Origin: Sandaracinaceae bacterium
Lineage (GTDB): Bacteria; Myxococcota_A; Polyangia; Polyangiales; Sandaracinaceae
Reading direction: 5' to 3'
Assembly: GCA_019637095.1 (NCBI GenBank)
Contig: JAHBWG010000040.1
Span: 1-64,000 of the forward strand
Length of the DNA: 64,000 nucleotides
The notes beneath the pieces were generated by a model. It was not told the origin of the DNA and did no database searches. It saw nothing but the letters and a program-made list of their open reading frames with translations. Below are positions 1-64,000 of this stretch, in pieces (the stretch's first letter is position 1; each line of letters starts with the position of its first letter). Position numbers and translations under genes: made by a program.

Positions 1-4
1 AACG

Positions 5-127
5 CCCGTCGCTTCGCGACGGGCTGGTCTCGATGGGGCCGTCGGCCCGCGTGCGCGCTCGATGGCGGCCCGTCGCTGGCTCGCTGCGCGACGGGCTGGT
101 CTCGATGGGGCCGTCGGCCCGCGTGCG
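5..127. repeat. 72-bp tandem repeat with hairpin arms
   Basis: A 40-bp stretch at 16-55 recurs exactly at 88-127, an offset of 72 bp. Each copy is preceded by CCCGTCGC, which pairs with the GCGACGGG that opens the copy. The loops are 3 nt (5-23) and 11 nt (69-95). The array reaches close to the window edge, so it may continue outside. It sits beyond the 3' end of the hydrolase lipoprotein gene and could end transcription, but that role is inferred. Confidence 0.75.
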
Positions 128-136
128 GGCCGGCGT

Positions 137-1066
137 TCAGCGCATGTCGTCGCAGCCGCGGGCGAGGTCGATCTCGCCCCAGGGCTGCTCGTAGCAGCCG
201 GGCGCGGGCGGGCGGCCGATCAGCGGCGACCACCCCATGCCGAACTCGTGGTGCGCGCTCTGGGTGTAGAACCAGGGGCCGTACAGGTGGCGCCGCCGGT
301 AGTCGAACAGGTTGTACGGCGGCGTGAGCGCGACGTCGACCACGCCGGGCACGGTGTCGCCGTAGCGCTCGCCGATCATCGAGAAGTAGTTGTCGACGAA
401 GGTCTGCCCGGTCTCACCGCCGATGGGCAGCCGGCTCAGGAGCAGCGCGAGGCTCGCGTGGCCGCCCGTGATGCGCGTCATCGGCGCGTCGGGTACGTCG
501 AAGAGCGTGAGCTGCCGCGGCGCCTTGGGCATGCGCACCGCGGCGAGCGTCGCGACCAGCGCGCCGTAGCTGTGGCCGATCAGGTGGATGCGCCCCTGCC
601 GCTCGAAGAAGGAGGGATCCACCGCCTCCTCGAGCGCGGCGGCGAGCCCGTCGCCGTGGATCTCGGCGCGCGCGAGGGCGTTGCGCTGCGCGAGCGGCGA
701 GCGCGAGGTCGCGGAGTGATCGAGCCACGAGTACACGAGCACGACGGCGTGCGGGTCCGCCTCGACGATCGCGCGCGCCATCCGGGCCATCCACGGCTCG
801 AACGGGCGGCCGCGCGCGTCGACCGCCTCCCACGCGCGCAGGTCCGGCGTCGCGCGGGCGGCGCGGCTCCAGCCCGGCGCCCAGCCGTGCACGAGCACGT
901 GGGCGTGGCTCGGCGGGACGGTGCTCGGCGCGACCGCCACGAACGAGTCGCCGTCCCAGCGGCCGAGCCGCTCGATGGGCTCGAGGGCGCTCGAGTCCGA
1001 GCGCACGGACCGCGGCTGCGGCATGCAGCCCGAGACGAACACCATGGCGAGGGCGATCAGGCGCAC
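137..1066 (-). CDS. Alpha/beta-hydrolase-fold lipoprotein
   Basis: The 309-residue protein starts at GTG, just after a purine-rich AGGAAGAGGGG ribosome site. Residues 1-14 form a lipoprotein signal ending in VSGC, so Cys14 should be lipidated. The nucleophile elbow GHSYGA places Ser166, and an HGW turn near residue 60 fits an oxyanion-hole loop. This is the general lipase/esterase alpha/beta-hydrolase pattern; the substrate cannot be read from sequence. The gene stands alone: the rhodanese downstream-numbered neighbour ends 52 bp away on the same strand, and the 3' side has the tandem repeat. A secreted or envelope-anchored esterase is the likeliest role. Confidence 0.8.
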   Translation of the reverse strand: MRLIALAMVFVSGCMPQPRSVRSDSSALEPIERLGRWDGDSFVAVAPSTVPPSHAHVLVHGWAPGWSRAARATPDLRAWEAVDARGRPFEPWMARMARAIVEADPHAVVLVYSWLDHSATSRSPLAQRNALARAEIHGDGLAAALEEAVDPSFFERQGRIHLIGHSYGALVATLAAVRMPKAPRQLTLFDVPDAPMTRITGGHASLALLLSRLPIGGETGQTFVDNYFSMIGERYGDTVPGVVDVALTPPYNLFDYRRRHLYGPWFYTQSAHHEFGMGWSPLIGRPPAPGCYEQPWGEIDLARGCDDMR

Positions 1067-1118
1067 CCCCTCTTCCTCACGCGAAAACCCCGCCGTGGCA
1101 AGAGGAGAACGCCCGACG

Positions 1119-1508
1119 TCACCCGCGCGTCGCGCGGCGGGCGCCCGCCTCGTCGGCGCGCCACGCGAGCATCCCGCCCTGCATGGACGCGACGCGCGTG
1201 AAGCCCGCGCGCTCGAGGGCGGTCGCGGCGGCGCCCGAGCGCGCGCCGCTGCGGCACACGATCACGAGCGGCGTGTCGGGCGCGTAGCGCGCGCTCGCCT
1301 CCGCGAGGCGACCGAGCGGCAGGTGTACGACGCCGTCGATCGCGCCGAGCTCGCCGAGCAGCTCGGCGCGCTCACGGACGTCGAGGATCACGACCTCGCC
1401 GGCGTGTGCGCGCGTCCACGCGGCGCTGACCTCGGGCACGCCCGCGGCGCGGGTGATGGGAGCCCACGCGTCGGTGGGCGTTCGGGGCTTGGGATGGGGA
1501 GACCACAT
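1119..1508 (-). CDS. Single-domain rhodanese (sulfurtransferase)
   Basis: A 129-residue single rhodanese domain. LDVRE near 42-46 and the active loop VCRSGARS with Cys85 are clear; Cys85 would carry the persulfide. Such proteins move sulfane sulfur between glutathione or protein persulfides and thiosulfate, and often accompany persulfide dioxygenases. I chose ATG at 1508, although the open frame continues upstream as an unrelated shadow; a GTG at codon 24 is an alternative start. The gene is divergent from a sigma-54 activator, with 90 bp between them. That gap holds a -24/-12 promoter pointing into this gene and a GGTTGCAACC palindrome. The sulfur context (dioxygenase, SulP, YeeE/YedE) supports a role in sulfide or persulfide handling. 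Confidence 0.88.
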   Translation of the reverse strand: MWSPHPKPRTPTDAWAPITRAAGVPEVSAAWTRAHAGEVVILDVRERAELLGELGAIDGVVHLPLGRLAEASARYAPDTPLVIVCRSGARSGAAATALERAGFTRVASMQGGMLAWRADEAGARRATRG

Positions 1509-1521
1509 GCCCTCGATGCAT

Positions 1522-1537
1522 CGCAGGGCCCGTGCCA
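1522..1537 (-). promoter_or_regulatory. Candidate sigma-54 promoter of rhodanese gene
   Basis: On the minus strand the site reads TGGCACG-GGCC-CTGCG. The -24 box matches TGGCACG fully, and GG and GC have the required 10-nt spacing. The -12 box matches only at TGC. Predicted transcription start is about 1511, leaving about 3 nt before the ATG at 1508, so the transcript would be nearly leaderless, or GTG at codon 24 is used. Confidence 0.6.
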
Positions 1538-1574
1538 CGCGCGGCGGCGCTGCGCACCCCGCGGCGCTGAAACG

Positions 1575-1584
1575 GGTTGCAACC
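1575..1584. promoter_or_regulatory. GGTTGCAACC palindrome, candidate activator site
   Basis: A perfect 10-bp palindrome in the rhodanese/activator divergent gap, 38 bp upstream of the rhodanese -24 box. The half-site GTTGCA recurs upstream of the other sigma-54 promoter candidates of this locus (see 4070, 5868, 7738), which makes it a candidate upstream activating sequence for the adjacent regulator. Confidence 0.5.
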
Positions 1585-1598
1585 GCGCCCGCGTGCGT

Positions 1599-2927
1599 AT
1601 GATGCCCCTCGTGGATCCGCTCACCCGCGTGCTCGAGGCGCTGCGCGAGCTCGTCGGCGCGGCGCTCGTCCTCGACGCGGAGCTGCGCGTCGTCGCGGCG
1701 ACGCCGGACGCGCACGCGCTGCTCGGCGTCGAGGCGCCCCTCGGCGTGAGCGCGCCCAAGCTCCTCTGCGGCCACGGCCAAGAGCGCCCGGTCGCCGAGG
1801 CGCTCGCCGCGGGTCGCGCCGTCACCGCGGACGTGCTGCGCCCGACGACGACGGGGGAGAACCGCCTCGTGCGCGTGCGCGCGCTGCCGTTCGGCGAGGG
1901 CCCCTCGCGCGGCTTCCTCCTCACGCTGTCGGCGTCCGAGCGCGACGCGCTCGGCGCGGACGCGACCGAGGCCTTCGGCATCGTCACGCGCGACGCGCGG
2001 ATGCGGCAGCTCCTCGTCGAGGTGCAGAAGGTCGCGCGCTCCGACGCGAGCGTCCTCGTGCGCGGGGAGACCGGCTCGGGCAAGGAGCTGATCGCGCGCG
2101 CGATCCACCTCGCCTCCCGCCGCGCGGGCGCGCCGTTTCGCGCGCTCAACTGCGCGGCGCTGCCGCCGAACCTCCTCGAGAGCGAGCTCTTCGGCCACGT
2201 CCGCGGCGCGTTCACCGGCGCCGTGCGCGACGCGCTCGGGCACTTCCGCCTCGCGGACGGCGGCACGCTGTTCCTCGACGAGGTCGCGGAGCTCCCCCTC
2301 GAGATGCAAGCCAAGTTGCTCCGTGTCCTACAGGACCGCACGGTGATCCCGGTCGGCGGGCGCGACCCGGTCCCCGTCGACGTGCGCATCGTGTCCGCGA
2401 CGCACCGCGCGCTGCGCGCCGAGGTCGAGGCGGGGCGCTTCCGCGCGGACCTGCTCTATCGGCTGCGGGTGATCCCGCTGTTCCTGCCGCCGCTGCGCGA
2501 CCGGCCCAACGACGTGCCGCTGTTGGTCGAGCACTTCCTCGCGGGGTTCGCGGAGAGAGCGCACCGCCCGGCCCGCCGGATCACGCCCGGCGCGCTCGAC
2601 GCGCTCGTGCGCTACGACTGGCCGGGCAACGTCCGCGAGCTCCAGAACGTGGTGGAGTACGCGCTCGTGATGGGAGACGACCCGGTGCTGACGGAGGCGG
2701 ACCTGCCGCCGGAGGTCCGCGGGATCGAGCCGGTCGCCATCGCGCGCCCCGACGCGGACGAGGCGGCGCGGCGCGCCGAGCTCCCCGCGGAGGCGCGCCG
2801 CCTGCTCAACGCGCTCGAGCGCGCGGGCGGCCACATGAGCCGCGCCGCCGCCTCGCTCGGCATGTCGCGCACCACGCTGTGGCGGCGCCTCAAGAAGCAC
2901 GGCCTCGACCGCGCCGCCCTCGAGTGA
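1599..2927 (+). CDS. Sigma-54-dependent activator (PAS-AAA+-Fis HTH), FisR-like
   Basis: A 442-residue bacterial enhancer-binding protein. Residues ~16-115 look like a PAS sensor. The AAA+ domain (~127-355) has Walker A GETGSGKE (156-163), the sigma-54 contact loop GAFTGA (203-208) and Walker B TLFLDE (223-228). A Fis-type HTH lies at ~400-435. Such proteins bind upstream sites and use ATP to open sigma-54 promoters. The sensor has a single cysteine, Cys57, in CGHG; the other, Cys185, is in the AAA+ core. FisR, a known polysulfide sensor that activates sulfide-oxidation genes, uses three sensor cysteines, so a sulfur-sensing role here is inferred from neighbours. Start is ATG 1599 or the adjacent ATG 1602; the frame upstream is a shadow. 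Confidence 0.92.
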   Translation: MMPLVDPLTRVLEALRELVGAALVLDAELRVVAATPDAHALLGVEAPLGVSAPKLLCGHGQERPVAEALAAGRAVTADVLRPTTTGENRLVRVRALPFGEGPSRGFLLTLSASERDALGADATEAFGIVTRDARMRQLLVEVQKVARSDASVLVRGETGSGKELIARAIHLASRRAGAPFRALNCAALPPNLLESELFGHVRGAFTGAVRDALGHFRLADGGTLFLDEVAELPLEMQAKLLRVLQDRTVIPVGGRDPVPVDVRIVSATHRALRAEVEAGRFRADLLYRLRVIPLFLPPLRDRPNDVPLLVEHFLAGFAERAHRPARRITPGALDALVRYDWPGNVRELQNVVEYALVMGDDPVLTEADLPPEVRGIEPVAIARPDADEAARRAELPAEARRLLNALERAGGHMSRAAASLGMSRTTLWRRLKKHGLDRAALE

Positions 2928-2980
2928 AGTCCCTCTGGGGGCCGCGGGGGCGCGGCTCCCGGCGATCGGGGCAGCTCGCG

Positions 2981-3061
2981 TGCCCTTGCCCTTGCCCTGT
3001 GTGGTCAGCGTTCGCAGGCGGAGGGCTCGGTGGTACGGGCAAGGGGCAGGGGCAAGGGCAA
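2981..3061. terminator. Inverted GGCAAG-type repeat between convergent genes
   Basis: Left arm 2981-2999 is built of TTGCCC units. Right arm 3037-3061 carries the imperfect complement, GGGCAAGG/GGGGCAAGGG. The arms can pair imperfectly around a ~37-nt loop. The element sits between the 3' ends of the activator and the persulfide dioxygenase, so a bidirectional terminator is plausible; it may instead be a dispersed intergenic repeat. Confidence 0.5.
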
Positions 3062-3101
3062 CCCACTCGGTGCCCCGCCTGAACGGATCCGCGCCCGGGG
3101 C

Positions 3102-3998
3102 TTACTTCTTCGGCGTGGGCTCGCCGAGCTCGTCCGCGGGGTGCATCAGGTTGATCGGGATGTTCAGGTAGCGGTGGCCGTTCTCGCGCGCGGCGGGCAT
3201 CCGGCCCGCGGCGACGTTGACCTGCACGCTCGGCAAGAGGAGCCGCGGCGCCGCGAGGGTGGCGTCCCGCTCCTCGCGGAAGCGCACGAACTCCTCCTTG
3301 GTCGTGCTCGCGCGCAGCTGCGGGTTGTTCGTCTTGCTCTTGCCGATGGTGGTCTCGAAGCGGACCTCGCGGCCGTCCGGCTGGTAGTCGTGGCCCACGA
3401 ACACGCGCGTCTCGTCGGGCAGCCCGTACAGCTTCTTCACCGAGTCGAACAGCGCGGCGGCGCTCCCGCGCGGGAAGTCGCAGCGGCCGGTGCCGTAGTC
3501 GTCCATGAAGAGGGCGTCGCCCGTGAAGATCGCGTCGCCGATCCTGTAGGTCACGCACGCGGGCGTGTGGCCGGGCGTCGCGATCGTCTCGACGCGCAGC
3601 GCGCCCGCCTCGAGGACCTCGCCGTCGGCGAGCAGCCGGTCGAACTGGCTGCCGTCGGCCGCGAAGCCGGCGCCGAGGTCGAACACGCCCTTGAACACGT
3701 CCTGCACCTCGGTGATCCGCGCGCCGATGACCACCTTCGCGTCGAAGCGTCGGCGCAGGATCTGGGAGGCGCTGAGGTGGTCGGCGTGCGCGTGCGTCTC
3801 GAGCACGTAGCGCAGCGACAGCGCGTTGGCGCGGATGAATGCGCTGACCTCGTCGACGGACTCGGTCCACGTGCGCGACGCGGCGGGGTCGTAGTCGAGG
3901 ACGGGGTCGATCACGACCGCGTCGCGGGTGTCCGGGTCCCAGACGACGTAGGTGAGGGTGTAGGTGCGGGGGTCGAAGAAGGCTCTGACGTGGGCCAT
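3102..3998 (-). CDS. Blh/ETHE1-type persulfide dioxygenase (MBL fold)
   Basis: A 298-residue metallo-beta-lactamase-fold protein. Metal ligands fit the family: THAHADH (His69, His71, Asp73, His74), PGHTP (His144), GDALF (Asp161) and GHDY (His203). The stretch [12 protein letters not shown] resembles the Blh branch, whose members act as persulfide dioxygenases, oxidising glutathione persulfide to sulfite. Blh genes elsewhere are partnered with YeeE/YedE-type membrane proteins and the repressor BigR; here no BigR is seen and sigma-54 control is likely. ATG 3998 is chosen because AAGGAG lies 8 nt upstream; an earlier in-frame start at 4019 lies upstream of that site. SulP ends 17 bp upstream, so the two may also be cotranscribed. 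Confidence 0.9.
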
Positions 3999-4006
3999 GG
4001 GCAAAA

Positions 4007-4012
4007 CTCCTT
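4007..4012 (-). promoter_or_regulatory. Ribosome binding site fixing the dioxygenase start
   Basis: AAGGAG on the minus strand, 8 nt before ATG 3998. It lies just downstream of the predicted sigma-54 transcription start (~4014), so promoter and ribosome site agree. Confidence 0.75.
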
Positions 4013-4015
4013 GCC

Positions 4016-5818
4016 TCATCCAGTTGCGGATCGCGTGCCAACCTCGGACGCCGGCGCCGGCGCGGCGTCCTGCAACGAGGTGGAACGCGCGCGCGCTTCG
4101 CTCGCCGGCTCGCCCGCCGGCGCGAGGCCCGCGATCGCGGCCTCGACCGCCTCGTGCAGGTCGAAGAAGAAGCGGTCCTCGCCGAGCGCCGCCGTGAAGC
4201 CGCCGCGCGCGAGCACCTCGCGCACGGGCCCCTTCACGTTCGCCACGTAGAGCCGGATCGCCCGCGACTCGAGCGCCGTGTGGAGCTCGGAGAGCAGCGC
4301 CTCGCCGGAGGCGTCGAGGTCGTTGATGCCGCTCGCGTCGAGCACGACCGCGCGCACGCCCGCGTCATCGAGCAGGAGCCGGTCGACCTCCTCGCGGAAG
4401 AAGCTCGCGTTGGCGAAGTAGAGGCTCGCGTCGAAGCGCCAGACGAGCACGCCCTCGACCGTCTCGGCCTCGGGGAAGTGCTTCACGTTGCGGTAGCTGC
4501 GCGTCCCGGGGAGGCGCCCGAGCACCGCGTGGTGCGGGCGCGTGCTGCGCCGCACGAAGATCGCGATCGACAGCACCACGCCGGCGGCGATGCCCTCCTC
4601 GATGCCGAAGAAGAGCGTGCCGGCGAACGTCACGAGCCAGAGGACCGCGTCGGTGCGCTTGACGTGCCAGAGGTGCCCGAGCTCGCGCAGATCGACGAGC
4701 CCGGCGACGGCGACCATCACGATCGCGGCGAGCACCGCCTTGGGCAGGAAGTGGAAGAGCGGCGTCAGGAACAGGAGGCTCACCGCGATGACCGCCGCGG
4801 TGATCGCGGTGGCGAGGCCGGTGCGCGCGCCCGCCTGCGCGTTGACCGCGGTGCGGCTGAAGCCGCCGGTCACCGGGTAGCCGCCGAAGCCGAAGCCGGC
4901 GAGGTTCGCCGCGCCGAGCCCGATGAGCTCCTGGTTCGCGTCGATCGCGTACCGGTTCTTGCGCGCGAAGGCCTTGGCGACGCTGATCGACTCCATGAAA
5001 CCGACGAGCGCGATGGCGACCGCGGTGGGCGCGAGCGCGCCGAGGTCCGCGAGCTCGAACGCGGGCAGCGACGGGCTCGGCAGCCCGGCGGGGACGGCGC
5101 CCACGATCCGGACGCCCGCCTCGTCGAGCCGCAGGAGGAACGTCGCGAGCGTGCCGAGCGCGACGACGATCAGCGCGCCGGGGAGCCGAGGCCACCGCTT
5201 CTTCACGACGAGCAGGACCGCGATCGCCGCCGCGCCGAGCGCGAGGGTGATCAGGTGCGTGTCGCCCAGGCGCGGGACCGCGGCCGCGACGAGCTCGTGC
5301 AAGCGCGCGCTGCGCCCGAGCTCGACGCCGAGGAGGTGGCCGAGCTGGCTGAGCGCGATGACGATCGCCGCCGCCGACGTGAAGCCGGCGATCACCGGGT
5401 GGGAGAGCAAGGTCACGAGCCGCCCCAGGCGCAGCACGCCCATGCCGAGCTGGATCGCGCCGACCAACCCCGCGAGCACCACGGCGAGCGCGACGTAGCG
5501 CTCCGAGCCCGGCTCGGCGACGCCGCCGAGGCCGCTCGCGACGAGCAGGCTCACCATCGCGACCGGCCCCACGGCGAGCTGTCGCGAGGTGCCGAGCAGC
5601 GCGTAGGCGAACAGCGGCAGGACCGACGCGTACAGCCCGACGATCGGCGGCAGCCCCGCGAGCATCGCGTACGCCATCGCCTGCGGGATCAGCATGACGG
5701 CGACGGTCAGGCCGGCGCTCACGTCGCCCGGCAGGTCGGCCCGGCGGTCGTAGGTGCGCAGCCAGCCCACCGCGGGCACGAACGCGAGGAGCCGCTTCAT
5801 GTCCGGCCACTCTTGCAT
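4016..5818 (-). CDS. SulP-family anion permease with STAS domain
   Basis: About 600 residues: a polytopic membrane domain followed by a cytoplasmic STAS domain (~residues 440-560). Family hallmarks include the early [18 protein letters not shown] region, a [10 protein letters not shown] segment and STAS text around [15 protein letters not shown]. SulP proteins move sulfate, bicarbonate or other anions across the inner membrane. Beside a persulfide dioxygenase, sulfite/sulfate export or sulfate uptake is plausible but unproven. The frame stays open far upstream as a shadow of the porin gene. The real start is ATG 5818 or ATG 5800. The sigma-54 site at 5814-5829 overlaps the first ATG, favouring 5800 if that promoter is used. 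The 3' end contains the dioxygenase promoter. Confidence 0.92.
4024..4041 (-). promoter_or_regulatory. Candidate sigma-54 promoter of persulfide dioxygenase
   Basis: The minus strand reads TTGGCACG-CGAT-CCGCAA. The -24 box is perfect and GG/GC spacing is 10 nt; the -12 box is CCGCA rather than TTGCA. It lies inside the last codons of SulP. Predicted start ~4014, followed at once by AAGGAG and ATG 3998. Confidence 0.65.
4070..4076 (-). promoter_or_regulatory. GTTGCAG half-site upstream of dioxygenase promoter
   Basis: GTTGCAG on the minus strand, about 29 bp upstream of the -24 box, within SulP coding sequence. The same heptamer is found at 7738-7744. It is part of the GTTGCA set proposed as binding sites of the local sigma-54 activator. 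Confidence 0.4.
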
Positions 5819-5829
5819 CGCGCGAGCCA
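5814..5829 (-). promoter_or_regulatory. Candidate sigma-54 promoter of SulP gene
   Basis: The minus strand reads TGGCTCG-CGCG-ATGCA: six of seven -24 bases and four of five -12 bases match, with correct GG-N10-GC spacing. Predicted start ~5803, three nt before ATG 5800. Weaker than the sites at 4024 and 43179. Confidence 0.5.
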
Positions 5830-5867
5830 GCCGTGCGCGCGTTCGCGCACGGGGCTCTCGAAACGCC

Positions 5868-5896
5868 GTGCAACCGCGCGCATGCGACGGTGCAAC
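5868..5896 (-). promoter_or_regulatory. Paired GTTGCAC direct repeats upstream of SulP
   Basis: GTTGCAC occurs twice on the minus strand (5868-5874 and 5890-5896), 22 bp apart, which is two helical turns. They lie roughly 40 and 60 bp upstream of the SulP -24 box. The arrangement suits cooperative binding by a dimeric enhancer-binding protein. Confidence 0.5.
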
Positions 5897-5913
5897 GCCC
5901 CGCGACCGAAGCC

Positions 5914-7095
5914 TCAGAACGCGAGCTGGAGCTGCGAGCGCACGCGCCAGCCCTCGCGGGCCTCGCCGGGGGCCTCGTCGTGCAGCCACGAGAGGTCGGT
6001 CTGCCACGTGAGGCTGCGGCCGATCACCAGGACCTCGACGGCGACGCCGAGCTCGTGGTGCGCGTGCTCGCGCCCTGCGCGCGCGTAGCGCGCCTGCCAG
6101 GCCTCGTCGTCCATCGTCGCGTGGACCGCGTCGGCGTGCGCGCGCGCGTCGTCGCGCAGCGCGCGGGTCACGTGCACGCGGGCGTAGCGCAGGACCAGGG
6201 CGAGGTGTCGGTCCGCGCGCCACGCGAGGACCGAGAGCGCGCCGAGCGCGCCGAGCGCGAGGCCCCCGCGCGCGTCCTCGATCCAGCCCGCGTAGCCGAC
6301 GAGCGTCCAGCGCAGCGCCCCGAGCTCGAGGTCGAGCTCGGGCGCGAGCCGCAGCGCGAAGTCGCGACCGCGCGCCGGCGCGAGGTCCCACGAGGCGCTG
6401 AACGACATGGCGTGGCGCAGCGCGCCCTCTCGGCCGGCGTGGTCGAGCCGCGCGACCAGCTCGGGGTGCGCGGGCTCGGACGGCGCGGGCGCGTCGAGCC
6501 GCGACGGATTGCCGAGCTGCTCGCCGTAGGCGCGCGCGAGCTCGCGCGCGAGGCCGTTGCGCCGCGCCTGACCGCCGAAGACGCCCGCGGCGTAGCCGAG
6601 TCCGCTCGCCGCGTGCTCGCCGTGGACCATCGCGCCGAGCTGGTGCTCGCCGCCGAACCAGCGGCTCGTCAGCGGCCAGTCCACCGCGAGCTCGATGAAC
6701 GGCTGCTGGTAGAACCGGGTGAACGGCGTCTTCAGCTGCCCGACGCGCAGGTGCAGCGCGTCGTCCGCGCGCACGTCCGCCCAGAGATCGACGAGCTCTG
6801 GCGCGTCGGGGCGCAGCTCGAGGTGCAGGCTCGTCGTCACGCGGCCCTCGAACAGCGAGCTCTGGAGCACCGGCCGCAGGCGCCGCAGGCGCGGCTCCCA
6901 CGCGAGCGCGCCGAGGTCCGCGCCCTCGCCGGCGAGCTGCAGCTGGACGAAGAGCGCGGGGCGCACGCGCGCGCGCGCGTCGCCGAACCAGTACGGCCCG
7001 AGCTGCTCGGGGACCTGCGCCGCGCCGCGCGTGGGCGCGAGCAGCGCGAGCAGCACGAGCGGGACGGCGAGGCGCGGAGCCACGGCCGCGGCCAC
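5914..7095 (-). CDS. Outer-membrane porin (OprO/P-like)
   Basis: A 393-residue protein starting at GTG, with a signal peptide at ~1-26 ending near RGAAQ. The remainder is rich in alternating hydrophobic strands. VGQLKTPFTRFYQQPF resembles the phosphate/pyrophosphate-selective porin O/P family, and the protein ends in Phe after alternating residues (QLQLAF), as outer-membrane barrels do. It probably lets anions cross the outer membrane, feeding or draining the SulP permease encoded 95 bp downstream. Its upstream region (7096-7194) carries three GTTGC elements but no convincing -24/-12 site. The ion carried cannot be deduced. Confidence 0.8.
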   Translation of the reverse strand: MAAAVAPRLAVPLVLLALLAPTRGAAQVPEQLGPYWFGDARARVRPALFVQLQLAGEGADLGALAWEPRLRRLRPVLQSSLFEGRVTTSLHLELRPDAPELVDLWADVRADDALHLRVGQLKTPFTRFYQQPFIELAVDWPLTSRWFGGEHQLGAMVHGEHAASGLGYAAGVFGGQARRNGLARELARAYGEQLGNPSRLDAPAPSEPAHPELVARLDHAGREGALRHAMSFSASWDLAPARGRDFALRLAPELDLELGALRWTLVGYAGWIEDARGGLALGALGALSVLAWRADRHLALVLRYARVHVTRALRDDARAHADAVHATMDDEAWQARYARAGREHAHHELGVAVEVLVIGRSLTWQTDLSWLHDEAPGEAREGWRVRSQLQLAF

Positions 7096-7165
7096 ATCAC
7101 GATCCGGGCCACGATCCGCGCGGCGCCCGCGGCGCGCAGGAGTGCGCGGGGCGCCGCGCTCACGT

Positions 7166-7192
7166 GTTGCGGGCGCCGTTGCGATGCGTTGC
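7166..7192 (+). promoter_or_regulatory. Three GTTGC elements upstream of porin
   Basis: GTTGC begins at 7166, 7178 and 7188 in the 99-bp gap between the cupin stop and the porin start, 70-95 bp before the porin GTG. Similarity to the other half-sites suggests that the porin belongs to the same regulon. Evidence is weaker because the sixth base is G, not A, in each copy. Confidence 0.3.
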
Positions 7193-7194
7193 GG

Positions 7195-7704
7195 CTACTC
7201 GAGGCGCTCGGCCATCTCGAAGATCGCCGGCCGCTCCGCCTCGCCCTCCATGTACGGCGTCCCGTGGAGCCAGCCCACGCGGCGCAGGCTCCGCACCATC
7301 ACCTTGCCGGTGTCCGGGTAGACGCAGACTTCGTCGGGATCGTGCGGGCCGATCGCGAGGTAGACGAGATCGACGTCCGACGTGTTCGCGATCTGGTGGC
7401 CGACGCCGGTCCCGGCCGGGCACGCGATGCAGTCGCCCGCGGCGATCCGGTGGACCTCGTCGCCGTAGCGCAAGACCCCCTCGCCCTCGAGCACGAAGAA
7501 CACCTCGTCCTCGCGCTGGTGCGCGTGGAAGGGGCACCCGGCGCGCCCCGGCGGGAGCCGGTTGTACGCGACCCCGAGCCGCCCGCCGCGCTCGCGCATG
7601 AACGGCGTGAGCACGCGCCACGCGCCGCCCCAGTGCGCGCCCTCGAGCTGCGCCTCCTCCTCGGCGTCGCGGACGGACGTGATGATGTGCTTGCGCTCGA
7701 CCAT
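7195..7704 (-). CDS. Cupin-domain protein
   Basis: A 169-residue single cupin. Motif 1 is visible as [19 protein letters not shown] (two His, one Glu as metal ligands), and motif 2 as [13 protein letters not shown] 7704 is preceded by AGGAGA at a good distance, so the longer upstream frame is not used. Small cupins bind a metal and act as dioxygenases, isomerases or sensors. Several thiol dioxygenases are cupins, which makes a sulfur-related oxidation attractive in this locus, but no specific family signature proves it. The gene is divergent from the YeeE/YedE pair. Confidence 0.8.
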
Positions 7705-7737
7705 GGCTCTGTCTCCTGGGACGCAGCCTGCCACGGC

Positions 7738-7756
7738 GTTGCAGCGCAGGTTGCGA
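7738..7756 (+). promoter_or_regulatory. GTTGCAG / GTTGCGA pair in cupin-YeeE gap
   Basis: GTTGCAG (7738-7744) and GTTGCGA (7750-7756) lie 12 bp apart, about one helical turn, 40-57 bp upstream of the YeeE -24 box. Same motif class as 1575, 4070 and 5868. Confidence 0.45.
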
Positions 7757-7793
7757 CGCGATGCAGCGGTCCCCAGACTCTCGGGGCGCCGGG

Positions 7794-7810
7794 CTGGTAT
7801 GGCGCATGCT
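7794..7810 (+). promoter_or_regulatory. Candidate sigma-54 promoter of YeeE/YedE pair
   Basis: The site reads CTGGTATG-GCGC-ATGCT. GG and GC are spaced correctly; five of seven -24 and four of five -12 positions match. Predicted start ~7821, two nt before ATG 7823. Confidence 0.45.
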
Positions 7811-7822
7811 GGAACGATTGAC

Positions 7823-8251
7823 ATGGATCACTTCACTCCCCTCGCCTCGACCGTCGGCGGCCTGCTGATCGGCTTGAGCGCGACGATGTTGCTGCTGTTC
7901 AACGGGCGCATCGCGGGCATCAGCGGGATCCTCGCGGGCGCGGTGGCGCCGAGCGGGGATGCAGGGTGGCGCTGGGCCTTCCTCGGCGGGCTCGTCGCGG
8001 GCGGCCTCGCCACCTTCCTCGTCGCCCCCGAGCTCTTCGCGGTCGACTACGACCGCACGCTGCCGATGGTGATCGCCGCCGGCGTGATCGTCGGCGTCGG
8101 CACGCGGATCGGGAGCGGCTGCACGAGCGGCCACGGCGTGTGCGGCCTGAGCCGGCTCTCCGCGCGCTCGATGGTGGCGACCGTGACCTTCATGGCGACG
8201 GGCGCGCTCACCGTGCTCGCGGTCCGGCTCCTGATGGGGGGTGCGTCGTGA
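7823..8251 (+). CDS. YeeE/YedE-type sulfur transporter, first half
   Basis: A 142-residue membrane protein with about four hydrophobic segments. The conserved motif [12 protein letters not shown] near residues 95-106 carries the cysteines typical of the YeeE/YedE (DUF395) family. Members import thiosulfate or other sulfane-sulfur compounds by passing them between membrane cysteines. Small two-gene forms (PmpA/PmpB type) are common beside sulfide-oxidation genes. ATG 7823 follows GGAACG; the frame upstream is a shadow of the cupin gene. It overlaps the next gene by 4 bp (GTGA), so the two halves should be made together. Confidence 0.88.
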
Positions 8252-8694
8252 AGGCGGCGGCCTCTGCGTTCGGCGCGGGCGCGCTCTTCTCGGTCGGGCT
8301 CGCGGTCGCCGGGATGACGCAGCCGTCCAAGGTCATCGGCTTCCTCGACTTCCTCGGCGACTGGGACCCGAGCCTCGCGTTCGTCATGGCCGGCGCCATC
8401 GCCGTGCACGCGCTCCTGTTCCGCCTCGTCACCCGCCGCGCGAGCCCCCTCTTCGAGGCGGCGTTCCAGATCCCCAAGCGGCGCGACTTCACGCCGCAGC
8501 TCGTCGTCGGCGCGGCGCTGTTCGGGATCGGCTGGGGCCTGGGCGGCTTCTGCCCGGGGCCGGGGCTCGCGTCGCTGCCGACGCTCGGCGCCGAGGCGCT
8601 CGCCTTCGTGGGCGCGATGATCGGTGGGATGCTCGCCTACGAGGTCTTCACGCGCGTGCGCGCCGCGCGCGCGGCGGAGCCAGCCGCCGAGTAG
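8248..8694 (+). CDS. YeeE/YedE-type sulfur transporter, second half (DUF6691-like)
   Basis: A 148-residue membrane protein starting at the GTG that overlaps the stop of the previous gene. About four hydrophobic segments and the motif [11 protein letters not shown], with a conserved Cys, mark the partner half of PmpAB-like YeeE/YedE transporters. The two proteins probably form one transporter for sulfur species into or out of the cytoplasm. The 3' end faces the Cys-rich lipoprotein gene, with 29 bp between the stops. Confidence 0.85.
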
Positions 8695-8723
8695 GCGCCG
8701 CGCCGCGCACCTCGAGCCGCGCG

Positions 8724-10058
8724 CTACAACAGGCAGGTGCCCAGGAGGCCGCAGTAGTGCAGCCCGAGGAGGCGGTCCTCGCAGCACGTGCGGCCGATGG
8801 GGCAGACGCCCAGGCACACACACCGGCCGCCCGACGAGCAGCGGCTGACCGACAGGTCGCACTCGCAGACGCCGTCGCCGTCACAGTCGCGGCGGTCGTC
8901 GGCGCACGCGGAGACCGCGGCGTCGGGGCGCACGGTGCCCGCGTCGAGCGTCATCGGGGCGCCGGCGTCGGCGCTCATGCAGGAGCACGCGTCGTCGCTC
9001 CCGGCGCACGGCTCGAAGCCCGGGTCGCACACGCAGCTCGCGCCGGAGCCCTCGACGACGCACGTCGTGTTGCCCGTGCAGCGCGCCGCGAACGTGCAGC
9101 CGCCGCCGGAGCAGATCGCCTCGTGGCACGCGTCGGTGGTCGTGCAGTTGTTCGTCTGCTCGCAGCGACCGTCGACGCACACCCCGCGGTGGCACGCGGG
9201 CGCCGCGCACGTCCCGTCGCGGGCCGCGTCGACGCAGCTCACGCGCCCGGCGCCGTCGCGCTCGCACGCGCGCACGCGGCAGCTCGTCGGGTCGAGCTCG
9301 CCTCCGCACACGATCGGCGGCGCGATCCGGCACATGCCTTCCTCACAGAACGCCTCGACGCACGGGTCGGGGTGCGTGCAGCTCGCGTCGCTCAGCGCGT
9401 TTCGGTAGAAGCACGTCCCGGTCGTCTCGTCGCACGAGGCCACGCGGCACTGGCGCCGCGGACAGTCCACGTCGTCCACGCAGCTCGGCGGGATCGGCTT
9501 GCAGCCGCCCGTCCCGGGCGGATCGCACGCGGTGCCCTCGGGGCAGGCCGTGTCGTCGATCGCGTGCTCGCACCCGGTCGTCGCGCAGAAGTCGATCGTG
9601 CAGCCGATCCCGTCGTCGCAGGCCGCGTCGTCGCGCGTCGGCTGGCAGCCCAGGACCTCGTCGCAGCGCGCGCCGAGGCAGACGACCCCGGGCGCGGCGC
9701 ACCGGTCGTGGCGGGGCTCGTGGGCGCAGCCGCGGCCTTCGACGCAGGTGTCCTCGGTGCACGGGATCGCGTCGTCGCAGTCGATCGCGCGGCCCGGCGC
9801 GCAGAGGCCGCGCACGCAGCGCTCGCGCCCGTTGCACGTCAGGTCGTCGTCGCACTCCGCGTCGGTGGTGCACGGCGCAGGCGGGCCGGCGTCGCGTCCG
9901 CCCGCGTCGCGTCGCGCCGCGCCGTCCATCCCGACCTCGCCCGCGTCGGCGAGCCCGCCGTCCATCCTCGCGACCGACCCGTCGGGCCGTGGGTCGAGAT
10001 CGAGCACCATGCCGCAGCCCGAGCCGAGGATCGCGCACGCGAGCACGAGGTGACGCAC
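8724..10058 (-). CDS. Large cysteine-rich surface lipoprotein
   Basis: A 444-residue protein with an N-terminal lipoprotein signal (ILGSGC, Cys15). A linker rich in Asp, Gly and Ala (residues ~20-60) is followed by many CxxDxxC-like modules such as CTTDAECDDDLTC and CDDAIPCTEDTC to the C-terminus. The very regular cysteine spacing implies many disulfides and an extracellular location. Proteins of this design are abundant in Sandaracinus-type myxobacteria and have no assigned biochemical role; adhesion or matrix functions are guesses. It is monocistronic, with the PF10118-like gene ending 37 bp upstream. Confidence 0.85.
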   Translation of the reverse strand: MRHLVLACAILGSGCGMVLDLDPRPDGSVARMDGGLADAGEVGMDGAARRDAGGRDAGPPAPCTTDAECDDDLTCNGRERCVRGLCAPGRAIDCDDAIPCTEDTCVEGRGCAHEPRHDRCAAPGVVCLGARCDEVLGCQPTRDDAACDDGIGCTIDFCATTGCEHAIDDTACPEGTACDPPGTGGCKPIPPSCVDDVDCPRRQCRVASCDETTGTCFYRNALSDASCTHPDPCVEAFCEEGMCRIAPPIVCGGELDPTSCRVRACERDGAGRVSCVDAARDGTCAAPACHRGVCVDGRCEQTNNCTTTDACHEAICSGGGCTFAARCTGNTTCVVEGSGASCVCDPGFEPCAGSDDACSCMSADAGAPMTLDAGTVRPDAAVSACADDRRDCDGDGVCECDLSVSRCSSGGRCVCLGVCPIGRTCCEDRLLGLHYCGLLGTCLL

Positions 10059-10095
10059 CCCGGGATCGTGCCGAGCGGCGGCGCGGCAGACAAGG

Positions 10096-10935
10096 TCACA
10101 CTTCGCCGATGCTCTCGAGGTAGGCGCGCGCGAGGTGGTAGTCGTCGCGCTGATCGGGGTGGAAGTCCCGCCGCAGGTACTCGACGAACGCGCCGCGGAT
10201 CAGCTCCCAGTCGACGGCGCCGCCCTCGCCGCGCACGCGCTCGGCCTCCTCGCGGTAGCGCGCGAGCTCCTCGGGGGAGAGCTGCTCCTGATCGAGCAGC
10301 GACTTGGTCGCGAGCATCCACCAGCCGACGAGCTGCGTGGTCGCGATGACCAGCCCCAGGACGCGCACCGAGTAGCGCGGGTCGACCGCCGCGAGCACGT
10401 CGAAGGCGACCGACTTGTGCTCGATCTCCTCGCAGGCGTGCCACTTCATCAGCCTCTGCATGATCGGGTGCGCGCCCTCGACGAACTCGTGTGTCAACGC
10501 GTTGTGCGCGAACGTGGCGGTGAAGTGCTCGCACGCGACCGTCGTCGAGAGCCGCAGGATCGGCGGGAACCGCTTCTCGAGGAAGCCGAACGCCCAGCGC
10601 TCGTAGCGCCGCAGGAACCCCGAGAGGTCGTAGCCGTGGCGCTCGAGGATCTCGTTGGCGCGCTCGTGCTCGCGCCCGTGCCGGCCCTCCTGGCCGAAGA
10701 AGCCCTTGATGCGCGCGAGCAGCTCCGGGTCCTCGATCCGATCCATGTAGTGCTTCACGGAGCGGATGAAGAAGCGCTCGCCCTCCGGGAAGAGCAGGTT
10801 GAGCCCGTTCGAGCCGTGCGTGATCAGCGGGTTGTTCCAGAACCACCAGCGCGGCACGTCCTCGTCGGCGAAGGGGAAGTCGAGCTTGCGGACGCGGATC
10901 GGCGGGCGCGCGTTCGTCGCGGGCGTGGTCTCCAT
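10096..10935 (-). CDS. PF10118-like putative metal-dependent hydrolase
   Basis: A 279-residue protein resembling the PF10118 family (putative metal-dependent hydrolases, mostly helical). Likely metal ligands are visible in ACEHFTATFAHNALTH (residues ~133-148) and WHACEEIEHKS (~164-174), a ferritin-like arrangement of Glu and His. The family's reaction is not established. ATG 10935 is the first base-paired start after the operator. The gene diverges from a TetR regulator over a shared region that contains a perfect 17-bp palindrome, so it is the probable target of that repressor. TetR-linked members elsewhere suggest lipid or hydrophobic-compound metabolism, but that is inference. Confidence 0.8.
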   Translation of the reverse strand: METTPATNARPPIRVRKLDFPFADEDVPRWWFWNNPLITHGSNGLNLLFPEGERFFIRSVKHYMDRIEDPELLARIKGFFGQEGRHGREHERANEILERHGYDLSGFLRRYERWAFGFLEKRFPPILRLSTTVACEHFTATFAHNALTHEFVEGAHPIMQRLMKWHACEEIEHKSVAFDVLAAVDPRYSVRVLGLVIATTQLVGWWMLATKSLLDQEQLSPEELARYREEAERVRGEGGAVDWELIRGAFVEYLRRDFHPDQRDDYHLARAYLESIGEV

Positions 10936-10950
10936 GACGTCGGCTCCTTT

Positions 10951-10967
10951 GTTGAACCAGGTTCAAC
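10951..10967. promoter_or_regulatory. Primary TetR operator (17-bp perfect palindrome)
   Basis: GTTGAACC-A-GGTTCAAC, perfectly symmetric, 16 bp from the hydrolase ATG and ~55 bp from the TetR start. Size, symmetry and position between divergent genes are typical of a TetR operator. Confidence 0.8.
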
Positions 10968-10983
10968 GCGAGTATTCGGGCGA

Positions 10984-11000
10984 GTTGAACGAAAGTCAAC
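10984..11000. promoter_or_regulatory. Secondary TetR operator (imperfect)
   Basis: GTTGAAC-GAA-AGTCAAC keeps the outer five bases of both arms of the first operator. Centre-to-centre distance is 33 bp (three helical turns), placing it on the same DNA face and closer to the tetR-like gene. Suggests autoregulation. Confidence 0.6.
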
Positions 11001-11020
11001 CGTGCGCGAAGCTCGTGCGG

Positions 11021-11707
11021 GTGACCGAGCCGCACCGCGCGCGCTTTTCCGTCGACGAGCGGCGCGCCCAGCTCCTCGAGCTCGGGCTGCGCCTGTTCGC
11101 GGAGCGCGCGTACGACGAGGTCTCGATCGACGACATCGCGAGCGCGGCCAACATCAGCAAGGGCCTGCTCTACCACTACTATGGCGGCAAGCGCGCGTTC
11201 TACGTCGCGTGCGTCGCGCACGCGGCGGAGGCGCTCGTCGAGCGCACGCACATGTCCGACGAGATCCCCGAGCCCGACCGCGCGCGCGCCGGGCTCGACG
11301 CGTACTTCGACTACGCCGAGGAGCACGCGACCGCGTACGTCGCGCTCATGCGCAGCGGCATCGGCAACGACCCGGAGGTCGCCGCGATCGTCGAGGCCAC
11401 GCGCACCCGCATCGTGCGGCGCGCGCTCGATGGGATGGGGATCACCACGCCGCGGCCGGCGTTCCGCGCCGCGCTGCGCGCGTGGATCGGCGCGGTCGAG
11501 GCGGCCTGCCTCGAGCACCTCGAGCACCGCGACGTCGCGCGCGTCGGGCTCGTCGACATGCTGCTCGCGGGGCTCTACGGGCTCCTCGTCGTGGCCAAGC
11601 AGCTCGACCCGGACGCGCCCTTCGCGCTCGGCCCGCCGCCTCAACCCCCGACGCAGACCGAGACGGCGTCACCGCCCTCGCGCGGCTCGCGCAGGCGACA
11701 GCCGTAG
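11021..11707 (+). CDS. TetR-family transcriptional regulator
   Basis: About 228 residues. The N-terminal HTH is typical: LFAERAYDEVSIDDIASAANISKGLLYHYYGGK (shown here only as a landmark, residues ~24-57). The C-terminal domain is helical and ligand-binding. Start is GTG 11021, with GTG 11015 and ATG 10934 as alternatives; ATG 10934 would overlap both operators and the divergent start, so it is unlikely. It probably represses itself and the divergent PF10118-like gene. The last ~28 residues (Pro-, Arg- and Ser-rich) overlap the 3' end of the opposite small lipoprotein gene by 67 bp and look like run-on rather than domain sequence. Confidence 0.88.
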   Translation: MTEPHRARFSVDERRAQLLELGLRLFAERAYDEVSIDDIASAANISKGLLYHYYGGKRAFYVACVAHAAEALVERTHMSDEIPEPDRARAGLDAYFDYAEEHATAYVALMRSGIGNDPEVAAIVEATRTRIVRRALDGMGITTPRPAFRAALRAWIGAVEAACLEHLEHRDVARVGLVDMLLAGLYGLLVVAKQLDPDAPFALGPPPQPPTQTETASPPSRGSRRRQP

Positions 11708-11985
11708 CCGGGGCGGCCGCAGTCTTCGTCGTCGACGCAGGGCAAGAGGCACACGCCCGACTCGAGCGCGACGCAGCGCGCGTCGCCGCGGCAGCCGGCG
11801 TCGTCGCGGCAGTTGGTGGTGCAAAGGCCCCCGGGCGTCTCGGGCCGCTGGAGGCAGAACGAGCCCATCGCGCAGTCGAACACGTCGACGCACGGCGCGC
11901 CGATCACGCGGCCGTCCGGCCCGACGTGGTTCGCGCACGCCGCGAGCGCGAGCGTGACGAGGAGCGCGAGCCGACGCATGCGCAC
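11641..11985 (-). CDS. Small cysteine-rich lipoprotein
   Basis: A 114-residue protein with signal peptide and lipobox LAAC (Cys17). The mature part holds ten further cysteines in modules like CVDVFDCAMGSFC and CVDDEDCGRPGYGC, the same design as the larger Cys-rich lipoproteins in this window. Function unknown; probably an envelope protein. Its 3' end overlaps the TetR gene tail to tail by 67 bp. Confidence 0.8.
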   Translation of the reverse strand: MRMRRLALLVTLALAACANHVGPDGRVIGAPCVDVFDCAMGSFCLQRPETPGGLCTTNCRDDAGCRGDARCVALESGVCLLPCVDDEDCGRPGYGCRLREPREGGDAVSVCVGG

Positions 11986-12059
11986 AGGATGCGAGCGCCG
12001 GAGCGGCCTCGCAACGTCCGGTGGTGTCCGCTCGGCTGTGGTCGTATATTTCGCGCACC

Positions 12060-12758
12060 GTGAGCCCCGCAGCGCAGTCCAGGGCCCGTGGCCCGGTGGG
12101 CCAGACCGTGCTCGAGGTGCTCGGGAGCCTCGTGACGCGCGAGCTGGCCGACGCGATCCTCGCCCGCGCGCTCGCGCGCGCAGGGCGCACCGCGCTGCCC
12201 GAGAACCCCCGCCGCGTGCGCGAGCTCGCGGAGGGCGCGCTGCACGACGCGGTGATCGAGATCGCCGGCGTGGACATCGCCGACTCGTTCGTGCGCGACC
12301 TGGCGCCGATCCTCGACGTAATCTCGAGCGGCGTGCAGACCAAGCCCGACTCCGACCGCCCGCGCTCCGTGCTCCCGCCGTCGCGCTCCTCGAGCTTCCC
12401 GCCGCGGCGCGAGGGTGCGCCGCTGCGCATCCTGGTCGTCACGGCGGACTCGCTCGAGGATCTGCGGCGCTCCGTCGGCGCGTTCGCCGACGTCGCGCGC
12501 GCGTCCGACGCGTTCGAGCTCATCACCGCGATCGAGACGCGGCAGGGCCCCGTGCTCGTCGTCGTCGACGGCTACCGGCCGGTCGTCGAGCTCTCGGTGC
12601 TCGCCGCGTTCCTGCCGCGTGTCCCGGACGGCTGCCGCGTCGCGCTCTGGGGCTTCGACGCCGCCGAGCGCCGCGCCATCGAGGGCACGCCCGGCTACTC
12701 GGTCGTCGACGCCGGCCCGTCCTGGGGCGCGCTCGCCGACGCGCTCACGCGCCTCTAG
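12060..12758 (+). CDS. Protein of unknown function with degenerate receiver-like domain
   Basis: About 232 residues from GTG 12060 (the frame is also open to ATG 12021). The N-terminal ~75 residues are helical, with no family I recognise. A proline/serine-rich linker follows. The C-terminal part (from LRILVVTADSLEDLR to about WGFDAAERRAIE) has the alternating strand-helix rhythm of a response-regulator receiver, with LVVVDGY where the phospho-Asp strand would be; the acidic pair and Lys are not evident. It may be a pseudo-receiver, as in many myxobacterial signalling proteins. It converges with the UbiB-like gene, overlapping it by 4 bp. Confidence 0.65.
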   Translation: MSPAAQSRARGPVGQTVLEVLGSLVTRELADAILARALARAGRTALPENPRRVRELAEGALHDAVIEIAGVDIADSFVRDLAPILDVISSGVQTKPDSDRPRSVLPPSRSSSFPPRREGAPLRILVVTADSLEDLRRSVGAFADVARASDAFELITAIETRQGPVLVVVDGYRPVVELSVLAAFLPRVPDGCRVALWGFDAAERRAIEGTPGYSVVDAGPSWGALADALTRL

Positions 12759-14101
12759 CTAGCCGCCGCCGCCTGCGCGGTCGGATCGGCGGGCGGTCCG
12801 CCCGCGAGGAGCGCTTGCGTCAGGAGCGGCTTGGCCACCGCGATCGGGTTGAGGCCCGGCGCGATCGCGCGCGTCACGCCGGCGAGCAGCGCGAACGTGC
12901 GCCCGTAGAGCACGATCTCCTGCGGGATCACGATGCCCTCCATCTCGTCGAGCGCGCCGAGCACCTCGTCGCGCAGCGACGCGAAGTCCATGTCCCCCTC
13001 GGCCGGGCGCCGCTCGCGCAGCCGCTTCATCAGCGCGCCGACGAGCGGCGCGAGCTTCTCGCGCTCCGACTCGGGGAAGAGCCCCAACGAGATCAGCGAG
13101 CCGACGAACATGCTCTCGTTGCCCATCGCGAACGCCATCACGCTGCCCACGAGCTTCTGGTGGAACTCGCGGGTGAGGACCTTCACCTGCCCGAAGTCCA
13201 CGACGCCGAGGATCGGCGCGCCGTCCTCGACGCGCACGAGCAGGTTCCCCGGGTGCGGGTCGCTCTGGAACACGCCGTCGACGTACATCATGTCGATCCA
13301 CGTGTGGAGCAAGCGCTCGAGCAGGCGCTCGCGGTCGAGGTCCTCGCGCGCGAGGAGCGAGGGCTTGGTGATCTTCTCTCCGTCGAACCACGTCGTGCAG
13401 ATCACGTCGCGCGTGGTGAGCGCGTCGATCACCTCGGGGATGACCACGCCCTCGCGGCCGCGGAAGTTGTCGTGCACGATGCGCGTGAAGCGCGCCTCCT
13501 GCTCGTAGTCGAGCTCGGTCGAGAGCGCGCGCGAGATCTCCTCGTAGATGGGCCGCAGGCTGATCCTCGGCAGGAAGACGTTGAAGAGGCGCACCGCGCG
13601 GCCGAGGAACCAGAGGTCGATGCGCAGCTTGAGCTCGATGTCCGGGTACTTGATCTTGAGCGCGACGTCGCGGCCGTCCTTCGTGCGCGCGCGGTGGACC
13701 TGGCCGAAGCTCGCGGCGGCGTGCGCCTCGCGCTCGATCTTCGCGAAGAGCTCGTCGGGGTGCCGGCCGTAGGTGCGCTCGAGGTGGCCCTCGAGCCGCG
13801 ACCACGGCAGCGGGTCCACCTCGTCCTGCAGGCCCGAGAGCGCGCGCGTCCAGCCGGCGGGCATGATGTCCACGCGCGTCGAGAGGATCTGGCCGACCTT
13901 GATCAGGCCGCCGCGCATCCGCACCGCGAGCCAGTAGAAGCGCTTGGCGTAGCGCTCGTGCTTGCGCTCCCACGCCTCGGGGGCGACGGCGCGGCCGAAG
14001 CGGCGCTCGAGGAAGAACGGCACCGCGTACGCGAGCCACATCGGGAAGAGGACCGCCGTGGCGAGGAGGCTGCGGACGACGACGTGATAGGCGCGCTGCA
14101 T
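12755..14101 (-). CDS. AarF/UbiB-like ABC1 protein kinase
   Basis: A 448-residue atypical kinase of the ABC1/UbiB family. The family's N-terminal KxGQ region is present as GLIKVGQILSTR (~residues 65-76), followed by the VAIK-like ALKIKYP, catalytic DPHPGNLLV and metal-binding DFGQVK. A hydrophobic N-terminal helix suggests membrane association. UbiB proteins support ubiquinone synthesis and lipid homeostasis through an ATPase-like activity. ATG 14101 is chosen; a TTG at 14125 is in frame. It is the last gene of a minus-strand run with the HEXXH protein, SDR and 84-aa protein; 36 bp separate it from the latter. Confidence 0.88.
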   Translation of the reverse strand: MQRAYHVVVRSLLATAVLFPMWLAYAVPFFLERRFGRAVAPEAWERKHERYAKRFYWLAVRMRGGLIKVGQILSTRVDIMPAGWTRALSGLQDEVDPLPWSRLEGHLERTYGRHPDELFAKIEREAHAAASFGQVHRARTKDGRDVALKIKYPDIELKLRIDLWFLGRAVRLFNVFLPRISLRPIYEEISRALSTELDYEQEARFTRIVHDNFRGREGVVIPEVIDALTTRDVICTTWFDGEKITKPSLLAREDLDRERLLERLLHTWIDMMYVDGVFQSDPHPGNLLVRVEDGAPILGVVDFGQVKVLTREFHQKLVGSVMAFAMGNESMFVGSLISLGLFPESEREKLAPLVGALMKRLRERRPAEGDMDFASLRDEVLGALDEMEGIVIPQEIVLYGRTFALLAGVTRAIAPGLNPIAVAKPLLTQALLAGGPPADPTAQAAAAS

Positions 14102-14137
14102 CGGGCGGGCGGATGGTGGATCCAACCGGCGCCCGCG

Positions 14138-14392
14138 TCACCCCTCGAGGAACGCGCGCAGCGCCGACTTGGGGGTGCGCAGGTCGAGGGCGCGCTCGAT
14201 CGCGTCGAAGCGCAGGCTCGGCCGGCCCGCGTCGCGCGCGAGCCGGGCCATCGCGGCGGCGAGCGCCTGGTAGGCCTTGGCGAGCTCGACGAGGTTCACC
14301 CGCGGCTCGTCCGCGAGCGCGCTCATGCGCGCGAGCGCGGCGCGCAGCGCCGCGAAGCCCGGGCTCGTCGTGTCGGCGTCGTAGGCGCTCAC
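14138..14392 (-). CDS. 84-residue hypothetical protein coupled to SDR
   Basis: Starts at GTG 14392, two nt after the SDR stop, so translation is probably coupled. The sequence is mostly helical (around MSALADEPRVNLVELAKAYQ and following) with no membrane segment, no cysteine and no signal peptide. I do not recognise a family. Coding is supported by the tight coupling, sensible composition and absence of a better reading in this stretch. Its position next to a HEXXH peptide-hydroxylase-like gene makes it one possible substrate or partner, though it lacks an obvious leader/core pattern. Confidence 0.6.
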   Translation of the reverse strand: MSAYDADTTSPGFAALRAALARMSALADEPRVNLVELAKAYQALAAAMARLARDAGRPSLRFDAIERALDLRTPKSALRAFLEG

Positions 14393-14394
14393 GC

Positions 14395-15219
14395 TCAGAA
14401 CCCGACGATGCGTTGGATGATCTTCTCGACGCCCTCGAAGGGCAGGACGCGGCGCGCCCAGAGGCGCGCGGGCACACCGGGCCCCAGCGGGTAGCGGAGC
14501 CGCGGGCGCGGATCGGTCAACAGGCGCACCACGAGGTCGGCGACCTCGGTCGGGTCGCCCATCTTCGTCTCGAGCTTGGCGACGACGGCCTCGAGCCGCG
14601 CCATGTACGGCGCGTAGGGGCTCGCCTCGTCGGCGTGCTTCGCGATGGTGCGGTTGCGCCCGAAGATGTCCGTCCGGTACGGGCCGGGCTCGACGAGCAC
14701 CACGCGCACGCCGAACGGTCGCAGCTCGTGGCGCAGCGCCTCGGTCATCCCCTCGAGCGCGAACTTGCTCGCCGCGTACATCCCGAGGCCGGGCATCGCC
14801 TGCCGGCCGGCCATCGAGGTCACGTTGATCACGATCCCCCGCGCGCCCGCCGCGCGCAGGTGCGGGAGGCAGCGCTTGGTGAGCGCCCACGGCGCGAAGA
14901 CGTTCACGTCGAAGAGGCGGCGCAGCTCGTCCTCCTCCACCTGCTCCCAGAAGCCGCCGAGCGCGACGCCCGCGTTGTTGACGAGCGCGTCGAGCCGCCC
15001 GTGCTCCTCCACGATCGCGTCGACGACCGCGCGCTGCTGCGCCTCGTCGACCACGTCGAGCTGTACCGGGCGCACGTCGAGGCCCGCCGCCGCTTCGAGC
15101 AGCGCGTCCTTCGTCGCGAGGTCGCGCAGGCCCGCGTAGACGGTGTGACCCGCCCGCGCGGCGCGCACGGCGATGTGGAGCCCGAAGCCCGAGCGGCAGC
15201 CGGTGACGAGGACGATCAT
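14395..15219 (-). CDS. Short-chain dehydrogenase/reductase
   Basis: A 274-residue classical SDR. TGCRSGFG (residues ~6-13) is the cofactor glycine motif, NNAGVALGG the structural motif, VINVTSMAG supplies the catalytic Ser, and YAASK the catalytic Tyr-Lys pair. The family oxidises or reduces alcohols and ketones with NAD(P)H; the substrate is not predictable. The long C-terminal region resembles SDRs of the retinol/steroid-dehydrogenase-like branch. It lies 10 bp after the HEXXH protein and 2 nt before the 84-aa gene, forming a probable operon. Confidence 0.92.
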   Translation of the reverse strand: MIVLVTGCRSGFGLHIAVRAARAGHTVYAGLRDLATKDALLEAAAGLDVRPVQLDVVDEAQQRAVVDAIVEEHGRLDALVNNAGVALGGFWEQVEEDELRRLFDVNVFAPWALTKRCLPHLRAAGARGIVINVTSMAGRQAMPGLGMYAASKFALEGMTEALRHELRPFGVRVVLVEPGPYRTDIFGRNRTIAKHADEASPYAPYMARLEAVVAKLETKMGDPTEVADLVVRLLTDPRPRLRYPLGPGVPARLWARRVLPFEGVEKIIQRIVGF

Positions 15220-15229
15220 GGGCGCCGCT

Positions 15230-16213
15230 CTACGACAGGCGCGCGATCTCGTCGAGCAGCCCGCGGCCGATCCGGGTGGGGCGCGCGTGCGCGAGGAGCA
15301 CGGCGGCGCCCTCCCGGTTCTTCGCGACGATGGCCCGGTAGCGCGCCTCGAGGCGAGCCTCGCCAGCGTCGAGCGCGCTCCGGTAGAGCGCCTCGACGGG
15401 CAAGAAGGCGTGCACCGCGAGCAGCACGCCGAAGAGCGGCCGCGGGTCCGGCCGCACCGGCGAGGCGTAGCGCTCCGACGGATGGTTCTCGAGGATCGGA
15501 TCGAGATCGAGCAGCGCGTTCAGCTTGTTGTGCTGGTGCTCGTGCACGAGCGCCTCGACCATCGTCATCGGGCTCGGGTGCAGCGTCAGGTAGATCGTGC
15601 CGACGGCCTCCGCGTAGCTCGCCGAGAGGTGGCGCTCGGCGTCGTAGCCGACCGGGACGACCTGCTGCACGACGAGATCGATCTCTTCGCGCACGATCGG
15701 GAGGTGCGCTTCGACGACGTCGAGCGCGGCGCGCAGCGCGTCGCACCAGCGCTCGGGCGCGACGCCGCCGAGGTCGACGGCGTTGCCGTCCTTGTCGGGG
15801 TGCGCCTCGAGCATCGCGAGCGGGTTCACGTCGACGGTGGCGAGGACGAGCTCGCGCGCGATCGGGTGGTAGGCGCCCTCGGGCGCGCGCGCCGAGAGGC
15901 ACGGCGCGCGCGCGTCGAGCGGCGCGCCGAGCTCTCGCGCGAGCACACCGGCGAGCGCGGGCTGGACGGCGCCGCCGCGGCTCGTGCGGATCAAGACGCC
16001 GACCGTCGCGCGGCGCAGCGCCGAGAGCACGCGGCCGGGATCGTCTCGCCTCAGCTCGCGCAGCCGCGCGCGCAGCGCGGGAGGCAGCGCGGGCGCGATC
16101 GCGGCGAGGTCCGCCGCCAGGCGCCGCAGGCTCGCCGAGAGCACCGCCCGCGCCGTCGCCGTCGAGCGCGGGACCGTCAGGTCGTCGAGCGGCGGCAGCG
16201 AGGCGGCGTTCAT
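15230..16213 (-). CDS. HEXXH-motif protein, peptide beta-hydroxylase-like
   Basis: A 327-residue protein whose VEALVHEHQHNKLNALL segment (HEHQH, residues 224-228) is the hallmark of the HEXXH-motif putative peptide-modification family, now linked to Fe/alpha-ketoglutarate peptide beta-hydroxylation in some RiPP pathways. The motif resembles a metalloprotease but is thought to serve as iron ligands in that family. No radical-SAM partner or obvious precursor peptide is next to it; the nearest genes are an SDR and the 84-aa protein. Assignment rests on this motif and its flanks, so the family call is good but the reaction is inferred. First gene of the run. Confidence 0.7.
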   Translation of the reverse strand: MNAASLPPLDDLTVPRSTATARAVLSASLRRLAADLAAIAPALPPALRARLRELRRDDPGRVLSALRRATVGVLIRTSRGGAVQPALAGVLARELGAPLDARAPCLSARAPEGAYHPIARELVLATVDVNPLAMLEAHPDKDGNAVDLGGVAPERWCDALRAALDVVEAHLPIVREEIDLVVQQVVPVGYDAERHLSASYAEAVGTIYLTLHPSPMTMVEALVHEHQHNKLNALLDLDPILENHPSERYASPVRPDPRPLFGVLLAVHAFLPVEALYRSALDAGEARLEARYRAIVAKNREGAAVLLAHARPTRIGRGLLDEIARLS

Positions 16214-16286
16214 CCCTTCGACGATCCCGGCACGCCCATCTCACTCGTCTCCTAGCACGGCGCGCCGGCGCGGCGGGCGCGCGCGA

Positions 16287-16694
16287 TCAACGGCGCGTGA
16301 GCATCCACGCGAGCCACGCGACGCCGAGGAGCTGGCCGAGGTTGCGCGTCGGCTCGCTCGCCTTGGTCGTCCCGAGCTTCATCGCGGAGAGGCCCGCGGA
16401 GCCGATCGCGTTGCGCAGCCGCTGCGTCACCTCGGGCGAGATCCCGTCCGTGACGAGGCGCGCGCCGCCGCCCTGCTTCACCGCGCGGATCGTCCCGCGC
16501 CGGATGCCCGCCATGCGCGCGGTCGTCACGAGCTCGCGCCAGATCTTCGGCGGCACGGTGCCGCGGATCGTCAGGCAGACGCCGTCGCGGATCGAGACGC
16601 AGAAGAGCTCGTTGGCGCGCGTGACGACGACGTACGCGAGGAGCGCGATCGCGCCGCCGAGCCCGAGCAACAAGACGAGGTCCATCGCGTCCAT
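16287..16694 (-). CDS. Small membrane-anchored protein (DUF3634-like)
   Basis: A 135-residue protein with an N-terminal membrane helix (LVLLLGLGGAIALLAYVVV, residues ~6-24). A cytoplasmic-looking domain begins ANELFCVSIRDG and contains RGTVPPKIWREL; it resembles DUF3634, a small uncharacterised family. A second hydrophobic stretch lies near the C-terminus (LGVAWLAWML). Start ATG 16694 or ATG 16685. It follows the multihaem cytochrome gene by 50 bp on the same strand, but a functional link is not evident. Confidence 0.65.
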   Translation of the reverse strand: MDAMDLVLLLGLGGAIALLAYVVVTRANELFCVSIRDGVCLTIRGTVPPKIWRELVTTARMAGIRRGTIRAVKQGGGARLVTDGISPEVTQRLRNAIGSAGLSAMKLGTTKASEPTRNLGQLLGVAWLAWMLTRR

Positions 16695-16744
16695 TGTACG
16701 GCGCCCGCGCTCGCACGCCCCCCGGCAGCGCGCACGAAGCGCGG

Positions 16745-19159
16745 TCAACGCAGGCGCGCGGCGACCGCGGCGAAGACGGAGAACGTGTACGCGGGGTTGT
16801 GGACGCCGCGCGATCCGTCGGCGCGCAGGAGCGCGACGTCGTAGGCGACGTCGCGGAGCGCGGCGGGCAGGGCGGCCGAGAGGACCGGGCGCTCGCTCTC
16901 GCCGAGCACGCCGTCGGCGTCGCAGTCCCCGAGCACGCGTCCCGCGTCGTCGACGAGGTGCAGCCGCGCGTCGAGGTCGATCACGTCGGCGGCCACCCGC
17001 GCCGGCGTGCAGCCGTCGGCGATCGCGGCGCGCGCGATCGCGCGGCGCAGCGCCTCGGTCACGCTCGCCATCGACGCGTCGTGCTCCTCTGCGACCGTGC
17101 CCGCGCGTCCGTCGCCGTTGTGGTCGCGCGCGCCGACGGCGCCAGGCTCGACGCCGCCGTGACAGGGGCTGCACGCCGCGCGCGAGAGCTCGCCGTCGCC
17201 TCGCCGCGCGCGCACCGCGAACGTGTGCCCGCCGACGAACGAGTAGCTCGGGTCGTCGGGCGCGGGGCGCGTCATGTGGCAGCGCGTGCACGTGTCGGCG
17301 ATGCGCCGGTGCGCGCCGTCCGGCATCTCCGGCGCCGTGCGCGCGCCGCGGCCGACGAGCAAGGCGGCTTGCGCAGCGTGCGGCGCCGCGCTCGGCTCGC
17401 TGCTCCACGCGACCGCGGGCCGGTGGCACGACGCGCAGAGCGCGCCGGAGCCGAGATCGTCCGCGGGCCGACCGGCGATCGGGTCCGACGTGTCGTCGAC
17501 GCGCAGGCCGCGCGGGCGCGTCGCGTCGTGCGGGTCGTGGCACGTCGCGCAGGTGATCGCGCTGACGGTGAGCGGGTCGACGCCGGACACGCGCCCGGTG
17601 CGGCGCCACGACACGAAGCCTTGCGCGCTGTGACACTGCGTGCACTCGTCGCGGACGGCGGGGTCGCGCGCGTCGAGGCCGCGGACGAAGCGGGCCATCG
17701 GCGAGAGCCGCCACTCGTCGACGTGCGGCGAGCGGTGGTTCGCGTCGGCGTCGTCCTCGTCGACGTCGTGACAGCGCGCGCACACGCCGACGTCGAACTT
17801 CGCGCCGTACTGCCAGCGGAACTGCGGCGGGACGATGCGCCCGGGGCCGTGGCACGCGGAGCACCACACCGACGCGTGACGGCGCACGCGACGCGGCATC
17901 TCGTCCCACCGCTCCGCGCCGGGCGCGGGCTGCGCCCAGCCGAAGCGCGCGGCGGTGTGATGCAGCCCACCGTTGTCGATGCCGAAGTCAACTCCCGTTG
18001 CGTGGCAGCTCCAGCATCGCTCATCGAACTCGGCGCCGAGCGCGCCGGTGATGCCCCGCCGGAAGGTTTGCGCATGTACAGTCGACTCCCAGGCCTCCGC
18101 CTCGGCGACGTGGCACCCCTCGCGACCGCAGTCGCGAGGGACGCGATCGTATGCGCCAGCCTGCAACGACATTTGCACTCCACTTGGCTGGTGCTCGACG
18201 ACGTAGGTGCCGAAGCGATCGGGTCGCAGCGTCGGTGTGCGCGTGCTCGCGTCGAGCAGCTCCGCTTCGCTGTTCTGCGGTCGGCTCGCGAGCGTCCACT
18301 CGTGCGAAGGGCCGCTTCCCCCGTTGAAATGGACGTCCGCGCCGGTCGGCACCTGGTAGAGGCCCGTGGACGTCGGCGCGGCGACCACGCGCACGTGGTG
18401 CTCCTCGACCTGGGCGCCGAAGCGGGCGCGAAGGCGCAGGCGGTACTCGCCGCGCTGGCGGCGATCGAGGGCGATCACGGACACCCGATCGTCGAGGCGG
18501 GCGAGCTCCTCGAGGCGGTGCGTGCGGACGGTCGCGACGCGGCCGCGATCCTCCGTCCGCAGGCGCTCATCACCGAGCTCGGGGCCACCGACCTGAGCCC
18601 ACTCGAGGGCGGCGTCCTCGTCGCAGCGTAGCCGCGCCTCCAGCCGTACGAGTGAGTCGAAGCCCACCTGCACGTGATCTTGCGGGGGCTCGAGCCTCGT
18701 GGCGAGGTGGATCGTGACCTCGGCGCTGCGCGCGCGCGACACGTCGATCGTCTCGCTCGCGGGGCAGCGCCCGGGGGCCTCGGCGGTCAGCCGGCGACCG
18801 CGGCCCTCTTCGACGGGGACGGTGAAGCGCCCCGCTTCGTCCGTCTCGGCGGTCGCGCCGCGCTCCGTCGAGACGATCGCGCCGGCGATGGGCGCGCCGG
18901 TGCGGCCGTCGCGCACGACGCCGCCGACGTCGACGAGCGGACCCGGGCCGCAGCCGCCGAGCGCGAGCACGCAGCTCAGCGCGATCGGCTCGACCTTCCC
19001 GGCGAGATCGGACAGCGCTCTCGAGAGCGTGTCGACGCACGCTTCGAAGAAGGTCGGGGCTTCTCTCTCGGGCGGGGAGCCGGAGGCGCTCTCCGAGGGG
19101 AGCCCGATCCGCGCGCGGACCATCGGGGCGAGACTACCACCGTTGCGGTGCTCGTCCAC
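16745..19159 (-). CDS. Nine-haem c-type cytochrome, predicted lipoprotein
   Basis: An 804-residue protein (GTG 19159; ATG 19123 alternative). A carboxypeptidase-regulatory-like beta domain spans ~75-155. Eight CXXCH motifs begin at residues 382, 433, 460, 506, 537, 575, 624 and 663. A CX4CH motif (CGREGCH, 344-350) may bind a ninth haem. The layout resembles multihaem cytochromes of the c554/octahaem type, implying electron transfer or reduction of small molecules outside the cytoplasm. A lipobox-like LGGC (Cys70) follows a hydrophobic stretch, but about 50 residues precede it. The true start may therefore lie downstream, or the signal is unusually long. Ends in an Asp/Asn-rich region with no recognised fold. 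Confidence 0.85.
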   Translation of the reverse strand: MDEHRNGGSLAPMVRARIGLPSESASGSPPEREAPTFFEACVDTLSRALSDLAGKVEPIALSCVLALGGCGPGPLVDVGGVVRDGRTGAPIAGAIVSTERGATAETDEAGRFTVPVEEGRGRRLTAEAPGRCPASETIDVSRARSAEVTIHLATRLEPPQDHVQVGFDSLVRLEARLRCDEDAALEWAQVGGPELGDERLRTEDRGRVATVRTHRLEELARLDDRVSVIALDRRQRGEYRLRLRARFGAQVEEHHVRVVAAPTSTGLYQVPTGADVHFNGGSGPSHEWTLASRPQNSEAELLDASTRTPTLRPDRFGTYVVEHQPSGVQMSLQAGAYDRVPRDCGREGCHVAEAEAWESTVHAQTFRRGITGALGAEFDERCWSCHATGVDFGIDNGGLHHTAARFGWAQPAPGAERWDEMPRRVRRHASVWCSACHGPGRIVPPQFRWQYGAKFDVGVCARCHDVDEDDADANHRSPHVDEWRLSPMARFVRGLDARDPAVRDECTQCHSAQGFVSWRRTGRVSGVDPLTVSAITCATCHDPHDATRPRGLRVDDTSDPIAGRPADDLGSGALCASCHRPAVAWSSEPSAAPHAAQAALLVGRGARTAPEMPDGAHRRIADTCTRCHMTRPAPDDPSYSFVGGHTFAVRARRGDGELSRAACSPCHGGVEPGAVGARDHNGDGRAGTVAEEHDASMASVTEALRRAIARAAIADGCTPARVAADVIDLDARLHLVDDAGRVLGDCDADGVLGESERPVLSAALPAALRDVAYDVALLRADGSRGVHNPAYTFSVFAAVAARLR

Positions 19160-19195
19160 AAGTCCGCGCGACAGGTATCAAGCTGGACTCAACGA

Positions 19196-19227
19196 CGAAC
19201 GGCGGACGCTCTCGCGCCCGCCGTTCG
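19196..19227 (-). terminator. Terminator-like hairpin after pseudo-matrixin gene
   Basis: CGAACGGCGG and CCGCCGTTCG form a perfect 10-bp stem around a 12-nt loop, 26 bp beyond the matrixin-like stop. No T-run follows, so it is either Rho-assisted or merely stabilises the mRNA end. Confidence 0.6.
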
Positions 19228-19252
19228 GTCGTGTGCAAGTCGATTTGCGATG

Positions 19253-20236
19253 CTACCGGCGACGTCGCGAGAGCACGATCGACGCGAGGACGAACATCGC
19301 GATCCAAGCGGCGCTCCTCGGCGCGCTCGCGACGCCGACGGCGCGGCACGAGCAACCTTCGGAGCCGCCCATCGTGCCGCCGTCCGCGGGTGTGGTGCCT
19401 CCGTCCGCCACCGAGCCCGCGTCGACGCCGATCGTGCCGCCATCGCTGCCCGGCATGATCGTGCCGCCGTCACCCGGCATCGTCGTCGGACGCGGCGGGC
19501 AGGGCTCCGCGCCAGGCAGCATGATCCCGTTGCACTCCGCCTCCGGCGCCGGCGGCATGTCGCAGCTCGCCTCCTCGCTCGGGTAGAGGAACTGGATCGC
19601 CGCGAGGTCGTCGCTGCCGAGGACGCGCTTGCTCTGGTCGCCGGGCGCGTAGCGCGGGAACGTGGCGTTCATCTCCATCGCGGAGGTGATGCCGAGCGAG
19701 CGGCCGATCAGCGCGGTCACGACGCTCTGCACGTCGAGCGAGTCGGCGTCGCCGTCGGTCGCCCACTGGTGGTCACGCGTGTTGAGGACCACGGTGCCGC
19801 CGATGAGGCGGCCCGTGCCGTCGTGCGCGAAGTAGAAGTGGCCGACGGCGGGGCCGCCGGTCCACTCCTCGTTCGAGTTGGTGAAGTAGACGAGGACGTA
19901 GATCTCGCCCATGTCGCCTTCCCAGTGCGCGCGGTTGGTCGAGGTGCTCGCCGCGCCCGGTGCGAAGCGCAGCGTGCTGCACGCCGCGTCGCTCCACGCC
20001 GCGAAGGCGTCCTGGATCGCCGCGCCCACGCCCGCGACGCCCGCCGGGAAGGTCGAGTCGTTGACGCGATAGGTCACGTCGACCGTCCCCGCCGGCGGGT
20101 CATCGGTGTCCGCGTAGCGGATGGGGACCTGCACGTCCGTGCCGCGGATCTCGATGTAGTACGCACGAGTCGTTGCGGGCACCGCGAGCGCCGCGGCGGC
20201 GAGCAGGGAAGCGAAGACGGGGCTCTTGTACGGCAT
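19253..20236 (-). CDS. Catalytically dead matrixin-like protein with MYXO-CTERM-like tail
   Basis: A 327-residue protein; ATG 20236 follows GAGGAG. Signal peptide at ~1-25 (ATTRA|YYIE). The body matches the fold of small matrixins (WSDAACSTLRF, then FFAHDGTG-like and LNT segments). At the zinc site, however, HExGHxxGxxH is replaced by ALIGRSLGITS (175-185), so every catalytic residue is gone. C-terminal part: a linker with GGT and DGG repeats, then EGCSCR, a hydrophobic helix and RRRR, the pattern of MYXO-CTERM sorting tails. It follows the repeat-rich lipoprotein by 29 bp, so the two probably act together, perhaps in surface recognition rather than proteolysis. Confidence 0.82.
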   Translation of the reverse strand: MPYKSPVFASLLAAAALAVPATTRAYYIEIRGTDVQVPIRYADTDDPPAGTVDVTYRVNDSTFPAGVAGVGAAIQDAFAAWSDAACSTLRFAPGAASTSTNRAHWEGDMGEIYVLVYFTNSNEEWTGGPAVGHFYFAHDGTGRLIGGTVVLNTRDHQWATDGDADSLDVQSVVTALIGRSLGITSAMEMNATFPRYAPGDQSKRVLGSDDLAAIQFLYPSEEASCDMPPAPEAECNGIMLPGAEPCPPRPTTMPGDGGTIMPGSDGGTIGVDAGSVADGGTTPADGGTMGGSEGCSCRAVGVASAPRSAAWIAMFVLASIVLSRRRR

Positions 20237-20265
20237 CGTGGTCGGCTCCTCGAGGGCTCGGGGTC

Positions 20266-21558
20266 TCACTCGCACGATCCGGTGGTCGGCACGCACTGGC
20301 GCGAGGACCCGGACCGCGTGGCGATGGTGCGGCAATCGTACCCGGAGGGGCAATCACCGGCGCCCGAGCACTGGCGGCCGCACATCGCGTAGCCGTCCGA
20401 GCGGAAGATGCAGAGGTCGGCGCTGCCACCGCAGCCCGTGTGCGTGTCGCAGTACGAGCAGAGGCCGCCGTCGGAGGTGCACGCGGGCGGCCGGTGGTCG
20501 GCCGGGATGATGCAGTCCGCGTGACCGTCGCCGTCGCGGTCGGCCTGGTCCTCGCAACACGCGTAGTTGAAGTAGAAGAACCGACAACCGCACGCCGTGT
20601 CCGGCCGATCCGGCAGGCCCGCCGAGGTCACGCGCGGCTCGACGCAGCGGCCCCACCGGCCGTCGGGCATGCAAGTCTGCTTGCCCCACGAGCAGTAGAC
20701 GTCGTCATCGCACCAGCGCTCGACGCCGGGGACGCACTCGCCGCGGCCCGTGTCGGGGACGTCGGGCCGATCCGGCGTGCAGATGCGGAACTCGTCGCCG
20801 AAGTAGCAGTCCCACTGCCCGCCTCCGCCGCCGTCCGGGTAGTCCGGCGTGTCGTCCGAGCAGACGACGAACTCGCCCTGGCGCTCGCAGTCCCAGTCGC
20901 CGCCGCCGCCGCCGTCGGGCAGGTCGCGGCCGTGGCGCCGGCAGTACGTCGTGCCGTTCTGGTCCCAGCAGGTCCACACGCCGTCGTCCGGGTAGCCGGG
21001 CGTGTTGTTTCGGCACTCCACCGAGCCGTCGCCCGGGTCGTAACAGCTCCAGCCCCCGCCGTCGCCGGGCCCGCCGGGGATCGTCTCGCAGATCCTGAAC
21101 TCGTCGGCGAACCAGCAGTTGTACGGTCCGCCCGCGCCGCCGTCGGGATAGTTCGGCGTCTCGTCGGTGCAGACCACGAGGTCGCCCTGACGCTCGCAGT
21201 TCCAGTCGCCGCCGCCGCCGCCGTCCGGGTAGTCGCCGTTGCGGCGGCAGATGGTGCGGCCGCCGGTGTCCTCGCACTCCCAGTCGCCGCCGTCCGGGTA
21301 GTCGGGGCCCGGGTTGACGCAGCGCTTGCGCCCGTTCGGCTGGTCCTCGCAGATCCAGTAGTCGGGGCACTCGTAGAGGCTGCAGTCGCCGCCGATCGCG
21401 CAGTCCGGATCGATCGGGCACGCCGGCGTCGGCACCTCGCCGATCGTGTCGGGGTCGGGTTGGCCGAAGCGGTCGGTCCCGTTGCCGAAGCCGCCGACGC
21501 ACGCCGGCAGCGCGAACGAGGCGAAGATCACGAACCAGAGAGGGCGAATCGCGCGCAT
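20266..21558 (-). CDS. Cys-rich lipoprotein built from ~25-residue repeats
   Basis: A 430-residue protein with signal and lipobox LPAC (Cys20), preceded by GAGGAG. Residues ~67-270 are eight or so repeats of the type W-x-C-x(7)-C followed by a Pro/Asp/Gly linker (YPDGGGGG). A block of three unit types (CEDTGG..., CERQGD..., CWFADEF...) is duplicated (CWDQNG..., CERQGE..., CYFGDEF...). The C-terminal 160 residues form a different Cys-rich domain. Disulfide-bonded extracellular architecture is certain in outline, function unknown. First gene of the operon with the pseudo-matrixin. Confidence 0.85.
   Translation of the reverse strand: MRAIRPLWFVIFASFALPACVGGFGNGTDRFGQPDPDTIGEVPTPACPIDPDCAIGGDCSLYECPDYWICEDQPNGRKRCVNPGPDYPDGGDWECEDTGGRTICRRNGDYPDGGGGGDWNCERQGDLVVCTDETPNYPDGGAGGPYNCWFADEFRICETIPGGPGDGGGWSCYDPGDGSVECRNNTPGYPDDGVWTCWDQNGTTYCRRHGRDLPDGGGGGDWDCERQGEFVVCSDDTPDYPDGGGGGQWDCYFGDEFRICTPDRPDVPDTGRGECVPGVERWCDDDVYCSWGKQTCMPDGRWGRCVEPRVTSAGLPDRPDTACGCRFFYFNYACCEDQADRDGDGHADCIIPADHRPPACTSDGGLCSYCDTHTGCGGSADLCIFRSDGYAMCGRQCSGAGDCPSGYDCRTIATRSGSSRQCVPTTGSCE
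20749..21360 (-). repeat. Coding tandem repeats of the lipoprotein
   Basis: This segment encodes residues ~67-270, about eight 24-27-residue units. Each has two cysteines seven residues apart, followed by a Gly-rich linker encoded by runs of GCCGCCGCC-like sequence on the plus strand. A three-unit block occurs twice, which indicates a higher-order duplication. Confidence 0.75.
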
Positions 21559-21730
21559 GGTGGGTCTCCTCGACGCACCCCGAGTGCAGACTCCATGCCG
21601 CGTTCGTGTCGCACTCGATCCCGAGGACCGTCGACCCCGCGGAGCGTGGCGTGCTCCGCGCGACCCCGCGGAGCTGTCTTCGCGCCGGTTACAGTCGATC
21701 GCGACGTCCGCGCGCTATCCTCTCCACGTC

Positions 21731-22621
21731 GTGCGCGCGCTCGTCCCGGTCGTCTCGCTCGCTGCGCTCGCGGTGCTCGCGGCGCCGGCGCGCGCGTTCG
21801 AGCGCACCCGCGTCGACACCGACCCCGACAAGGCGGTGTACTGGCGCTTCCGGGTCGTCCGCGTGAGCCCCGCGATCGACACCTCGCGCGACCTCGGCGC
21901 CGACGCCGTCCAGCGCGCGGTCGCGCGCTCGATCGCGACGTGGAACGCGGCCGCGGTCGGGTGCAGCGATCTCTCCCTCGTCGACGCCGGCTACCCCGGC
22001 GGGCTCACGACCAACCTCGAGCGCGGCATGCCCGACATGGAGAACCGGATCGTGTGGCGCGAGGACGCGTGGCCGCCCGAGGTCCCGGCGGCGACGCTCG
22101 CGCTCACCACGCTCGTGTACCGCCGCTCGAGCGGCGAGATCGTCGACGCGGACATCGACTTCAACGGCGTCCATCACCTCTTCACCGACGTCGACGATCC
22201 GGAGCTCGCCGAGGTCGACGTGCAGAACACGCTCACGCACGAGCTCGGTCACCTGATCGGGCTCGCGCACGTCGAGGACCCCGAGGCGACGATGTACTCG
22301 CTGAGCCTGCCCGGCGATCTCGCGAAGCGGACGCTCTCGGAGGACGACCGCGACGGCCTCTGCTTCATCTACCCCGAGGGGCGGCTCACGCCGGCGGCGG
22401 TGCGCCGGCCGGGGACGGAGCTGTCGAGCGGGTGTGCCGCCGCGGCGCCGGGCGCGCGACCGCTCGCGCCGCTCGCGCTGCTCTTCACGTCGCTCGCGAT
22501 CGCTCGACGAAGGCGCGCAGCTCCGCGAGCAAGCTCGCCGGGCGGAAGGGCTTGCGCATCCAGCACAGGCGCGCGTCGTCGGGCAGGGCCCAGCCGAGCT
22601 CCTCCACGCTCGCCGCGCTGA
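21731..22621 (+). CDS. Active matrixin-type metalloprotease with MYXO-CTERM-like tail
   Basis: A 296-residue protein from GTG 21731; signal peptide ~1-23 (APARA|FERT). The zinc site HELGHLIGLAH (170-180) is complete, followed by a Met-turn candidate EATMYS. Small matrixins cleave proteins outside the cell. Near the C-terminus SSGC, a hydrophobic helix and ARRRR match MYXO-CTERM anchoring tails. The reading frame then continues ~35 residues further, overlapping the opposite response-regulator gene by 137 bp. The protein begins divergently from the Cys-repeat lipoprotein, so active and dead matrixins flank it. Confidence 0.85.
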   Translation: MRALVPVVSLAALAVLAAPARAFERTRVDTDPDKAVYWRFRVVRVSPAIDTSRDLGADAVQRAVARSIATWNAAAVGCSDLSLVDAGYPGGLTTNLERGMPDMENRIVWREDAWPPEVPAATLALTTLVYRRSSGEIVDADIDFNGVHHLFTDVDDPELAEVDVQNTLTHELGHLIGLAHVEDPEATMYSLSLPGDLAKRTLSEDDRDGLCFIYPEGRLTPAAVRRPGTELSSGCAAAAPGARPLAPLALLFTSLAIARRRRAAPRASSPGGRACASSTGARRRAGPSRAPPRSPR

Positions 22622-23228
22622 GGATGACGACGGGGAGCTCCGCGCCCGCGCACGCGCGGACCTCGCGGTAGAACGAGAGCCCGTCCGTGTCGGGCATCAT
22701 CGCGTCGACGATCACGAGGTCGGTCGGCGCCGCGGCGATCGCGCCGAGCGCCGCGCTCGGATCTTCGACGACGTGCGCGGTGCAACCGCCCGCGGTGCGG
22801 AGCGTGATCTCGAGCAGGCGGCGGGTCGACGACTCGTCGTCGAGCGCGACGACGCGCCAGCCGAGCGCGTCGGGCCGATCGGCCTCGACCTTGGGCGCCG
22901 CGGCCGCCGCCTGCGTCGCGCCCGTGCTCGCTCGCTCGGCGGCGCGCGCGAGCCGGCGCGCGCCCTCGACGATCACGATCGACGAGGCGCCCGCCGCGAT
23001 GGCCGCCTCGAGGCGGCCCGCACGCTCGGACAGCGCCTCGTGCCCCGGGCCGCCCGCGACGCCGCGGAGCCGGTGCGCGAGCCGACGGACCTCGTCGCGC
23101 GCGCTCTCGTCGCCCGCGTCGAGCCGCGCCGCCGCCTCGGCGAGCGCGCGCGCGCGATCCGCGAACCCGGCTTCCGTCTTGGCGTGCAGCGCGGCGAGGC
23201 GCGCCTCGAGCTCGGCCAACTTGCTCAT
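22485..23228 (-). CDS. Hpt-receiver two-domain signalling protein
   Basis: A 247-residue protein. The N-terminal Hpt domain has the phospho-His motif AHRLRGVAGG (His52). The C-terminal receiver domain (~125-240) has the acidic pair Asp130-Asp131, phospho-Asp175 (VIVDAMMPD) and Lys226. No output domain, so it should relay phosphate or bind a partner. ATG 23228 is chosen since upstream codons are out of character. It is divergent from the kinase-receiver fusion gene with 77 bp between the starts, which suggests one pathway. Confidence 0.88.
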   Translation of the reverse strand: MSKLAELEARLAALHAKTEAGFADRARALAEAAARLDAGDESARDEVRRLAHRLRGVAGGPGHEALSERAGRLEAAIAAGASSIVIVEGARRLARAAERASTGATQAAAAAPKVEADRPDALGWRVVALDDESSTRRLLEITLRTAGGCTAHVVEDPSAALGAIAAAPTDLVIVDAMMPDTDGLSFYREVRACAGAELPVVILSAASVEELGWALPDDARLCWMRKPFRPASLLAELRAFVERSRAT

Positions 23229-23305
23229 CGGGCTCGCGTCCCCGTGCTCCCTCTCCGCAATGTTGCACGGATTGGTGCGGGGGGGCACCCTGAGCGGACG
23301 ATCCG

Positions 23306-24613
23306 ATGAGCCGATCCGGCCGTCCCGACTCCACCACGGTACCGCCTCGACGGAGGAGCACCGCGCCCGCTTCGATGCCGCCGAGCATCGGGCCAGGTAC
23401 GACCCTCGAGGGCAAGTACGAGCTCGTCGAGGAGCTCGGCGAGGGCGCGATGGGCGTCGTGTATCTCGGCAAGGACGTCCAGCTCCAGCGCTCCGTCGCG
23501 ATCAAGTTCATCCAGCCCGACATGGTGCGCAGCGACGAGGCGCACGAGCGCTTCCTGCACGAGGCGCGCGCGATGGCGCGCGTGAAGCACGTCAACGTCG
23601 TCGACATCTACGCCTACGGCGAGATCGCGCGCACGCCGTACTTCGTGATGGAGTACGTGCGCGGCGTCACCGTGTACGACTGGCTCGAGGAGCACGGCCG
23701 GCCGCACCTGTCGGTCGACGAGGCGATCGGCATCCTCGATCAGACCTGCCGCGGCATCGCCGCCATCCACGCCGCCGGCGCGGTGCACCGCGATCTGAAG
23801 CCGACCAACGTCCTCATCGGGCCGGCGTTCCGCGTCTGCGTGATGGACCTCGGGCTCTCGAAGGTGCTCGATCGCCCGGCGAGCGCGCCCAAGGACACGG
23901 TGAGCGGGACGCCCGCGTACATGGCGCCGGAGGTCGTGATGGGCACGCCGCTGAGCGGCGCGCTCGAGCAGCAGGCGGACGTCTACGCGCTCGGCGTGAT
24001 GGCGTTCGAGATGGTCACCGGCCGGCTGCCGTTCAACTTCCCGAGCCCGACCGAGACGATGCTCGCGCACGTGGAGCAGGAGCCGCCGGTGCCGAGCGAG
24101 CTGCGCCACGATCTGCCCGAGGCGTTCGACCGCGTGATCCTCGCGGCGCTCGCGAAGTCTCCGACGGCGCGCACGCAGGGCGCGGAGGCCTTCCGCCGCG
24201 CGCTCCTCGAGGCGCGCGAGAGCGTGAGCTCGGCCAAGCGCGCGCTGCGCATCCTCGTCGCCGACGACGACGACGACTTCCGCGCCCTCGTCGTCGAGAC
24301 GCTCTCGTACGCGTTCCCCGACGCGGAGATCGTCGCGGTCGCCGACGGCGAGGCGGCGGTGCGCGCCGCGGAGGCGGGCCCCGTCTCGCTCGCGGTCATC
24401 GACCTCGACATGCCGCGGATGAACGGGCTCGAGGTCACCGCCGCGTTCCGCGCGACGCCCCACCTCGAGAAGACGCCGATCCTCGTGGTGACGGCGACGG
24501 GCGGCGCGCCGGACTGGCGCCTGCTCTCCGCCCTCGGCGCCGACGGCTTCGTCGTCAAGCCGATCGATCCGGTGAGCCTGATCGCGCTCGCCCGCCGCAC
24601 GCTCCCGCAGTAG
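23306..24613 (+). CDS. Ser/Thr protein kinase fused to a receiver domain
   Basis: A 435-residue protein. The kinase domain (~37-305) has GEGAMGVV, Lys67 (AIKF), HRDLKPTN (Asp163, Asn168) and DLG (181-183) in place of DFG, then APE. A receiver domain (~314-433) follows directly, with acidic residues from Asp320, phospho-Asp366 and Lys418. All catalytic residues are present, so both halves should work. No membrane helix is seen, so it is cytoplasmic. The fusion joins eukaryote-like and two-component signalling in one chain. The divergent Hpt-REC protein could phosphorylate its receiver. Confidence 0.92.
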   Translation: MSRSGRPDSTTVPPRRRSTAPASMPPSIGPGTTLEGKYELVEELGEGAMGVVYLGKDVQLQRSVAIKFIQPDMVRSDEAHERFLHEARAMARVKHVNVVDIYAYGEIARTPYFVMEYVRGVTVYDWLEEHGRPHLSVDEAIGILDQTCRGIAAIHAAGAVHRDLKPTNVLIGPAFRVCVMDLGLSKVLDRPASAPKDTVSGTPAYMAPEVVMGTPLSGALEQQADVYALGVMAFEMVTGRLPFNFPSPTETMLAHVEQEPPVPSELRHDLPEAFDRVILAALAKSPTARTQGAEAFRRALLEARESVSSAKRALRILVADDDDDFRALVVETLSYAFPDAEIVAVADGEAAVRAAEAGPVSLAVIDLDMPRMNGLEVTAAFRATPHLEKTPILVVTATGGAPDWRLLSALGADGFVVKPIDPVSLIALARRTLPQ

Positions 24614-24620
24614 CGCGCCG

Positions 24621-25100
24621 TCAGCGGCGCGGCGGCGTCGCGGCGAGGTGCGTGATCGCGACGGCGAGCGCGTCGGTCGCGTCGGCGCCGAGCTCCGTCT
24701 CGAGCGAGAGCATCGCGGCGACGACGCGGCCGAGCTGGCGCTTGTCCGCCGCGCCGCGGCCCGCGACGGTGCGCTTCACGAGGGCGGGCGGGTACTCGCC
24801 GAGCGCGAGCCCGCGCCGCGCGACGAGCAAGAGCACGACGCCGCGTACGTGCCCGAGCTGGATCGCCGCGTTCGGGTACTTCGCGTAGAAGATGTCCTCG
24901 ACCGCGACGGCGCGCGGGTGGTGCTCCTCGATCACCGCGTCGAGCGCGTCGTAGACGATCTCGAGCCGGTCCGCGAGCGGCGCGCTCGCGTCGAGCTTCA
25001 CGATCCCGGCGGCGACCGCGCGCAGCTTGCCGCCGGCGCGCTCGACGACGCCCCAGCCGGTGCGGCGCGTGCCTGGGTCGACGCCGAGCACGCGGCTCAT
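24621..25100 (-). CDS. ruvC: Holliday junction resolvase RuvC
   Basis: A 159-residue protein beginning MSRVLGVDPGTRRTGWGV. The acidic active-site set fits RuvC: Asp7 in VDPG, Glu in AVEDIFY (~residue 67), and the C-terminal DATDALAVAITH aspartates. It cuts Holliday junctions with RuvAB during recombination and repair. ATG 25100 gives the normal family length; the frame upstream is spurious. ruvA and ruvB are not in this window. The kinase-fusion gene ends 7 bp beyond its stop. Confidence 0.95.
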   Translation of the reverse strand: MSRVLGVDPGTRRTGWGVVERAGGKLRAVAAGIVKLDASAPLADRLEIVYDALDAVIEEHHPRAVAVEDIFYAKYPNAAIQLGHVRGVVLLLVARRGLALGEYPPALVKRTVAGRGAADKRQLGRVVAAMLSLETELGADATDALAVAITHLAATPPRR

Positions 25101-25177
25101 CGCGCGGTCCTGGGTCGGAACATCGCGCGCACCGTAGGGAGCCGGCGCGCGTCGCGTCAACCGCGCGCCGCCGTGAT

Positions 25178-26863
25178 ATGACCCCGCCCATGTTCCAGCT
25201 CCCTCCCGCGCCGCGCATGAGCGGCGGACTGTTGCGCTCGATCGTCGCGGCCACCGCCGCCGAGCCCGTGCGTCGCGCGATCGCCGCGGTGATGCGCAAG
25301 GACCTCGGGATCGAGGCCGCGCTCGCGCTGCCCGCCTCGACGCGCTCGCGCATGCCGCTCTCGGCCGGTGTGCTCGCGGGGCGCGCGCCGCGCGCGCTCG
25401 ACTCGCTCGAGCTCGGCGTGCCGAGGCCGCCGGCGGCGATCCCGAGCGTCGCGCGCTGGCACGCGCGCTACGCCGCGGGCGAGGCGCGGCCGGTCGAGGT
25501 GGTCGAGCGCGCGCTCGCGGAGGCGCGCCGGCTCGGCGCCGCGCGTCCGACGATGAGCTGCATGAGCGTGCTCGACGACGCGGGCGCGCTGCGAGACGCG
25601 GAGGCGAGCGCGGCGCGCTGGGCGAAGGGCGCGCCGCTCGGGCCGCTCGACGGCGTCGTCGTCCCCGTGAAGGAGGAGGTCGACCTCGCGGGCCTGCGCC
25701 ACCGGCTCGGCACCGCGTTCATCGCGCCCTCGACCGACGCGGCCGACGGCACGAGCGCGGCGCGGCTGCGCGCCGCCGGGGCGATCCTCCTCGGCCACAC
25801 GCTGATGACGGAGATGGGCATGTCGCCGCTCGGCGGCAACGTGCAGCGGCCCATGCCGCGCAACGCGCACGCGATCGATCGGCTCGCCGGCGGCAGCTCC
25901 ACGGGCAGCGCGATCGCGGTCGCGTCCGGGCTCGCGCCGGTCGCGCTCGGCTCGGACGGCGGCGGCTCGATCCGCATCCCGGCGTGCTTCAACGGCCTCT
26001 TCGGCATCAAGCCCACCTTCGGTCGCATCTCGCGGCACGGCGACGGCTTCGACGGAACGATGGACCACCTCGGCCCGATCGGCGCGTCGGCGCACGACCT
26101 CGCGGTGTTCCTCGAGGCGTGCGCAGGCGAGGACCCGCTCGACGAGCTGACGCGCGGGACGCCGCCCGTCGCGCCGGGCGGGCTCGTCGGCGCGATCGGG
26201 CGCGGCGTGCGCGGGCTCCGGATCGGCGTCCTGCCGCGCGAGCTCGCCGCGGCCGACGGCGCCGTGCAGGAAGCGTGTCGCGCGGCGCTCGCGGCCCTCG
26301 AGAAGGAGGGCGCAATCCTCGTGGACGTCGAGATCCTGCTCGCCGAGCACGCGCCGGGGATCGGCTACCTGACGATCGGCCTCGAGACGTACGCGTCGCT
26401 GCTCGACGCGCGGCGCGCCTCGTTCGACGCGATGGGCCCGGACCTGCAGCTCCTCGTGCGCCTGCTCTCGACGTTCGGCGCGGGCGACTACCTCGACGCG
26501 CAGGCCCTGCGCGCGCGGCTGCGCGAGCAGGCGGCCGAGGTGCTCCGGGACGTCGACGTGCTCGCGTTGCCGACGACCGCCTCGGTCGCGCCCGAGGTCA
26601 CCGCGCTCGACCTCGAGGCCGGCTTCGCCGACACGCCCGCGCTCGGCGCGGCGTGCCGCTTCGCGTTCTTCGGGAACCTCACCGGCCTGCCGTGTGGGAC
26701 CGCGCCCGTCGGCACGGGCGAGGCGGGCTTGCCGGTCGGCCTGCAGATCGTCGGCGACGCGTTCGACGAGGCGAGCGTGCTCGCGGTGCTCGCCGCGCTC
26801 GAGCGCGCCGAGGTCGCGTCGGTCCGCGCGCCGCGCGTCCCCGTCCATCCCCTCGGTGACTGA
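25178..26863 (+). CDS. Amidase-signature hydrolase
   Basis: A 561-residue amidase-signature enzyme. The catalytic Lys lies in [10 protein letters not shown], the cis-Ser in AGGSSTGSA, and the nucleophilic Ser in [23 protein letters not shown]. The family hydrolyses amides to carboxylates and ammonia. The N-terminal ~100 residues extend beyond the usual core. It lacks GatA's neighbours, so this is a stand-alone amidase; substrate unknown. Two ATGs (25178 and 25190) are possible and no clear ribosome site decides. purT follows after 22 bp and may be cotranscribed. Confidence 0.88.
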
Positions 26864-26885
26864 ACATGGAAGGAGAGCGCTCCCC

Positions 26886-28070
26886 GTGACCACGCTCGGA
26901 ACTGCCGGCACGACGTCGGCCACCAAGGTCCTGCTCCTGGGCTCGGGCGAGCTCGGCAAGGAGGTCGCGATCGAGCTGACGCGCCTCGGCGTCGAGGTCG
27001 TCGCGGTCGATCGCTACGCGGGCGCGCCCGCGATGCAGGTCGCCCACCGCGCGCACGTCGCGCCGATGACCGACGGCGCGCGGCTGCGCGCGATCATCGA
27101 GGCGGAGCGCCCCGATCTGATCGTCCCCGAGATCGAGGCGATCGCGACCGACGAGCTCGTGCGCCTCGAGGCGGACGGCTTCACGGTGATCCCGACCGCG
27201 CGCGCGGCGCGCCTCACGATGGACCGCGAGGGGATCCGCCGGCTCGCGGCGGAGGAGCTCGGCCTGCAGACCTCGCCCTACCGCTTCGCGGGGAGCGAGG
27301 CGGAGTACCGCGCGGCGGTGGCGCAGATCGGGCTGCCCTGCGTGGTCAAGCCGGTGATGAGCTCGTCCGGCAAGGGGCAGAGCACCTTGCGCAATGCAGA
27401 CGACGTCGCGCGGGCGTACTCCTTTGCCAACGAGCAGGCGCGCGCGGGCGCGGGGCGCGTGATCGTCGAAGGCTTCGTCGAGTTCGACTACGAGATCACG
27501 CTGCTCACCGTGCGGCACGCGGGCGGCACCACGTTCTGTGCGCCCGTCGGGCATCGCCAGGTGCACGGCGACTACGTCGAGAGCTGGCAGCCGCAGCCGA
27601 TGAGCGAGGCGGCGCGCGCCGAGGCCGAGCGCATGGCCCACGCGGTGACCGGCGCGCTCGGCGGCCGCGGCCTCTTCGGCGTCGAGCTCTTCGTGCGCGG
27701 CGACGAGGTGTGGTTCAGCGAGGTCTCGCCGCGCCCGCACGACACGGGCATGGTCACGATGATCTCGCAGGACCTCAGCGAGTTCGCGCTCCACGCGCGC
27801 GCGATCCTCGGCCTGCCGATCCCGGCGCCGCTCCGGCAGCACGGGCCGAGCGCGTCGGCCGTGATCTTGGCCGAGGGCGACTCGGACGCGCCGAGGTTCG
27901 AGGGCGTCGAGCGCGCGCTCGAGGAGCCCGACACGCAGCTGCGCCTGTTCGGCAAGCCGGAGGTGCGCGGCCACCGCCGCCTCGGCGTCGCGCTCGCGCG
28001 CGGCGCCACGATCGAGGAGGCGCGCGACAAGGCCCGCCGCGCCGCGGCGGCCGTGCGCATCGTCCTCTAG
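26886..28070 (+). CDS. purT: Formate-dependent GAR transformylase PurT
   Basis: A 394-residue ATP-grasp protein matching PurT along its length: N-terminal [19 protein letters not shown]-grasp core [16 protein letters not shown], and [25 protein letters not shown]. It makes formyl-GAR from formate, ATP and GAR in purine synthesis. GTG 26886 is chosen from AAGGAG 10 nt upstream; the larger open frame before it shadows the amidase gene. Its last 4 bp overlap the converging polyphosphate-kinase gene. Confidence 0.95.
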
Positions 28071-28960
28071 CTCGCCACCAGCTCCTCGCGCAGCGCCCGC
28101 ATCGCCGCGACCGACTCGTCGTCGGCGGCGGGGAAGCGCGGGTCGATCGCGTCGAGGGTCCGCAGGAAGATGTCCGCGACGACGCGCCGCATGAAGGCCT
28201 TGTCGTCCGCGGGCACCGCGTACCACGGCGCCCAGGGCCGGCTCGTCGCGTTGAGCGCGCGCTCGTACGCCTCCATGTAGGCGTCCCACTTGCGTCGCTC
28301 GACGACGTCGCGCGGGTTGAACTTCCAGTTCGCGTCGGGCTCGTCGATGCGCGCGAGGAAGCGATCGCGCTGTTCGTCGCGGCCGACGTTGAGCCAGAAC
28401 TTGACGATCACCGTGCCGTTGCGCGCGAGGTGCCGCTCGAAGTCGCGGATCGAGTCGTAGCGCTCCTCGAAGAGCGCCTCGAGCGGCGGCCGATCGGGGA
28501 TGCGCTGCCCGTCGAGGAACTTCGGGTGCACGCGCACCACGAGCACCTCCTCGTAGTGGCTGCGGTTGAAGATGCCGATGCGGCCGCGCTCCGGCAGGTG
28601 CTTGATGACGCGCCACAGGAAGTCGTGGTCGAGCTCCTCGGCGTTGGGCGCCCGGAACGACGAGACCTGGCAACCCGCCGGGTCGACGCCGCTCATCACC
28701 GCGCGGATCGTGCCGTCCTTGCCCGCCGCGTCCATCGCCTGGAACACGAGCAAGATCGCGTGCGAGTCGTGCGCGTGCAACGGGCGTTGTCGTTCGGAGA
28801 TCGCGGCGACGGTGCGCTCGAGCGCCTCTCGGTTCTCCTTCTTCCGCTTCTTGCCGCCCTCGCCCTTGGGCGGCGCGGTCGGCGCGTCGGCGACGCGGAA
28901 GGTCCCGTCGAACGGGACGAGGTAGGGGCTCTCGACGACGTACTGGCGCGGGTCTCCCAT
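28067..28960 (-). CDS. Polyphosphate kinase 2 family phosphotransferase
   Basis: A 297-residue PPK2 protein. Walker A is [14 protein letters not shown]; the lid/Walker B region [14 protein letters not shown] and the downstream [15 protein letters not shown] fit the family. PPK2 enzymes pass phosphate between polyphosphate and nucleotides. A lysine-rich stretch (GGKKRKKEN) precedes the core. The one-domain size suggests an ADP/AMP-phosphorylating class, but class cannot be set by eye. ATG 28960 chosen. The kynureninase-like gene ends 25 bp upstream, so the two may be cotranscribed. Confidence 0.9.
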
Positions 28961-28985
28961 CGGGCGAGGATACCGCGCCGGTCGC

Positions 28986-30113
28986 TCAGCGCGCGACGTC
29001 GCGGAAGATCGCGAGCGCGCGCTCGATCTCGTCGCCGGTGACGTACGGCGCCGGCCCGAACCGCAACAGGCGCCCGCGCGCGTCGACGAAGACGCCACGC
29101 TCGCGCAGCCGCGCGACCGCGCCGGGCGCGTCGTCGAGCTCGACGGTGACGAAGCCGCCGCGCGCCTCCGGCGTGCGCACCGTGTAGCCGGCGAGCCCTG
29201 CGCGCAGGCGCGCCGTCTGCGCGAGCGACAGCGCGCGGAGCCGCTCGATGGTGAGGCCCTCGCGCACGAAGAAGTCGATCACGCGCCGCGCGCGGTAGTG
29301 GCTCGTCGGGTCGTACGTGGATCCCGCAAAACGATCTGCGGGTCGGCGGCCGTACTCGACCCGCGCGCCGCGCGGCGCCGCGAGGTGCGCGAAGTCGCTG
29401 AACCAGCCGGTGTAGATCGGCCGCAGCGTCGAGCCCGAGGGCACGCGGAGCCAGCAGTTGCCCTCGCCCCACTGGAGGTACTTGTAGCCGCCGCCCGTCG
29501 CGTAGACGTCCGCGCGCAGCGACAGCGGGACGACGCCGTGGTGGTGGTAAGTGTCGAGCAGCACCTCTGCGCCCGCGCCGCGCGCGGCGTCGATCGCGAC
29601 GTCGAGGTCGGGCACGAGCGCGCTCGTCTCGAAGAGCACGGTCGAGACCGCGAGGCCGGCGGTGCGCGCGGTGATCGCGCCGGCGAGCCGCGCGCTCAGC
29701 GTCTCGAGCGGCTCGGGCGCGATCCAGCTCACCTCGAGGCCGGCCTCCTCGAGCCGCGCGAGCTGGCGGCGCAGCGAGTGGAACTCGCCGCCCGTGGTCA
29801 CCACGTGCGGCCGCGCCCTGAGATCGAGCGCGCTCAGCCACCGCGTCACGAGCTCGTGCGTGCTCGCGCCCAGGGCGATCTCGTCGGGGTGCGCGCCGAT
29901 CGCCCCGGCGACGGCGGCACGGACCGCGTCGGCTGCCTCGGCCGCGGCGGCCCACTTGTCGTCGACGTGGCGCGCGGCGTCGTCGAACGCCTCGAGCACG
30001 CCCTCGCGCGCGACGTCCGGCCACGCCTGGTGGCTGTGACCGGTCAGGAGGATCCGGTCCTCGCGCAGAAACCGGGAGTAGTGCGGGCGCAGCGTCGCCG
30101 GGTCGATCGTCAC
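28986..30113 (-). CDS. Kynureninase-like PLP-dependent enzyme
   Basis: About 375 residues, a class-V aminotransferase-fold enzyme. The PLP lysine is in GGGYKYLQWGEGN, close to kynureninase's YKY motif, and DTYHHHG supplies the cofactor Asp. LLTGHSHQAWPD near the start is also kynureninase-like. Kynureninase cleaves kynurenine to anthranilate, but close relatives act on other substrates and no tryptophan-degradation neighbours are seen. GTG 30113 is chosen (30140 also possible). Confidence 0.82.
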   Translation of the reverse strand: MTIDPATLRPHYSRFLREDRILLTGHSHQAWPDVAREGVLEAFDDAARHVDDKWAAAAEAADAVRAAVAGAIGAHPDEIALGASTHELVTRWLSALDLRARPHVVTTGGEFHSLRRQLARLEEAGLEVSWIAPEPLETLSARLAGAITARTAGLAVSTVLFETSALVPDLDVAIDAARGAGAEVLLDTYHHHGVVPLSLRADVYATGGGYKYLQWGEGNCWLRVPSGSTLRPIYTGWFSDFAHLAAPRGARVEYGRRPADRFAGSTYDPTSHYRARRVIDFFVREGLTIERLRALSLAQTARLRAGLAGYTVRTPEARGGFVTVELDDAPGAVARLRERGVFVDARGRLLRFGPAPYVTGDEIERALAIFRDVAR

Positions 30114-30255
30114 CGCGCGCAGCCTAGAGCGCCGGTTCACTCGAGACCACCGGATGTCCTGGGCGGGCGAGGTTCTCGGCGCGTGGCCTCCTCGGCGCCG
30201 CGCGCGCCCGCCGCGCGCCCTACCTCGCGCTCTTCGATCGGCGCATCATGTCGTC

Positions 30256-31335
30256 ATGTCTCGCACGCTCTGGGTGACCACGCTGGCCTTCACGCTCGCG
30301 TTCTGCGGCTGCGACGACGGCGAGCCCGGCACGGACGCGGCGACTGGGTCCGACGGCGGCGCGCGCGACGCGGGCGGCTCGAGCCCCGACGCGGGCTCGC
30401 CTCCCGACGGCGGCGCACGCGACGGCGGCGCGCGCGACGCGGGCGCGCCGCCCGCGCCCGGCGAGCTCCCCTACGGCGACATGGGGATCGCCGCGCGCTA
30501 CCCGGGCGACGTCGGCGTCGCCGGCGACGACGCGGTGGTGTTCCACGACGACTTCGAGGGCTACGCGAGCGCCTCGGAGCTCACGCGCAACTGGAACGGC
30601 GGCGCGTACCACCACCTGCGCATCGCGACCGAGCCGGCGAACGTCCACGCCGGCGCGCGCGCGCTCGAGATGCGCAGCCCCCGCCAGAGCGAGGAGCTCA
30701 GCAACGCCGTCGCCCGCATGCTGGGCGAGCGGCTCGACGTCCTGTTCCTCCGCTTCCACTCGCGCTTCGACGGATCGTTCGACGCCGTCGGCTCGTCGCA
30801 CAACGGTGGCGGGATCTCCGGCGGCTACTACGTCGACGGGCGCGCGACGCCCGGCGTGCCGGCGAACGGCACGAACAAGTTCCTCATCGAGTACGAGTGT
30901 TGGCGCGGCGAGGCCTCGGACGCGAGCCCGGGGCTCCTCAACGTCTACATCTATCACCCGGAGCAGCGCTCGATGTGGGGCGACCACTTCTTCCCGGACG
31001 GGACGGTGCTGCCCAACTCGAGCGTGCGCGGCGACTTCGGGCCCGACTTCGTCGCGCGCGCGAATCGCACGCCCGAGCTCGGCCGCTGGTACGCCTACGA
31101 GGTCATGCTGCGCGCGAACACGCCGGGCATGCGGGACGGACGCGTCGCGCTGTGGCTCGACGGGGAGCTGATCGCCGACTTCCGCAACCTGCGCCTGCGC
31201 GACGTCGAGACGCTGCGCATCGACCGCTTCAACCTCTCGCTCCACATCGGCTCGAACACGCGGAGCGAGACGTTCAAGTGGTACGACGACGTGGTCGCCG
31301 CCACCGAGTACATCGGGCCGCTCTACACGCCGTGA
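30256..31335 (+). CDS. Lectin-fold (polysaccharide-lyase-like) lipoprotein
   Basis: A 359-residue protein; ATG 30256 opens a lipoprotein signal ending AFCGC. A linker of DGGARDAG repeats spans ~25-70. The main domain (~85-359) reads like a concanavalin-type jelly roll: DDFEGYASASELTRNWNGG at the start, RFHSRFD in mid-domain, and a final WYDDVVAATEYIGP that is typical of polysaccharide-lyase or sugar-binding domains. Catalytic residues cannot be set without a structure. Probably a surface carbohydrate-binding or lyase protein. Its 3' end overlaps the LysR-like stop by 13 bp. Confidence 0.75.
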   Translation: MSRTLWVTTLAFTLAFCGCDDGEPGTDAATGSDGGARDAGGSSPDAGSPPDGGARDGGARDAGAPPAPGELPYGDMGIAARYPGDVGVAGDDAVVFHDDFEGYASASELTRNWNGGAYHHLRIATEPANVHAGARALEMRSPRQSEELSNAVARMLGERLDVLFLRFHSRFDGSFDAVGSSHNGGGISGGYYVDGRATPGVPANGTNKFLIEYECWRGEASDASPGLLNVYIYHPEQRSMWGDHFFPDGTVLPNSSVRGDFGPDFVARANRTPELGRWYAYEVMLRANTPGMRDGRVALWLDGELIADFRNLRLRDVETLRIDRFNLSLHIGSNTRSETFKWYDDVVAATEYIGPLYTP

Positions 31336-31589
31336 CGCGCGCGGACCGCGCGCTGCGCGTCGCCGACGGCGCGCAGGATCGCGCGCGCGTGCGCGAGGAA
31401 GACCTCCCCCTCGGGCAGAAGGCGCATCCCGCGAGGCGTGCGCTCGAAGAGCGGCGCGCCGAGCTCGTCCTCGAGCCGTCGGATCTGCCGGCTCAGCGGC
31501 GGCTGCGCGATGTGGAGGCGCTGCGCGGCGCGGCCGACGTGCGCCTCCTCGGCGACCGCGACGAAGTACTCGAGCTGCGCGAGGCTCAT
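31323..31589 (-). CDS. HTH-only LysR-type regulator
   Basis: An 88-residue protein that is just the LysR DNA-binding domain and linker helix: LEYFVAVAEEAHVGRAAQRL and QPPLSRQIRRLEDELG are classical. The effector-binding domain (~200 residues) is missing; the stop is followed by the lipoprotein gene, so this is either a truncated remnant or a functional mini-regulator. ATG 31589 chosen (ATG 31601 alternative). It diverges from methionine aminopeptidase over a dyad fitting a LysR site, which argues that it still binds DNA. Confidence 0.8.
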   Translation of the reverse strand: MSLAQLEYFVAVAEEAHVGRAAQRLHIAQPPLSRQIRRLEDELGAPLFERTPRGMRLLPEGEVFLAHARAILRAVGDAQRAVRARHGV

Positions 31590-31625
31590 GCCCCTGAGCA
31601 TACCCGCGTTCGCGCGCGGCGCTTC

Positions 31626-31640
31626 ATACCCAATCGGTAT
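31626..31640. promoter_or_regulatory. LysR-type operator dyad
   Basis: ATACC-CAATC-GGTAT contains the T-N11-A pattern in an interrupted palindrome. It lies between the divergent LysR-like gene and map, 37 bp from the LysR start and 36 bp from the map GTG. Confidence 0.7.
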
Positions 31641-31676
31641 TGGATCGCGCGCGCGGGGGCGCGCAGGTTGTCGCGC

Positions 31677-32432
31677 GTGGGCATCGAACGACTCGCGCCT
31701 CGCCACGTCGCGCGCATGCGCGCGGCCGGGCGCGCCGCCGCCGCGACGCTCGCGCACGTCGCCGCGCACCTGCGGCCGGGCATGAGCACCGCGGAGCTCG
31801 ACCGCCTCGTGCGCGAGGACACCGCGCGCCGCGGCGCGCGCCCGAGCCAGCTCGGCTACCACGGCTTCCCCGCGGCCGTCTGCACGAGCCGCAACGACGT
31901 CGTGTGCCACGGGATCCCGCGGGACGACGAGCGCCTCGAGGCGGGCGACATCATCGCGGTCGACGTCACCTCGGAGCTCGACGGCTGGCACGGCGACACC
32001 TGCGCGACGTTCGCGATCGGCGAGCCGTCGCCCGAGGCGCGGCACGTGCTCGAGGTCGCGCGCCGCTGCCGGGACGCGGGGATCGCGGCGGTGCGCGACG
32101 GGGTGCGCGTCGGCGACGTCGGCGCGGTGATCGAGGCGCTCGCCGCGCGCGAGGGCTGCGGCATCGTGCGCGAGGTCGGCGGCCACGGCATCGGGCGGGC
32201 GATGCACCTGCCGCCGCACATCGAGCACTTCGGCCCGCCCGGTCGCGGCCCGCGCCTGCGCGCCGGGATGGCGATCACCATCGAGCCGATCGTCACGCTC
32301 GGCCCGGCCCGCGTGCGGCTCGACGCCGACGGCTGGACGATGCGCACCCTCGACGGCTCGCCGTCGGCGCAGTTCGAGCACACCGTCGTCGTGACGCCGA
32401 CCGGCTGCGAGGTGCTCACGCCGCCCCCGTGA
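31677..32432 (+). CDS. map: Methionine aminopeptidase, type I
   Basis: A 251-residue protein from GTG 31677. All five metal ligands are present: Asp96, Asp107, His170, Glu203 and Glu234, plus His78 in VCHGIP. It removes the initiator methionine from new proteins in the cytoplasm. The longer frame upstream shadows other genes. The divergent HTH-only LysR and its operator suggest regulation, which is unusual for this housekeeping enzyme; it may be an extra copy. A strong hairpin follows the stop. Confidence 0.94.
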   Translation: MGIERLAPRHVARMRAAGRAAAATLAHVAAHLRPGMSTAELDRLVREDTARRGARPSQLGYHGFPAAVCTSRNDVVCHGIPRDDERLEAGDIIAVDVTSELDGWHGDTCATFAIGEPSPEARHVLEVARRCRDAGIAAVRDGVRVGDVGAVIEALAAREGCGIVREVGGHGIGRAMHLPPHIEHFGPPGRGPRLRAGMAITIEPIVTLGPARVRLDADGWTMRTLDGSPSAQFEHTVVVTPTGCEVLTPPP

Positions 32433-32441
32433 ACGCGGCGA

Positions 32442-32469
32442 CGCCCGCTCCGAGGGTTCGGAGCGGGCG
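32442..32469. terminator. Bidirectional hairpin terminator
   Basis: CGCCCGCTCCGA and TCGGAGCGGGCG form a perfect 12-bp stem with a GGGT loop, between the converging stops of map and the Cys-rich lipoprotein. No T-run flanks it. Confidence 0.8.
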
Positions 32470-32497
32470 CCTGCGGTGCGGGTGTCGTGGGGTCGCG

Positions 32498-33472
32498 CTA
32501 CGAGCGGCAGACGCCGTCGATGCAGGACTGGCCGCTCATGCAGTCGCTCGGCCCTGCGCAGTCGCTCGTCGCCTCGTTCGAGGTGGAGCAGACGTTCTCG
32601 AGGCAGAAGGTCAGCGCGACGTCGAAGAACGGACACTCGTTGTGCATGGTGCAGGGCGAGCGGCAGGTGCCGTTGCGGCAGACCGCGCCGGCCATGCACT
32701 CCGCGTCCGAGGAGCAGAACGGACGCGGGCGGTCATCGACGCGGCAGCGGCCCGACGCGCAGTAGCGCCCCTCGCCGCACTCGCTGTCCGTCGAGCACAC
32801 GTCGCGGCAGATCCCGTCGAGGCAGACACGGCCGGAGGCGCAGTCGGCGTTGGTGCCGCAGCCGACGACGGGCGGGATCTCGACGCAGTAGCCTTCATCG
32901 GTGCACCCGAAGCCCGAGGGGCACGGGTTCGCCTCGCCGCACGCCGGGGCGCACGTCTGGTCGACGCAGATCCGCCCCTCGCCGCACTCGGAGCTGAAGC
33001 GGCAGGTGTCGTCGGTCGCGCGGCACTCGCCGTCCACGCAGACCTGACCCGACTCGCAGCCGGCGTCCGACTCGCAGGCGGGCGGCGACACGCGCGGGGT
33101 GCACACCCCGTCGAGGCACTCGAGGTCGGCGTCGCAGTCCGCGTTCGTCTCGCAGGTGCCCGGCGTCGGCGTCGGGGTCGGCTCCGTCGGGGCCACACAC
33201 CAGCCCTCACGGCAGACCGTGCCGGCGACGCAGTCGTCGTCGCTCCGACAGCCGGCGTAGGCGCACCCGAGATCGGTGCAGCGCTCGCCGGTGGGACATT
33301 CGAAGTCCCCTCGGCAGAGCGTGCGATCGGGCGGGTCGACCGCGCGGCAGCCGACGCCGTCGCAGTAGTAGCAGCCGGCCGCGTCGCAGTAGTAGTCCTC
33401 CTGCGCGCAGCCACCGAGCGCCGCGGCGGCGCCGAGGGTGACGAACGAGATGAAGGCGAGGCGGTGGAGCAC
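32498..33472 (-). CDS. Cysteine-rich lipoprotein with repeated CxxDxxC modules
   Basis: About 324 residues. GTG 33472 is chosen from AGAAAGG 6 nt upstream (33490 is an alternative); the lipobox is LGGC. The mature chain is a series of ~25-35-residue modules such as CETNADCDADLECLDGVC and CSTDSECGEGRYCASGRC, with a Thr-Pro linker (PTPTPTP). It is the third member in this window of the same surface-lipoprotein class. Function unknown. Confidence 0.83.
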   Translation of the reverse strand: MLHRLAFISFVTLGAAAALGGCAQEDYYCDAAGCYYCDGVGCRAVDPPDRTLCRGDFECPTGERCTDLGCAYAGCRSDDDCVAGTVCREGWCVAPTEPTPTPTPGTCETNADCDADLECLDGVCTPRVSPPACESDAGCESGQVCVDGECRATDDTCRFSSECGEGRICVDQTCAPACGEANPCPSGFGCTDEGYCVEIPPVVGCGTNADCASGRVCLDGICRDVCSTDSECGEGRYCASGRCRVDDRPRPFCSSDAECMAGAVCRNGTCRSPCTMHNECPFFDVALTFCLENVCSTSNEATSDCAGPSDCMSGQSCIDGVCRS

Positions 33473-33651
33473 GACGTACCTTTCTCCCACGCGAGCGAGG
33501 GCGGGGGCGATCCCGGGTGTACCAGGATCCGTGCCATGGCGCCCACTCCACGGGATCGCGTTCGATTCGGCGTCATCGTCAACGCGGGTTCACGCGCCAC
33601 GCGGGCGGCAGTGAACCCCGCGGCACGAGGCGGCCTGCTACCATCCCGCGC

Positions 33652-34278
33652 GTGAGAGGCGCCGCCGCGCTCGTCCTGGTCTCGGTGCTCGGCGCCTGCG
33701 GGGGCGGCGCGCGCGACGAGGGGCCGGCGCGCGCCGTCGCGGCTTACGCGGCCGCGCTCCAGCGCGGCGACGGCGCGAGCGCGTGGGACTCGCTCGACGA
33801 GGAGGCGCGCCACGGCCGGAGCCGAGGCGCGCACGACGCGCTGATGGCGACCAACGCGGCCGAGCTGCGCGAGCAAGGGGAGGCGCTCGCGCGCGCGGGG
33901 GAGGGCGTCGCGGCGCACGCGCGGCTCGAGCTCGCGAGCGGCGAGTCGGTGCTCTTGGTGCTCGAGCCCGGCGGCTGGCGCGTCGCGGGTGGCGTGCTCG
34001 ACGCGACCGGGCTCGCGACCCCGCTCGACGCGGTCGCCGCGTTCCGGCGCGCGCTCTCCCGTCGCGACCTGTCCGGCGTCGAGCGCGTGCTCGCCCGTCA
34101 GACGCGCGCGGAGTGGGAGGCGGAGCTGCGCCGGCTGCTCGACGCGACGGCCGACGCGGACGATCTCGAGGTGGAGGTGCAGGGCGATCGCGCCCGCGTG
34201 CGCACGAGCGGCGGGGGCTCGATCGAGCTCGTCCGCGAGTCCGGCGAGTGGCGCGTGCTCGACGTGCACGGCCCCTGA
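33652..34278 (+). CDS. Lipoprotein with two related alpha/beta domains
   Basis: A 208-residue protein from GTG 33652, lipobox LGAC. The mature chain shows two halves with the same opening, ARAVAAYAAALQRGDG and LDAVAAFRRALSRRDL, each followed by helix then strands ending in VLLVLEPGGWRVA or IELVRESGEWRVL. This resembles paired NTF2/DUF4878-like folds. Function unknown. The serine-hydrolase gene begins 38 bp downstream and may share its transcript. Confidence 0.75.
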   Translation: MRGAAALVLVSVLGACGGGARDEGPARAVAAYAAALQRGDGASAWDSLDEEARHGRSRGAHDALMATNAAELREQGEALARAGEGVAAHARLELASGESVLLVLEPGGWRVAGGVLDATGLATPLDAVAAFRRALSRRDLSGVERVLARQTRAEWEAELRRLLDATADADDLEVEVQGDRARVRTSGGGSIELVRESGEWRVLDVHGP

Positions 34279-34316
34279 CCGAGCACGTCTCGCGCCGACG
34301 GCGTAGGATCGCGCGC

Positions 34317-35297
34317 GTGCAGGGTGCGCCCGGGTGGGCCACGGCGGTCTTCGGCCCCGAAGGCCCGGCGTCGATCGAGGTGGGCGGCCGCGCGGATCTG
34401 GCGCGGGATGAAGCCGTCACGCGCGCGACGCGCTTCCGCTGGTACTCGGTGACGAAGCTCGTGACGGCGATGGCGACGCTCCGCGCCGTCGAGGCCGGGC
34501 GGCTCGCGCTCGACGACGACGTGCGGGCGCGGCTCGACTGGTTCCGTCCGAGCGCGCCGGTGACCGTCCGCCACCTCCTCGCGCACGCGTCGGGGCTCGC
34601 GGATCCGAACGCGACGGGCTGGGTCCACCCGCCCGGGCGCGCGCTGCGCCCGCCCGGCGTGCTCGCGAGGGAGACCTTCGCGCGCCACCCGCGCCTGCGC
34701 TCGGCGCCCGGCGCGGTCGCTCGGTACACGAACCTCGGCTACCTCGTCCTGGGCGAGCTGCTCGCCGAGGTCGAGGGGGGCTACGAGCGCGCCGCCGCCG
34801 CCGTCCTCGCGCGCTCGGGCGCGCACCGCGCGAGCTTCTCCGTGGACGGCGCCGCGCGCGGGCACGAGGCGCTCGCGAGCGCGCGCACGCTCGTCATGGC
34901 CGCGTTGTTCGGCCGCCGCACGCCTGGCCTCGTCGCGTACGTGCGCGAGGGCTGGGTCGGGCTCTCGCCGTTCGCGATCGAGGGGCAGGCGTATGGCGGC
35001 CTCGTGGGCTCGATCGAGGATCTCGTCGCGCTCGGCCGCGCGCTCCTCGCCCCGGGGCTCGTGCTGGAGGCGCCGACGCTGCGGGCGATGCGCGCGCGCG
35101 CCGCGAGCGGCCCGGCGGGCGCGTACGGGCTCGGGCCGTGGCTCCACGGCGACGGCTGGATCGGTCACGGCGGCGAGGCCGGCGGCTTCCGCGCCGAGCT
35201 CCACGTGCACCCGGAGCGCGGGCGGGGCTTCGCGATCCTCGTGAACGCCGGCGCCGCGCCGACCGGCGCGCGGGTGGACGAGCTCAAGCGAGCTTGA
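34317..35297 (+). CDS. Beta-lactamase-fold serine hydrolase
   Basis: A 326-residue protein from GTG 34317. The penicillin-binding-protein/class-C motifs are all visible: SVTK (Ser44-Lys47), YTN at ~residue 140 (ARYTNLGYL) and HGGEAGG near 285. Such enzymes act as esterases, carboxypeptidases or beta-lactamases. No signal peptide is obvious, suggesting a cytoplasmic hydrolase. Its 3' end overlaps the converging glycosylase gene by 14 bp. Confidence 0.87.
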   Translation: MQGAPGWATAVFGPEGPASIEVGGRADLARDEAVTRATRFRWYSVTKLVTAMATLRAVEAGRLALDDDVRARLDWFRPSAPVTVRHLLAHASGLADPNATGWVHPPGRALRPPGVLARETFARHPRLRSAPGAVARYTNLGYLVLGELLAEVEGGYERAAAAVLARSGAHRASFSVDGAARGHEALASARTLVMAALFGRRTPGLVAYVREGWVGLSPFAIEGQAYGGLVGSIEDLVALGRALLAPGLVLEAPTLRAMRARAASGPAGAYGLGPWLHGDGWIGHGGEAGGFRAELHVHPERGRGFAILVNAGAAPTGARVDELKRA

Positions 35298-35997
35298 CGC
35301 CGAGCGCGGCGAGCTCGCGGTCGACCGCCTCGCCCCAGCCTTGGTTGGCGAGCGGGCTCGCCGGGCTCGGGTGGAGGATCCGGCCGACGCGCACCTGCTC
35401 GCCCAGGACGGCGCGCACGCGGTCCTCGGCGAACTTGCCGACGCCGACGACGAGCGCCGGCGCGAGCGCCGCGATGCTCGCCGCGAGCGCCTCGTCGCAG
35501 GCGTCGAACAGGGGCTCGCGCTCTTCGCGCGGGAGCTTCTCGGGCACGCGGTTGCGCCCGCTCGCCTCCATGAACACGAGCGGGCAGTAGTTGAGGACGA
35601 AGAAGCGTCCGAAGAACGCCGCGGGGGTGCCGAACCGATCGCGCGCCCAGCCCCAGAGGCGGGTCCCGCTCACCTCGGTGCGCGTCGAGGACAAGCCGAC
35701 GATCTTGCGCTTGGGGTGCTCGCGCGCCGGCGCGCCGACCGCGCCCGAGATGCCCATCCAGTCGCGCACGATCCCAGGATCCCCGAACGGGACGCCCGTC
35801 TGCGCCATCCCGAACGGGCCCGGGTTCATCCCGACGAGCACCACCTCGCGGCGCCCCTCGCCGTAGCGGCGCAGGTAGTCCTCGTGTGGGGCGCGCGCGT
35901 AGGCGAGCGGGTTGTAGACGTAGGCGGTCGGCGCGCCGAACGCGAGCGCGTCGACGCGCGCGGACAGGCGCCGATCGATCGCGACGAGCGCGCTCAA
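35284..35997 (-). CDS. SMUG1-type uracil-DNA glycosylase
   Basis: A 237-residue glycosylase. The uracil-binding motif GMNPGPFGMAQTGVPFG (~residues 55-71) and the C-terminal HPSPASP loop match SMUG1-like enzymes, which remove uracil and oxidised pyrimidines from DNA. No better start is available than TTG 35997, which overlaps the glycosyltransferase stop by 4 bp (TTGA), implying coupled translation. The pairing of a DNA-repair gene with a glycosyltransferase seems to be a shared transcript only. Confidence 0.88.
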   Translation of the reverse strand: MSALVAIDRRLSARVDALAFGAPTAYVYNPLAYARAPHEDYLRRYGEGRREVVLVGMNPGPFGMAQTGVPFGDPGIVRDWMGISGAVGAPAREHPKRKIVGLSSTRTEVSGTRLWGWARDRFGTPAAFFGRFFVLNYCPLVFMEASGRNRVPEKLPREEREPLFDACDEALAASIAALAPALVVGVGKFAEDRVRAVLGEQVRVGRILHPSPASPLANQGWGEAVDRELAALGVKLA

Positions 35998-37436
35998 CGG
36001 GCCTGGTAGAGGCTGAGCCCGCCGACGTAGAGGAACCCGAACATGAAGAACAAGAGGAACGGGATGCTCATCCACGCGCCGATGGAGACCGCGAGCACGA
36101 TCGTGCCGACGAAGTAGAGCCCGAAGAGGAACTCGAGCACGGCGAAGAGGTTCTTGCCGGCCTTGTAGCGCTTCTTCACCCAGCTCTCGTCGCGCTTGAC
36201 CACGCCGTGCTTGGGCGTGCGCACGAACTCGCTGTCGGTGCCGAAGATGCCCTCGGCGACCGCGCGCGCGTTGTTGAGCGACAGCCCGATGCCGAGCGCC
36301 ATCATCATCGGCAGCCGGCGCAGCGCCTCCCACAGGCCGTTGTAGAGCGCGTGGTGGGTCGTCAGGTAGAAGAGCACGATCGAGCCGCTCGTCGCCGCGA
36401 AGAGCGGCACGTCGAGCAGGAGCAGCTCCGGCGAGCTCATCGACTGCCGCATCAGCATGTTCGGGAGCTGCAGCAGCGCGAGCACGATCAGGAACACGTA
36501 CGCGAAGTTGTTCGTGAGGTGGAAGAGCGCCTCGAGCTTCACGTGGAAGGGGAGCTTCGCGCGCAGCACGATCGGCAGGAGCTTCTTCGCCGTCTGCGCC
36601 GAGCCCTTCGCCCAGCGGAACTGCTGCGTCTTGAAGCTGTTCATCTCGCACGGGATCTCGGCCGGCGCGAGCGCGTCGGGCACGTACACGAAGCGCCAGC
36701 CCGCGAGCTGCGCCCGGAAGGACAGGTCCATGTCCTCCGTCAACGTGTCGTGCTGCCATCCACCGGCGTCGACGATCGTCGCCTTGCGCCACATCCCGGC
36801 GGTGCCGTTGAAGTTGAAGAAGCGCCCGGAGCGGTTGCGCGCGATGTGCTCCACCACGAAGTGCCCGTCGAGCATCATCGACTGCACCCGCGTCAGCATC
36901 GAGTAGTCGCGGTTCAGGTGGCCCCAGCGCGCCTGCACCATGCCGACCTTCGGGTCGGTGAAGTGGTGGATGAGGTCCTCTACGATCGTCGGCGTCGGCA
37001 CGAAGTCCGCGTCGAAGACGAGCACGTAGTCGCCCTTGGCCTCGTGCAGGCCCTCCTCGAGCGCGCCGGCCTTGTAGCCGACGCGGTTGGTCCGGTGGCG
37101 GTAGACGGCGTCGTATCCGCGCTCGACGAGCTCGTCGACCTTCGCCTTCGCGATCTGGACGGTCTCGTCGGTCGAGTCGTCGAGGACCTGGATCTCCAGC
37201 TTGTCCTTCGGGTACTCGAGGCCCGCCACGCTCTCGATGAGGCGCTCGGCGACGTACAGCTCGTTGAACATCGGGAGCTGCACGGTGACGCGCGGCAGCG
37301 TCTCGAAGCGCTTGAGCGGCTTGGGCGCGCGCTTCTTGTGCTTCCAGTAGAGATAGACGAGCTGGCCTCGGTGGAACCCGTAAACCGCCAGGATCCCGAG
37401 GGTCACCATGTACACGCCGATGACGAACGCTTCCAT
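35994..37436 (-). CDS. Family-2 membrane glycosyltransferase
   Basis: A 480-residue processive-type GT2. Catalytic pieces are in order: LDDSTDET, VFDADFVP (DxD), TEDMDL and QQFRW (QxxRW). One N-terminal and about four C-terminal membrane helices fit cellulose-synthase-like or glucomannan-synthase-like enzymes that polymerise sugars and pass the chain through the inner membrane. No BcsB- or export-type partner is next to it, so the polymer is unknown. ATG 37436 chosen. Confidence 0.92.
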   Translation of the reverse strand: MEAFVIGVYMVTLGILAVYGFHRGQLVYLYWKHKKRAPKPLKRFETLPRVTVQLPMFNELYVAERLIESVAGLEYPKDKLEIQVLDDSTDETVQIAKAKVDELVERGYDAVYRHRTNRVGYKAGALEEGLHEAKGDYVLVFDADFVPTPTIVEDLIHHFTDPKVGMVQARWGHLNRDYSMLTRVQSMMLDGHFVVEHIARNRSGRFFNFNGTAGMWRKATIVDAGGWQHDTLTEDMDLSFRAQLAGWRFVYVPDALAPAEIPCEMNSFKTQQFRWAKGSAQTAKKLLPIVLRAKLPFHVKLEALFHLTNNFAYVFLIVLALLQLPNMLMRQSMSSPELLLLDVPLFAATSGSIVLFYLTTHHALYNGLWEALRRLPMMMALGIGLSLNNARAVAEGIFGTDSEFVRTPKHGVVKRDESWVKKRYKAGKNLFAVLEFLFGLYFVGTIVLAVSIGAWMSIPFLLFFMFGFLYVGGLSLYQAR

Positions 37437-37504
37437 CGCGCTCAGTCATACGCGACGGATTGTCATCGAAATGTACTCGTTCGTATTCTTTCTTCGGACG
37501 CGGC

Positions 37505-38821
37505 TCACACGTCGGGCCACCACTGGGTCGGCAGGCCGCGGGTCTGCATCAGCGCGGCCATGTCCATGCTGATCGCGACCGAGACGTGGATCAGGAAGCC
37601 GCTCCAGATCGAGCGCGTGCGCATCGCGAGCGTCCCCAGGACGATCCCCGCGATGATCGCGGCGAGCGTCTCGAGGAACGGCTTGCCGAAGTGGATCATG
37701 CAGTAGGGGACGACCATCGCGTAGATCACGTGGCTCCCCATCGCGCGCTTGCCCGCCTTGAGCCAGAAGCCGCGGAAGAAGAACTCGAGGGAGAAGAACT
37801 GCGCCGCGTAGAGCGCCTCCCAGGCCCAGAAGTCGTACCAGGAGCGCGAGGCGTCGCGATAGAACGGGTAATACGTGCGGAACGAGTCCTCGTAGGACAC
37901 GCCGTAGACGAGCGCGAGGACGAAGCCGAAGAAGAGGACGTAGATCCACACGTGATCGGCGAACCCGCGCGGACAGAGCCCGTGCTCGGCGATCGGGCGC
38001 CGCAGCACCAGCCGGATCACGAGCGCGGGCAGCACGAAGAACCCGAGCACGCGCCAGCCCGACCACCACACGAAGTCGATCAGCCGGCGGAACGGCGAGT
38101 CGCGCACGACCGCGAAGAAGGTCTCCGGCGGCGCGAGGCGGCCGGGCGGGTCGTAGTGGTCGACGATCTCGCGCAGCGTCGGCGCGTGGCCGAAGTACTC
38201 CATCAGCGCCAGGCAGACCGCGCCGGTCGAGAGCGCGACGATCGGGCCCCACGCGTAGCCCGCGCCGCCGTCTGCCTCGCGCGCGCGCGCGGCCTCGGCG
38301 TCGAGCTCGCGCCAGGTCGCGACGAAGAAGCGGCGGGGATCGAGGTCGCGGGCCTTCTCCCAGAAGGGCCCGTGGATCTCGAGCGCGAACGGCGGGTCCG
38401 CCGGCGCGGCGCGGTCGAGCCCGTCGATCAAGAACGCGATCCCGGCGAACCCGAGCGCGACCGCGACCAGCGGCCCGTACGGGTGCGCGGCGATGACCTC
38501 GCGGATCTCCGGGCGCGTGAGGAACGCCGGGTAGAGCAGCCCGACCGCGCCCGCGCCGAGCAACAGCGCGCCGAGCGGAAAGGCCCACGGCGCCGGGCGC
38601 GCGGGCAGGCGCCGCGCGCGCGCGTCGCGATCGCGGTAGAAGCGGCCGCCTACTGCGCAGAGTGCGCCGCCGAGCACGCCGAGCGCGCCGTAGGCGCCGA
38701 GCTCCGCGCCGCGCTCGAGCCCGACGAGCGCGAGCCCGACCGCGAGCCCCGCCCAGCCCGCGCGCGCGATCCACTCGCCGCGGTGGTCCATCCGCGGGCT
38801 CGGCGCGCCGGCGGCGCCCAT
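37505..38821 (-). CDS. CPBP-family intramembrane protease
   Basis: A 438-residue polytopic protein. The C-terminal CPBP/Abi motifs are present: EFFFRGFWLKAG (Glu/Arg site), MIHFGKPFLET and SGFLIHVSVAISMD. The N-terminal half (~200 residues) is a further membrane region not typical of the family. CPBP proteins process prenylated or membrane proteins, but targets are unknown. ATG 38821 lies 5 nt after the gltX stop, so it is probably cotranscribed with gltX; ATG 38791 is possible. Confidence 0.85.
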   Translation of the reverse strand: MGAAGAPSPRMDHRGEWIARAGWAGLAVGLALVGLERGAELGAYGALGVLGGALCAVGGRFYRDRDARARRLPARPAPWAFPLGALLLGAGAVGLLYPAFLTRPEIREVIAAHPYGPLVAVALGFAGIAFLIDGLDRAAPADPPFALEIHGPFWEKARDLDPRRFFVATWRELDAEAARAREADGGAGYAWGPIVALSTGAVCLALMEYFGHAPTLREIVDHYDPPGRLAPPETFFAVVRDSPFRRLIDFVWWSGWRVLGFFVLPALVIRLVLRRPIAEHGLCPRGFADHVWIYVLFFGFVLALVYGVSYEDSFRTYYPFYRDASRSWYDFWAWEALYAAQFFSLEFFFRGFWLKAGKRAMGSHVIYAMVVPYCMIHFGKPFLETLAAIIAGIVLGTLAMRTRSIWSGFLIHVSVAISMDMAALMQTRGLPTQWWPDV

Positions 38822-38826
38822 CGCCG

Positions 38827-40275
38827 TCAGCCCTCGGCCTCGAGCTTCGCGATCGCCGCGTCGAGCCGCGCGAGGCAACGCGTCTTGCCCAGCACCTCCA
38901 TGACCTCGAACAGGCCCGGCGTCGCGGTGCGACCGCTGAGCGCGACGCGCACCGCCTGCGCGTAGTCCTTGAAGGTCAGGCCCTCGGCCTCCATCCACGC
39001 CTTGACCGCGTCCTCGAGCGAGACGCGCTCGAACGGCTCGTGCCCCGCGGTGAGCGCGCGGAAGCTGCGCAGCGGCGCGAGCACCGACGGCGCGAGCTGC
39101 TTGGCCGCCTTCTCGTCGAGCTCGGGCGGCTCGCGGAAGTAGTAGTCGATCATGTTCGCGACGTCGGCGAGGGTGACCGCGCGCTGGCGCACCGTCTCGA
39201 CGGCCGGCACGAGCCGCGGGTCGTCCGGCGCGATCGCGAGCCCGCGCGCCTCCGCGAAGGGCAGCGCCGCGGCCGCGATCACGTCGCCCGGCATGCGCCG
39301 CAGGTGGTGGGCCTGGACGTGCGCGAGCTTCTTCTCGTCGTAGCCCGCGCCCTCCTTGCCGACGCCGGACCAGTCGAACCTCTCGATCAGCTCCTCGCGC
39401 GTCAGGAGCTCGTCGTCCCCGTGGCTCCAGCCCAGGCGCGCCAGGTAGTTCAGCAGGCCGTCGGGCACGAAGCCGCGCTCGCGGTAGACCTCCACCGAGC
39501 CCGCGTCGTCGCGCTTGCTCATCTTCTTGCGGCGCTCGTCGAGGATCATCGGCAGGTGCGCGAACGCGGGCGCCTCGGCGCCGAGCGCGCGCCAGATCAA
39601 GATCTGCATCGGCGTGTTGATCACGTGGTCGTCGCCGCGCGCGACCAGCGTGATCCCCATCTCGAGGTCGTCGACGACGCAGCCGAAGTTGTAGAGCGGG
39701 ATCCCGTCCGAGCGCATCAGGACCTCGTCCTGGAGCTCGCGGTGTCCGATCTCGATGGTGCCCTTCACCAGGTCGTCCCAGCCGGTCGCCCCCTCGTGCG
39801 GGACCTTCAGGCGATAGACGAACGGGACGTCACCCGCCGGCCAGTCGCGCTCGGTCTTGTCCCGCCACCAGCCGGGGTACTTGAAGCCGCGCTTGCCGCC
39901 GTGCTCGCGCTCGTGCGCGCGGCGCGCCTCGTCGAGCTCCGCCTTGGTCGCGTAGCACCGGTAGGCGCGGCCCTCTTCGACGAGCCGGTCCGCGTGCGCG
40001 CGGTAGATCGGGAGCCGCTCGCGCTGGAAGTACGGCCCGTCCGCGCCGCCGACCCGCGGGCCCTCGTCCCAGTCGAGGCCGAGCCAGTCGAGCGCGTCGA
40101 AGATCGCCTGCACGCTCGCCTCGGTCGATCGCGCGACGTCGGTGTCCTCGATCCGCAGGATGAAGGTCCCGCCCGTCTTCTTCGCCCAGAGCCAGTTGTA
40201 GAGCGCCGTCCGGGCGCCGCCGATGTGGAGGTAGCCGGTGGGCGAGGGCGCGAAGCGGACCCTGACGGACGACAT
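38827..40275 (-). CDS. gltX: Glutamyl-tRNA synthetase
   Basis: A 482-residue class-I synthetase. The HIGH motif appears as HIGG in APSPTGYLHIGGART, and the KMSKR loop as KKMSKRDD. Length and domain order are standard. It charges tRNA-Glu for translation. ATG 40275 is chosen because the N-terminus then begins MSSVRVRFAPSPTG; an earlier in-frame start (40293) adds six unconserved residues. The divergent M16 gene starts only 23 bp away. Confidence 0.96.
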   Translation of the reverse strand: MSSVRVRFAPSPTGYLHIGGARTALYNWLWAKKTGGTFILRIEDTDVARSTEASVQAIFDALDWLGLDWDEGPRVGGADGPYFQRERLPIYRAHADRLVEEGRAYRCYATKAELDEARRAHEREHGGKRGFKYPGWWRDKTERDWPAGDVPFVYRLKVPHEGATGWDDLVKGTIEIGHRELQDEVLMRSDGIPLYNFGCVVDDLEMGITLVARGDDHVINTPMQILIWRALGAEAPAFAHLPMILDERRKKMSKRDDAGSVEVYRERGFVPDGLLNYLARLGWSHGDDELLTREELIERFDWSGVGKEGAGYDEKKLAHVQAHHLRRMPGDVIAAAALPFAEARGLAIAPDDPRLVPAVETVRQRAVTLADVANMIDYYFREPPELDEKAAKQLAPSVLAPLRSFRALTAGHEPFERVSLEDAVKAWMEAEGLTFKDYAQAVRVALSGRTATPGLFEVMEVLGKTRCLARLDAAIAKLEAEG

Positions 40276-40298
40276 CGCGTGCGCCGATAGCACACTGT

Positions 40299-41612
40299 AT
40301 GCTCCCGTGCTTCCGGATGCGCCGCCCGAGCGAACGAGTTGGTGTGGTCCCGTTCGGCGCGGCCCTCGTGGTCGAGCGCTGGCGCCTTTCGAACGGCCTC
40401 ACCGTCCTCTTACTCCCCGACCCGAGCGCCCCGCTCATCAGCTACCACACGTGGTTCCGGGTCGGCTCCCGCTACGAAGAGGAGGGCAAGACCGGCCTCG
40501 CCCACTTCTTCGAGCACATGATGTTCAACGAGACCGAGCGGCTCGCCTGGGGCGAGTTCGACCGGCGGATCGAGGAGGCGGGCGGCGAGACGAACGCGGC
40601 GACCTGGATCGACTGGACCTACTACCACGAGTCGCTGCCGAAGGACGGGCTCGGGCTGGCGATCGAGCTCGAGGCCGAGCGGATGGGCCGCCTGGTCGTG
40701 CAGAAGGCGCAGGTCGAGTCCGAGCGCGAGGTCGTCGCCAACGAGCGGCGCATGGCCGTCGAGGACAGCGTCCGCGGCAAGGCGGACGAGCTGCTCGCCG
40801 AGCTCGCGTACGGGCGTCACCATCCGCACGGCTGGCCGACGATCGGCTGGATGGCGGACATCGAGGGCTACCGCGTCGCCGACTGCAAGGCGTTCTACCG
40901 GACGTGGTACGCGCCCAACAACGCCACCGTGGTCGTCGCCGGCGACTTCGACCCGGCGGACGCGCTGGCGCGGATCGAGGCGGCGTACGGCGCCTTGCGC
41001 CCGGTGAAGCTGCCCGCGCGCGCCGCGCCGCCGCCGAGCCGCCAGCGCGCCGAGCGCCGCGCGAAGCTCCCGTGGCCGACGCCGTCCGAGAAGCTCCTGA
41101 TCGGGTGGCACGGGCCCGCGCAAGGCGAGCGCGACCACGCGGTCGCCGAGCTGATCCACGACCTCTGGATCGGCGGTCGGAGCGGGCGGCTCCGCAAGCG
41201 CCTCGTCGACGACCTCGAGATCGTCACCCGCATCCGCGGCCACGTCGGCGGGCTCGCGCACGCGGGCCTGTTCGATCTCTGGATCGAGCTGCGCGAGGGC
41301 GTCGAGGCCGCCCGCGCGCTCGCCGTCGTCGACGCGGAGGTCGCCCGCCTGGCCGGCGAGCTCGTGCCGGCGGACGAGCTCGACAAGGTCAAGGCCCGCA
41401 CCGAGCTCTTCACCCTGGGGGCCGTCGAGACGATGAACGAGAAGGCGTATCAGGTGGGATTCGGGGAGACGGTGGTCGGAGACCCCGCCCACGTCTTCGC
41501 CCGCCTCGACGAGGCGCGCGAGGTGACGGCCGAGGACGTCCGCCGGGTATCGAGCTCGGTGCTGCGCACCGCGCGCCGATCGATCGTCCACGTGGTGCCG
41601 GAGGGCGCGTGA
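40299..41612 (+). CDS. M16 metallopeptidase, catalytic subunit
   Basis: A 437-residue M16 (pitrilysin/processing-peptidase-like) protein. The inverted zinc motif HFFEH (in GLAHFFEHMMF) and the distal Glu in ESEREVVANE are present, so it should be active. No signal peptide is seen with ATG 40299; MRR at 40317 is an alternative. It overlaps the next gene by 4 bp (GTGA). The pair matches the common bacterial two-subunit M16 arrangement in which only one subunit holds zinc. Confidence 0.92.
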   Translation: MLPCFRMRRPSERVGVVPFGAALVVERWRLSNGLTVLLLPDPSAPLISYHTWFRVGSRYEEEGKTGLAHFFEHMMFNETERLAWGEFDRRIEEAGGETNAATWIDWTYYHESLPKDGLGLAIELEAERMGRLVVQKAQVESEREVVANERRMAVEDSVRGKADELLAELAYGRHHPHGWPTIGWMADIEGYRVADCKAFYRTWYAPNNATVVVAGDFDPADALARIEAAYGALRPVKLPARAAPPPSRQRAERRAKLPWPTPSEKLLIGWHGPAQGERDHAVAELIHDLWIGGRSGRLRKRLVDDLEIVTRIRGHVGGLAHAGLFDLWIELREGVEAARALAVVDAEVARLAGELVPADELDKVKARTELFTLGAVETMNEKAYQVGFGETVVGDPAHVFARLDEAREVTAEDVRRVSSSVLRTARRSIVHVVPEGA

Positions 41613-42919
41613 TCGCGCCCGCGTTCCGGCTGCCGGGCGGGGTCCCGGTGTTCCTGGAGGTATCGCACGCGCTCCCGATCGTGGACGTCGACGTGGTGAT
41701 CACGCGCGGCTCCATCCTGGATCCAGTCGGCCGCGAGGGGCTGACCCGCCTGACGGCGCGGCTGATGCGGCGCGGGCCGGCGGGCGTGGACGCGGACGTG
41801 TTCGACGAGCGGCTCGACCGGCTCGGCGCGACGCTCAGCCTCTCGGTCGGGCCCGAGTCGATGCGCGTCCAGGGCACGGTGATCCGCCGCAACCTGCCGG
41901 CGTTCCTCGACGAGCTCGCCGCGATCCTGCGGGCGCCGGCGCTGCGCGAGGACGACTTCGCGAAGGTCAAGCGCACCATCGAGTCGGAGCTGGTGCAGCT
42001 GCGCGACCACGACGCGAGCCTGGCGGCCCGCGCGCTCCGGCGCTTCCTCTTCGGGCGTCACGCGTACGGCAGACCGGCCGGCGGCACGCTGGCGTCGGTC
42101 GCCGCGATCACCCTCGACGACGTGCGGGCCTGCCACGCCGCGCGCTTCCGCGCGCCTCACGCGATCGTCGGCCTCGCCGGCGACGTGCGGCCGGAGGAGG
42201 CGGAGCGTCTCGTGCGCGATGCGCTCACCGAGCTCCCGCGCGGCGCCGCGCGCCGGCCGCCGGTGCGCGAGCCGCGGCAGCGCCCGGGCCGCCGCGTGTT
42301 CCTCGTCGACAAGCCCAAGCGCACGCAGTCGCAGATCTACGTCGGCACGCTCGGGATGAAGGTCGCCGAGCCCGACCACCACGCGATGATGGTGGCGAAC
42401 ACCGCGTTCGGCGGGACGTTCACCGCGCGCCTGATGAAGGCGGTGCGCAGCGATCGCGGCTGGAGCTACGGCGCCTACAGCAAGCTCGGCGCCGACCGGC
42501 AGCGCGAGGCGTGGTCCATGTGGACGCACCCAGGCGCCGAGCAGCTCGTCGATTGCCTCGCGCTCGAGCTGCAGCTCTACGAGCGCTGGATCGACCGCGG
42601 GCTGACGCGCGAGGAGGTCCGCCGCGCGAAGCGCTACCTGGTGAAGGGGCACGCGTTCGACCTCGAGACGGCGAGCAAGCGGCTCGAGCCCAAGCTCCAG
42701 ACCGCCGCGCTCGAGCTGCCGCCCGACTGGTTCGAGCGCTACCCCGAGCGCATCGGCGCGGTGACCCGCGACGAGGCGAACGCGGCCGTCCGGGCGCGCC
42801 TCTCGCGCGACGACCTCACCATCGCCGTGCTCGCGACGGCGACGCCGGAGCTCCGCCGTAAGCTCGCGGCGCTGCCCGGCGTGCGCGAGGTCCGCGTGAT
42901 CTCGTACGCCGACGTGTGA
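41609..42919 (+). CDS. M16 metallopeptidase-like, non-catalytic subunit
   Basis: A 436-residue M16 homologue from the overlapping GTG 41609. The zinc motif is replaced (LTRLTARLM), so it is not catalytic. The C-terminal substrate-binding region is conserved: NTAFGGTFTARLMKAVRSDRGWSYGAYS, with the Arg/Tyr pair used by partner subunits. It should form a heterodimer with the upstream protein to make the peptide chamber. Two hairpins follow its stop. Confidence 0.9.
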   Translation: MIAPAFRLPGGVPVFLEVSHALPIVDVDVVITRGSILDPVGREGLTRLTARLMRRGPAGVDADVFDERLDRLGATLSLSVGPESMRVQGTVIRRNLPAFLDELAAILRAPALREDDFAKVKRTIESELVQLRDHDASLAARALRRFLFGRHAYGRPAGGTLASVAAITLDDVRACHAARFRAPHAIVGLAGDVRPEEAERLVRDALTELPRGAARRPPVREPRQRPGRRVFLVDKPKRTQSQIYVGTLGMKVAEPDHHAMMVANTAFGGTFTARLMKAVRSDRGWSYGAYSKLGADRQREAWSMWTHPGAEQLVDCLALELQLYERWIDRGLTREEVRRAKRYLVKGHAFDLETASKRLEPKLQTAALELPPDWFERYPERIGAVTRDEANAAVRARLSRDDLTIAVLATATPELRRKLAALPGVREVRVISYADV

Positions 42920-42960
42920 GCTGTCGCACGAAGAAGTGCCCGGCCCCGTGCGTTCGGTGT

Positions 42961-43002
42961 CGTTCCCGAGGGAACGCCGCGCTCCGTCAAGGTCCTGACG
43001 GA
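42961..43002 (+). terminator. Two hairpins after the M16 pair
   Basis: CGTTCCC-GA-GGGAACG (42961-42976) and TCCGTCA-N6-TGACGGA (42983-43002) are perfect 7-bp stems 40-80 bp after the M16 stop. No T-run follows either, so Rho-independent termination is uncertain. Confidence 0.55.
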
Positions 43003-43178
43003 ACGATCCCTGCGCAGTTACGCGATCCGCCCGGAACCATTCGCGAAAGCGTGCCGCGACTCGCGAGCGCTGGTCCTCCGTGCGCCATCCTGTCGCGATG
43101 GTAGATCGATCGGCGCGGCAGGGACGCGATCCCGGATAACGCCGTAGTTACGAAGGTTTACGGGGAAATCGCGATCGG

Positions 43179-43194
43179 TGGCACGTCCGTTGCC
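43179..43194 (+). promoter_or_regulatory. Strong sigma-54 promoter of the metalloprotease operon
   Basis: TGGCACG-TCCG-TTGCC matches the -24/-12 consensus at every core base. Predicted start ~43205, giving a leader of ~195 nt before GTG 43401. It is the best -24/-12 match I found in the window. The activator that serves it is not identified; no enhancer-binding protein gene is adjacent. Confidence 0.82.
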
Positions 43195-43400
43195 TAGGGC
43201 GGTGCTCGCGCGAGTGTCCTCGTCGCGCCCGCATGGCGGTCGCGAGCGGTTCGTCGTAAAGGGGCGAGCCGTTGACAGCTCGGTGACGTTGGGCTCTGCT
43301 CCGCGCCCTCCTCGCGAGGGGAGCGCGGCAGGACCCAGCGGCGGCCGGGCTCTCGGGTGGCTCGGGCGGTGGCTCGGGACGGAACAGGGAGAAACGTTCG

Positions 43401-44747
43401 GTGAAGAACGCGACGCTGTCGGCGCTGTTGCTTCTGCTGCTCGGGGTGACCTGGGCGGGGGTCGCGGCGGCACAGGCCGACGATGAGACGGACGGCGGTG
43501 ACGCCTCCGAGCCCGGGGACGCCGAGGAACGCGCGGTCCCGCCCGATGCCGAGCCCGCCGAGGTCGAGCCTCCCGCGCAGGATCCGGCCGAGCAGGCCGA
43601 GCAGGGGACGACCGCGCTCGGCTCGCCGCAGCTCGCAGAGGGCGGTGACGACGAGGGGGAGCCGGAGGCCCCGGCCGCGGCGGAGGCCGCGCCGGCGCCC
43701 GCCGACGAGCCCCTCCCGTGGCGGAATAGCTTCTTCAACTACACGAACCAGGTCAGCACGAACTCGTTCTGGCGGGGCTCCCAGCTCAGCTACAACCCGA
43801 CGTGGGAGATGCTCTTCTCCGCCGTGCCGCGCTGGTATCCCGGCACGGGCGGCTTCCTGCGCGCCATCGTCGGCATGCGCCTCGAGGTCACCGACGACGA
43901 CTCGAACGCGCTCAACCGCGAGCCGCTGCTGAACGACATCCTCATCGACTACGTGCACCCGTTCAGCCTCGGCGACGGCTACATCCTCATGCCTTCGCTC
44001 CGGGTGAGCATCCCGACCTCGCGGCTGAGCCTCGCCGCGCAGCGCTACCTCCAGCTCGGCGCGCAGCTCACGGCGATCAAGATCATCCCGGAGGCGGGCA
44101 ACCTCACGCTCGCGCTCCTGGGCCGCTACGCGTACTGGTTCGCGGGCTCGAACGTCGTGCAGACCGACGACCCGCAGCCCGACCGCTGCCCTGCCGGCCC
44201 GCAGATCGACACCGGCGCGGGCGCCGGCATCGCGGACCCGGGGCTCTTCACCTGCGGTCAGTTCGGGACCGGCTCGAGCTTCGCGCACACCTTGCTCGCC
44301 GGCCTCTCCGCGACGGCGACCCCGATCGGCGCGTTCTCGATCAACCTCTCGGCGTTCCTGTTCATCACGCACGGCTACGGCCTCGCGCCCGCGTACGTCG
44401 ACGTCGCGACGAGCGAGGAGCCGCTGATGATCGCGGACGGCAGCCCGTCGCACTGGCAGAACTTCACCTTCATCTCCGTCTCGGTGGCGTACCAGTTCGA
44501 GCCGTGGCTCAACATGTCGCTGGGCATCCAGAACTCCGGCCTCGTCGCGCCGGTGTGGGACCCGAGCGGGAACCTCTACAACCCGCTGTTCACGCCGAAC
44601 ACGCAGGTGTGGCTCACGGCGACCTTCACCGTGGACGAGCTCTGGAAGGCGCTCTTCACCGGCGGTGAGGACGGCCTGACGCCCGAGGAGCGGCAGCGCC
44701 GCCAGCAGGGCCTCGCGAGCGGCCCGAGCCTCGGGGGGGCCTTCTGA
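43401..44747 (+). CDS. Predicted outer-membrane beta-barrel protein
   Basis: A 448-residue protein from GTG 43401 (GGGAG upstream). Signal peptide ~1-25 (GVAAAQA). Residues ~26-100 are an acidic, Pro/Ala/Glu-rich linker. The rest (from SFFNYTNQVSTNSFWRGSQLSY) is rich in alternating aromatic/hydrophobic strands with polar turns, such as LRVSIPTSRLSLAAQRYLQLG and FISVSVAYQFEPWLNMSLGIQN, typical of a barrel. No named family recognised. A disulfide-capable loop (~250-285) contains two cysteines. It is the first gene of the operon with the two giant metalloproteases, so it may be their outer-membrane partner or export channel. Confidence 0.78.
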   Translation: MKNATLSALLLLLLGVTWAGVAAAQADDETDGGDASEPGDAEERAVPPDAEPAEVEPPAQDPAEQAEQGTTALGSPQLAEGGDDEGEPEAPAAAEAAPAPADEPLPWRNSFFNYTNQVSTNSFWRGSQLSYNPTWEMLFSAVPRWYPGTGGFLRAIVGMRLEVTDDDSNALNREPLLNDILIDYVHPFSLGDGYILMPSLRVSIPTSRLSLAAQRYLQLGAQLTAIKIIPEAGNLTLALLGRYAYWFAGSNVVQTDDPQPDRCPAGPQIDTGAGAGIADPGLFTCGQFGTGSSFAHTLLAGLSATATPIGAFSINLSAFLFITHGYGLAPAYVDVATSEEPLMIADGSPSHWQNFTFISVSVAYQFEPWLNMSLGIQNSGLVAPVWDPSGNLYNPLFTPNTQVWLTATFTVDELWKALFTGGEDGLTPEERQRRQQGLASGPSLGGAF

Positions 44748-44845
44748 TGACGCGCACGAACGACAGCATCGAAACCGTTTCCGCAGCCGGCCTTCGGCGG
44801 CTGCCCATCGTCTTGGGGAAGACTGGCTCGTTGGAGGCTCGGAAC

Positions 44846-47800
44846 ATGAGGCGACTTCTCAACACGCTCGCGGTGCTCGGAGCGTTCTCGATCTTCGTCG
44901 GGGGTTGCGGTGACCTCCAGCCCCCGGTCAACCGGGTCGGCGTGAACGTGATCGAGAAGAGCGCGCTCGAAGGCACCTGGTACATGCACCAGACCATCAT
45001 CCAGATGGCCTACGAGGGCGCGCCGATCGGGTTCGTCGGTGCGAACGCGGGTGACGCCACGGGTGGCTTCCTCGGGTTCTCGATCCCGCGCATCCGCTGG
45101 GTCATCGACGAGAACTTCGTCTACGCCTACCGCGACTACGAGCTCATCGGCGATCCCGACGACCCCTTCCGCTACCGCGGGGACGAGGACGCGGACTACC
45201 TCGGCCAGCCGGTCGCGGCGTTCCGCATCCAGAGCCACTTCGACATCCGCCGCACCTACAACTCGGTGACGGGCGAAGAGCAGAACGTCGTGGTGGAGAA
45301 CACCAACGACCGCCACTGGTACGAGCGCCAGTTCATGCGCGTCGACTGGTCGCAGAACCTCGTGTCGCCCTCGTTCCAGGCGGGCGGCGGTTGGGTTCGC
45401 GCCGAGTCGGCGTCGCTCTTCGTGCAGGACGAGAGCCGCTACCCCCGCGAGTACCGCCCGCAGTTCCACTTCATGGGCTGCAGCGGCCCGACGGACACGA
45501 ACTGCGATCTCGACGACCGCGACTACGCGACCGACTACGACCAGGGCCAGCTCTACTCGATGAGCTTCGTCAACCAGATGATCCTGGCGCCGGCGCCCAA
45601 CGAGTTCGGCTTCCTCTGCAACTGGGGTGGGCCGTCCGAGCCGATCCTCCAGCAGTTCGGCGCGCCCGAGTGCGCGAGCGTCGAGATCTTCACGCGCACG
45701 AGCTTCCTGCGCGTGAGCGACCGGCGCGAGTACGAGCCGGTCGGCTGGACGCACGACCGCTTCAACCGCGCCGGCTACTTCGCCCTCGATCGCCCGACGT
45801 ACGATCTCTCGCGCGACGGCGAGGACCGCAGCGACGGCTTCACCGACTTCACCAACCAGTCGGCGAACCGCCACAACATCTGGCAGAACTGGTGGCAGCG
45901 CGACGCGAGCGGCGCCGTCGTCCGTGACGCCAGCGGCCAGCGCGTCCAGCTCCCGTACACCGAGCGGCGCGTGCGCCCGCTCCTCTGGTACACGAGCCGC
46001 GAGGTCCCCGCGCACCTGGTGCGGCCGAGCTACGAGCTCGTCGCGCAGTGGAACGAGACCTTCATGAGCACGGTGCGCCAGCTGCGCGGCCAGGAGCCGC
46101 CGCAGTACCAGCCGGTCTCCTGCCAGAGCGACGACCCGGGCGGCTACTGCTACTGCCAGCGCCACCCGGACACCGGCGAGGTGCTCAACCCGACCTGCCG
46201 CGGCATGTACGACCCGTTCGAGTCGCCGGACGCTGCGCGCGGGCGCCTCTCCGGGGGTGAGCCGTACGACTGCTACGTCGCGCGCGTGGACGCGGCGGGC
46301 AACGTCGTCGGCAGCGCGTTCGACGCCGAGCCGGACTGGACCAACACCGGGCTCACGGACGCCGCGTTCAACGGCTGGTTCGAGACCGCGATGGTCGGCG
46401 CCGAGTGCGTCAACGTCCTTCGCATCAACACCTGCCACTTCGGCAACCGTGACGAGTGGGGCTCGCTCGACTGCCAGCAGCGCGGCGACATCCGCTTCAA
46501 GCTGCTCAGCTACGTCGACCAGCCCGGCACGCCCTTCCTCGGCGTCGCTCAGCTCCGCGGCGACCCGGTCACCGGCGAGATCATCACCGGCGACGCGAAC
46601 ATCGGCGGCCCGGCGATGGACACCCAGCGCACCCGCGCGATGGAGGCCTACGACCTCATCAACGGGAACCTCACCACGCAGGAGTACTACACGGGTGAGG
46701 ACGTCCGGGCGTACCTGAACGCGCTCTCCCACGTGGAGCTGCCCGCCGCGCCCCGCATCGACTTCCGCACCGCGCTCCCGAGCGGCGGCATCGCGTCCGC
46801 GATGCACGGCGTGATGGGTCGCGCGCTCGATCGCGCGGAGCTGCTCCGGGGCGCCGAGGGTCGCGCGGCGATCTTCAGCGACCGCGGCCGCGAGCTCATC
46901 GGCAGCGACATCGAGCGCCGCCTCGTCTCCGGGCCCGACGCGCTCGCCATGGCCGGCCTCGACTTCGCGCCCAACGGCTCGTCGCTCGAGTCCTTCGGCA
47001 GCGAGATCATCGACCGCGTCTCGCCGTTCCGGGGCTCGCTCGAGGAGCAGTTCTACTCGATCACGGACCGTGAGCTGCGCTTCGCGCTCACGAACGTGCA
47101 CATGCCGACGGCCTACACCGACAACTCGGTCCTTCACTTCGTGACCGAGCACTCGGGCTGGCCGCGGGTGCGCGTCGAGTTCGAGCTCAACCGCCGCCTC
47201 TACCGCGACACGCAGGTCCACGAGATGGGCCACTGCCTCGGCCTGCGCCACCACTTCGGCGGCACGGCGGACCCGGGCAACTACTTCGACGGCTACTACA
47301 CCATCAACCAGCGGTTCCCGCTGCCGGAGCCGAGCGACTTCAACCGCGACGGCGTGCCGGGCCTGAGCCCGAGCGAGCAGATCGCGTTCGAGGACGCCTA
47401 CGAAGAGGCGCGCCGCCTGCGCGAGCTCGCCGGCATCGACCAGTGGGCGAACAGCTCGGTGATGGACTACACGCCGGAGTGGTACCAGCGCATCCAGGGC
47501 GCGGGCTACCACGACTTCATGGCGATCTCGTTCGGCTACGGCGACGTCGTGGACATCTACGACAACAGCCGCGCCGCCGACGGATCCTCGCGTCCGGCCC
47601 TGCCGATCGCGAACCTGAACCCGGTCAACACCCGTCGCGTCGGCGTCAAGTGGTACCACGGCGGCGAGACCTGCACGACCGACGCGGAGTGCCCGTTCTC
47701 GACGAGCGGCGCGCGCGCCGGCGAGCTGTTGCCGGCGAACCGGTCCGCGGGGATCACCCAGACCTGTCAGCCGAACCCGCGCACGTCCGGTCACCGGGTG

Positions 47801-49285
47801 TGCTCGAACTTCGACGCCGACGTCGCTCGCTACATGGAGTCGGCCGGCCCGACCCCGGCGTGGGTGCCCGTCGAGTACTTCTACTGCGAGGACATCCGCT
47901 CGAGCACGCGCACGCTCCCGGGCTGCTCGATCTTCGACGCGGGTGACAGCTTCCGCGAGATCGTCCGCACCCAGATGCAGGCGTACGAGCGCTCGTACAT
48001 CTTCTCCAACTTCCGCCGCTACCGGCGCAACTTCACGACCTACACCTACGGCAGCTCGCTCATCCGCTACCTCGAGCCGCTGCTGACCATCTACCAGAAC
48101 CTCATCTACCGCTACGCGAGCGACCCGGCGTTCCGCGAGGTCGAGGGCGCCTTCGGCTTCGACGACCAGTTCCTCGCGACCGCGGACACGATGAACTTCT
48201 TCGCGCGCCTCCTCTCGCAGCCGTCGATCGGCTCGTACGAGTGGGACGCAGGGTGGAACCGGTACGAGATCGTGAGCTTCGACGCGCGCCCCGACGCGCA
48301 GGTCCGGATCCCGTTCGGGCAGGGCCGCTACCTCAACTCGATCTACCAGCGCGGCCTCACCGGCATCGATCGCGTCGAGCGGATCGGCAGCATCTACGAC
48401 TCGATCTACGGGATGCTCTTCATGACGGCGCGCGGCATCGGCCCGTTCTACGGCCCGGACGTCGCGTTCTGGACGAACTTCTACGACATCTTCCCGAACG
48501 AGATTCAGCAGATCTTCACCGGGATGATCGCGGGTCGCCCCGAGGAGTACATGCCTCGCCTGCAGTGCACGAGCGGGGACACCTTCCCGCGCTGCCGCGA
48601 GCCGCGCATGGTCTTCATGGACTTCTACCGCGGCGACTGCTCCATCGACCCGACGACCGGCTCGCCGCGCACGGAGACGTGCCGTCCGAACCCGGCGGAG
48701 GTCACCTACCGCGACCTCGCCGTCCTGAACGGCGGCACGCGGTTCTTCCTCCAGTCCTACGCGGCCATCTTCGCCCTGCAGGAGTTCCCCATCTACTACG
48801 ACACGACCTTCCAGAACCAGATGTACATCTGCGTCGAAGGTCAGGGGAACTGCTTCGCGCCGTCCGACACGGCCATCGAGGGCGTGGACTACGTCCGCCA
48901 CGTCAGCCGGCGGTTCAGCAAGAACTTCCTCGCCTGGCAGGTGGACGCGGACGACGGCGTGGCCGAGCAGACCTCCATCGCGTTCGCGATGGTCAGCGAG
49001 GCTCGCAACAACGACTTCATCATCCGGATGCTCCAGCGGTACCGAGGCGACCACCTCCCCGGTGACCCGCCGCCGAGCATCACCTACTTGACCCCGGAGG
49101 AGCGCGCGCAGCTCGCGGCGATCGGCTACGACGTCGAGGGCCTCGGCGCTGCGCAGGTGCAGGAGGAGATCACCCGCCTCGAGCAGCGCCTGAGCTCGCT
49201 GGAGTCGTTCTTCTTCTACCTGATCCAGCTCGAACGCGAGTTCGGGATCCAGTTCCCGCTCATCTACCGCCGGCCGGAGATCTGA
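44846..49285 (+). CDS. Giant lipoprotein zinc metalloprotease A
   Basis: A 1479-residue protein. ATG 44846 is chosen from TTGGAGG 8 nt upstream and because it opens a lipoprotein signal with VGGC; an earlier ATG (44747) overlaps the barrel stop. The zinc site HEMGHCLGLRH is at 792-802 and a Met-turn SSVMDY with Met873 follows, both metzincin features. The rest, including early RWVIDENFVYAYRDYE and DIRRTYNSVTGE, resembles the large zinc-dependent metalloproteases with DUF5117/DUF4953-like regions. Scattered cysteines suggest disulfides. Its location should be the outer-membrane surface or periplasm. It is paralogous to the next gene over its whole length. Confidence 0.88.
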   Translation: MRRLLNTLAVLGAFSIFVGGCGDLQPPVNRVGVNVIEKSALEGTWYMHQTIIQMAYEGAPIGFVGANAGDATGGFLGFSIPRIRWVIDENFVYAYRDYELIGDPDDPFRYRGDEDADYLGQPVAAFRIQSHFDIRRTYNSVTGEEQNVVVENTNDRHWYERQFMRVDWSQNLVSPSFQAGGGWVRAESASLFVQDESRYPREYRPQFHFMGCSGPTDTNCDLDDRDYATDYDQGQLYSMSFVNQMILAPAPNEFGFLCNWGGPSEPILQQFGAPECASVEIFTRTSFLRVSDRREYEPVGWTHDRFNRAGYFALDRPTYDLSRDGEDRSDGFTDFTNQSANRHNIWQNWWQRDASGAVVRDASGQRVQLPYTERRVRPLLWYTSREVPAHLVRPSYELVAQWNETFMSTVRQLRGQEPPQYQPVSCQSDDPGGYCYCQRHPDTGEVLNPTCRGMYDPFESPDAARGRLSGGEPYDCYVARVDAAGNVVGSAFDAEPDWTNTGLTDAAFNGWFETAMVGAECVNVLRINTCHFGNRDEWGSLDCQQRGDIRFKLLSYVDQPGTPFLGVAQLRGDPVTGEIITGDANIGGPAMDTQRTRAMEAYDLINGNLTTQEYYTGEDVRAYLNALSHVELPAAPRIDFRTALPSGGIASAMHGVMGRALDRAELLRGAEGRAAIFSDRGRELIGSDIERRLVSGPDALAMAGLDFAPNGSSLESFGSEIIDRVSPFRGSLEEQFYSITDRELRFALTNVHMPTAYTDNSVLHFVTEHSGWPRVRVEFELNRRLYRDTQVHEMGHCLGLRHHFGGTADPGNYFDGYYTINQRFPLPEPSDFNRDGVPGLSPSEQIAFEDAYEEARRLRELAGIDQWANSSVMDYTPEWYQRIQGAGYHDFMAISFGYGDVVDIYDNSRAADGSSRPALPIANLNPVNTRRVGVKWYHGGETCTTDAECPFSTSGARAGELLPANRSAGITQTCQPNPRTSGHRVCSNFDADVARYMESAGPTPAWVPVEYFYCEDIRSSTRTLPGCSIFDAGDSFREIVRTQMQAYERSYIFSNFRRYRRNFTTYTYGSSLIRYLEPLLTIYQNLIYRYASDPAFREVEGAFGFDDQFLATADTMNFFARLLSQPSIGSYEWDAGWNRYEIVSFDARPDAQVRIPFGQGRYLNSIYQRGLTGIDRVERIGSIYDSIYGMLFMTARGIGPFYGPDVAFWTNFYDIFPNEIQQIFTGMIAGRPEEYMPRLQCTSGDTFPRCREPRMVFMDFYRGDCSIDPTTGSPRTETCRPNPAEVTYRDLAVLNGGTRFFLQSYAAIFALQEFPIYYDTTFQNQMYICVEGQGNCFAPSDTAIEGVDYVRHVSRRFSKNFLAWQVDADDGVAEQTSIAFAMVSEARNNDFIIRMLQRYRGDHLPGDPPPSITYLTPEERAQLAAIGYDVEGLGAAQVQEEITRLEQRLSSLESFFFYLIQLEREFGIQFPLIYRRPEI

Positions 49286-49295
49286 GGTGAGGACC

Positions 49296-52200
49296 ATGGG
49301 CACGAACAGTCACTCCTATCGGCACGGAATCAGCGTCATGCGGAACTTCCTCCTCGGTCTCATCGTCCTCGCGGTCGGCGGCCTCTCGGTCGTCGGGTGC
49401 GTCGAGCCCGGCCCGGACATCGACCGGACCCAGAACAACCTCGTCGACAAGCGCATCTTCGAGGGCGAGTGGTGGCACAGCCGCGCCGTCCTCGACGCCG
49501 GCGACGACGGGCTCTGGGCCATCGCCCAGGCCGGCGCCGGCGCGCCCTGGGAGGGCGCGATGGCGAACTTCGACATCGCGTCTCGCTCAGGCGTCATCGG
49601 CCGCATCCGCTGGGTGATCGACGAGAACTTCCTCTACGCCTACCGCTCGCACGAGATCGTCGTGGGCGCGGCGGAGGACGCGACCTCGCCGGACTTCCTC
49701 GGGCAGCCGCTCGCGATCTACCGCATCACCGGGCACGTCGACGTCCGCTACGAGTACAACACCCTCACGGGCGAGCGGACGAACGTCATCAGCGAGTCGC
49801 AGGACCGCCGCTGGTACGACCGGCAGTACATGCGGGTCGACTGGTCGACGAACCTCGTCACCTTCGGCCTGTTCGGCGCGAGCCTCGAGCTCGAGCAGTT
49901 CTTCGGCACCTTCCGCCGCGAGCCGGTGGACTCGTGGATCCAGGAGGGCGGCGACGGCCGGATCCCGGACTCGTGGCGCCCGCAGTTCGTGCGCATCGGG
50001 AACGACCGCTCGTCCTACCGCTGGGCGGACGAGTGGCCGACCGACATGGACGACACGGTCCACTACATGTCCTTCGTGGCGCAGGAGATCTGGACGCCGA
50101 CCAACTGCTTCGGAGAGGCGTGCAACTCGTCGGTGCGGCTGATCTTGCGCAACTCGTTCCTGCGCGTCCCGCCGAACCACGAGTACGCGGTCGAGACGCT
50201 GCCGAACAGCGAGTACGACCGGTTCGGCATCATCCGCACCGAGCAGCGCACCTTCTTCCGCGGCAGCCGCGAGCGCTCGGGCATCGGCGCGTACTGCGAC
50301 GCGACCGCGATCGCCACCTGCAACTTCGACGAGGACTGCGGCGTCGGCGGCGTGTGTGATCTCGGCACGAGCCGCTGCACGGCGGGCGTCCTCGAGGATC
50401 TCGACGACTGCGGCGCCGGCAACCGCGCGAACTACGCGACCGGCCGCTGCGAGAACGACACCGACGCGGTCTGCGGCGGCGCCCTCTGCAACACGTCGAC
50501 GCACCTGTGCGAGGGCGGCCTGAGCGCGCACCGCGGCGAGACCGACTGGCTCACCTTCTACCGGCTGCGCCACAACTTCTACTCCCGCTCGCTCCAGCGC
50601 GACCGCCCCTGCCTGGCGGACTGGCAGTGCGACAACCGCCACGGGACGATCGCCGGCGCCGACCCGGCGATGACCGACGGCTCGGTGTGTGACGTCGCGG
50701 CCGGGGTGTGCACCATCCCGATCCGCCAGCGTCCGGTGCGCCCGGTGGACTACCACCTCAGCCCCGGCTTCCCGCGCTACCTCGTGCGCAGCGCGTTCGA
50801 GGTCATCTCGGACTGGAACGACACGTTCATGACCGGCAACCGCGCCCTGCGTGGCGAGCCTGCGCCGACCGGGCCGGACGTGGCGTGTCAGAGCACGAAC
50901 CCCGCGGACTACTGCTTCTGCGGCGACGTCAACGCGCCCGAGGTCCGCGCGGATCGCACCTGCGCGCACCGCAGCAACATGTTCGTCCCGCCGGAGATGC
51001 GCGGTGAGACCAACGCGTTCCGATGCTGGGTGGGGATCGTCGGGCCGGACGGGACCGCCCGCCCGGAGAGCGAGACGGAGAATCCGTCGCGCCCGACGAG
51101 CTACGCCGACTACCCCGAGGACGTCTACCGCTACGCCTTCATCGGCGACGAGTGCATGCTCCGCCTGCAGGTGAACAGCTGCGACCGGCCCGTCGCCGAC
51201 GGCCAGCCGCGCGCCGCCTGCGAGGAGTACGGCGACCTGCGCTACCAGTTCTTCAACTACACCTCCGGCGCCGGCGCGGGCTGGTGCGGCGTCATGCAGC
51301 CCCTGCAGGACCCGACGACCGGTGAGGGCATCAGCATCCCGGTCAACATGGGCGGCCTCTGCCTCGACCGGATCGCCACGCGCGCCCTCGACCTCTGGCC
51401 GGTGCTCCGCGGCGAGGTCGCGGAGGACACGCTGTACTCGGGCGAGCACATGCGCGGTTACTACGAGCGCACGGGCAACGTCCACGTCCCGGTCGGCTTC
51501 GCGCCGGCCATCGACGGCGCCGAGTACCGTCCGGACGACCTCGGTCGTCCGGCGGGCATGGCGATGATCCCGACCGACCTGAACACGCACCTCAACGAGG
51601 TCTTCGCGTCGGTCGCCCCGCGCCTCGAGCGCCTCGCGGGCGTCGGCCCGGACGGGAGCACCGAGGGTGAGGGCCGCGCGCTCCTGTTCTCGGGCCGCCT
51701 TCGCAACCTGCAGGGCACCGCGCTCGAGCGGCGCTTGGTCGAGGGCATGGCGCTCGAGGGCGCGGACGCGTTCCGCACCCAGAGCCCGCTGCTCGCGTAC
51801 AACACCGAGCAGCGCAGCGGTGGCCGCGTGAGCACGGAGGCGCTGATCGACCAGATCTCGCCGTTCCGCGAGGGCTTCAACGACCTCGTCCACGCGCAGG
51901 TCCGGCAGGACCAGCTCCTGCTCGACAACTACATCCACATGCCCCGCGAGGCGATCTTCACGAGCCGCTACAACCAGTGGTGGGCGGAGGCGTTCCGCGG
52001 CCGCAGCCAGGGTGAGGCGGGCATCCGCTGGCGCCAGGCGTTCCACAAGGTCGTGATGCTCCACGAGATGGGCCACGGCCTGGGCATGGAGCACAACTTC
52101 GCCGGCAGCTACGACCGCAACCACTACGCGGACGGCTACTTCAACCTCGTCACGCAGACGGACGCCTCGGGTCGGCACACGCTCGCGTTGCCGGTGCTCG

Positions 52201-54209
52201 ATCAGTACGACTGCGGCACCGACGGGCTCTGCCCCGGCGACCCGGGCTACACCGGCCCGGACACCGGCGAGCGCGACAACAACATCACGCACCTCGAGAT
52301 GACGCGCTGGGCGGCGGACCTGCGCCGCATCCGCACCGAGCGGACGCGCGCCGGCATCGGCAACACGATGACGTCCAGCCTCATGGACTACAACGGCGAC
52401 TTCTCGGACATGGCCGGCCTCGGCCACTACGACCGCGCCGCGATCTACTTCAACTACTTCAACCTCGCCGAGGCGTTCGCGGGTGATCCGCGCTACCGCG
52501 CGGGCGCGGGGACGTCGCTCGACGGCCTGCGCCGGTCGGACACCACGCCGCGCACGCTCTGGACGTGGTACCGCGGCGGCGAGGCGTGCAACGCCACCGC
52601 CGACTGCCCGTACTCGGCCGGGAACCAGTCCCTCACCGACGATCAGGGCATCCACCAGCGCTGCATCCGCAACCCGCGCTACGCCGGCATCCCGGTGCCC
52701 TGCAACGGGGACCGGAACTGCGTCTGCTCGAGCTTCGACGAGGACTTCATCGACTACGTCGAGGGCGCGGAGCCGACCTACCAGTGGGACCGCGACGGCG
52801 ACGGCGCGCCCGACCACGAGCGCGTGAACTACCTGTTCTGCTCGAACTCGCGCCTCAGCGACATCTCGTGGTGCAACGTCTTCGACGCCGGCGAGAGCTT
52901 CCAGGAGACGATCGATCACATGCGGCAGCAGTGGCAGGAGGGCTACCCGACGTCCTACTTCCGCAACTACCGCCGCGGGTTCAGCACGGGCAGCCGCGCG
53001 ATCCGCTCGATCGTCGACGCCGCGAAGATCTACCAGCACCTCTTCTTCCGGTACTTCTACGAGCCGGAGTTCCGGCGCCAGATCGGCCCGCTCGGGTTCA
53101 ACGACCAGTACCTCGCCTCGATCGACGCGATGAACTGGCTCGCGGAGCTCGCGCAGCTGCCGGACGCGGGGTCCTACCAGGTGCGCAACGTGCGCGGCCC
53201 GGAGACCTGTCACCCGACCAACCCGAGCGCGCCCGGCAACACGCCCGACTGCCGCTACGGCTACGTCCACATGGGTGAGCAGATGGGCATGCCCGGCGCG
53301 GACATCACCCTCGGGCCCGGCCAGGGCTTCTACCACTGGTCGCGTTACCAGGACGGCCTGTACGGGTTCTTCCGCATGGAGCGCGCCGGCGTCTTCTGGG
53401 ACAAGCTCATCGCGCTGCAGGCGCTCACCGTGCGTGACTGGGGTCTGAGCTTCACGATCGACGAGCGGTTCTTCATCAACTTCTACGACCTGTTCCCGAT
53501 CGAGATGACCGAGCTCTTCGGTGCGTACGTCATCGACGACGACTTCAACCGCGCTCCGCGCGTGGCCCGCGCCGCGGGTGCCGACTCCGAGATCTACTAC
53601 GTCAACCTGCTCCGCGGGAACTGCCGTAGCGCGGTCTCGGGCGCCTTCGAGCCCTGCGTCGGCGAGGTCCAGGATCGGTTCCCCGACCTCCCGATCATGG
53701 GGACGAGCAACGAGATCCTGCGCCTCTACGCGTCGATCTTCGCGCTCGCCGAGTTCCCGGTCTTCTACGACCCGTCGTTCGAGAGCCGGATCGCCATCTT
53801 CAAGCTCGACAGCGCGGATGGCTTCCGGATCCCGGACATCCAGCTCAGCGGCCTGCCGACGCGTGCGTTCGGCGAGGCGATCCCCGGCTCGGGCCACGAG
53901 GTGGTGACGGACCCCACCGCCGCGGACTACATCATCTACCTCTCGGATCGGCTCCACCAGCCGTACGTCGCGGTGAAGGTGCGTGAACGCCTCACCTTCA
54001 ACCTCGAGGAGGAGCAGATCGGGTTCTACCTGCTGCACCGCCTCTACGGCCTCCAGCAGGAGGTCCGTGCCCTCGAGGCGCGCGGCACGCTCACCCCGAG
54101 CGAGCGCGCGCACCTGACCGAGCTCCGCCGCCGGCTCGTCGCGGGCGAGTCCTTCCTCGAGGCCCTGATCGAGGTCCAGGACATCTTCGGCATCACCTCC
54201 TGGCTGTGA
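49296..54209 (+). CDS. Giant lipoprotein zinc metalloprotease B
   Basis: A 1637-residue paralogue of the preceding protein, from ATG 49296 (GAGGTG 6 nt upstream); ATG 49338 is an alternative. Lipobox VVGC. Zinc site HEMGHGLGMEH (923-933) and Met-turn SSLMDY (Met1030) are intact. Shared landmarks with A include RWVIDENFLYAYRSHE and NTLTGERTNV. It carries an extra Cys-rich insert of about 60 residues (CNFDEDCGVGGVCDLG and following) that looks like the modules of the Cys-rich lipoproteins, absent from A. Tandem duplication followed by divergence is the simplest origin. The double hairpin at 54213 ends the unit. Confidence 0.88.
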   Translation: MGTNSHSYRHGISVMRNFLLGLIVLAVGGLSVVGCVEPGPDIDRTQNNLVDKRIFEGEWWHSRAVLDAGDDGLWAIAQAGAGAPWEGAMANFDIASRSGVIGRIRWVIDENFLYAYRSHEIVVGAAEDATSPDFLGQPLAIYRITGHVDVRYEYNTLTGERTNVISESQDRRWYDRQYMRVDWSTNLVTFGLFGASLELEQFFGTFRREPVDSWIQEGGDGRIPDSWRPQFVRIGNDRSSYRWADEWPTDMDDTVHYMSFVAQEIWTPTNCFGEACNSSVRLILRNSFLRVPPNHEYAVETLPNSEYDRFGIIRTEQRTFFRGSRERSGIGAYCDATAIATCNFDEDCGVGGVCDLGTSRCTAGVLEDLDDCGAGNRANYATGRCENDTDAVCGGALCNTSTHLCEGGLSAHRGETDWLTFYRLRHNFYSRSLQRDRPCLADWQCDNRHGTIAGADPAMTDGSVCDVAAGVCTIPIRQRPVRPVDYHLSPGFPRYLVRSAFEVISDWNDTFMTGNRALRGEPAPTGPDVACQSTNPADYCFCGDVNAPEVRADRTCAHRSNMFVPPEMRGETNAFRCWVGIVGPDGTARPESETENPSRPTSYADYPEDVYRYAFIGDECMLRLQVNSCDRPVADGQPRAACEEYGDLRYQFFNYTSGAGAGWCGVMQPLQDPTTGEGISIPVNMGGLCLDRIATRALDLWPVLRGEVAEDTLYSGEHMRGYYERTGNVHVPVGFAPAIDGAEYRPDDLGRPAGMAMIPTDLNTHLNEVFASVAPRLERLAGVGPDGSTEGEGRALLFSGRLRNLQGTALERRLVEGMALEGADAFRTQSPLLAYNTEQRSGGRVSTEALIDQISPFREGFNDLVHAQVRQDQLLLDNYIHMPREAIFTSRYNQWWAEAFRGRSQGEAGIRWRQAFHKVVMLHEMGHGLGMEHNFAGSYDRNHYADGYFNLVTQTDASGRHTLALPVLDQYDCGTDGLCPGDPGYTGPDTGERDNNITHLEMTRWAADLRRIRTERTRAGIGNTMTSSLMDYNGDFSDMAGLGHYDRAAIYFNYFNLAEAFAGDPRYRAGAGTSLDGLRRSDTTPRTLWTWYRGGEACNATADCPYSAGNQSLTDDQGIHQRCIRNPRYAGIPVPCNGDRNCVCSSFDEDFIDYVEGAEPTYQWDRDGDGAPDHERVNYLFCSNSRLSDISWCNVFDAGESFQETIDHMRQQWQEGYPTSYFRNYRRGFSTGSRAIRSIVDAAKIYQHLFFRYFYEPEFRRQIGPLGFNDQYLASIDAMNWLAELAQLPDAGSYQVRNVRGPETCHPTNPSAPGNTPDCRYGYVHMGEQMGMPGADITLGPGQGFYHWSRYQDGLYGFFRMERAGVFWDKLIALQALTVRDWGLSFTIDERFFINFYDLFPIEMTELFGAYVIDDDFNRAPRVARAAGADSEIYYVNLLRGNCRSAVSGAFEPCVGEVQDRFPDLPIMGTSNEILRLYASIFALAEFPVFYDPSFESRIAIFKLDSADGFRIPDIQLSGLPTRAFGEAIPGSGHEVVTDPTAADYIIYLSDRLHQPYVAVKVRERLTFNLEEEQIGFYLLHRLYGLQQEVRALEARGTLTPSERAHLTELRRRLVAGESFLEALIEVQDIFGITSWL

Positions 54210-54212
54210 GGC

Positions 54213-54272
54213 GAGGCGGGGCCTCCCCCGCCTCGAAGATGGCGGCCCGGTGCGCAACTCGCGCGCCGGGCC
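54213..54272 (+). terminator. Double hairpin terminating the metalloprotease operon
   Basis: GAGGCGGGG-CCTC-CCCCGCCTC (54213-54234) is a perfect 9-bp stem. GGCCCGG-T-GCGC with GCGC-G-CCGGGCC (54244-54272) is a 12-bp stem with one G-T pair. Both sit within 65 bp of the metalloprotease B stop and before the pyruvate dehydrogenase genes. Confidence 0.75.
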
Positions 54273-54326
54273 GTCGCGCTTTCGTGCTAGGCTCGCCCAC
54301 CCGCTGAGTTACGAGAGGACCCGCCG

Positions 54327-55301
54327 ATGGCGACCGACGAGCTGCTCCCGCTGTACCGCCAGATGCTCCTGATCCGCCGCGTCGAGGAGGAGGCGGCCCG
54401 CGCCTACGTGCAGGGCAAGATCGGCGGCTTCCTCCACCTCTACATCGGCCAGGAGGCGATCGCGGTCGGCACGGAGGCGGCGATCCAGAAGCGCGACGCG
54501 GTCATCACCACGTACCGCGACCACGGCTTCGCGCTCGCGCGCGGGATGAGCGCGCGCGCCGTGATGGCGGAGCTCTTCGGCCGCGACACCGGCTGCTCGC
54601 GCGGCCTCGGCGGCTCGATGCACATGTTCGACCGCGAGAACCGCTTCTACGGCGGCCACGGGATCGTCGGGGGTCACGTGGCGGTCGGGGCGGGCATCGC
54701 CTTCCGCGCGAAGTACCTCCAGCAAGACGACGTGACGCTCTGCTTCTTCGGCGAGGGCGCGACCAACATCGGCGGCTTCCACGAGGGGCTCTCGCTCGCC
54801 GGGCTCTGGAAGCTCCCCGCGGTCTTCGTCTGCGAGAACAACCTCTACTCGATGGGCACGCCGCTCGTGCGCTCGATGCCCGCGAAGGACCTCACCGACA
54901 AGGCGGCCGGCTACTCGATGGCGCGCGACCGCTTCGACGGGCACGACGTGCTGCACGTCCGCGATCGCATCCGCGAGGCGGTCGAGCGCGCGCGCTCCGG
55001 TGGCGGCCCGACGCTGGTCGAGATCCTCACCTACCGCTTCCGCGGGCACTCGATGAGCGACCCGGGCAAGTACCGCACCTCCGAGGAGGTCGAGGAGAAG
55101 AAGCGGCAGCACGATCCGGTGCGGATCGCGCGCCAGGGGCTGCTCGACGCGGGCACGCCGGAGGCGGAGCTCGCGGCGGTCGACGCCGGCGTCGAGGACG
55201 AGGTGCGCGACGCGGTCCGGTTCGCGGACGAGTCACCGCCGCCGACCCTCGAGACGATGTACGACTGCGTGCTCGCGCCGGAGGGAGGGCTCGATGCGTG
55301 A
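54327..55301 (+). CDS. pdhA: Pyruvate dehydrogenase E1 alpha subunit
   Basis: A 324-residue TPP enzyme subunit. Thiamine-diphosphate/Mg motif: FFGEGATNIGGFHEG to CENN. RDHGFALARGM and GLGGSMHMFD match E1alpha. With E1beta it decarboxylates pyruvate and acetylates lipoate on E2. ATG 54327 follows GAGAGGA. It overlaps pdhB by 8 bp, so the order alpha-beta-E2 is one operon. Branched-chain dehydrogenase E1alpha is an alternative, but pyruvate is favoured by the GLGGSMHMFD type. Confidence 0.92.
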   Translation: MATDELLPLYRQMLLIRRVEEEAARAYVQGKIGGFLHLYIGQEAIAVGTEAAIQKRDAVITTYRDHGFALARGMSARAVMAELFGRDTGCSRGLGGSMHMFDRENRFYGGHGIVGGHVAVGAGIAFRAKYLQQDDVTLCFFGEGATNIGGFHEGLSLAGLWKLPAVFVCENNLYSMGTPLVRSMPAKDLTDKAAGYSMARDRFDGHDVLHVRDRIREAVERARSGGGPTLVEILTYRFRGHSMSDPGKYRTSEEVEEKKRQHDPVRIARQGLLDAGTPEAELAAVDAGVEDEVRDAVRFADESPPPTLETMYDCVLAPEGGLDA

Positions 55302-56274
55302 GGTCCGCTACCGGGACGCGCTCCGCGAGGCGATGGCCGAGGAGATGCGCCGCGATCCGACCGTCGTCCTCATGGGCGAGGAGGTCGGCCACTACCAGGG
55401 CGCCTACAAGGTCACGCAGGGCCTGCTCGAGGAGTTCGGCGATCAGCGCGTGATCGACACGCCGATCGCGGAGGCCGGCTTCTCCGGGATCGCGGTCGGC
55501 GCCGCGATGACCGGCCTGCGCCCGATCGTCGAGTTCATGACCTGGAACTTCTCGCTCGTCGCGTTCGACCAGATCGTGAACAACGCCGCGAAGATGTACC
55601 AGATGAGCGGCGGCCAGCTCCCCGTGCCCGTGGTGTTCCGCGGGCCCAACGCCTCGGCGCGCCAGGTCGGCTCGCAGCACAGCCACGCGGTCGAGCCGTT
55701 CTACACGAACGTGCCGGGCCTCTACGTCGTCTATCCGTCGACGCCGCGCGACGCGAAGGGCCTGCTCAAGACGGCGATCCGCAGCGACAACCCCGTCGTG
55801 TTCCTCGAGGGCGAGACGCTCTACAACGCCAAGGGCGAGGTCCCCGAGGAAGAGGAGCTGATCCCGTTCGGGGTGGCGCGCGTCGCGCGCGAGGGCACCG
55901 ACGTGACGGTGGTGACCTGGGGACGGCCGTACGTCACGGTGATGAAGGTCGCCGAGGAGCTCGCCGAGCGCGGCGTGAGCTGCGAGGTGATCGACCCGCG
56001 CACGCTGCGGCCGCTCGACCACGAGACGATCGTGGAGTCGGTGAAGAAGACGAACCGCTGCGTGGTCGTGCACGAGCACTGGCCGTACGGCGGGCCGGGC
56101 GCGGAGATCGTCGATCGCGTGCAGCGCGACGCGTTCGACTACCTCGACGCGCCGATCCTGCGCGCCACGAACCTCGACGTGCCGATGCCCTACGCGATCG
56201 AGCTCGAGAACGAGGTGATCGTCACCGAGGCGCGCGTGCGCGAGGCGATCGAGCGCGTCTGTTACCTGGACTGA
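55294..56274 (+). CDS. pdhB: Pyruvate dehydrogenase E1 beta subunit
   Basis: A 326-residue subunit matching E1beta throughout: [22 protein letters not shown] at the start, [26 protein letters not shown], then [16 protein letters not shown]. It completes the E1 tetramer active site. ATG 55294 lies inside the last codons of pdhA (8-bp overlap); pdhC starts 14 bp after its stop. Length is normal for the family. Confidence 0.94.
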
Positions 56275-56288
56275 GCGGGGAGCGAGTC

Positions 56289-57539
56289 ATGGCGAAGATC
56301 ATCGGGCTGCCCAAGCTGTCGCCGACGATGGAGGAGGGGACCCTCGCCCGCTGGGCGAAGAAGGAGGGGGACGCGATCGCGATCGACGACCTCATCGCCG
56401 AGATCGAGACGGACAAGGCGACGATGGAGTGGCGCGCCTTCGACCCCGGCGTGCTCCTGAAGATCCTCGTCGAGGAGGGCGCGGTGCTCTCGCCCGACGC
56501 GCCGGTGGCGATCATCGGGGCCGCGGGCGAGGACGTCAGCGCGCTGCTCGGTGAGCTCGCGGGCGGGGGACCGGTGCCCGCGCCGGCCCCGCCGAAGGCG
56601 TCCGCCGCGGCCGCGCCCGCCGCGCCCGCCGCCGCTTCGGCCGCGCCCGCACCGGTCGCGCCGGCGACGGGCGGACGCGCGCTCGCCTCGCCGCTCGTCC
56701 GCAAGCTCGCGCGCGAGCACGACGTCGACCTCACCGAGGTCGCGGGCACCGGCCCCAAGGGGCGCGTGATCAAGCGCGACCTCGACGCGTGGCTCGCGTC
56801 GCCCCGCGCGGCGGCGCCCGCCGCGAGCGCCGCGCCCTCGGGCGTGCGGCTCCCGCCGCGCGTCGAGAAGCTCTCCTCGATGCGGCGCACGATCGCGCGC
56901 CGGCTCACCGAGTCCAAGCAGACCGTCCCGCACTTCTACCTGACGATCGACCTCGACGCGGCGCCGCTGCTCGCCGCGCGCGCGCAGCTCAACGCCGAGC
57001 TCGAGCGCGACGGCGAGAAGGTCAGCGTCAACGATCTCGTGATCAAGGCGTGCGCCCTCGCGCTGCGGCGCGTGCCGGCGGCGAACGCGTCGTTCATGGG
57101 CGACGCGATCCACTACCACCAGGTCGTCGACGTGTCGGTCGCCGTCGCGGTGCCCGACGGGCTCGTCACGCCGGTCGTGCGCGACGCCGACCGGCTCGGC
57201 GTCCGCGCGATCGCGGCCCAGGTCCGCGAGCTCGCCAAGCGCGCGCGCGACAAGCGCCTCGCGCCCGAGGAGATGACGGGCGGCACGTTCAGCATCTCCA
57301 ACCTCGGGATGTACGGCGTCGAGGAGTTCGCCGCGGTGATCAACCCGCCGGAGGGCTGCCTGCTCGCGGTCGGCGCCGTGCGCGACACGCCCGTCGTGAG
57401 CGGCGGGCAGGTCGTGGCCGGCAAGCGCATGAAGGCGACGCTCTCGTGCGACCACCGCGTGGTCGACGGCGCGGTCGGCGCCGAGTGGCTCGCGGCGTTC
57501 AAGAAGGTCGCCGAGGCGCCGGTCCTGATGCTCTTGTGA
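56289..57539 (+). CDS. pdhC: Pyruvate dehydrogenase E2 (dihydrolipoyl acetyltransferase)
   Basis: A 416-residue E2 with one lipoyl domain (lipoyl-Lys in [11 protein letters not shown], ~residue 43), an Ala/Pro linker, a peripheral-subunit-binding domain ([16 protein letters not shown] to GRVIKRDL, ~135-170), and a catalytic domain ending [16 protein letters not shown] (His and Asp of HxxxDG). It transfers acetyl to CoA. E3 (lipoamide dehydrogenase) is absent from the window and must be encoded elsewhere. Converges with fbp, 3 bp between stops. Confidence 0.94.
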
Positions 57540-57542
57540 CGC

Positions 57543-58571
57543 CTACGCGAGGCGGCGCTCGAGGTCCGCGACGTCTTCGGCGCTCCCGATGAAGAGCGGC
57601 GTGCGGTCGTGAAGCGCCTCGGGCTCGATGTCGAGGACGCGGCGCGTGCCGGTCGTCGCGGCGCCGCCCGCCGCCTCGGCGATGAACGCCATCGGCGCGC
57701 ACTCGTAGAGCAGGCGCAGCTTGCCGGACGGGTTCTTGTCGTCCGCCGGGTACGCGAAGATCCCGCCCTTGAGCAGCGTCCGGTGGAAGTCGGCGACGAG
57801 GGTCCCGATGTAGCGGTGCCCGTACGGCTGCCCGCCCGGCGCGTCCGCGCTCTTGAGCCACGCGACCCATTCGCGCACGCGCGGATCCCAGCGCAGCGTG
57901 TTGCCCTCGTTCACCGAGTACGTCGCGCCGCGCTTCGGGATGCGGATGTTCTCGTGGCTCAGGAAGAACTCGCCGACGAGCGGGTCGAGCGTGAAGCCGT
58001 GCACGCCCTGGCCCGTCGTGTAGACGAGCACCGTGCTCGAGCCGTAGAGGATGTAGCCGGCGGCGACCTGCTCCGTGCCCTTCTGCAGGCAGTCCTCGCG
58101 CGTCCCCGGCCCGGCCTTGCTGAGGCGCCGGTGGACGGAGAAGATCGTCCCGATCGACATGCACACGTCGATGTTCGAGCTCCCGTCGAGCGGGTCGAAC
58201 ATCAGGACGTATTTGCCGTGCGGGAAGTGCGGGGGGATCGGGATGATGTCCTCGTTCTCCTCGCTGGCCATCACGCACACGTGCCCGCCCGCCTCGACGC
58301 AGCGGACGAGGATCTGGTTGGCGATCACGTCGAGGCGCTGGACCTCCTCGCCCTGGACGTTGGTCGCGCCGACGCGGCCGAGCACGTCGCTCAGGCCCGC
58401 CTTGTGGACGCGGGCCGCGATCATGCGGCCGGCGAGCGCGATCGACTGGAAGAGGCCGGTGAAGTCGCCGGTGGCGCCCTGCACGCGCCGCTGCCGCTCG
58501 AAGATGTGGCGGTCGAGCGTCCAGCCGAGCTGTTCGGGGCTGGGCGGCCCCCACGACGGTGTCGGTCTCAC
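57543..58571 (-). CDS. fbp: Class I fructose-1,6-bisphosphatase
   Basis: A 342-residue protein. DPLDGSSNID is the metal/phosphate signature; ASEENEDI supplies an upstream acidic metal ligand, and GGIFAYPAD with GKLRLLYEC lies in the sugar-phosphate site. It hydrolyses fructose 1,6-bisphosphate in gluconeogenesis, opposing the phosphofructokinase encoded ~1.5 kb away. GTG 58571 follows GGGAGGA closely. Confidence 0.95.
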   Translation of the reverse strand: MRPTPSWGPPSPEQLGWTLDRHIFERQRRVQGATGDFTGLFQSIALAGRMIAARVHKAGLSDVLGRVGATNVQGEEVQRLDVIANQILVRCVEAGGHVCVMASEENEDIIPIPPHFPHGKYVLMFDPLDGSSNIDVCMSIGTIFSVHRRLSKAGPGTREDCLQKGTEQVAAGYILYGSSTVLVYTTGQGVHGFTLDPLVGEFFLSHENIRIPKRGATYSVNEGNTLRWDPRVREWVAWLKSADAPGGQPYGHRYIGTLVADFHRTLLKGGIFAYPADDKNPSGKLRLLYECAPMAFIAEAAGGAATTGTRRVLDIEPEALHDRTPLFIGSAEDVADLERRLA

Positions 58572-58593
58572 GCGATCCTCCCGATCGTATGGG

Positions 58594-59097
58594 TCAAGCC
58601 TTTTTGCGGGCGCGCGCGCCGCGCTTGCCCGCGGAGACCTCGGCCTCGTCGTCGTCGTCGCTCGCGTCGACGCGCGCCTTGGGCCCCTTCTTCTCCTTGC
58701 CCTTCGCGTCGCCCTCGTCGCCCGTGTTGTCGAGCTCGACGAGCGAGCCGTAGACGCCGGCGATCGCCGGCGCGAACACCACGGGCAGCGCGGCGATCGC
58801 GTGCGTGCCCTCGAGCCCGGGGAACGGGACGCCGAACGGGATGTAGCTCAGGCCCCAGTACGCGAGCGCGCCGAGCCCGACGCCGACCATCCCCTTGAGC
58901 GCGGCCTCGATCCAGGCGCCCTCCTTCCACGGCGCCTTGCCCGCGAAGACGCCGGCGGTGCCGGCCGCGCCCATCGAGACCAGGAACCCGAGGAGCCCGG
59001 CCGCGTTCGTCCACTGCAAACCGTATTGCAGGGCCGCCCCGATCGCTCCGCCGATGACGAGGCCCTTGAGGAGCCCGAGCCCGAGGCGCTTCAACAC
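58594..59097 (-). CDS. Membrane protein with acidic/basic tail, unknown
   Basis: A 167-residue protein with about four hydrophobic segments in residues 5-120 (for example LGLLKGLVIGGAIGAAL and AALPVVFAPAIAGVYGSL). A charged C-terminal tail (EGDAKGKEKKGPKARVDASDDDDE then basic KRGARARKK) follows. No family recognised. The tail should be cytoplasmic. fbp starts 22 bp beyond its stop on the same strand. Confidence 0.7.
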   Translation of the reverse strand: MLKRLGLGLLKGLVIGGAIGAALQYGLQWTNAAGLLGFLVSMGAAGTAGVFAGKAPWKEGAWIEAALKGMVGVGLGALAYWGLSYIPFGVPFPGLEGTHAIAALPVVFAPAIAGVYGSLVELDNTGDEGDAKGKEKKGPKARVDASDDDDEAEVSAGKRGARARKKA

Positions 59098-59154
59098 CCC
59101 GTCCGTCTACCACCGTTTAGTTGACCGAGCCACCGCGGCGGGGTACCCGAGAGC

Positions 59155-60132
59155 GTGTCCGAGCGCACCGTCCGGCCTCGTCGCTGGTTGTTCTGGGTCA
59201 AGGCCCTGGTGAGCGCCGGGCTGCTCGGGGCCCTCGTCGCGCGGATGGTCCAGAAGGACGGCGTCGAGCTGTTGCTCGAGCGCCTCGCGGGCCTGCACGC
59301 CGGCTGGCTCGCGCTCGCGGTGGCGCTGCACTTCGCGGCCGTCTTCGCGGGTGTCTCGCGCTGGCGGCTGCTCCTCGACGGCGCGGGGCTGCGCCTGGGC
59401 TACCCGCGCCTCTTGCGCTCCTTCCTCGTCGGCCGGTTCGTCGGCGCCTTCACTCCGTCCACGACGGGCCTCGACGGCTGGCGCCTCTACGACGTCGGCC
59501 GCGAGTCCGGCGCGATGGCGCGCAGCGCCGCGGTCATCGCGATCGAGAAGCTCGTCGGGCTCGTCGGGATGGCGGTGGTCTGCGCCGGGCTCATCCCGTT
59601 CGGTGGGATCGACGCGATGGGACCGACCGCGCCCGTCATGGCGGCCGCGATGGCCCTCGGGGCGGCGCTCGGGCTCTACGGGATCCGCCGGCCGGCGTGG
59701 CTCGGCGCGATCGTGCGGCGCGTCCCGTGGGCGCGCGCGCGCGCGGCGGGCGAGCGCGTCGTCGAGGCGCTCGGCGCGAGCGGGCTCGACGGACGCCGCG
59801 CGGGCGGCGCGATCGCGCTCGGCATCGGCTCGCACCTCGCGCTCTCCGCCGTCTTCTTCGCGACCGCCCGCGCCATCGGCGTCGACGCGAGCGCCGCGAC
59901 CCTCCTCGTCACCGGCAACGCCATCACCCTCGCGGTGCTCCTGCCCGTCTCGGTGGGCGGCGTCGGCGTGCGCGAGGGCGTGGCGGTCGTGCTGTTGGCG
60001 GGGGTCGGCGTCGCGTCGACCGACGCGGTGCTCGTCGCGCTGCTCGGCTACCTCACGGGTCAGGTCCCGGCGCTGCTCGGTGGTGTCCTCACGCTCGCCG
60101 GCCGCCGAGGTGAGGTACCCTCGGCCGCATGA
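59155..60132 (+). CDS. LPG-synthase-type membrane protein (PF03706-like)
   Basis: A 325-residue polytopic protein from GTG 59155. [27 protein letters not shown] and the late [13 protein letters not shown] match the lysylphosphatidylglycerol-synthase membrane-domain family, also called AglD-like. Homologues without the synthetase domain act in lipid transport or membrane processes that are poorly defined. It overlaps the next gene by 4 bp (ATGA), so three genes (this, pfkA, pcm-like) form a coupled unit. Confidence 0.85.
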
Positions 60133-61229
60133 GCCTTCGGGTCGCGATCAACACCGGCGGCGGCGACTGCCCCGGACTGAACGCCGTCATCCGCGCCGTC
60201 GTCACCGTCGGCAAGGAGCGCTACGGCTGGGAGATCCTCGGCGTCGAGGACGCGCTGAGCGGGCTGGTCGACCTCGACTACCGTGGCCCGAATGGGAACC
60301 GCTGGCTCGAGCTCGCCGACGTGCGCGGGCTGCTCGCGCGCGGCGGCACGGTGCTCGGGACCTCGAACCGCTCCGACCCGTTCCACTTCGTCGTGACGGA
60401 CCCGGACGGCTCGACCCGCGAGATCGACGTCTCCGACCGCGTGATGGAGAACTACGCGAAGCTCCGCCTCGACGCGATGGTCGCGATCGGGGGCGACGGC
60501 TCCATGTCGATCTCCGCTCAGCTCATGGGGAAGGGCATGAAGGTCGTCGGCGTCCCCAAGACGATCGACAACGACCTCGGCGCGACGGACCAGACCTTCG
60601 GCTTCGACACCGCCGTCGGCATCGCGACCGAGGCGCTCGACCGCATCCGGGACACCGCGGACAGCCACGACCGCGTGATGCTCGTCGAGGTGATGGGGCG
60701 CCACGCGGGCTGGATCGCCTTGCACGCGGGGCTCGCGGGCGGCGCCGACGCGATCCTCCTGCCGGAGATCCCCTACCGCGTCGAGGCGGTCGCGGAGCTG
60801 ATCGAGGCGCGCCGCGCGCGCGGCAAGAACTACAGCATCATCGTGGTGGCCGAGGGCGCCAAGCCGCTCGGCGGCGCGGTGAGCCAGCTCGAGCGCCAGC
60901 TCGGCGAGATGCCGCGGCTGATGGGCGCCGCGCACCGCGTCGCCGCGCAGCTCGAGGAGCTCGTGGACGCGCCGATGCGCGTGACCGTGCTCGGGCACAT
61001 CCAGCGCGGCGGCTCCCCGTCGAACTTCGATCGCGTGCTCGCGACGCGCTACGGCGTGATGGCCGCCGAGCTCGTGCAAGCGAGGCAGTTCGGCAAGATG
61101 GTCGCGCTGCGCAACGGCGAGATCGTCGCCGTCGATCTGAAGGAGGCGATCGCCGCGCCCAAGCTCGTCGACCCGCGCTCGCAGATCGTCGAGCAGGCGC
61201 GCGCGCTCGGTGTCACGTTTGGCGAGTGA
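60129..61229 (+). CDS. pfkA: 6-phosphofructokinase
   Basis: A 366-residue phosphofructokinase. [32 protein letters not shown] and [10 protein letters not shown] are family motifs. GGDGS has the Gly usually seen in ATP-using forms, whereas PKTIDND has the Lys typical of PPi-using and of some actinobacterial ATP-using forms. ATP is more likely, but phosphoryl-donor choice is not certain. ATG 60129 overlaps the previous stop; its stop overlaps the next GTG. Confidence 0.92.
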
Positions 61230-61963
61230 ACCTCCGCCGCGTGCCCGCGCTCGTGGTCGCGCTCGCGCTCGCGAGCTGTGACGGCTCGCGCCCTGCCGCC
61301 TCGCAGTCGCCCGCCGCGGCGGCGGAGCGCGCCGCCGAGCGCGACCGCATGGTGCGCGAGCAGCTCGAGGCGCGCGACGTGCGCGACCCGCGCGTGCGCG
61401 AGGCGATGCGCCGCGTCCCGAGGCACCGCTTCGTGCCCGCGGCGCAGGCGGCCGCGGCCTACGAGGACCGGCCGCTCCCGATCGGTCACGACCAGACGAT
61501 CAGCCAGCCGTACATCGTCGGCCTCATGTCGCAGCTCGCCCACGTGCGCCCCGGGCACCGCGTGCTCGAGATCGGCACCGGCAGCGGCTACCAGGCGGCG
61601 GTCCTCGCGGAGCTCGGCGCCGAGGTCTACACGATCGAGATCGTCGCGCCGCTCGGCGAGCGCGCCCGCGCGGTGCTCGCGGAGCTCGGGTACGACCGCG
61701 TCCACGTCCGCGTCGGCGACGGCTATGCGGGCTGGCCCGAGCACCACCCGTTCGACGCGATCCTGCTCACCGCGGCGCCGCCGCAGATCCCTCGCCCGTT
61801 GCTCGAGCAGCTGCGGGTCGGCGGGCACCTCGTCGCGCCGGTCGGCGCGCCGAGCGGGGTGCAGGAGCTCGTCGTCGTCACGCGCACGGACGAGGGCCTC
61901 AGCCGCCGCCGCGTGATCCCGGTGCGCTTCGTGCCGATGACCGGCCGCGCACAGACCGAGTGA
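61226..61963 (+). CDS. Protein-L-isoaspartate O-methyltransferase, predicted lipoprotein
   Basis: A 245-residue protein from GTG 61226 (GTGA overlap with pfkA). Core motifs are those of isoaspartyl methyltransferase: [20 protein letters not shown] and [15 protein letters not shown] (SAM site). The first 18 residues, however, form a lipoprotein signal ending ALASC. Such enzymes are normally cytosolic and need SAM, so export would be odd. The hydrophobic stretch and lipobox are clear, but processing is untested. It repairs isoaspartate in aged proteins. Confidence 0.85.
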
Positions 61964-61969
61964 GCGCGC

Positions 61970-63070
61970 TCAGCGGATCCACGGGTGAGCGGCCAGGCCG
62001 GCGGCGCTCGTCGGGCCGAGCCGGGTCGGGGGCGGCGGGACGCGCGCCCCGAACCGCGCGCCGAGGCGGCGGAAGCCGTTGCCCATGAGGTTCGCCTCGA
62101 CTCCGTCTCCGTCGTGATCGACGAAGTCGTGCTCGAGCCCGTACGCGTGCCCGATCTCGTGGATGGCCGCGCCGAGGAACGTCGAGGCCCAGCCGCCACG
62201 CGAGAGCGGGCCGTGCGCGTTGTCGTGATCGAAGTCGGAGAGGCCGCTCGCGGTCGTGTCCGCGAACGCGCACGCCTGCGCGCTCGGATCGAGCGTCACG
62301 GTCCAGAAGCCGTGCCCCAGGGCGTGCGCGCCGATGAGCGCGTAGCCCGCGTGATCGCCCTGCCACGGCGCGGCGGAGCCGCCCTGGCCGGTGTGCGCGA
62401 GCGCGTCGCCCGACGCGATCGCGGTGTCGTAGAGGTAGATCACCGTGGCGTCCCGGTGGAACGCGGCGGGCAAGCGCTGGAAGATCTCGTGCAGCGCCTG
62501 GCCGGCCGCGTCGGGGGCGTCGGGGTGCGCGTGGTAGTGCGCGCTCGGGTGGCGGCCGGCGAGGAAGACGACGTCCCACCTTCCGTCCGCGGCGCGCGCG
62601 CGGCGCAGCGTGCGGCCTCGGCCCATCGCGTCGCGCACGCCCTCGGCGTGGAGCTCGTCGCGCAAGAAGTCCTCCGCGAGGTCGAGGAAGCGGTCGAGGC
62701 GCTCGCGCAGGCCGGGCGCGAACGGGCGGTCGCTCGGGCTCAGCCACACGCCGCGCACGACGCCCGTCTCGGAGAGATCGAGCGCGTCGAGGTCCGTCTC
62801 GAGCGGCGGCGCGAACGATGTCGGCGGCTCGCAGCCGTCGAGGCCGGCGTCGAGCATCGCGGCGTCGAGCGTCGCGGCGTCGAGGCCTGCGTCGAGCACC
62901 GCGGCGTCGAGGTCTGCGTCGAGCGCAACGGCGGCGTCGAGCGTCGCGGCGTCGAGGCCTGCGTCGAGCGCCGCCGCGTCGAGCATCGCGCCGGCGTCCG
63001 TGGGGCTCCCGCCGTCGCACGCGGCGAGCGCGAGGGCGAGCGCGAGGATCGTGTCGTTCGAGCGTCGCAT
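61970..63070 (-). CDS. Metalloprotease lipoprotein with LDA repeat linker
   Basis: A 366-residue protein with lipobox LAAC (Cys18). Residues ~25-79 are a repeated linker of LDAG, LDAAT and LDAAV units. The catalytic domain holds HEIGHAYGLEH (304-314), the HExxHxxGxxH zinc motif, followed by NLMGNGFR as a Met-turn candidate. An earlier HAYHAH-like His cluster is not part of it. It is the fourth metalloprotease-type surface protein here. It converges on the isoaspartyl methyltransferase with 6 bp between stops. Confidence 0.85.
   Translation of the reverse strand: MRRSNDTILALALALAACDGGSPTDAGAMLDAAALDAGLDAATLDAAVALDADLDAAVLDAGLDAATLDAAMLDAGLDGCEPPTSFAPPLETDLDALDLSETGVVRGVWLSPSDRPFAPGLRERLDRFLDLAEDFLRDELHAEGVRDAMGRGRTLRRARAADGRWDVVFLAGRHPSAHYHAHPDAPDAAGQALHEIFQRLPAAFHRDATVIYLYDTAIASGDALAHTGQGGSAAPWQGDHAGYALIGAHALGHGFWTVTLDPSAQACAFADTTASGLSDFDHDNAHGPLSRGGWASTFLGAAIHEIGHAYGLEHDFVDHDGDGVEANLMGNGFRRLGARFGARVPPPPTRLGPTSAAGLAAHPWIR
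62837..62998 (-). repeat. 15-bp tandem repeat in metalloprotease linker
   Basis: About eleven units, each opening with GTCGAG on the plus strand (for example GTCGAGGCCTGC), encode the LDA-type linker. Units alternate between two variants, so a 30-bp register is also visible. Copy number could vary between strains. Confidence 0.75.
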
Positions 63071-63192
63071 CCGGCAGCTCTAGCCCGCGCGCGCGCCGCG
63101 CGCCCGACCGATGCATCGACCGCGAGCGCCGCCCGCGGCTATCCTGCGCCCTCGAGCTCGATCGAGGCGACCAGACCTCCGCGGGGTTGCGT

Positions 63193-63831
63193 GTGAAGAC
63201 CTACATCTTCGGGGCGGGCGGCCACGGCAAGGTGGTTTGCGACATCCTAGAGGCCGCTGGTCAGCGCGTCGACGGCTTCATCGACGACGCGAAGCGCGGC
63301 GCCTCGCACTTCGGCGTCCCCGTCCTCGGGGAGGACCAGCTCGAGTGCTCCGCGCCGGTGGGCGTCGTCGTCGCGGTGGGAGCGAACCACGTCCGCGCGA
63401 GGATCGCCGAGAGGCTGAGGGCGCGATGTCCGCAGGCGGTCTTCGTGAACGCGATTCATCCGACCGCCCACGTGGCGCGCTCCGCGCGTCTGGGCGTGGG
63501 CAACGTCGTGTGCGCGGGCGCCATCATCGGCCCGGACGGCGCCCTGGGGGACCACTGCGTGGTGAACACGGGCGCGCAGGCCGATCACGACTGTGCGCTG
63601 GGGGACTTCGTCTCGCTCGCGCCCGGGGTGATCCTCGGCGGCGGTGTCACGATCTCGGAGCTCACCTACGTCGGCTTGGGCGCGAGGGTCATCCACGGCG
63701 TGAAGATCGGCGCGCACGCCGTGATCGGCGCGGGCTCGACGGTGGTCGGAGACATCGACGGCGGCGTCGTCGCGTACGGCAGCCCCTGCCGCGCCGTGCG
63801 CGTGCGCGCGATGGACGACGGCTATCTCTGA
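63193..63831 (+). CDS. PglD/NeuD-type sugar O- or N-acetyltransferase
   Basis: A 212-residue protein from GTG 63193. The N-terminal Rossmann-like part begins KTYIFGAGGHGKVVCDIL. A left-handed beta-helix of hexapeptide repeats follows (VGNVVCAGAIIGPDGALGDHCVVNTGAQADHDCALGDFVSLAPG is characteristic). Catalytic His is in DHD. Members acetylate UDP-sugars or sialic-acid-type precursors for surface polysaccharides. The adjacent opposite-strand gene ends like a glycosyltransferase, which fits a polysaccharide locus starting at the window edge. Confidence 0.9.
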   Translation: MKTYIFGAGGHGKVVCDILEAAGQRVDGFIDDAKRGASHFGVPVLGEDQLECSAPVGVVVAVGANHVRARIAERLRARCPQAVFVNAIHPTAHVARSARLGVGNVVCAGAIIGPDGALGDHCVVNTGAQADHDCALGDFVSLAPGVILGGGVTISELTYVGLGARVIHGVKIGAHAVIGAGSTVVGDIDGGVVAYGSPCRAVRVRAMDDGYL

Positions 63832-64000
63832 GGACGCGCCGGCTCGCGGAGGATGGCGGCGACGCGGGGTGTCAGCGCCTCGATGCAGAGCTCGGTCTCC
63901 ATCAGGTGGCGCGCCGTCTCGCGCAGGCGCGCGCGGAGCGCCGCGTCGTCGAGGAGCGCGGCGAGGCTCCGATACCAATCGTCGGCGTCGCGCGCGGCGA
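63822..64000 (-). CDS. Glycosyltransferase, C-terminal fragment (runs off window)
   Basis: Only the last ~59 residues are visible; the start lies beyond 64000. The sequence ends [33 protein letters not shown]..., which reads like the C-terminal helix of GT-B family glycosyltransferases (typically LLDDPELRARLG). The stop TAG at 63822-63824 overlaps the acetyltransferase end by 10 bp. Family assignment from this small part is tentative. Confidence 0.55.
   Translation of the reverse strand, partial: AARDADDWYRSLAALLDDAALRARLRETARHLMETELCIEALTPRVAAILREPARPQR

Follow-up and report, generated by a model that had tools for sequence, protein, structure and literature searches.

A sigma-54-linked operon of a predicted outer-membrane barrel and two giant lipoprotein metzincins suggests a possible, undescribed proteolytic machine in the myxobacterial cell envelope

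Partnerships between barrels and lipoproteins are a common outer-membrane design, and the default orientation of lipoproteins in this membrane is towards the periplasm. SusCD-like nutrient uptake systems combine a 22-stranded TonB-dependent barrel with glycan-binding lipoproteins. Many Myxococcota are predators or feed on protein, and most of their envelope proteases are unassigned. Barrels are also found alongside proteases. The Fap barrel FapF is encoded together with FapD, a periplasmic C39 protease that is needed for secretion (PMC5557850).

We analyzed a window of 64,000 nucleotides, the whole stretch of DNA considered here, from the 9.25 Mb genome of a Sandaracinaceae myxobacterium. It contains an operon for an outer-membrane barrel and two giant lipoprotein proteases (Table 1). 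Like the Fap operon, it places a barrel and a protease in one transcription unit, but the proteases here are metzincin lipoproteins, unrelated to the C39 protease of Fap. We saw no counterparts of FapA, FapB, FapC or FapE and no amyloid genes beside the barrel. By analogy with general knowledge, the locus also recalls SusCD-like systems in joining an outer-membrane barrel to large lipoproteins that act on a polymer. It differs from them in having a 12-stranded barrel of passive type and in that its lipoproteins are proteases. An earlier, sequence-only reading of this DNA recognized no described system of such a composition, and the open literature that we searched likewise contains no description of a barrel combined with twin lipoprotein proteases. 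The combination of a barrel with a giant metzincin lipoprotein may be a new type of barrel-lipoprotein partnership.

The three open reading frames lie on the forward strand, and their third-position GC of 0.96-0.97 is the local coding signature. The barrel stop codon and the start of the largest protease 1 frame share 1 nt (44747), and a single base separates this second frame from the third. The likely true starts of the proteases are the ATG codons at 44846 and 49338, from which each protein begins with a short signal peptide of the lipoprotein type. Two hairpins lie past the operon. We found no real U-run behind either of them and no canonical intrinsic terminator at the operon end, so both are termination candidates only. 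The sequence-only reading had proposed this layout, namely a barrel with an acidic linker, then two paralogous metzincin-like lipoproteins with intact zinc motifs and Met-turns, then two hairpins, and each of these elements was confirmed by our analysis.

Table 1. Features of the barrel-protease operon (positions in the window)
Feature	Position	Strand	Remarks
Sigma-54 (RpoN) -24/-12 promoter	43179..43193	+	TGGCACGTCCGTTGC; exact consensus; conserved in relatives
Barrel gene	43401..44747	+	448 aa, GTG start, coding
Acidic linker	43473..43718	+	Ala/Glu/Pro-rich, flexible, joins the signal peptide to the barrel; predicted to be periplasmic
12-stranded barrel domain (modelled)	43719..44636	+	model residues 22-327 aligned with PDB barrels
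Protease 1 (likely start)	44846..49285	+	lipoprotein metzincin; largest ORF 44747-49285 (1512 aa)
Protease 1 lipobox Cys (VGGC)	44906..44908	+	C54 invariant in 11 orthologues
Protease 1 zinc-binding motif HEMGHCLGLRH	47219..47251	+	
Protease 1 Met-turn SSVMDY	47453..47470	+	M906, Y908 invariant
Protease 2 (likely start)	49338..54209	+	lipoprotein metzincin; largest ORF from GTG 49287, 49287-54209 (1640 aa)
Protease 2 lipobox Cys (VVGC)	49398..49400	+	signal peptide ends VGC
Protease 2 zinc-binding motif HEMGHGLGMEH	52062..52094	+	
Protease 2 Met-turn SSLMDY	52374..52391	+	
Hairpin 1 past operon	54212..54235	+	-22.3 kcal/mol, z -2.7
Hairpin 2 past operon	54241..54275	+	-35.8 kcal/mol, z -5.1

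The operon is flanked by two consecutive M16 peptidase genes on its 5' side (40299-42919) and by genes for pyruvate dehydrogenase E1 alpha, E1 beta and E2 on its 3' side (54327-57539). The pyruvate dehydrogenase genes keep this position in many Polyangiales, and M16-like genes also occur shortly 5' of the barrel at two other loci (L156 and L157). Clustering of the neighbouring genes returned these two groups, the pyruvate dehydrogenase genes downstream and the M16 peptidases upstream. It revealed no conserved third gene, such as a substrate or a peptide transporter, and mainly reflected local synteny, as is mostly true of the M16 pair.

We modelled the barrel protein with AlphaFold from six sequences. 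The model has 12 strands and is of moderate confidence (mean pLDDT 66, pTM 0.62). The nearest solved structures in VIA-align are FapF (Z 17.9) and COG4313 (Z 17.7), over 232-236 residues; both are 12-stranded, and with 9-13% identity the match is one at the level of the fold. The locus also differs from FapF and COG4313 in its operon content and in that Pfam gave no match for the window barrel; no match was consistent among 18 homologues either. A sequence search of the PDB with the barrel returned no match. The linker preceding the barrel domain carries 15 Glu and 10 Asp within an 84-residue stretch, similar linkers are present in homologues, and a short tail lies C-terminal to the barrel domain. 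Judged by its model, the barrel looks like a channel.

Each protease contains the metzincin signature HExxHxxGxxH followed by a Met-turn, and each begins with a short signal peptide and a lipobox Cys (MRRLLNTLAVLGAFSIFVGGC and MRNFLLGLIVLAVGGLSVVGC). Lipoboxes are present in most homologues that we checked. The zinc motif and the Met are invariant in an 18-sequence family alignment, and HExGHxx[GSAF]xxH is kept in 128 of the 129 non-redundant homologues that reach 900 aa or more. The only homologue without it comes from the same genome as the window, where it is a third paralogue. Over 1267 aa, protease 1 and protease 2 share 28% identity; they contain 26 and 41 Cys residues, respectively. Both look like active, Cys-rich metzincins anchored in the outer membrane.

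The proteases can be assigned at the superfamily level only, as met-zincins. They share with PF16313 (DUF4953) the catalytic helix HExGHxxGxRHN. Their scores of 16.4 and 22.9 bits fall below the gathering threshold of 24.2, and the match covers 23-28 of 316 positions, the zinc helix only. Some more distant relatives in the same protease family pass this cut-off, with 45.2, 34.0 and 27.7 bits. For the remainder of each protease, Pfam and NCBIfam gave nothing above cut-off, and sequence searches of the PDB gave nothing significant. A Foldseek search of the PDB with a whole protease model of 1199 residues (pTM 0.77) returned only meaningless matches.

We counted barrel and protease genes across genomes using HMM searches. 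Among 284 genomes of Myxococcota, 137 have both, 25 have only the protease, 3 have only the barrel and 119 have neither (140 with the barrel and 162 with the protease in total), a co-occurrence with p about 4e-50 when kinship is ignored. Within the order, 141 of 184 genomes have both, 13 the protease only, 3 the barrel only and 27 neither, again ignoring kinship (totals of 144 for the barrel and 154 for the protease). Some members of three genera (g9, g19 and g26) lack both genes, or nearly so. Genus g9 includes five genomes with both genes and about a dozen with neither. Barrel and proteases are on separate contigs in the two g9 genomes inspected in detail (G012 and G020), and the g19 genomes that have both also carry them on different contigs. 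These results show that, throughout Myxococcota, the barrel and this protease family share one pattern of inheritance and loss.

The barrel lies directly ahead of a protease on one strand at 41 fetched loci, many with overlapping stop and start codons; loci outside the order were chosen because the genes are adjacent, so 41 is a minimum number of occurrences and says nothing about frequency. Other layouts include divergent genes (L086, L087 and L090) and a protease followed by a barrel (L088), and many Polyangiales carry the barrel at a site unlinked to the proteases. The full three-gene operon occurs in genomes G001 and G006 of genus g2 (Sandaracinus), and the same gene order is present in G353 (L152), which belongs to a different order of the class. 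The sequence-only reading had suggested looking for this order elsewhere and had staked its proposal in part on conservation of the barrel with the proteases; both were found. A barrel that is merely a chance neighbour is ruled out by the co-occurrence and the repeated adjacency, and we conclude that barrel and protease very probably form one functional module. A candidate fusion of the two genes in G039 was rejected because a stop codon separates them.

We examined the history of the proteases in a FastTree phylogeny of 119 sequences, some of them on long branches. The first protease genes of three-gene or paired loci form one clade and the second genes form another, each with 99% local support. 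G353, from that other order of the class, has two proteases, one in each clade, so the duplication predates the separation of these orders. On this tree, protease 1 and protease 2 are ancient clades, and they have stayed neighbours from a time before the class split into its orders. Two families (f7 and f12) have a separate tandem protease pair (loci L132, L134, L135 and L150), which arose independently. The widespread core is one barrel and one protease, and the two-protease version is an ancient expansion.

The promoter ahead of the operon, described as near-perfect in the sequence-only reading, has no mismatches to TGGCACG-N4-TTGC and also fits TGGCAC-N5-TTGC at -24/-12. The next base is C, not A or T, and the site sits 222 nt ahead of the barrel start. 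The host genome contains rpoN. The exact pattern occurs 4 times genome-wide, compared with 3 matches for a reversed control, so a match in a single genome proves nothing and conservation in other genomes has to carry the assignment. We scanned from 450 nt upstream to 240 nt inside the longest ORF, allowing one mismatch at most and keeping GG and GC fixed. Sites were found at 27 of 108 first genes of homologous units; the counts were 5 of 649 for other ORFs and 0 of 70 for internal (downstream) genes (p about 8e-20, for a set that includes related sequences). In three genomes where the barrel is unlinked from the protease pair (G043, G053 and G056), each unit has its own site. Positional conservation across genomes, not the single-genome count, thus rules out a chance promoter.

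The motif, with at most one mismatch, lies 5' of the barrel in 6 of 7 barrel-protease-1 loci from other Sandaracinaceae (L068-L072 and L091, not L092) and in one divergent copy (L087). Scanning the Sandaracinaceae copies L086, L088, L090 and L092 gave no site. The few sites outside Polyangiales (L156-L158) are GC-rich and probably due to chance. The sigma-54 link is a trait of Polyangiales and stands outside the phylum-wide module.

We tentatively favour a model in which the operon encodes an outer-membrane module of proteases and a channel for extracellular proteolysis and, probably, peptide passage, regulated by sigma-54 in Polyangiales. RpoN-containing RNA polymerase, together with an enhancer-binding protein, would turn on the operon, probably under nutrient or nitrogen limitation. 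All three proteins would be exported by Sec; the proteases would then receive a lipid anchor that holds them in the outer membrane, and Bam would insert the barrel. At the cell surface, the proteases would most likely degrade extracellular or prey protein, and the peptides released would enter the periplasm through the barrel. Proteases of the two clades presumably form a pair or have complementary specificities. We infer peptide uptake only from the fold class and the protease chemistry. The lipoproteins could face the periplasm, and a role in predation is possible. The sequence-only reading had proposed a surface protease complex that might serve predation, matrix turnover or cargo release. 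Points that weigh against our model are the moderate confidence of the barrel structure, the 25 phylum genomes in which a protease but no barrel was detected, the many Polyangiales with unlinked genes, and the neighbour clustering, which gave no conserved partner such as a peptide transporter.

Surface proteolysis with peptide entry is the most likely reading, and it has serious rivals in export with processing and in protease display. The structural similarity of the barrel, which is highest to the polypeptide transporter FapF and to COG4313, its long acidic N-terminal linker and the requirement for FapD, encoded with the Fap barrel, in secretion (PMC5557850) would all suit a barrel that exports an unfolded substrate, which the lipoproteases, facing periplasm or surface, process or license. 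We regard such a secretion or maturation route as unlikely: FapF is matched by fold only, neighbour clustering offers no conserved third gene fit to be the substrate, and Cys-rich proteases of about 1450-1600 aa resemble degraders of varied substrates, not one maturation enzyme. The barrel might instead be the route or anchor that brings the giant lipoproteases to the cell surface or keeps them there, as is implied by the sequence-only reading, in which the complex is assembled with or through the barrel. Its near-strict dependence on the protease (3 of 140 barrel genomes lack one), the immediate adjacency of genes with overlapping stop and start codons and the precedent of barrel-lipoprotein partnerships count in favour of display. 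That role is nevertheless improbable, as protease-only genomes (25 in the phylum sample, 13 in the order) would be without a display route and a folded, Cys-rich protein of 1450 residues would find a 12-stranded pore narrow.

The default orientation of outer-membrane lipoproteins and the porin-like character of the barrel also fit periplasmic proteases for quality control or cell-wall remodelling that lie beside a general porin by chance. We consider this very unlikely, since co-occurrence, repeated adjacency in varied layouts and sigma-54 sites at unlinked units are hard to square with a chance neighbour. Returning to surface proteolysis, the module is a concrete, testable candidate for myxobacterial protein breakdown at the cell surface: both members are present in about half of the sampled phylum genomes, they disappear together, and in a single order they are linked to sigma-54. 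A bolder version, in which the barrel is the dedicated and obligate partner of giant met-zincins throughout the phylum, in an undescribed machine of a new barrel-lipoprotein class with which these predatory bacteria attack or eat protein by barrel-coupled proteolytic uptake or display, is doubtful.

Several individual sequences depart from the family pattern. The residue after the second zinc His (HExGHC, 47234-47236 in the window) is an invariant Cys in Polyangiales protease 1 orthologues and is Gly, Ser or Ala in protease 2. At L132, L134 and L150, Ser or Ala takes the place of the metzincin Gly in the zinc motif. The third paralogue in the window's own genome (locus L008, C1:98000-114000; 4768-8892, reverse strand) is a 1374-aa relative of protease 2 on a very long branch. 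It has lost the zinc motif (RLVGHGLGLAP), retains an open frame and a lipobox, and is likely a pseudoprotease. A weak C2 match in the same genome was rejected as not being a real family member. Elsewhere in this genome (contig C119, L193), another of the only four exact sigma-54 consensus sites lies at 755-769, just 5' of the point where a small lipoprotein gene likely starts.
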